Source of the DNA: a virus
Virus record (IMG/VR): IMGVR_UViG_3300045921_000389
Span: 1 to 20,391 of that record
Length of the DNA: 20,391 nucleotides
Direction: 5' to 3' (one strand)
Both the position numbers and the translations under genes were made by a program. Below the pieces are notes generated by a model that was not told the DNA's origin, searched no databases, and worked only from the letters and a program-made list of their open reading frames with translations. Of this stretch, positions 1 to 20,391 are shown piece after piece (positions within the stretch are counted from its first letter, which is position 1; every line of letters begins with the position of its first letter).

Positions 1-225
1 CCAGCCGGCTCGATCGACCTCGGCGGCGCGGACCCAACAGTTGTCGAAGAGCTTCCAGTTGGTCAGCACCAGATAGACCTCCTCGCCGTCCCTGATCTCC
101 TCCTCGGAGACCGCGCACACGGCGGGGTGCTCGCGAGTCTCGGACTTGCGGGTGAGCCGGTGCGTCGCCTTCATGCGCTTGAACCAGACGTCAACGCCAG
201 CGTGCTGAACCTTGTCCATCGGCAT
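1..225 (-). CDS. Hypothetical protein, 3' end outside window
   Basis: The last visible gene of the leftward operon; only its first 75 codons are in the window and there is no stop before the edge. The ATG at 225 follows a strong GGGAGGAG Shine-Dalgarno about 6 nt upstream and lies one base after the stop of the preceding gene (TGA-G-ATG), which fixes the start. A second ATG two codons in (219) is possible. The visible part is charged and soluble-looking, with a stretch of acidic residues (SEEEIRDGEE) and a Trp-rich end (LTNWKLFDNCW). No family is recognised. Codon third positions are G/C-rich, like its neighbours. A real gene is likely; the function is unknown. Confidence 0.7.
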   Translation of the reverse strand, partial: MPMDKVQHAGVDVWFKRMKATHRLTRKSETREHPAVCAVSEEEIRDGEEVYLVLTNWKLFDNCWVRAAEVDRAGW

Positions 226-226
226 C

Positions 227-595
227 TCAGGCTCCTCCCGCGATCGGCGTGTTCTCGGGACCCGACCCCTTGTACGCGGGCGCGGCCACGGCCCCGGGCG
301 TCCCATACGCGGGGCGTACCCGCTGCTTCTCCACGTCGTAGTCGGTGTTGCCGTGACGCATCTCCGGCGGCGCCTTGGGCGCGAGATCGGGGTTGATCCG
401 GATGAAGTAGTTGGGGCCCTCGATGTCGCCGCGCAGCACCACCAGACGGAGCTTGGTCAGATCCCAGCCCTTGACGTTGTTGTCGAGCATCCGCCACGCG
501 GTGTGTGTGTCGTGCGCCACGGCCTCGGCGACCGCTGCGCGAGCGCCCGGCTCGTCGCGGACCCACTTGACGTGGATGTATCCCTGCTCAGCCAT
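227..595 (-). CDS. Hypothetical phage protein, 122 aa
   Basis: The ATG at 595 overlaps the end of the upstream ASCH gene by 8 nt and has a weak GAGGG-type ribosome site. The protein is soluble, with no membrane segment or signal peptide. The first 70 residues look folded (VKWVRDEPGARAAVAEAV, then an aliphatic strand KLRLVVLRGDIEG). The last 50 residues are Pro/Gly/Ala-rich and probably flexible. No known family is recognised. It sits in an unbroken chain of overlapping leftward genes, so it is probably co-translated with them and belongs to the early or host-interaction set rather than the virion. Confidence 0.75.
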   Translation of the reverse strand: MAEQGYIHVKWVRDEPGARAAVAEAVAHDTHTAWRMLDNNVKGWDLTKLRLVVLRGDIEGPNYFIRINPDLAPKAPPEMRHGNTDYDVEKQRVRPAYGTPGAVAAPAYKGSGPENTPIAGGA

Positions 596-1094
596 CGAAC
601 AAGCCCTCTTTCTTCGCGGGAGGCGGAACCGATCGACTCGCCGCCGCGATCACGGCATCGTCGACCTCAAAGAAGCCCTGCTCGCCGCGAACGGGCGGGG
701 GCACGGCGAACGGCTCGATGTCGCTCAGCACCCAGGCGAAGCGGCCGGGCCCGTAGTCGCCAAAACGCAACTCCTGCTCGGTCGCGAGCGCCTTGTACTG
801 CTCGTAGAAGCGTTCGGAGCGCACACAGTCGATGAGCGTGCAGGTCGCCACGGCGACGCCGAGCGGCAGCGGCTTGGGGACCGCCCGCGGCGCCAGCCCG
901 CTGTAGCGGGGGAGCTGGAGCACCTCGAAGAACCCGGGCTGGATGCACTGAGTGAACAGGTCCCAGCCCCACTTCTTAGCCGCGCAGATCACCAGCGGCC
1001 CCCGGTAGTCGGTGTACCAGCCGCGGGTTTCAACTCGCTTGGCCCGGAGCGCGATCAGCGTCGCCCACGGCTGCCACAGGCTGATGGCCCGCAT
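588..1094 (-). CDS. ASCH-domain protein
   Basis: The 168-residue protein begins with the typical ASCH layout: ISLWQPWATLIALRAKRVET near the N-terminus, then GW and RGPLVICAAKKW at about 31-42, and later GDYGPGRFAWVL at about 112-123. ASCH domains are PUA-like beta-barrels thought to bind RNA or modified nucleotides, and some members are nucleases or N4-acetylcytidine amidohydrolases. In phages their role is usually unknown. The tail after about residue 135 is less conserved and ends in a basic/acidic patch. The start at 1094 shares its A with the stop of the upstream gene (TGATG), which suggests translational coupling, and a G-rich stretch precedes it. ASCH family assignment is fairly sure; the biochemical activity is not. 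Confidence 0.88.
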   Translation of the reverse strand: MRAISLWQPWATLIALRAKRVETRGWYTDYRGPLVICAAKKWGWDLFTQCIQPGFFEVLQLPRYSGLAPRAVPKPLPLGVAVATCTLIDCVRSERFYEQYKALATEQELRFGDYGPGRFAWVLSDIEPFAVPPPVRGEQGFFEVDDAVIAAASRSVPPPAKKEGLFDG

Positions 1095-1321
1095 CAGTCA
1101 CCCCCGATCTGCTTGTGGATCACGCTGCAGTCGACGGGGATCATCGGGACGTTGACCACGCAGACCCGCAGCGCCGGGAACTGCTCCTCCACGGACTCGG
1201 CAATCACCTTGGCGATGCGCTCAAGGGTCGCCGGGCTGGGCTGAACCTGAATGGCAGTCTGGATCTCGCCGACTGCCCACTCGCTGTGCTTGTAGGGTGC
1301 GGTCGGAATGGTGTCGCTCAT
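1094..1321 (-). CDS. Hypothetical protein, 75 aa
   Basis: A small soluble protein whose start is set by GGAGGA six nt upstream and by a four-base ATGA overlap with the preceding gene. The open frame extends further upstream to 1735, but that part is antisense-like filler inside the neighbouring gene, so the short version is chosen. The middle (ATLERIAKVIAESVEEQF) should form an amphipathic helix, followed by an aliphatic beta-like stretch (LRVCVVNVPMIPVDC). No family is recognised. It is probably translated together with the ASCH gene just downstream. Confidence 0.75.
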   Translation of the reverse strand: MSDTIPTAPYKHSEWAVGEIQTAIQVQPSPATLERIAKVIAESVEEQFPALRVCVVNVPMIPVDCSVIHKQIGGD

Positions 1322-1851
1322 TTGAGTCCTCCGAGAAAGGCGCGAAGTTGGGCAGCGGCGTCGGGTTTGACGCTGAACGCATACAGGTCGTCCGGGAGAG
1401 GCGTGAAGTCGAACCAGCAAGAACAGTCGAGCAAGAACCCGAGTGCCGGTAGGCAGTCGCGTTTCCGCACCGTCACCCGCTCGATCAGGTCGGGGCGGCG
1501 CCGGAGTTGCCGGTTGATCTCGACCTGGTGATCGTGGTTCGACTTCCACGCGTTGCGTTCTTTGAGGAGGGCCGCGCGGTCGGTGACAGCCTGCTCCACC
1601 ATGCGTGGAACGCTGTCGATGATGACGTGCCTCTTGAGCACGACCTCGATCTCGCGGTACTGGTTCCGGATTTCGAGGAGTTCGCGGACCTCTTTGATCG
1701 GGTCGTCCATCTTGATGCAGGCGGTCACGCAGCACTGGCGGAAGTCATCTGTGCGACGGCGCTCGGCCCGGCAGGTATCGCAGAGCATGTACCCGGGCTC
1801 CGGGACATTCCCGCACTCGCCGCCGCCGCGGTATCCGATGCACTTGCTCAT
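1318..1851 (-). CDS. Hypothetical protein with N-terminal Cys cluster and coiled coil, 177 aa
   Basis: The start at 1851 is chosen because it has an AGAGGAG ribosome site and overlaps the preceding stop as ATGA; the open frame itself continues to 1989. The N-terminus carries Cys4, Cys13, Cys24 and Cys27 (spacing 8, 10, 2), a plausible one-zinc ribbon, followed by a CCVTAC cluster at 40-45. Residues about 50-120 are highly charged and heptad-like (KEVRELLEIRNQYREIEVVL), which suggests a coiled coil. The last 50 residues look globular, with DCSCWFDF and a final AAQLRAFLGGL helix. No family is recognised. A Zn-binding head on a coiled coil could be a DNA- or protein-binding adaptor, but this is inference. 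Confidence 0.75.
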   Translation of the reverse strand: MSKCIGYRGGGECGNVPEPGYMLCDTCRAERRRTDDFRQCCVTACIKMDDPIKEVRELLEIRNQYREIEVVLKRHVIIDSVPRMVEQAVTDRAALLKERNAWKSNHDHQVEINRQLRRRPDLIERVTVRKRDCLPALGFLLDCSCWFDFTPLPDDLYAFSVKPDAAAQLRAFLGGLK

Positions 1852-2294
1852 CGATGGTCTCCTCTCGATGCCATCCAACGCGCGCCACCACACCAGGCGT
1901 CGCGGAGCATGGCGGCCCGGCTTTTGGCCTCGGACTCGCTGGGTGCAAGCCACCCGAGTTCCGGAAGCGTCGGCCCGTGAACGAGCCACTTCTTGCCCTC
2001 GTAGGGGCGGACGGTGAATGGCGCGTAGGGGCTGAACGGCTCGTCCACAGGTGCCGGCGGATCATCGGTGCGGCTCGGCTCGAAGTCGTCGAACGGATTG
2101 CCCTCGATCATGACAGCGACGGGGGTGAATGCGAAGGTCGGTCCATCGCGACCGACGGAGCACACCAGTGCCACGGGCTTGCGATCGACGCGCCTGATCG
2201 CGCTCATCAGCGCCAGATCGCCGTTGTTCTGGGCCCGCTGCAGCGTGGCGAAGTTCGACTTGTCGCCCTTCGACAGTGGTGGCGTATTAGCCAT
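1848..2294 (-). CDS. Small phage protein with NF.TL.RA..NGDLAL N-terminus, 148 aa
   Basis: The start at 2294 has a GGGAGGG ribosome site 8 nt upstream and overlaps the preceding gene by 8 nt. The N-terminal half contains NFATLQRAQNNGDLAL, then RKPVALVCSVGRDG and FTFTP-like FAFTPVAVMIEGNPFDDF. From memory this arrangement matches a widespread family of uncharacterised small phage proteins (DUF6117-like), but the exact family name should be treated as tentative. The C-terminal half is Pro-rich and then ends in an apparently separate segment (GKKWLVHGPTLPELGWLAPS, then a charged helix) that may be an added domain. No catalytic motif is visible. Confidence 0.78.
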   Translation of the reverse strand: MANTPPLSKGDKSNFATLQRAQNNGDLALMSAIRRVDRKPVALVCSVGRDGPTFAFTPVAVMIEGNPFDDFEPSRTDDPPAPVDEPFSPYAPFTVRPYEGKKWLVHGPTLPELGWLAPSESEAKSRAAMLRDAWCGGARWMASRGDHR

Positions 2295-2523
2295 GTGAAG
2301 AGCCCTCCCGGTCCTTCACGATGGTGACGCGGCCCATGATCACGGCCATCTCGATGCCGAACACCAGACGCTTCTCGCACGCCTCGCACTCGTAGCGCTC
2401 CGCGTCGGGCTCACAGCCCTCCTGGACGTTCCCGCAGGAGAGACAGACACCCAGCGTCCCGTCCCATGCCTCCGCTTCCGTGACCTTGATCGGCTCCCGC
2501 TTTTGCTTCTGCTCCGTCGCCAT
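2287..2523 (-). CDS. Small zinc-ribbon-like protein, 78 aa
   Basis: Cys27-x2-Cys30 and Cys46-x2-Cys49 form a probable treble/ribbon zinc site (CLSC ... CEAC, with an extra Cys37). The N-terminal 20 residues are charged and the C-terminal part has a short hydrophobic strand (LVFGIEMAVIMGRVTIV). The ATG at 2523 has GGAG seven nt upstream. Third codon positions are strongly G/C, so this frame is clearly the coding one where it overlaps the preceding gene. Function unknown. Zinc ribbons of this size in phages often contact nucleic acid or host RNA polymerase, but nothing here identifies a target. Confidence 0.75.
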   Translation of the reverse strand: MATEQKQKREPIKVTEAEAWDGTLGVCLSCGNVQEGCEPDAERYECEACEKRLVFGIEMAVIMGRVTIVKDREGSSHG

Positions 2524-2647
2524 GGCTGGACTCCAAGGGTTTGTACCGCCGGATCGGCCCGCGACACTCGTCGCACAGTCCGTCCGGATTGATCGCCGCC
2601 GAGCGCTTCCGCTGATCGCACGACGGGCACCGTTCTACCTTCCCCAT
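2411..2647 (-). CDS. Small zinc-ribbon-like protein with long overlapping 3' end, 78 aa
   Basis: Residues 1-38 are convincing: Cys7-x2-Cys10 and Cys25-x2-Cys28 (CPSC ... CDEC) make a compact zinc ribbon, and the ATG at 2647 has AGGAG eight nt upstream. After about residue 40 the frame runs for 113 nt inside the next gene (2287-2523). There its codons lose the G/C third-position bias and the protein becomes Gly/Ala-rich filler. Either the gene truly ends at 2411 with a low-information tail, or an indel has separated two parts of one original double-ribbon protein. The N-terminal ribbon is well supported; the C-terminal boundary is uncertain. Confidence 0.6.
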   Translation of the reverse strand: MGKVERCPSCDQRKRSAAINPDGLCDECRGPIRRYKPLESSHGDGAEAKAGADQGHGSGGMGRDAGCLSLLRERPGGL

Positions 2648-2676
2648 ACTCTACACTCCTAGTCCCATCAATGCAA

Positions 2677-2889
2677 CTACTTGCCAAACTTTCCGCCGCA
2701 GTTCGGGCAGGCGCCGGAGAACAGCGGGTGCTTCACCTGGACGTACTGACCGCAGCACCGACAGCGGTCGTGAATGAACAGGGCGTGCTCGAGCCCGTAC
2801 TTGCAGGCGCAGCGGCTCCCGCAGAAAGGGCCGATGCGGCTGGCCTTCCGCTTGTGACAGCGGATGCACGTGGGGTGCGGCTCAGCCAT
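2677..2889 (-). CDS. Cys-rich double zinc-finger-like protein, 70 aa
   Basis: Ten of 70 residues are cysteine: Cys8/11 (CIRC), Cys23/27/29, Cys43/45/46 (CRCCG) and Cys61/64 (CPNCGG). The pattern suggests two zinc sites, the second a classic ribbon with CRCCGQY and CPNCGGKF knuckles. The ATG at 2889 follows GAGGAGG closely and overlaps the stop of the preceding gene by 8 nt. A 29-nt gap separates its stop from the next gene start, the largest gap in this operon. It is probably a nucleic-acid or protein-binding micro-protein; no family name can be given. Confidence 0.78.
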   Translation of the reverse strand: MAEPHPTCIRCHKRKASRIGPFCGSRCACKYGLEHALFIHDRCRCCGQYVQVKHPLFSGACPNCGGKFGK

Positions 2890-3220
2890 CGACCCTCCTC
2901 GCCAAGTACTCGGCGGACCCTCGCTTGATCTCGTCCCACGCCTCGTCGTGGGTCATGCCCCCGGCGACCATGCAGTCGACCAGGGCGCTGACGGCCAGAA
3001 AGCACTCGGCGTTCACCACAGACGCCAGCGCCATGATGTCGCAGTGGCTGTGCCCGGCCGGTACGTCGCCACTCCACGTCCCGGTGACGCGGGCGCCACC
3101 GCTCTGACCATGATGGCATCCGCACGAGGAATCGAGGATCACGCTCACCACCACCCGGGGCTTGACCTCGGGCGGGCTGTTCAGGAACACGCGGCGCGGG
3201 TTCATTCCATCTTTGGGCAT
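2882..3220 (-). CDS. Hypothetical protein with His/Cys motif, 112 aa
   Basis: The start at 3220 has GAGG four nt upstream; an ATG five codons later (3205) is a possible alternative with a poorer site. A Cys/His cluster CGCHH at 33-37 and HSHC at 57-60 could hold a metal ion. Residues 62-110 look helical, with MALASVVNAECFLAVSALVD and then GMTHDEAWDEIKRGSAEYL. It overlaps its neighbours on both sides (19 nt upstream, 8 nt downstream). No family recognised. Confidence 0.72.
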   Translation of the reverse strand: MPKDGMNPRRVFLNSPPEVKPRVVVSVILDSSCGCHHGQSGGARVTGTWSGDVPAGHSHCDIMALASVVNAECFLAVSALVDCMVAGGMTHDEAWDEIKRGSAEYLARRVDG

Positions 3221-3573
3221 AGTTCCTCGCGATCAACCTTGGAGTAGTCAAGTGAGTGAGCGTCGGCAACCTTCCCGCACCACCGGCACTTGTACTGGCC
3301 GGTGCATGGGATGATGCCAGTCCACGCAAACGAATGTCGACGCCAAGACTCGGGCAGATCGCCCGTGACCTTGATCGTTCCAACGCGACTGCCATTGCTA
3401 TCCCTCACGACGTCAGCATCCTCGGCCGCATCGCACTTGGCTGGTGGACGTCGCATCTGTGCAAGCACCTTGTTCTGGATAGTGGAAAGAACCCACCCGA
3501 GTTCTCGCTCAAACGATCCGCCAGAAGCCAGAAACGCCGCCGTGTCAGTGTTTATCTCGACTTCAATCCTCAT
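3202..3573 (-). CDS. Conserved small phage protein with C-terminal zinc ribbon, 123 aa
   Basis: The ATG at 3573 is chosen for its GGAG five nt upstream and its ATGA overlap with the preceding short gene; the frame stays open to 3681 but that part looks non-coding. The N-terminus MRIEVEINTDTAAF and the later VRDSNGSRVGTIKV resemble a common small phage protein that normally has an N-terminal strand with INTDNAAF and a DxNGNxVG turn. Here about 60 extra residues follow, carrying Cys90, Cys96, Cys99 and Cys119, a likely zinc ribbon (KCRWCGKVADAHSL). The fusion of the two parts is uncommon to my knowledge. Function unknown. Confidence 0.75.
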   Translation of the reverse strand: MRIEVEINTDTAAFLASGGSFERELGWVLSTIQNKVLAQMRRPPAKCDAAEDADVVRDSNGSRVGTIKVTGDLPESWRRHSFAWTGIIPCTGQYKCRWCGKVADAHSLDYSKVDREELCPKME

Positions 3574-3719
3574 GTGCGCTCCAGTCTGAGGGCGATTCGA
3601 CGCGCCCCCTCGTAGGTGCGGGAGCGGCCCACGATGGGCTCGGACACCGGCCCGATGTCGCGGACCACCCAGAAACCGCACCAGCGTCGGATGATGTGAT
3701 GTCGGAAGTTATGTCTCAC
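3570..3719 (-). CDS. Short basic protein, 49 aa
   Basis: A GTG at 3719 follows AGGAG with a 5-nt spacer and opens a 49-codon frame ending in TGA at 3570, overlapping the next gene by four bases (ATGA). An in-frame GTG at 3725 lies on top of the ribosome site and is less likely. The translation reads like a real protein: an aromatic/basic start (HHIIRRWCGFWVVRDIGP) and a C-terminal helix (YEGARRIALRLERT). It fills what would otherwise be the only real gap in the operon. The shape resembles short phage proteins whose last helix has an Ala-rich 'ea...ia..l' pattern, but no family is claimed. Confidence 0.6.
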   Translation of the reverse strand: MRHNFRHHIIRRWCGFWVVRDIGPVSEPIVGRSRTYEGARRIALRLERT

Positions 3720-3915
3720 GCTCACTCCTCTTGTTCGGACAACCGCTCTCGTGGCAGGGACAGCCGTTGATCACCAGTGCCTCGCACTGGCTGCAGCGGA
3801 CGCGCCACGATCCGGTGTCGCGGTTGTATGTCGATCGGTCAAAGCCCAGGCGCCGCAGTCGCGGCCCCATCGGGCTGCGCCTCCGCGTCGGGTTCTTGGG
3901 TGTAGTCTCACTCAT
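3709..3915 (-). CDS. Small phage protein with CSQCEALVING...CHESGCPN motif, 68 aa
   Basis: The C-terminal half contains CSQCEALVINGCPCHESGCP, with Cys41, Cys44, Cys52, Cys54, His55 and Cys59. This C-x-x-C...PCHE-x-GCPN signature is familiar from many short uncharacterised phage proteins and is likely a zinc site. The N-terminal 25 residues are basic (RRRSPMGPRLRRLGF), which would suit nucleic-acid binding. The ATG at 3915 has GGAG seven nt upstream and an ATGA overlap with the preceding gene. The biological role of the family is unknown. Confidence 0.82.
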   Translation of the reverse strand: MSETTPKNPTRRRSPMGPRLRRLGFDRSTYNRDTGSWRVRCSQCEALVINGCPCHESGCPNKRSERET

Positions 3916-4175
3916 GCGCCTACTCCGCTGGGGTGGATGACGTTCACGATCTCCATTTGGGCGAACCGGCGAAGGTGAACGAGCTTGCCAGTCCGCTTCG
4001 CGATCTCCGCGGCGATCGGGCGCAACTGGTCGACGCGGGTCATGTCACTGCCCACCATCGGCACCCATCCCTCGGGCGTGTACATCGCGCACACACCCTC
4101 GTCGCCGTCCTCGTCGATCGCGATGAACGCGTACATCAGATTGATCCTGTGCCCGTCCTTGGCATCACCCGCCAT
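3912..4175 (-). CDS. Hypothetical protein, 87 aa
   Basis: The ATG at 4175 has AGGAGG six nt upstream and sits 11 nt inside the end of the ligase gene; the longer open frame to 4235 lacks such a site. The N-terminal part (HRINLMYAFIAIDEDGDEGV, then CAMYTPEGWVPMVGSDM) has alternating strands typical of a small beta-fold that monitors or binds something. The C-terminal part (LRPIAAEIAKRTGKLVHLRR) looks helix-strand. From its composition it resembles small phage proteins found near replication genes, but no named family can be assigned. Probably co-translated with the ligase. Confidence 0.75.
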   Translation of the reverse strand: MAGDAKDGHRINLMYAFIAIDEDGDEGVCAMYTPEGWVPMVGSDMTRVDQLRPIAAEIAKRTGKLVHLRRFAQMEIVNVIHPSGVGA

Positions 4176-4995
4176 GCGATCCCTCCTGCTCGGCGCGCAC
4201 GCCGTTGAAGCGAGGGAACCGCGGCACGCCCGCATCGGTCACGCCGCTGTGGCCGACGCGGATGACGGTCCCGGTCTTGGGCGGGTTCTCGCGGTCGGCA
4301 TCGGAGAGCCCGGTCCCGACGTTCACCGTGATGCTCTGCTTCCCGATGTCGCGCAGGCGGCAGATCAGGGCACCGACGCGACCCTTGTGCTTGCCCTCGC
4401 CACCGAGATAGCCGGTCACGACCGCGTCGCACTCGTCGTCGGCCTTGACCTTGAGCAGCGTGCTCGTGCGGGTGGGAATCCACGTCCCGTTCGGCTGCCG
4501 GATGATCAGGCCCTCGCCGCCGGCCTCGAGGATCTGGGCGAACGCCTGCTCCAAATGCTCGTGACTCTTGATCGGCGTCTGCTCGACAAGGTGGCAGTGA
4601 CCGATCTTCTTCACCAACTCGCGGGCCGTGCGGTAGCGGTCGAGAAAGGCCGCGTTCTTGATGCTGTCGGTGATGCAGTCGAACACCTGATAGGTGATCT
4701 GGTGCCACTCGCTCGAATCGGACTCGCGGCGCACGGCCCCGCTGCACTGCTGGAACTTGCCGCGTCCCATCCACAACTCGCCGTCGAGCATGTGATCCTT
4801 CGGCAGCCGCTCGGTGAACCACGGCGGCGCGGGGATGCGGATGGCGCCGCGCGTCACCAGCATCTCGCCATTCCAGATGGCGCGGACGCCGTCGAGTTTC
4901 TCGCTCATCCACCAGCCGGTGGGGTCGATCTTCGGCGTCCATGTGTGGGCAAGCATGACGCCCGGAAAGTTGGTGACCTTGGGTTTGGGGGGCAC
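4165..4995 (-). CDS. ATP-dependent DNA ligase (small, phage-type)
   Basis: It seals nicks in duplex DNA using ATP, through a covalent lysine-AMP intermediate. Numbering from the chosen GTG start (276 aa): motif I SEKLDGVR with the nucleophilic Lys33, Arg38; motif III DGELW at 71-75; motif IIIa FD at 105-106; motif IV EGLIIR at 161-166; motif V LLKVK at 180-184. An OB-fold domain follows to the C-terminus. The length fits minimal ligases (catalytic core plus OB fold, no extra DNA-binding domain). The GTG at 4995 has AAGGAG six nt upstream. A TTG at 5058 would add 21 residues, but it has no ribosome site and lies at the downstream edge of the promoter -10 box. First gene of the leftward operon; likely used in phage DNA replication or repair. 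Confidence 0.93.
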   Translation of the reverse strand: MPPKPKVTNFPGVMLAHTWTPKIDPTGWWMSEKLDGVRAIWNGEMLVTRGAIRIPAPPWFTERLPKDHMLDGELWMGRGKFQQCSGAVRRESDSSEWHQITYQVFDCITDSIKNAAFLDRYRTARELVKKIGHCHLVEQTPIKSHEHLEQAFAQILEAGGEGLIIRQPNGTWIPTRTSTLLKVKADDECDAVVTGYLGGEGKHKGRVGALICRLRDIGKQSITVNVGTGLSDADRENPPKTGTVIRVGHSGVTDAGVPRFPRFNGVRAEQEGSHGG

Positions 4996-5057
4996 GCCGG
5001 ACTCCTTGTAAAAGGCCTCGTTCTCGCGGCAAAGAACACTCTCCACCGGGACACCCA

Positions 5058-5086
5058 ATCATACCCAACACGTCCCATCCTTGCAA
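5058..5086 (-). promoter_or_regulatory. Sigma70-like promoter for the leftward operon
   Basis: On the minus strand a -35 box TTGCAA (5081-5086) and a -10 box TATGAT (5058-5063) are separated by exactly 17 nt, matching the consensus at 4 of 6 and 5 of 6 positions. It lies 63 nt upstream of the ligase GTG start in an A+T-richer patch of an otherwise G+C-rich sequence. The position fits transcription of the whole ligase-to-position-1 operon. No matching divergent promoter for the rightward gene is seen. Confidence 0.65.
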
Positions 5087-5186
5087 CTACACCACTCCTC
5101 TACTCCACCACTTCTGCACACCGCGTACCATCAGGCGACCAGCCCGGGCCTGAGCGGCGTGCCGGACGGTCTCGGAGTGCTCTGCG

Positions 5187-5399
5187 ATGAAACAGCAAAC
5201 GGCGAAGCAGGTGGTGGGCAAGTACGCGGTCGGAGCGACGCGAGGGCAGCGGCTCGGCATGGGCGGGCCGATCCCGGATGGCATGGGCCCGGCGCGCCCA
5301 ATGCACGGTGATCCGACGCGCGCGGTGATCAACCCCGCGGCGGCGGCGGCGAACAACACAGCGGCAGTGAGCGCGCCAATGCGCAGGTCGGGATCGTGA
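5187..5399 (+). CDS. Possible small Gly/Pro-rich protein, 70 aa
   Basis: An ATG with GGAG nine nt upstream opens a 70-codon frame on the plus strand, just right of the leftward promoter region. The start looks real (MKQQTAKQVVGKYAVGATRG, good third-position G/C). The centre is Gly/Pro/Met-rich (GMGGPIPDGMGPARP) and the end is an Ala run encoded by a GCG repeat. After the repeat, the -1 frame reads to a TAA at 5423-5425 with a more convincing protein end (ANAQVGIVTIPAKLPK) than the annotated frame. An indel or slippage in the GCG run is therefore possible. No family recognised. Confidence 0.45.
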   Translation: MKQQTAKQVVGKYAVGATRGQRLGMGGPIPDGMGPARPMHGDPTRAVINPAAAAANNTAAVSAPMRRSGS

Positions 5400-5447
5400 C
5401 CATCCCGGCCAAACTCCCCAAGTAAGCCGACCACGGCGACCACGGCT

Positions 5448-5482
5448 CACGCGCGTCGCGCACGCGCGTACGCGTGGGCGCG
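5448..5482. repeat. GC-rich direct repeat and palindrome upstream of the rightward gene
   Basis: A 9-bp direct repeat CACGCGCGT occurs at 5448-5456 and 5461-5469, thirteen bases apart. The second copy forms the left arm of an imperfect 26-bp palindrome (5457-5482, centred between 5469 and 5470, 11 of 13 base pairs matched) with CGCGTACGCG at its core. It lies 45 nt upstream of the rightward gene and is not followed by a T-run, so it is not a standard terminator. It could be an operator or other protein-binding site; this is inference. Confidence 0.4.
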
Positions 5483-5526
5483 AGGCTGGTCGGTCGGTCA
5501 CCATGGTCGGAAACAGGAGAATCGTC

Positions 5527-6189
5527 ATGCAACTGATCACCGGGATGATCTTCGCCGGGCCGCTGAGCGGCACGTTCGTCATGGATCTGCAGGGCTCGCA
5601 GGACGAGTCGAACAGGCCGCTGGTGCTCAAGCGCGGGGACACCGAGACCGCGTTCCCCGTGCTCCAGGCGCTCGGCACCGTCGAGGTCGGGCACCGCAAC
5701 TCGACGTGGAGCGGCATCGTCGGGCCGTTCGGGCGCGTGACCTCGGCCTCCAACCACACGCACCTTGAGCACGTGCTCCTGAACGCCCCGCCCCATCGCC
5801 AGCGCTTCCAAGAGGCGGCGGTCGATATCGCGGGCGACACGGTCATTGTGGGCACCTTCCTGCCCGCCGATCTGCCGGACCCAACCCACCAGTTCTTCTC
5901 CGACAAGGAGACGGTTTACAGGTTCCGGAAGTCGGGCATCGAGGGCGTCAAGAGCATCACCATCGGCCCGGGCGTCGAGGAGAAGGCGGGCGCCACTCGA
6001 GTCGGCTGGGGCAAGAACTTCATCGAGTTCCGCAAGGACGGGGTGCTCCTGTACCTCGAGGGCAAGCCCTGCGAGATCGTCCAGGTGACGACCCAGGGGC
6101 AGGTCCAGGTGCGGCCGATGGAGATCGGCGGGGCCGCAAAGCTCGCCACGGCGGTGAAGATCGACCCGGGCGAAGAGCGCAAAGCCTGA
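5527..6189 (+). CDS. Orphan beta-rich protein, 220 aa
   Basis: The only substantial gene on the plus strand. The ATG at 5527 has AGGAG with a 7-nt spacer; an ATG 8 codons upstream (5503) lacks a site. Codon third positions are strongly G/C, while the opposite strand of the same region gives a low-complexity frame, so the plus strand is the coding one. The protein has no signal peptide (short hydrophobic LITGMIFAGPLSGTFVMDL only), no Cys cluster and one cysteine, and is rich in predicted strands (DIAGDTVIVGTF, GVLLYLEGKPCEIVQVTTQG, VQVRPMEIGG). No family is recognised. It is followed within 40 nt by its own intrinsic terminator, so it forms an independent unit between two leftward operons. Confidence 0.75.
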   Translation: MQLITGMIFAGPLSGTFVMDLQGSQDESNRPLVLKRGDTETAFPVLQALGTVEVGHRNSTWSGIVGPFGRVTSASNHTHLEHVLLNAPPHRQRFQEAAVDIAGDTVIVGTFLPADLPDPTHQFFSDKETVYRFRKSGIEGVKSITIGPGVEEKAGATRVGWGKNFIEFRKDGVLLYLEGKPCEIVQVTTQGQVQVRPMEIGGAAKLATAVKIDPGEERKA

Positions 6190-6226
6190 TGTTCCACGTG
6201 GGACGTCGGGAACACGCAGCCACCCT

Positions 6227-6481
6227 CTACCCGCCGAAAGGCGGGTTGTTTTTGCGCCCGAAAGTCTCGTCCAGGGCCCGGGCCACGGCCTCCCAGCCGG
6301 CTCGGGTGCTCGCGACATCGCCGCGGCGATCGATCAGCGGCCTCCCCGCCGCCATGGCCTCGCAACCGTTCTCGGACACAGCCCACCAGCGAACGGCCTT
6401 GCCGTGGACCACGACAGCCACCGCCACCCGCAGTCTCGCCGCCCTCGCCCTAACGGATACCTCATCTGTCTGGCTGGTCAC
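6227..6481 (-). CDS. Small orphan protein, 84 aa
   Basis: A GTG start at 6481 with a full AGGAGG five nt upstream. The frame has strong third-position G/C bias. The protein has a basic N-terminal stretch (RARAARLRVAVAVVV), a Trp pair (VRWWAVSENG) and a helical end. Its last residues, KNNPPFGG, and its stop are encoded by the terminator hairpin of the convergent plus-strand gene. It lies downstream of the tail operon terminator, so it either has its own promoter (none recognised) or depends on read-through. Function unknown. Confidence 0.65.
   Translation of the reverse strand: MTSQTDEVSVRARAARLRVAVAVVVHGKAVRWWAVSENGCEAMAAGRPLIDRRGDVASTRAGWEAVARALDETFGRKNNPPFGG
6229..6253 (+). terminator. Intrinsic terminator of the rightward unit
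   Basis: A perfect 7-bp stem (ACCCGCC / GGCGGGT) closed by a GAAA tetraloop (6236-6239) and followed by TTGTTTTTG. It ends the transcript of the 5527-6189 gene, 40 nt after its stop. On the minus strand no T-run follows, so it acts in one direction. Confidence 0.9.
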
Positions 6482-6587
6482 CGGAGCCTCCTGGAGCCAT
6501 TCTGAGGGCCGCGCGGCTCAACCCCTCCCCACACCCCACCCGCGGCCTCGGAGCCCAGCGTAGCCAATCCCTGCCCCACCGCCGGGC

Positions 6588-6627
6588 CAAAGAAGAACCC
6601 CGCCCTGGGCGCTCCCGGGGCGGGGTT
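6588..6627 (-). terminator. Intrinsic terminator of the tail operon
   Basis: A perfect 10-bp inverted repeat AACCCCGCCC / GGGCGGGGTT (6596-6605 with 6618-6627), with inner GGG/CCC pairing possible in the loop. On the minus strand it is followed by the pyrimidine tail TTCTTCTTTG. It begins 36 nt after the stop of the last tail gene. A second small hairpin (CCGCG-CTT-CGCGG, 6639-6651) lies between. This marks the end of the long leftward structural transcript. Confidence 0.85.
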
Positions 6628-6662
6628 CGGAACTCTACCCGCGCTTCGCGGTTGGGTGAATC

Positions 6663-7115
6663 TCAGGGCGTGGGGGTGCGCGGGGTCGGCGGATCGAACT
6701 CGAACTCGACGGCCACGGCCTCGTCGGGAACGACCTCGACATCGAACTGGCCGCTGATCAGGACCGTCCCGGCCCCGATCCGGGCATCGGCGGTCACGGT
6801 GACGAACGTGGTGCCCGGCGCGCCCGGGGTGATCACCGCGCTCTTGCCATCGGTGGCGGGCGTGATCGTCGCGATCGAGGGGTCGTCCACCGCCCACGTC
6901 GGGATGCCGTCAACGGGCACCTCGACACCAGCGGCGTTCTTGAACTTGGCGCGGACAGTCTGCTGCTCGAGAGTCGTGATACGGGTGTTCATGCGCGGTC
7001 TCCATTGGTCGTCGTCAAAGAACTCGAAGCCGACCCGCACGGTGCGGGCGCGGCGTGGTCGTCGCAGAGCGTACCCCACCAGAAAGCCGATCAAAAATGC
7101 GATGATGAGGTTCAT
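6663..7115 (-). CDS. Membrane-anchored Ig-like domain protein, 150 aa
   Basis: Residues 2-17 (NLIIAFLIGFLVGYAL) form one membrane helix, followed by a very basic stretch RRPRRARTVR. From about residue 48 an Ig-like (BIG2-type) fold follows: TTLEQQTVRAKFKNAAG, IPTWAVDDPSIATITPATDG and GTTFVTVTADARIGAG are characteristic strands. The end is Pro/Thr-rich (PPTPRTPTP). The start at 7115 overlaps the upstream stop as ATGA. An internal ATG at 6992 (Met42) has GGAG seven nt upstream and would give a soluble 109-residue Ig-like protein without the anchor. Ig-like domains in phages usually decorate virions and bind carbohydrate weakly; a membrane anchor here is odd. Last gene before the terminator. Confidence 0.8.
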   Translation of the reverse strand: MNLIIAFLIGFLVGYALRRPRRARTVRVGFEFFDDDQWRPRMNTRITTLEQQTVRAKFKNAAGVEVPVDGIPTWAVDDPSIATITPATDGKSAVITPGAPGTTFVTVTADARIGAGTVLISGQFDVEVVPDEAVAVEFEFDPPTPRTPTP

Positions 7116-7939
7116 GGGTTGAGCTTCGTGATCCGGAAGGTGTTCTCGTTGGCGCGAACGCGCACGGTGCCGACCGCGGTGCCCGACGTCCCCATGTTGC
7201 GGAAGAGCGGCGCGACATACTGCCCGGCGCCAAGAGTAAAGACGTGCTGGACGTGGATGATCTGGCGGTCGAACAGCGTCGCGATGTTGGCGAGCGCCTG
7301 GCGGCGGATGCTGCTGGTCGCCGGGGTCGTGCTGTTCTGCCCGCCATTGATCGCAAACGCGACCTCCATGCTCGTCGCCGTCGCGCTCGTCACCTGAATC
7401 GCCGCGTTCAACTCGGCCATGTAGGTGCCGGCCGTCATCACCTTGACGTCGCCCACGCCGTCGCCGCCGGTGCCGCGGATGAACGAGTTGCTGGGAAGCA
7501 GGTCGTTGGTGTCGAAGTTCAACTGCGCCCACGCGTTGCTCGTAGAGTCGCGGTCGGTCGTCGACCGCATGGCGGCGCACGCCTGACCCGCGCCCATCAC
7601 GCTCCAGGTGCTCGTGCCAAACACCCAGATGGTGTTGTCGCTCCGGTTCCACACGCGGAGACCATGACGCGGCGTGATGAACCGCCACGCGTTGTTGTAG
7701 CGAATCGCGATCTGGTTGGCCTTGCCGTCCCAGGCGTTCCCGGGAGTCGTGGTGGCAATGCCCTCCCACACGATGTACATGTCCCAGTTGGCCGGACTGC
7801 CCGGCGCATCGGCGCGGGCGTCGATGACGCCGCGGCCCACGATCTCGTCGAGAATGATCAGCGCGTCGTTGTGCGGCACATGCCCGGAGAGCCCGGGCGT
7901 GAGGAGCGGCATCGTCAGACCTTGGGTGAACTGGCTCAT
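7112..7939 (-). CDS. DUF2793 protein with probable C1q/TNF-like C-terminal domain (tail fibre)
   Basis: Residues about 9-110 match the DUF2793 pattern: a start like PLLTPGLSGHVPHNDALIIL, then SPANWDMYIVWEGI, DGKANQIAIRYNNAWRFITP and a final strand set ending in VFGTSTWSVMG. DUF2793 proteins are common in prophage tail regions. From about residue 140 to 275 the pattern changes to a jelly-roll-like series: VMTAGTYMAELNAAIQV, MEVAFAINGG, HVFTLGAGQYVAPLFRNMG and NENTFRITKLNP. This is how C1q/TNF-like trimeric tips read. The protein is thus a good candidate for a trimeric receptor-binding fibre. The start at 7939 has GAGG six nt upstream. The DUF2793 call is good; the C1q-like call is inferred. 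Confidence 0.85.
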   Translation of the reverse strand: MSQFTQGLTMPLLTPGLSGHVPHNDALIILDEIVGRGVIDARADAPGSPANWDMYIVWEGIATTTPGNAWDGKANQIAIRYNNAWRFITPRHGLRVWNRSDNTIWVFGTSTWSVMGAGQACAAMRSTTDRDSTSNAWAQLNFDTNDLLPSNSFIRGTGGDGVGDVKVMTAGTYMAELNAAIQVTSATATSMEVAFAINGGQNSTTPATSSIRRQALANIATLFDRQIIHVQHVFTLGAGQYVAPLFRNMGTSGTAVGTVRVRANENTFRITKLNP

Positions 7940-7942
7940 CGG

Positions 7943-10276
7943 TTACCTCTGGAGGACGTGCAACTCGGCGAAGGGGCTGTCCCCGACCACGGTGCTGATC
8001 TGGGTGACGAATACGCGGAACCCGTTGTTCTCGGCCCAACCGTAGGGGTTCGATGCTGCGATTGTGTCGCGGAGAGCCTGCGTGAAGTCGAATCGTGGGG
8101 TGCTCACGACGGTCTCGTACAGGATCGGCGCAAGGTATCCGCCGAGACGCAGGACCACGCGGTACTGCTCGGGCCCCTCGTCGGTCGCCAGCGGGCCACC
8201 CGCAGCACCGAAGGGATCGAGCAGCTTCTTGGACCGCCTCGCCCACGTGATCGCCACGTTCTCGTCGCCCACGCCGAGGATCAGACGCTCCGCAGTCAGG
8301 AGCGCCGGGGAGAAGGGGCGCATGCTCCTCCCGCGAATCGCAATCTGGTGCGTATCGGCCTCGGCCACGGGTTGCAGATATGGGACGATCTTGTAGTACG
8401 GGTTGCCCAAGAACAGCGTCCCGGCGTTCCAGGCGCCGACGCCGCTCGATCCCTCGGTGAGAAACACGACGCGGGCGTTCCCGGCCATGTGGCTGTTCAT
8501 CAGATGCCCGGTGCCGCGAAGTCCGCGGAGCAACCGGCTCAGAATGTACTGGTTGCTCCCGATCGACGTGACGTTGACGAATCCCATGATCTCGAACTCG
8601 CCGTCGCGCTGGCGGATCGCGATGATGTTGCGCGTCGCGTTGAGAACCTCCTCGTCCGTCGCCGCCGTGGGAACAAACGAGTCGTCGCACTCCACGACAA
8701 GCTGGCTGGCATCGTCCCACGACGTTTCGCTCAGACTCGGCACGGGGCTGCTGAGCGTGAGACCCCAGGTGGCCTCGCGGGAGACGCTGCTGGACTCCGC
8801 GTAGGTCGTGCCCGTCAGACTGCTCGCCAAGACCGCGCCGCGGAACTGATCGTCGGGGTCCTGCCGCTTCGCGCCCCAGTAGATCCATGGCGAGTCGACC
8901 GCAGCGATGTTGAGCGCCGCCATGTCGCCGATCCAGTGGTCGAGGTCAGGAGGGACATAGCCCTCGAGACCGACGTACCCGGACTGATCGCCGAATCCGT
9001 CCTGATCGAAGAGGCCTCGCCACGTCATCACGGCGGTGCAGTCGACGCGGCCGTTCGCGCCGTACTCGGCCTTCTGCAGACGCATGTAGATCGGGATGCC
9101 CTTGCGCACGATCTTGATGACATCGCCGGCCGCAAGGTGGCTGTACCGCTGGGGCAGGCTGAATGTGAACTTCCGGCGCTCGCCAAACGCCTGCCAGTAG
9201 ATGCGACGCGCCATCTCGTTGGCCTCGCTGCTGCTGAGCGTCGCCGGGGTGTCGAATCGGATCTGGTTCTCCCGAGTCGAGTCATTCCGACTCGAATCGC
9301 GGTAGCGGGTCGACCCGGGCTGCAGGTTCAGATCATCGCTGACAAACGTGGCGCTGACCTCGTCGGGCAGATTCCGCTCGTACTCCTCCTCGGCCGCAAG
9401 CCCGTGCTTGTCGCCGGACAAGTGCAACTCGTCCACCGTGATCGCGACCTCGCTGCCCTTGTCGAAGAACTGGAGCTTGCCGTCGATCTCCTGCAGGCCG
9501 ACGTTGTAGGTGCCGAGGATTCGCTCAAGCATGTCCTTGCCGGTGGTCACGCCGGAGAAGTTGATGCCTCGCAAACATGCGCTTACCCGGCTCACATCGG
9601 AGTCGGTGCCCGGGACGTAGCCGCATCGCTCCATCACCTTGTTGAGAAGGTCGGCGACGCTCACGTCGTTGGCCTGACGGATGAACGCCTGGAAGTTCGG
9701 CACGCGGTTGCCGTACTCGCCAAGGTACAGGCGCTGGATGACGATGTAGACCTGCTTCTTGAACGCCGGGACGTTGCCGGTGCCGAGCACGCTCACCAGG
9801 AACGGATCGGGGCTGGTCTGGCTCCCGTTGTAGAGCGTGATCGCGTCGTAGAAGTTACTGGCGGCGTCGTTGTAGATGCTCTTGACATCCGCGAGAATCT
9901 GGTTCACGCGGTCGATGGTCTGGGGCTTGGCCTCGCCAAAGCCGATCGCGATCGAGACGTAGTACTCGTACGACGTGTTGCTCGGCCCGCCACCCTTGCC
10001 GACGCTCTGGGTGTTCGCCACTTCCTCGAGGTCGCTCATCCAGAGCACGCAGCCACCCACTCGGCAGCGCGGCCCCATCGACCAGTTCATCGGCGTGCCC
10101 TCGTTCGCCGACGTGATGCTCACGCCATCGACGCGCAGCCCCTCGGTGTTGGGTGGCGGGAACAGCGCGGGGAACAGCAAGTAGTTGTCGATGATGCCAC
10201 CGATGGCAGCACCGATCAGTCCTCCCACTCCGGGGGAGATCGCGTTGCCGACGATGCCGAGCGCGAGTGTTGCCAT
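7943..10276 (-). CDS. TipJ-like tail hub/host-specificity protein
   Basis: 777 residues. It starts with a Gly-rich hydrophobic segment (GNAISPGVGGLIGAAIGGII), as in many phage tip proteins of the GTA gp15 / lambda J group. A middle region resembles the phage-tail_3/TipJ part: RQANDVSVADLLNKVMERCG, then FSGVTTGKDMLERIL and EIDGKLQFFDKG. Later comes ANEMARRIYWQAFGERRKF with SLPQRYSHLAAGDVIKI, a typical fingerprint. The C-terminal third has the Rcc01698-like pattern (ILSRLLRGLRGTG, ARVVFLTEG, ITWARRSK). GTA relatives are about 1300 residues with a TIM-barrel hydrolase domain first; that domain is absent here. It forms the tail hub below the tube and probably contacts the receptor or carries the fibre. 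Confidence 0.88.
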   Translation of the reverse strand: MATLALGIVGNAISPGVGGLIGAAIGGIIDNYLLFPALFPPPNTEGLRVDGVSITSANEGTPMNWSMGPRCRVGGCVLWMSDLEEVANTQSVGKGGGPSNTSYEYYVSIAIGFGEAKPQTIDRVNQILADVKSIYNDAASNFYDAITLYNGSQTSPDPFLVSVLGTGNVPAFKKQVYIVIQRLYLGEYGNRVPNFQAFIRQANDVSVADLLNKVMERCGYVPGTDSDVSRVSACLRGINFSGVTTGKDMLERILGTYNVGLQEIDGKLQFFDKGSEVAITVDELHLSGDKHGLAAEEEYERNLPDEVSATFVSDDLNLQPGSTRYRDSSRNDSTRENQIRFDTPATLSSSEANEMARRIYWQAFGERRKFTFSLPQRYSHLAAGDVIKIVRKGIPIYMRLQKAEYGANGRVDCTAVMTWRGLFDQDGFGDQSGYVGLEGYVPPDLDHWIGDMAALNIAAVDSPWIYWGAKRQDPDDQFRGAVLASSLTGTTYAESSSVSREATWGLTLSSPVPSLSETSWDDASQLVVECDDSFVPTAATDEEVLNATRNIIAIRQRDGEFEIMGFVNVTSIGSNQYILSRLLRGLRGTGHLMNSHMAGNARVVFLTEGSSGVGAWNAGTLFLGNPYYKIVPYLQPVAEADTHQIAIRGRSMRPFSPALLTAERLILGVGDENVAITWARRSKKLLDPFGAAGGPLATDEGPEQYRVVLRLGGYLAPILYETVVSTPRFDFTQALRDTIAASNPYGWAENNGFRVFVTQISTVVGDSPFAELHVLQR

Positions 10277-10279
10277 GGG

Positions 10280-10708
10280 TCACGTCCTCGCCAGCATTGT
10301 TGGGGGGATGCGAAAGACGTGCGTGATGCGACGCGCCCAGCCACCCATCGGGGACTCGACCACGCGGCCGAGAGGCATGTAGGCGTGCACGATGTCGTCG
10401 GCGCCCACGAGCACCGCGACGTGCTGGGGCATCCTCGTCCTGCGGTTGCACCAGAACAGGACGATGTCGCCGGCCTCTCGATGCTGCGGGTCGATCGCGA
10501 CCGCCCGCTTCCCGATCTCGGCGGCGAGCGTGTGGTCGAAGGCCTCGCGGCTGTAGTTGCTCTCATCGGGCGGATAGATGCCCATCTCGTTGAGCGGCAC
10601 CACCACAACACCGACGCAGTCCATGCCGTCGCGCGACCGACCGGCATGGGCATAGCGGCAGCCGACGAGGCTGCGGACCATGACGATGTAGTCGCGGATG
10701 TGCAACAC
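10280..10708 (-). CDS. NlpC/P60-family tail peptidoglycan hydrolase
   Basis: A 142-residue cysteine peptidase of the phage tail type. The catalytic residues are visible: Cys31 in RDGMDCVGVV, His96 in MPQHVAVLV and a third polar residue, probably His108 in DDIVHAY. GDIVLFW before the His strand is also typical. It would cut cell-wall peptide stems locally so that the tail can reach the membrane. The GTG start at 10708 directly follows the upstream stop, with AGAGGA about 8 nt upstream. It sits between DUF2163 and the TipJ-like gene, the same order as in gene transfer agents and related siphophages, where it is counted as the tail-tip peptidase. Confidence 0.92.
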   Translation of the reverse strand: MLHIRDYIVMVRSLVGCRYAHAGRSRDGMDCVGVVVVPLNEMGIYPPDESNYSREAFDHTLAAEIGKRAVAIDPQHREAGDIVLFWCNRRTRMPQHVAVLVGADDIVHAYMPLGRVVESPMGGWARRITHVFRIPPTMLART

Positions 10709-11620
10709 TCACTGATTCCTCTTGGCGAACGGCGTCATGTACAGCTTGTCGTTCGTGGGCATGAACGGATAGCCACCGAAGTTGGCGAGGTTGTTGAACT
10801 TGTTTTTGCAGTGCCCGCCGGGCACGATCGCGCCATCGATGTCGACGCCGGCCAGCTTGTTGCACCCGGTGATCGCGCTGATCGTGTCGCCGACCTGAAT
10901 CGGAGTCGGCGGCGGCGCGGTCAACTCCCAGAGATGGCCGGTGAGCGTGTACCGCTTCACCACGCTGGTGAGCCCGTTGTTGTTCGAGTTGGTCCACGAC
11001 AGGCGACCGTCGTTAAAGAATCCGTCATCGACCGCGCCGCCAGCGGGTGCGCCGGTGTTGAAGCTCGCCTCGTTGACGATCGCCGTCACCGTGGCGGTGC
11101 GGGTCCACGTCGCAAGGTTCACGGTGCAATCGCTGTCACCCAGATTCCACCGGCAGGTTCGGCTGTAGATCTCGCCCACGCGGTTCGTCAGCCGCTCGCT
11201 CTGGCCCACCAGATCGGCCTCGAACATCTGCAGGGCGTCGTTCCATGTGACGTGCCCGATCCGGTACTTCGCGTAGCGGGTGCGCCCGGCAAACGGGAAC
11301 CGCCAGTCGACCAGGAACTCCTCGACGTCCGCGCCGTTGAACGTGCCCTCGCGGAGCATCTTCTCCGTCAACTTGCCGCTGCTGATGATGCCGCGGGCCC
11401 CGGTGTTCGGGACCGCCAGATCGCCCTGATTCACCGCGGCGCCGGCTCCGATCGCATCGGACGGGTAGTAGGTGTTGCCATCAACAACAAGAGCGCGATC
11501 GTGCTCGGTGAACCGGTAGGTGCCTCGACTCGCCTGCAGAACGATGGACCAGCAGCGCACCAGCGACGTGGTGCCCTTCACCATCAGACTGACCATGGCT
11601 GAGTTGAGTCCGTGAGGCAT
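10709..11620 (-). CDS. DUF2163/BR0599-type distal tail (hub) protein
   Basis: The N-terminal half shows the DUF2163 pattern: TTSLVRCWSIVLQASRGTY, FTEHDRALVVDG, then ADVEEFLVDWRFP and GQSERLTNRVGEIYSRTCRW. The C-terminal part has the BR0599 fingerprint GCNKLAGVDIDGA, followed by HCKNKFNNLANFGGYPFMP, a Cys-containing motif typical of these proteins. In GTA-type tails this protein (gp13 type) links the distal tail ring to the hub. The ATG at 11620 is one base after the preceding stop, and its ribosome site (AGG) is weak, so coupling is likely. Length 303 aa is normal for the family. Confidence 0.92.
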   Translation of the reverse strand: MPHGLNSAMVSLMVKGTTSLVRCWSIVLQASRGTYRFTEHDRALVVDGNTYYPSDAIGAGAAVNQGDLAVPNTGARGIISSGKLTEKMLREGTFNGADVEEFLVDWRFPFAGRTRYAKYRIGHVTWNDALQMFEADLVGQSERLTNRVGEIYSRTCRWNLGDSDCTVNLATWTRTATVTAIVNEASFNTGAPAGGAVDDGFFNDGRLSWTNSNNNGLTSVVKRYTLTGHLWELTAPPPTPIQVGDTISAITGCNKLAGVDIDGAIVPGGHCKNKFNNLANFGGYPFMPTNDKLYMTPFAKRNQ

Positions 11621-11621
11621 G

Positions 11622-12083
11622 TCACGTCACCTGTCCCGTTCCGGCGGCGTCGCCAGTCCCATCGTCGCCACTCCGCTCGTTGACGATCTTCCGCATGTTT
11701 ACCGTGGGCATCCCCACGTTGCGCCAGTGACCTTTGGGGCACTCGCCGCGCGGGTCCACCCACTTGCTGATGAGAAGCCGACCGCTGCATCCGCACTCTC
11801 CGCACACCGGAGCGCCGTCCGCGAGAACCGAGTACGCGCCGTTCGGACAGGCCTCGCACTTGGCCTTGTTCGCAGCCGCGACCTCCGGGGTCACCCGCAT
11901 CCCCAGGAGGCGCGTGCGGGCGACGCTGCTGACCGCAGATGCCGCGGCATCCACCTTCGCCTTGACGCCCTCGCGGGCAAGCAGGCTGAACCGGGTGTAC
12001 TGCTCGGTGGTGAGCGATGTCGGATTGAGACCGTACTGGCGAGCCAGTTGAAAGATCCGCTGTTGAATGGCAGTCTCACTCAT
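11622..12083 (-). CDS. Zn-ribbon protein inside the tail operon, 153 aa
   Basis: The N-terminal 60 residues look helical (QQRIFQLARQYGLNPTSLT, then REGVKAKVDAAASAVSSVAR). The second half carries CEACPNG, CGECGCSG and GECPKGHW, a Cys-x2-Cys...Cys-x2-Cys-x-Cys...Cys set that should bind one or two zinc ions. The ATG at 12083 has AGAGG seven nt upstream. It lies between the giant Cys-rich protein and DUF2163. Zn-ribbon proteins at this place are known in some siphophages as uncharacterised genes. It may be a tail-tip assembly factor or a structural linker, but no function is established. Confidence 0.8.
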   Translation of the reverse strand: MSETAIQQRIFQLARQYGLNPTSLTTEQYTRFSLLAREGVKAKVDAAASAVSSVARTRLLGMRVTPEVAAANKAKCEACPNGAYSVLADGAPVCGECGCSGRLLISKWVDPRGECPKGHWRNVGMPTVNMRKIVNERSGDDGTGDAAGTGQVT

Positions 12084-12093
12084 GCGATGACCT

Positions 12094-15000
12094 CTACAAG
12101 CAGACGTTGAAACTCACACTGTACGAATCAATCCCGTAGCAGAGGAGCGGGGTGGTCCCGAGGCAGTCGGGATCGCTCCGACCATCCCAGCACAGCGGGT
12201 CGGTGGGGAGGGTGAACAGGATGCGCGGACTCTCGCTCGGCGGGCACGATCCGCACGAATACTCGCCGTTGGTGCACTTGTTCCCGCGGCAGCGGAATCG
12301 GTAAGGGCTGGGCCCGCCGTGGTACTGCGACTCGCCCTCAATCCACGGCGCGTCGGGATCGAACGGGGGATCGGTGCCAACGCACCCGTCGAACATCTGC
12401 ACAGATTCGATGTCGCCGCCGCTGTGACTGCTCGACGTGTTCCGGTGCATCGAATCAGACCACGACGTGCAGTTGCAGTTCGCTTCGTTCGATCCGCAGG
12501 TAAAGATGTTCTCGCTGCTGCCCTCGCACTCGCCAAAGCCGGTCATCAGCGGGGCCTGCAAAGATGTCGAGAGCGAGCCGACGCCCATCGACCCGGAGAT
12601 CGTGAGGAACTTGGGGACCAGATCGGTGATGAGCGGATTGGCAAACGAGTTGAAGATGCTGCCCGCCGCGGTGTGCTCGGTGTAGAACGAGGGGTAGAAC
12701 GGGGACTGCGAATCGGCTGTCGGGAGCGAGAAGTCGGGGACGCGGGCCACCAGATTCTGACGCTGCCACTCCACGCCCTCGGTGAGCGTGATCGTGTTCT
12801 TCGGCTGCCCGGTCGGCGTGTACTCGGCGATCATGTCGACGCCGTGGATGCGGAAGCGAGCGGTGCCGGTGTTGTTCCCGCCCTGGCCGGTGAACGTGTA
12901 GCTGGCGAGCACGGTCTTGACCGCAGCGCTGTAGCGGCAGAGCTCCATCTTCATGTCGCTGCCGCTCTTCACGACGTTCAAGCCATACCCGTTCTGGTTC
13001 GTGTCGAGGAAGCCGATGCCCTGCGGGCCCGTCGCGCTGACGCCGCTGAACCCGCACTGGATGTCGCAGCCGAACCACTCCCACGGCGAAGCGCCGCCGC
13101 TGACCTCGTACTTGTTGTACCGGCAGTGGGCGCGGATCGGATTGACGCCGCTCACCGTCGCAACCGTGAGACTACTGGCGCCGCGGGTGAACGTCCCGAG
13201 ATCGTCGATGAGATCCACGTCGCTGCTGAGATACGTCCAGTTCCGGAGCGCGTAGTCGGGGTCCGGATCGGGCAGGATGCGGGTCCACGTCATCGCGCGG
13301 AGAAGCTGGTTCGCGTTCGGGACGTAGCTGTATTGCGTCTGGAACACAAGCCACTGAGTCCAGAACGTGTTGGTGTTGATGCACTCGCTCCCCACAAACT
13401 CACAACCGCTGCCGGTGGGGTCTCCGTAGGTGGCTGTCGTGCGCGTGCAGTACTCGTAGGCACTGATCACGGTGTCGCGGGGCGGCGTGCAACAGACGTA
13501 GTTGCCAACGCTCGGGGGCACAATCGGAGAGCCGTCAGGCGTGTCGGCGTTCAACTGGGCTCCCGACGCGGAGCGGAAGCAAGTATGCGACCCGCCTACT
13601 CCCATATATGGCTCGATGGGGTGGCCGTCGCAGTTGCTCATGCCGATCGTCGTCGGCCACTCGCCAGCGTCGCCGCCGCACTGATCGTTGCCGAGAGGGC
13701 AGTCGCCGTCATCGACGCACGTCCAGACCTCGCCGCTGTTTCCGCCCCCGACGTTCAGTTCGCCGCAGCCCTCGGACCAGCCGCTGCGGGTGACGCGCAG
13801 GAACGTCAGGCCGGTCCCCGTCCCGCCGTTCTCCCAGCACAGCCAGTCCATGGGGCGCGACCGCTTCATGTCGCCGCCCAGCGTCATCCCCTTGCCCATG
13901 TAGTAGCTGGGGCTCCCGGGCGGATAGCCAAACACGATGTTCTCGAAGATGCCCCACGAGTCGTTGGGCCAGTTGCTCTGGCGGCACGGGCAGGGGTTGG
14001 TGCACGCGCTGGTGTTCAGCCACGGGCTCCCGTTCGGGACCAACAGGCAGTCGTCGAGGTTGCGAGCCAGACCGTCGAAGCCACCCATGAACAGCTTGTA
14101 CCGCTCCTCGTTGGCCCAAGAGTGCCACATGCGGCCCACGGGCGCGTGGAACGTCGTAGGCAAGTGCGCGAGCGCCACGCACTGAGGGTGGATGCCGCGC
14201 TTCGTCTCGGGATTGGTCTCGACCGCCACAACCTGATTGCACAGACCGTGGAGCGCGGGGTTGCTGCGCCGCCACGTCGTCGCGCCGGTCCAGCCCACGG
14301 GCTTGAACGTCGTGCTGTTCTCGACGAACGACGGATAGATCTCGTTGGTGAAGATGGCGAGCGTGAAGAGCGCGCCCCACAAGCCGCGTTCCTGGTTCAG
14401 ATCATCCTGCGGATCGCCCAGAGGCCCGCCATCGTTCTCGGGATCGATGCGCACCGCTCCACCGAGCGTGTGCTCCATCGTCATCCTGATCTCGAGGGTG
14501 TACGCGGTCGGGTTGTCGGGAGGACCGTACTGAATCTGCTTCCGCCACACGTACTTCATGGCGATCAGGTCCGCGCCAGTCGGCCCGTGCTGCCAACTCA
14601 CCGAAGGCAGGTAGTTGCCGACGCGGGCGACGTGATGCCAGTTGCCGGTCTTCTCCGTAATCGGACTCAGCGCCGCGTCGTAGTCGAGAACATGGGGCTC
14701 GGCCCCGGCGCCGCCACCGCTGTTGGTGTCTCGCCGGTACAGGGCGTCGAAGAAGTAGGTGCTGAGCGTGTAGGTGCCGGCCCCGGGGTGGAGCGGGTCG
14801 GCAGAGAAGTCCCCATCGGCGAATCGAACCGCGATCTTGCTCGGCATCACGCAGTCGCAGGCGCGGATGGGCTCGCGGTTGCTGTTGCGCGGATGGACCG
14901 TGACGTCCTGATAGAACGGGGCAAGAACCTCCTCGGTGCCGCCGTCGCCGGTGAGCGGGCCGTTGCCGATGCCGCCCAGCCACTCGCAGATGTCCTCGAA

Positions 15001-15417
15001 GAGACAGAACGAGTTGTACGTCGGTGCGGTCTCGGGATTGGCAATCGCAGATACGCGATTAGTAGAGGCGTCAAGAGAGGAGTTGATTGCGCCGCCAAGC
15101 ACCTTCCGCCACGAGAGCACGCCGCCGGCCGACCGGGACACCGCATACGCGGCCCACTTGTTCGCCGCGAGCGTGTCGCCAAACGTGAAATCCTCGTCCT
15201 GGACGCTCACACTCACGCTGCCCGTGTTGATCGCGTAGAACTGCGGACGACCATGGACGAGCATGTCGGCGCGGACGGCCGCGAGAGAGGGCAGCGTTGC
15301 AATCGGGAATCCAGAGGGAGGGGCGCACCGGATTACGCGCGGGCCATCCCACTTCGCGGAGAATCCATCGGTCCCGCTGTTCGTCGCGCCACCGAAATGT
15401 CCTGCGGCTGTCAGCAT
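12094..15417 (-). CDS. Giant cysteine-rich putative tail protein, 1107 aa
   Basis: A long, clearly coding frame inside the tail-tip cluster, with about 40 cysteines spread along it and clusters such as CTNPCPCRQ, WTCVDDGDCP (about residue 565), YVCCTPP and RCRGNKCTNGEYSCGSCPP near the end. There is no signal peptide or membrane helix. Residues about 770-880 (GYGLNVVKSGSDMKMELCRY, later TARFRIHGVDMIAEYTPTG) read like a LamG/concanavalin-type beta sandwich, which would suit carbohydrate binding. The rest has no recognised family. It starts one base after the DUF2460 stop (TGA-G-ATG). Its place suggests a large virion receptor-binding or fibre protein. The cysteine content is unusual for a cytoplasmically assembled tail part. 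Confidence 0.85.
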   Translation of the reverse strand: MLTAAGHFGGATNSGTDGFSAKWDGPRVIRCAPPSGFPIATLPSLAAVRADMLVHGRPQFYAINTGSVSVSVQDEDFTFGDTLAANKWAAYAVSRSAGGVLSWRKVLGGAINSSLDASTNRVSAIANPETAPTYNSFCLFEDICEWLGGIGNGPLTGDGGTEEVLAPFYQDVTVHPRNSNREPIRACDCVMPSKIAVRFADGDFSADPLHPGAGTYTLSTYFFDALYRRDTNSGGGAGAEPHVLDYDAALSPITEKTGNWHHVARVGNYLPSVSWQHGPTGADLIAMKYVWRKQIQYGPPDNPTAYTLEIRMTMEHTLGGAVRIDPENDGGPLGDPQDDLNQERGLWGALFTLAIFTNEIYPSFVENSTTFKPVGWTGATTWRRSNPALHGLCNQVVAVETNPETKRGIHPQCVALAHLPTTFHAPVGRMWHSWANEERYKLFMGGFDGLARNLDDCLLVPNGSPWLNTSACTNPCPCRQSNWPNDSWGIFENIVFGYPPGSPSYYMGKGMTLGGDMKRSRPMDWLCWENGGTGTGLTFLRVTRSGWSEGCGELNVGGGNSGEVWTCVDDGDCPLGNDQCGGDAGEWPTTIGMSNCDGHPIEPYMGVGGSHTCFRSASGAQLNADTPDGSPIVPPSVGNYVCCTPPRDTVISAYEYCTRTTATYGDPTGSGCEFVGSECINTNTFWTQWLVFQTQYSYVPNANQLLRAMTWTRILPDPDPDYALRNWTYLSSDVDLIDDLGTFTRGASSLTVATVSGVNPIRAHCRYNKYEVSGGASPWEWFGCDIQCGFSGVSATGPQGIGFLDTNQNGYGLNVVKSGSDMKMELCRYSAAVKTVLASYTFTGQGGNNTGTARFRIHGVDMIAEYTPTGQPKNTITLTEGVEWQRQNLVARVPDFSLPTADSQSPFYPSFYTEHTAAGSIFNSFANPLITDLVPKFLTISGSMGVGSLSTSLQAPLMTGFGECEGSSENIFTCGSNEANCNCTSWSDSMHRNTSSSHSGGDIESVQMFDGCVGTDPPFDPDAPWIEGESQYHGGPSPYRFRCRGNKCTNGEYSCGSCPPSESPRILFTLPTDPLCWDGRSDPDCLGTTPLLCYGIDSYSVSFNVCL

Positions 15418-15418
15418 C

Positions 15419-16399
15419 TCAGTTCCCCAGCGCGTACCACGTCTTGGTCGTCAGATCGGCCTCCAAGGTCAACACCACGATGCACGACTTGTTCGCGGCG
15501 AGTGTCACCAGCGTCGTGCCGTCCTGATTCTTCACCGTGATGCTGTTGGCCCCGATGTTCTGAATGATCCAGTGCGGGCCACCCGGCTGATAGTTCGCGG
15601 GATTCGGCAGATTCGCACTCAGCCCCGTCGTCGTCGCGGAGAGCACCCACAGGAACGCCGTGCCGTCGATCGCGATGCTCGCGCTGATGACTCGCTCGCT
15701 CGAACCGCCGTAGAAGTAGTCGTTCGTGTGCGGCGCATCCTGATCGGCGACCTCGATGAGCGGGATGCTCGGGATTCCACCAAGATCCCAGCCGTTGACC
15801 TGCGCGTTCAGAAGATCGTCAGCGCCGTCATCGAAGCGGACCTTGACATCGAACTGGCCAGACCACTCGACCGCAAGGCCGTTGCCCGGCGCGACCGCAA
15901 ACGTCACGACACCGGTGGTGTAGTCCACCGTGTAGTTGACGCCCTCGGTCTGCAGCACGCCATTGACCCAGACCTGGAGGGTGCCGCTGACGGGCAGGCT
16001 GATCGTGCGGATCGCAGTCGTGGGACCACTGAGATATCGCTTCGCCAGTTGAAACACCGTGTTGGTGCCATTGCCGGTCGCGGGCGACATCTGCTGATCG
16101 CGGGTGCCCTGAGCAGAAGTGTGGCTCGGGTTCGTCGGGTTCGTCGTGAAGTCCATCCAGTCCTTGTAGCGGAAGGTGTTGAGCGCGCCGCTGCGGGCCA
16201 AGTAGAAGCGCTTGACCTCGGCCATGTCCTCCATGGAGCGGATGCCATAGCTCACGTCGTAGCGGTGGCGCGGAGCCGACCAGAAAGACACGCGGCCCTC
16301 GGCTCCGCTGTCCAGGGCGGTGACCTCGGTCTTGAACCCGGGCCCGCCGCGGCTGCCCTGGCCGATCTCCACCGGGAACCGGACGTCATGGAAACTCAT
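15419..16399 (-). CDS. DUF2460 distal tail protein with C-terminal extension
   Basis: Residues 1 to about 215 follow the DUF2460 layout: FHDVRFPVEIGQGSRGGPGF, then WSAPRHRYDVSYGIRSMEDM, KRFYLARSGALNTFRYKDWM, GNGTNTVFQLAKRY, and near the end the strand set VEWSGQFDVKVRFDDG. DUF2460 is the GTA gp12-type distal tail protein that forms the ring after the tube. About 110 further residues follow; they contain NYQPGGPHWIIQNIGANSIT, VKNQDGTTLVTLAANKSCIV and an end TWYALGN, a fold common in phage fibre proteins (short beta domain closing with W-Y). The family usually ends near residue 210, so this is an added decoration domain. The start overlaps the tape measure stop as ATGA. Confidence 0.92.
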   Translation of the reverse strand: MSFHDVRFPVEIGQGSRGGPGFKTEVTALDSGAEGRVSFWSAPRHRYDVSYGIRSMEDMAEVKRFYLARSGALNTFRYKDWMDFTTNPTNPSHTSAQGTRDQQMSPATGNGTNTVFQLAKRYLSGPTTAIRTISLPVSGTLQVWVNGVLQTEGVNYTVDYTTGVVTFAVAPGNGLAVEWSGQFDVKVRFDDGADDLLNAQVNGWDLGGIPSIPLIEVADQDAPHTNDYFYGGSSERVISASIAIDGTAFLWVLSATTTGLSANLPNPANYQPGGPHWIIQNIGANSITVKNQDGTTLVTLAANKSCIVVLTLEADLTTKTWYALGN

Positions 16400-19017
16400 C
16401 GGCGCCTCCGCAACTGCAATTGCAGGTCATCGCTGATCTGACGGATGCTGCGACGGAACGAATCGGCGTCGGGGGTCTTGACCGTCATGTTGATGTTGGT
16501 GATGTTCTGCTGACCGCCGCCACCGTCGCCGCCGCGGAGCATCACGGGGATCTGCCGACCATCGGGGAGAGGCACCACGGCCTCGGGGCCTGACTCGCCG
16601 CCGTACGCGGGCATCCCATCGGCCATGCCAAGGAACGTGGGCCGGTCGATGACGCCGCCCATCGCAAACCCGCGACCACCACCGAAGCCGCCGACAAAGC
16701 CGGCTCCGATGATGCTCGTGAAGAATCCGGCAATCTGCTGGGTCACAAGCTGGTTGAACACCATCTGGGCGACGTTCTTCACCATGTCCTCGATCGCGTC
16801 CTCCACGGACTTCGCGCCGAAGATCACGTCCTCGAAGCTCTGGGCGATGTTGCTGCTGATCTCCTCCACCAAGTCGCGGTAGGTCTCAAGCTGCTCGGTC
16901 TGGTCGAGGAGTGCGGTGAACTCGGCGATCGCGTCCTTGGCCTCGGCGGTGCCCTCACCAAACCGCTCGTTCGCGGTCGCCGTGAACTCCAAGATCGACC
17001 GCGCGCTGTCGGCGGATCGGGAAAAATCCTGCAGCGCCTTGATCTGCAGCCGGAGATCGTCGGTCGTCTCCTTCATGCTCTCATCAAGCTCTCGCTGCTT
17101 GTCCAACTCCTCCTGTCGCTTCTGCTTGGCCCGCAAGTCCTCGATCGCGGCCATGGCCTCGAGCTCCAGGCCCAGGACCTCCACGTAGTCGAGACCGGCG
17201 TCCACCAGCGCCTTGGTCATCAACTCGTCCAACTTCTTGAGATTGGTCGCGGTCTGGCGCTCGATGCTGCTCTTCCCGATCATCTCGATCTCGAAGCGGA
17301 GGTCGGCGGTGAACTCCTCGATGGATTCGATGGCCTTCTTCTGCGCCTTGGTGTACTCGTCCATGGCGTCGGCGGCGGTGCCCACGACGTTCGGGGTCTT
17401 GCTCATCACATCGTTGTTCGCCTTCACCCGCAGACCAAGCTTGTCGGCCTCGTCCGCCCAGCGCTTCAGCATCTCCTCGATGCTGCCGCCACCGGCTCCA
17501 AGCAGCGCGTCGAACTCCTTGTTGAAGTCACCAAAGAACTCGCCGAGAAGCGTGCGCCAGTCCTTCGCTGCACCGTTCGCAAAGTCCTTGACCGACTCCT
17601 CCTGAGCGGCATTGAACGTGGCCCCGATCTCCTGTGCCCACGCCTCGTACTCCTCGTCGATCTTCTTCAACTCACCTTCCAGGTCGACAGGGGTGAGGAA
17701 GCGATTGATCTTCGCCTTGAAGCCCTTGAGGCCGGATGCGCCTACGTCGACGCCCGTGAGTTTCTCAAACCCCGCCGCAATCGCAATCAGGGCGTCAAGA
17801 ATGGGCTCGACGAAGATTGAGTACATGAGGTTGGTGATCTCGACAAAGGCGTTCTTCATGTACGCATAGATGGTCTTGCCCAGCCACGCGAACCAGTTGG
17901 CGGCCTGCTGAACGGCCGCGGCAAGGGCATCGCCGAAGTCGCGGACTCCCTGAGTGTTCTCGTACAGCCACTCTCCAACCTTGAAGCCGACAACGGCGGT
18001 GAGCAGCACCAGAAGCGAACCCAGCGCGATGAGTAGTGGCGTAGATGCGGCTACGGCGGCGATCATGCCAGCGGCGATGCCATAGAAGAACTCGATGACG
18101 GCAATGGTGATGAGCACGGTGAGCACCACGGCCAGGAGCCGGAAGGCGGTTCCGAGCGCGGCCACCAGAACCTCGTCCTGCTGCAGAATCAGGATCAGAC
18201 CGCTCAGGCCATCGGCCAGCAAGTCGATGAAGCCCGACACCGACTGGATGGCAGAGGCAAACCCATCGGTGACGCCGATCGCGCCCGCGATCTTGCCAAA
18301 GAAGTTGGTGAACGAGTTGGTGAGGAGCGTGAGCGCGGCCCGCGGCGACACCAGAATCTTCGTGAACTTGTCGCCCACCTCCTGCCGGGCCTTCTGGAAC
18401 GCGGTGATCATCACAGCAGTCGTGATCTTGCCCTCGGCGCCCAGCGTCCGCAGCGCGGCGCGGCTCACCCCAAGCTGCTTCGCAATCAGGTCGGCGACGC
18501 CGGGCAACTGCTCGATCACGGCCCGCAGTTCGTCGGCGCGGAGCGCGCCACTCGCAAGGCCCTGGCTCAACTGGATCAGACCGGCGCTGGCCTCCTGCGT
18601 GGTCGCGCCGCCGATCTGGATGGCCTTGTTCAGCGTCTCCGTGATGTCCAGCAACTCCTGGTACGACAACTTCGCCTCGACCGTCGACGTGGCGAGTCGG
18701 CTAAACAGGTTGGCGTTGAGCTCGATGTCGGTGCGCGTCCGCTGGCTGACCTCAAAGAGCCGCTGCTGGACCGTCACCAACTCCTCTTGGTCGCGGGTCA
18801 CGATCCGCAGCCGGTTCTGGAGGTTCGTGTACGCATCCACCTCGTCGAAGATCTGCTTGACCGCAAAGGCGCCACCGAGCGCCTGCAGGGCGCGGCGCAG
18901 GTACTCGACATCGCGGCCGGCGCGGCGAGCGCCCTCGGAGATGCCGCGGAGCCCGGAGACAACCCGGCCGGTCCCGCTTTCGACGAACTGGATTTCGACC
19001 CGGTTGATCTGGCTCAT
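16396..19017 (-). CDS. Tail tape measure protein
   Basis: 873 residues. The N-terminal region has the tape measure domain: LQNRLRIVTRDQEELVTVQQ, SQRTRTDIELNANLFSRLA, then GGATTQEASAGLIQLSQGLA, SGALRADELRAVIEQLPGVA and GKITTAVMITAFQKA. Residues about 283-345 are strongly hydrophobic with several membrane-type helices, as expected for proteins that later help DNA pass the inner membrane. A long charged coiled-coil region follows. The C-terminus has GGVIDRPTFLGMADGMPAYG and GESGPEAVVPLPDGR, the classic tape measure ending. With the usual 0.15 nm per residue, the tail would be near 130 nm (inference). It overlaps its neighbours on both sides by ATGA. Confidence 0.96.
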   Translation of the reverse strand: MSQINRVEIQFVESGTGRVVSGLRGISEGARRAGRDVEYLRRALQALGGAFAVKQIFDEVDAYTNLQNRLRIVTRDQEELVTVQQRLFEVSQRTRTDIELNANLFSRLATSTVEAKLSYQELLDITETLNKAIQIGGATTQEASAGLIQLSQGLASGALRADELRAVIEQLPGVADLIAKQLGVSRAALRTLGAEGKITTAVMITAFQKARQEVGDKFTKILVSPRAALTLLTNSFTNFFGKIAGAIGVTDGFASAIQSVSGFIDLLADGLSGLILILQQDEVLVAALGTAFRLLAVVLTVLITIAVIEFFYGIAAGMIAAVAASTPLLIALGSLLVLLTAVVGFKVGEWLYENTQGVRDFGDALAAAVQQAANWFAWLGKTIYAYMKNAFVEITNLMYSIFVEPILDALIAIAAGFEKLTGVDVGASGLKGFKAKINRFLTPVDLEGELKKIDEEYEAWAQEIGATFNAAQEESVKDFANGAAKDWRTLLGEFFGDFNKEFDALLGAGGGSIEEMLKRWADEADKLGLRVKANNDVMSKTPNVVGTAADAMDEYTKAQKKAIESIEEFTADLRFEIEMIGKSSIERQTATNLKKLDELMTKALVDAGLDYVEVLGLELEAMAAIEDLRAKQKRQEELDKQRELDESMKETTDDLRLQIKALQDFSRSADSARSILEFTATANERFGEGTAEAKDAIAEFTALLDQTEQLETYRDLVEEISSNIAQSFEDVIFGAKSVEDAIEDMVKNVAQMVFNQLVTQQIAGFFTSIIGAGFVGGFGGGRGFAMGGVIDRPTFLGMADGMPAYGGESGPEAVVPLPDGRQIPVMLRGGDGGGGQQNITNINMTVKTPDADSFRRSIRQISDDLQLQLRRRR

Positions 19018-19460
19018 GCGCGCACACTCGCTTCCACGATGTTGCCGGCCCGCACAGAGGCCAGACCCGCGACGATCCCGCGCTCAACGAAGTTCGGCCC
19101 CGCCTGGGCGCTGCTCCCGGCGTTCAACTTCCCGATGTAGTTCACGTTGTTCGTCAGATACATCGTCTGCCCGGGCTGGCGGGCTGCTGCAACGGCCTTG
19201 GCCTGCCCCATGGCCCCGGCGGCGTTCGCGCCCTCGCCGCGTCCCAGACGGTTCCCGGGGCTGTATGGGGCGATCGTGGAGGACGCGGGGCCACCCGTGC
19301 TCGCCCGCCAGTTCGAGCGGGCAAACCCGGTGTCGACGGGAGTGCTGTTCACGATCGCCTGATCAACGGCCAGAAAGCAGCGCCGGAAGTGCGCGTTGGC
19401 AGCCCTCGGGAACCCCGATCCCATGCGCTGGACCTTGATTGAGAAGTCTCGCAGGTTCAC
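19014..19460 (-). CDS. HK97-gp10-like tail completion protein
   Basis: 148 residues with the family's fingerprint NSTPVDTGFARSNWRAS, an Ala/Gly-rich middle (GRGEGANAAGAMGQAKAVAA) and a tail YLTNNVNYIGKLNAGSSAQ followed by FVERGIV. Family members help complete or join the tail. The gene lies between the tail assembly chaperone and the tape measure, unlike HK97, where it is upstream of the tube gene. Such placement also occurs in other siphophages. It overlaps the chaperone frame at its start and the tape measure at its stop (ATGA). The N-terminal MNLRDFSIKVQRMG is typical for the variant found next to chaperones. Confidence 0.85.
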   Translation of the reverse strand: MNLRDFSIKVQRMGSGFPRAANAHFRRCFLAVDQAIVNSTPVDTGFARSNWRASTGGPASSTIAPYSPGNRLGRGEGANAAGAMGQAKAVAAARQPGQTMYLTNNVNYIGKLNAGSSAQAGPNFVERGIVAGLASVRAGNIVEASVRA

Positions 19461-19783
19461 TTCCGGGCAGCCTCCATCTTCTCACGATGGTAGCGGAGGA
19501 ACGCCGTGTCCATTGCCCGGACGTGCTCGAACAGGGCCTGCCGGGTGTCCGGCTCGAAGTCCTCGCGGTCGGCGTACTCGTAGATGGCGGTGATCGGAAT
19601 GGGCCCGATACCGAACCCGATGCTGCGGGTGGTGCTCAGGTCCATGAAGGCCGCGTAGTACAACTCGAGGCCGGGCAAAAGCACCGGGCGATCGCGAAGG
19701 AACTTCGGCCACTTCTCAAACGGGAGTTTCTGGTCCTCGACCTGCTTCTGCACGGCCTCTGCGTGCTCACCATGCGTGAGCAT
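19457..19783 (-). CDS. Tail assembly chaperone, T-like frame (made mainly by -1 frameshift)
   Basis: This frame has the pattern seen downstream of siphophage chaperones: WPKFLRDRPVLLPGLELYYA, DLSTTRSIGFGIGPIPITAI, and AMDTAFLRYHRE. The first in-frame ATG (19783) has only a poor, distant ribosome site. The frame stays open further upstream through LSEVLVW into the slippery site at 19804-19810. The main product is therefore likely the 251-residue fusion with the preceding gene (136 residues from the first frame, 115 from this one), equivalent to lambda gpGT. In lambda, the T part recruits tail tube subunits to the G-coated tape measure. Independent translation from 19783 cannot be excluded. Confidence 0.85.
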   Translation of the reverse strand: MLTHGEHAEAVQKQVEDQKLPFEKWPKFLRDRPVLLPGLELYYAAFMDLSTTRSIGFGIGPIPITAIYEYADREDFEPDTRQALFEHVRAMDTAFLRYHREKMEAARK

Positions 19784-19800
19784 CCAGACGAGGACCTCGC

Positions 19801-19810
19801 TCAGTTTCCC
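19801..19810 (-). promoter_or_regulatory. Programmed -1 frameshift site (GGGAAAC-TGA)
   Basis: The minus strand reads TCG GGA AAC TGA in the upstream frame. GGGAAAC is a canonical X-XXY-YYZ slippery heptamer and is followed directly by the stop codon. A slip of one base back continues as GGG AAA CTG AGC into the downstream frame, without a stop, to 19457. Lambda uses GGGAAAG for the same purpose. Confidence 0.9.
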
Positions 19811-20211
19811 GAGTCGGCTGCCTGCTGCGCCTCGTCGCGGAAGAGACTCATGTCGGACGCGGCCTCGCGGAGCGCCACGAACAGATCGGGCAGATCGGTC
19901 ATCAGCTTCCGTGCCGCCTCCTTGGAGTACGGGAGGGGCTGTCCACGCTCGTCGGTCACGCCCTCCCAGCCCAGGAGAACGGTGTCGACGAAGGCGTCCA
20001 TCAGCACCTTGTTCGCGACCTCGTCGTTCAGCGTCCCCTGCTGGAACGACTTCCGGTGGGGGCGCATACCGCGCTCAAGAGCCTGCTGGTACCGCTTGTT
20101 GGAGCCGCCGGCGCGGGCCAGATTGAACTTGCCGCTCTCGCCCATGTCGAGGATGATGCCGCTGGTCTCACGAGTCTCGTTGCGCTTGAAATGCCCGTAC
20201 GTGCCGCCCAT
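19801..20211 (-). CDS. Tail assembly chaperone, G-like
   Basis: 136 residues from the ATG at 20211, chosen for GAGGAG seven nt upstream; the open frame to 20304 has no such site. It contains FNLARAGGSNKRYQQALERG, then KSFQQGTLNDEVANKVLMDA, FVDTVLLGWEGVTD and a final acidic helix ending ADSGN. This is the standard siphophage G-like chaperone pattern. It would coat the tape measure protein before tube assembly. Most ribosomes end here; a fraction shifts at GGGAAAC to make the longer G-T fusion. Function and family are well supported by both sequence and position two genes ahead of the tape measure. Confidence 0.92.
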   Translation of the reverse strand: MGGTYGHFKRNETRETSGIILDMGESGKFNLARAGGSNKRYQQALERGMRPHRKSFQQGTLNDEVANKVLMDAFVDTVLLGWEGVTDERGQPLPYSKEAARKLMTDLPDLFVALREAASDMSLFRDEAQQAADSGN

Positions 20212-20256
20212 GGTGCTGCTCCTCAGAAATCGCCATCTCCTGATGGCAAGACATCG

Positions 20257-20285
20257 GCGACGGCCACAAGCCGCCAGCCCGTCGC
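20257..20285 (-). other. Hairpin in the leader of the chaperone gene
   Basis: A perfect 7-bp inverted repeat (GCGACGG / CCGTCGC on the minus strand) with a 15-nt loop lies between the stop of the DUF6527-like gene and the chaperone ribosome site. No T-run follows, so it is more likely an mRNA processing or weak attenuating element than a terminator. It may also be chance in a G+C-rich region. Confidence 0.3.
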
Positions 20286-20297
20286 AAGGATGATACG

Positions 20298-20390
20298 TCA
20301 GCACCAGACGACAGTGCCATCGGCGTTGATGAAGTAGTGGCTCTTGCAGCCGACAAGATGATTCACGCTCGGGTGGATCAGGTGCCCGCC
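20298..20390 (-). CDS. DUF6527-like protein, C-terminal fragment
   Basis: The last 30 codons of a gene whose 5' part lies outside the window. They end in HPSVNHLVGCKSHYFINADG followed by TVVWC and TGA. The arrangement PS-x-x-x-x-x-x-C-x-SHY-x-I-x-x-G-x-V is the usual end of DUF6527 proteins, small domains of unknown function that occur in phages and bacteria and keep a conserved Cys and His, possibly for metal binding. It lies 86 nt upstream of the chaperone start in the same direction, so it is probably co-transcribed with the tail genes. Confidence 0.6.
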   Translation of the reverse strand, partial: GGHLIHPSVNHLVGCKSHYFINADGTVVWC

Positions 20391-20391
20391 C

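Follow-up and report, generated by a model that had tools for sequence, protein, structure and literature searches.

The DNA analysed here, the window, is an entire 20-kb virus record (20,391 nucleotides; IMG/VR record IMGVR_UViG_3300045921_000389), and all of its tail genes lie on the minus strand. Pfam and PHROGs searches gave the gene order tail-assembly chaperone, neck protein, tape measure protein, DUF2460 distal tail protein, a giant protein of 1107 residues, a 153-residue protein, DUF2163 hub, NlpC/P60 peptidase, Rcc01698-like megatron and DUF2793 protein (Table 1). The succession of DUF2460, hub, peptidase and megatron is that of an RcGTA-type tail tip, and the same families stand in the same order in RcGTA and roseophage R4C (PMC7296036, PMC10276861). 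The four conserved hub cysteines (156, 165, 253 and 271) are kept in all 6 hubs that were aligned, and the hub is predicted from its sequence to hold an iron-sulfur cluster. One feature of the RcGTA type is missing, since the short megatron of the window lacks the GTA_TIM domain (PF13547) present in the long megatron examined (locus L102). The window also encodes an ATP-dependent DNA ligase with an OB domain (4165-5058, minus strand), and a weak ASCH-domain match, below cut-off, was seen at 588-1094 (minus strand).

Table 1. Features of the tail-tip region, with positions in the window.
Feature	Position	Strand	Basis
Distal tail protein (DUF2460; RcGTA g12 family) with C-terminal extension	15419..16399	-	Pfam PF09343, E 4e-63
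C-terminal adapter domain of the DUF2460 protein (residues 218-326)	15422..15748	-	Comparison with the giant's N-terminus
Giant slot protein rich in cysteine (1107 aa, 40 Cys; ATG start at 15417, stop at 12094)	12094..15417	-	Frame, composition, nine homologues
N-terminal adapter domain of the giant (residues 1-112), opening with an M-[IL]-[ST]-x4-[FY]-x-G-G type motif	15082..15417	-	hhalign
Core region of the giant (residues 118-690), 22 of the 40 Cys	13348..15066	-	Composition, alignment, AF2
Predicted concanavalin-A/CBM66-type lectin sandwich of the giant (residues 722-936)	12610..13254	-	AF2, pLDDT mostly 60-88; VIA-align
C-terminal Cys-rich knob of the giant (residues 960-1107), 13 Cys	12097..12540	-	Composition, alignment
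Partner protein, 153 aa, CxxC...CxxCxC...CP...W motif	11622..12083	-	
Baseplate hub (phiJL001 Gp84_N + BR0599/DUF2163)	10709..11620	-	Pfam; PMC7296036, PMC10276861
NlpC/P60 cell-wall peptidase	10280..10708	-	Pfam
Short megatron, 777 aa (Phage-tail_3 + Rcc01698_C, without GTA_TIM peripheral domain)	7943..10276	-	Pfam

A family of cysteine-rich giants with a small partner

The 40 cysteines make up 3.61% of the giant protein, in agreement with the count of about 40 given in an earlier note made from the sequence of the window, and the frame is on the minus strand. Several of them stand close together (C187/C189, C472/C476/C478, C642C643, C784/C788, C981/C983, C1043/C1048 and C1055/C1058), and the N-terminus does not resemble a signal peptide, as that note had also said. 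Other tail proteins of the window contain 0-2.1% cysteine (tape measure 0, DUF2460 0.3%, hub 0.8%), with the exception of the adjacent 153-residue protein (3.9%). The giant was correctly placed between DUF2460 and DUF2163, but the gene of this small protein separates it from the latter. A 1073-residue plus-strand frame (12319-15540) was rejected as a shadow frame of the GC-rich giant gene.

No match to the giant was found in Pfam, PHROGs or the phage collection, and the best matches among PDB sequences (E 0.7 or worse) were at chance level. A first syntenic homologue, 33% identical end to end, was found through the neighbours of the giant (L002; L-numbers denote surveyed loci), and further members were collected by profile searches and synteny. 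The family now has nine members (the window, L002, L009, L010, L014, L018, L027, L092 and L177), all from metagenomic contigs of uncultured viruses and 27-35% identical to the giant of the window; the genome context, which the earlier note had proposed to compare, is the same slot between DUF2460 and DUF2163 in 9 of 9. Members contain 29-40 cysteines each (2.8-3.9%), and 16 cysteine columns are invariant in all of them (138, 144, 596, 642, 643, 657, 672, 679, 964, 974, 981, 983, 1048, 1058, 1093 and 1106). These are 16 of the 40 cysteines of the window giant (40%) compared to 57 of its 1067 other residues (5%), which indicates that the cysteines are under selection. Since nine diverged homologues exist and their cysteines are far more invariant than their other residues, the giant is not a chance frame. 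The number of cysteines varies in parity among members, and therefore not all of them can be paired within the chain; when losses were compared by eye, C1043 and C1055 were both gone in L002 and the other losses did not pair cleanly.

A small gene encoding 104-153 residues and carrying the partner motif follows the giant in 9 of 9 members, and elsewhere in the survey it was matched once, marginally (L023, E 0.001). Ephrin- and TNFR-like Pfam matches of the 153-residue partner were weak, below cut-off, and were rejected. In the DUF2460 tree, where deep branches are weak, monophyly of the carriers of a giant is not supported (4 changes). In L177, a 107-kb virus record (region 2876-8249), the core of the giant has an insert of ~110 residues.

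An adapter domain and an exchangeable slot

The first ~110 residues of the giant and the last ~109 of the neighbouring DUF2460 protein are homologous. Alignment of both adapters with hhalign gave a probability of 97.7 and a score of 72.4, compared to 14.5 or less in 60 column-shuffled profiles and 12.2 for the reversed control, and the giant profile also matched the DUF2460 C-terminus in the genome search. The adapter, or its motif, opens 8 of the 9 family members; in the exception, L177, a stand-alone adapter ORF and a 719-residue protein of unknown family come before the giant. The same domain begins the slot protein, annotated as kelch, of phage genome MW202657, and it also occurs within a tail fibre-like prophage protein (L264) in a genome from the class of Sphingomonas. 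Because of this last occurrence, the adapter may be a general tail-fibre domain, rather than a dedicated dock, that this group employs on either side of one junction. The homology suggests that the giant docks on the distal tail through its adapter.

The survey covered DUF2460 loci on contigs of viruses and bacteria, picked by similarity to the window and dereplicated to 196. An adapter-profile gene adjoined 0 of 138 plain DUF2460 genes (about 200-230 residues), compared to 34 of 43 C-extended ones (extension typically 88-142 residues) by profile and 38 of 43 by profile or motif, and the megatron was shorter in C-extended than in plain loci (median 877 residues, n = 29, vs 1323; Mann-Whitney p = 2.5e-13); since the loci were similarity-picked and the C-extended class is one clade, these correlations reflect few independent origins. 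A branch of the DUF2460 tree separates each class from the rest, and the cargo has changed many times within the extended clade. The remark of the earlier note that related tails usually have nothing of this size at this place is true of GTA-type relatives with a plain DUF2460, but extended-DUF2460 relatives nearly always have something in the slot, though usually smaller. In a third class, from sphingomonad genomes, DUF2460 is fused behind a TIM-barrel module and the megatron has 711-763 residues; three such proteins, encoded in GTA-like clusters, are L097:6501-8801, L162:6433-8766 and L127:6368-8719, with NCTSP N-terminal and TIM-barrel domains ahead of DUF2460 (Pfam, run on L097 only). From the megatron lengths, the presence of GTA_TIM and this fusion, the large peripheral module seems to have three alternative locations, namely the megatron, a fusion with DUF2460, or a slot protein of its own.

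The cargo of the slot differs among viruses. Pfam searches detected Kelch motifs in L012, L028, L038 and L040 (weak in L032), Laminin_G_3 in L044, the phage adhesin Gp38 in L022, and weak 3-keto-disaccharide-hydrolase matches in L024 and L031. A family-2 glycosyltransferase domain is fused behind the adapter at L043:10979-12574 and lies in the second slot gene at L045:8109-9146 and L049:7619-8776; it would be unusual for such a fold to serve as a tail adhesin or alongside one. Kelch-type cargo is followed by a homologous gene of 198-261 codons in seven viruses (L004, L012, L028, L032, L037, L038 and L040; the type was assigned by annotation in L004 and by the partner only in L037), and the L004 copy matches phrog_1409. 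With this gene common to the Kelch type and the CxxC gene common to the nine giants, each kind of cargo travels with its partner. Cargo proteins have a median of 2.7% cysteine in 33 viruses, compared to 0.3% in DUF2460 (paired test, p = 2e-6), 0.7% in the hub and 0% in the tape measure, and with the giants removed the cargo median is 2.3% (p = 6e-5). A 285-residue slot protein with 22 cysteines (7.7%; L033:10942-11799; no Pfam or PHROG match) is richer in cysteine than the giant. Near the end of the tail cluster of L010 lies a 166-residue cysteine-rich protein with a signal-peptide-like N-terminus (L010:10665-11165; no Pfam match).

Predicted domains of the giant

We ran AF2 on residues 118-960 with the nine-sequence alignment. 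Usable regions were confined to about 193-419 and 722-936, with about 55% of the model below a pLDDT of 50; a full-length model from four sequences had a mean pLDDT of 29.5. The predicted 722-936 domain matched CBM66 (4azz) with a VIA-align Z of 16.4 and an rmsd of 2.9 over 156 residues, the central fibre gp20 of mycobacteriophage Douge with a Z of 15.7, the CBM2 module of the phage J-1 evolved Dit with a Z of 13.5, and legume lectins with Z values of about 13. These comparisons place the modelled domain in the ConA beta-sandwich fold, and they widen to about 722-936 the LamG-like stretch that had been recognised near residues 770-880. Douge carries a ConA-like domain, similar to the one predicted here, in a tail-tip fibre, but its tail system is different and no relation to the giant was seen beyond this domain. 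Given the adapter homology, the lectin domain may be displayed at the distal-tail ring.

The core contains nearly all of the invariant polar residues of the giant (R181, E182, R185, D188, D207, H210, H262, E315, H410, E529, N530, H599 and H611), and about residues 193-419 are predicted to be beta-rich (pLDDT up to 88). This number of invariant polar residues exceeds the usual needs of plain binding and raises the possibility of an enzymatic core, for example a depolymerase acting on capsule or polysaccharide and directed to its target by the lectin domain. Several of the lectin-domain matches are glycosidase modules, and the megatron of relatives carries the glycosidase-like GTA_TIM domain that the window's lacks. 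Against this, the giant has no sequence match in Pfam, PHROG or PDB, and the core is only partly modelled and has no clear fold; the fold search of the 118-960 model returned lists filled by lectin-domain matches, none of them assigned to core residues 193-419. An enzymatic core is a possibility that we take seriously while holding it to be the less probable outcome.

The cysteines themselves can be read in a second way. A protein in the same position and with the same adhesin role could use them to bind metal, as zinc or iron-sulfur, like the neighbouring hub, a member of the iron-sulfur gpL/RcGTA family in which the four cysteines are retained (PMC7296036). Invariant core histidines and an acidic residue lie near invariant cysteines (H599, H611, and E602 in most members), and the CxxC/CxxCxC motif of the partner resembles a zinc ribbon. 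However, the giant matches no zinc or Fe-S family in Pfam, and the C-terminal knob, in which 8 of 13 cysteines are invariant in 9 of 9 members, has no invariant histidine. To our knowledge, C-C, C-x-C and long-spaced cysteines spread over 970 residues correspond to no known cluster motif. We consider metal binding unlikely. Because the cysteine-rich segments have pLDDT values below 50, the geometry of any disulfides is not readable from the model.

High cysteine content, a lectin domain and the lack of close database relatives might also suit a captured cellular extracellular protein carried as a moron without a tail role, which we regard as very improbable, as the gene has tail genes packed tightly on either side of it, its product has a domain in common with the tail protein encoded before it, and its position is the same in nine viruses; in addition, neither a pattern scan across the genomes of 84,980 prokaryote species nor a profile search of 385 + 398 genomes gave a cellular homologue. 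The profile search matched only the adapter domain, in the one prophage tail fibre-like protein, which leaves the earlier suggestion of a captured host-type module unsupported.

A candidate adhesin, probably anchored on the distal tail

Our preferred reading, which we hold to be probable, is that the giant is an exchangeable Dit-anchored adhesin, belonging to a siphovirus whose tail tip is of the RcGTA type, and that its cysteines most likely form disulfides after lysis. The giant would fold in the cytoplasm with its cysteines reduced and take its place in the virion; oxidation once the cell has lysed would most likely give disulfides that stabilise it. Before DNA delivery a host surface glycan would be bound by the lectin domain, probably acting with the conserved core and the cysteine-rich knob, and the giant would take the peripheral adhesion role held in relatives by the GTA_TIM domain of the long megatron. 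The co-inherited CxxC protein may assist its assembly or be a further structural component. The nature of the slot cargo, the shared adapter domain and the predicted lectin domain all support the proposal of the earlier note that this is a receptor-binding-type tail protein.

Carbohydrate binding at this site has precedents. Evolved Dits, as in Lactobacillus phage J-1 and in lactococcal and streptococcal siphophages, carry carbohydrate-binding modules at the distal-tail ring as accessory adhesins (PMC7291167), and the distal tail, hub, megatron and fibre proteins of RcGTA bear oligosaccharide-binding sites (PMC7296036). In evolved Dits, however, the module lies inside Dit, whereas the lectin domain of the window is in a separate, far larger and cysteine-rich ORF with a partner gene, the DUF2460 extension being only ~109 residues; in addition, the window tail is of the RcGTA type and the giant has a domain in common with its Dit. 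Plain-DUF2460 relatives of the RcGTA type differ from the window in having neither an adapter-bearing slot gene nor an extension, and their peripheral module is in the megatron (GTA_TIM).

For the cysteines, the closest comparison is Agrobacterium phage Milano, in which cysteine-rich virion proteins form a disulfide network in the mature particle and reduction with DTT lowers virion stability (PMC10491603). The likeness to the giant is one of cysteine-richness; the Milano network belongs to the head, neck, collar and sheath of a myophage, and the giant is a tail-tip adhesin candidate. This precedent and the sixteen invariant cysteines make the idea of a receptor-binding protein disulfide-locked after release plausible, with the disulfides themselves being presumptive. 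We did not find the giant family or the slot architecture described in the literature searched. The suggestion of a new class of tail protein holds only in part, in that the protein family is new; its function is of a known kind, the slot is used by many other adhesin-like proteins, and cysteine-richness is common to slot cargo generally, so that it is not a new class of machine.

More tentatively, and with less weight than the reading of the giant itself, RcGTA-type siphoviruses might have a general slot for plug-in adhesins. The socket would be formed by a duplicated tail-fibre domain, carried once by the distal tail protein and once by the cargo; cassettes of cargo and partner (the giant with the CxxC protein, Kelch with a ~220-residue protein, glycosyltransferase folds, Gp38-like adhesins) would be exchanged in it, and cysteine-rich cargoes would be redox-matured adhesins that a dedicated partner helps to lock after lysis.

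The receptor-binding parts of environmental phages usually go unrecognised for lack of sequence similarity. Here, position and a common N-terminal domain pick out adhesin candidates without any similarity of the cargo, so that any gene that follows an extended DUF2460 and begins with the adapter is a candidate adhesin. The recurrence of cysteine-rich cargo raises the testable question of whether these tail-tip adhesins are oxidised only outside the cell, as in the Milano network. Together, the presence in one slot of differing proteins, several of them adhesin-like or sugar-binding, suggests how such phages could change their attachment target.
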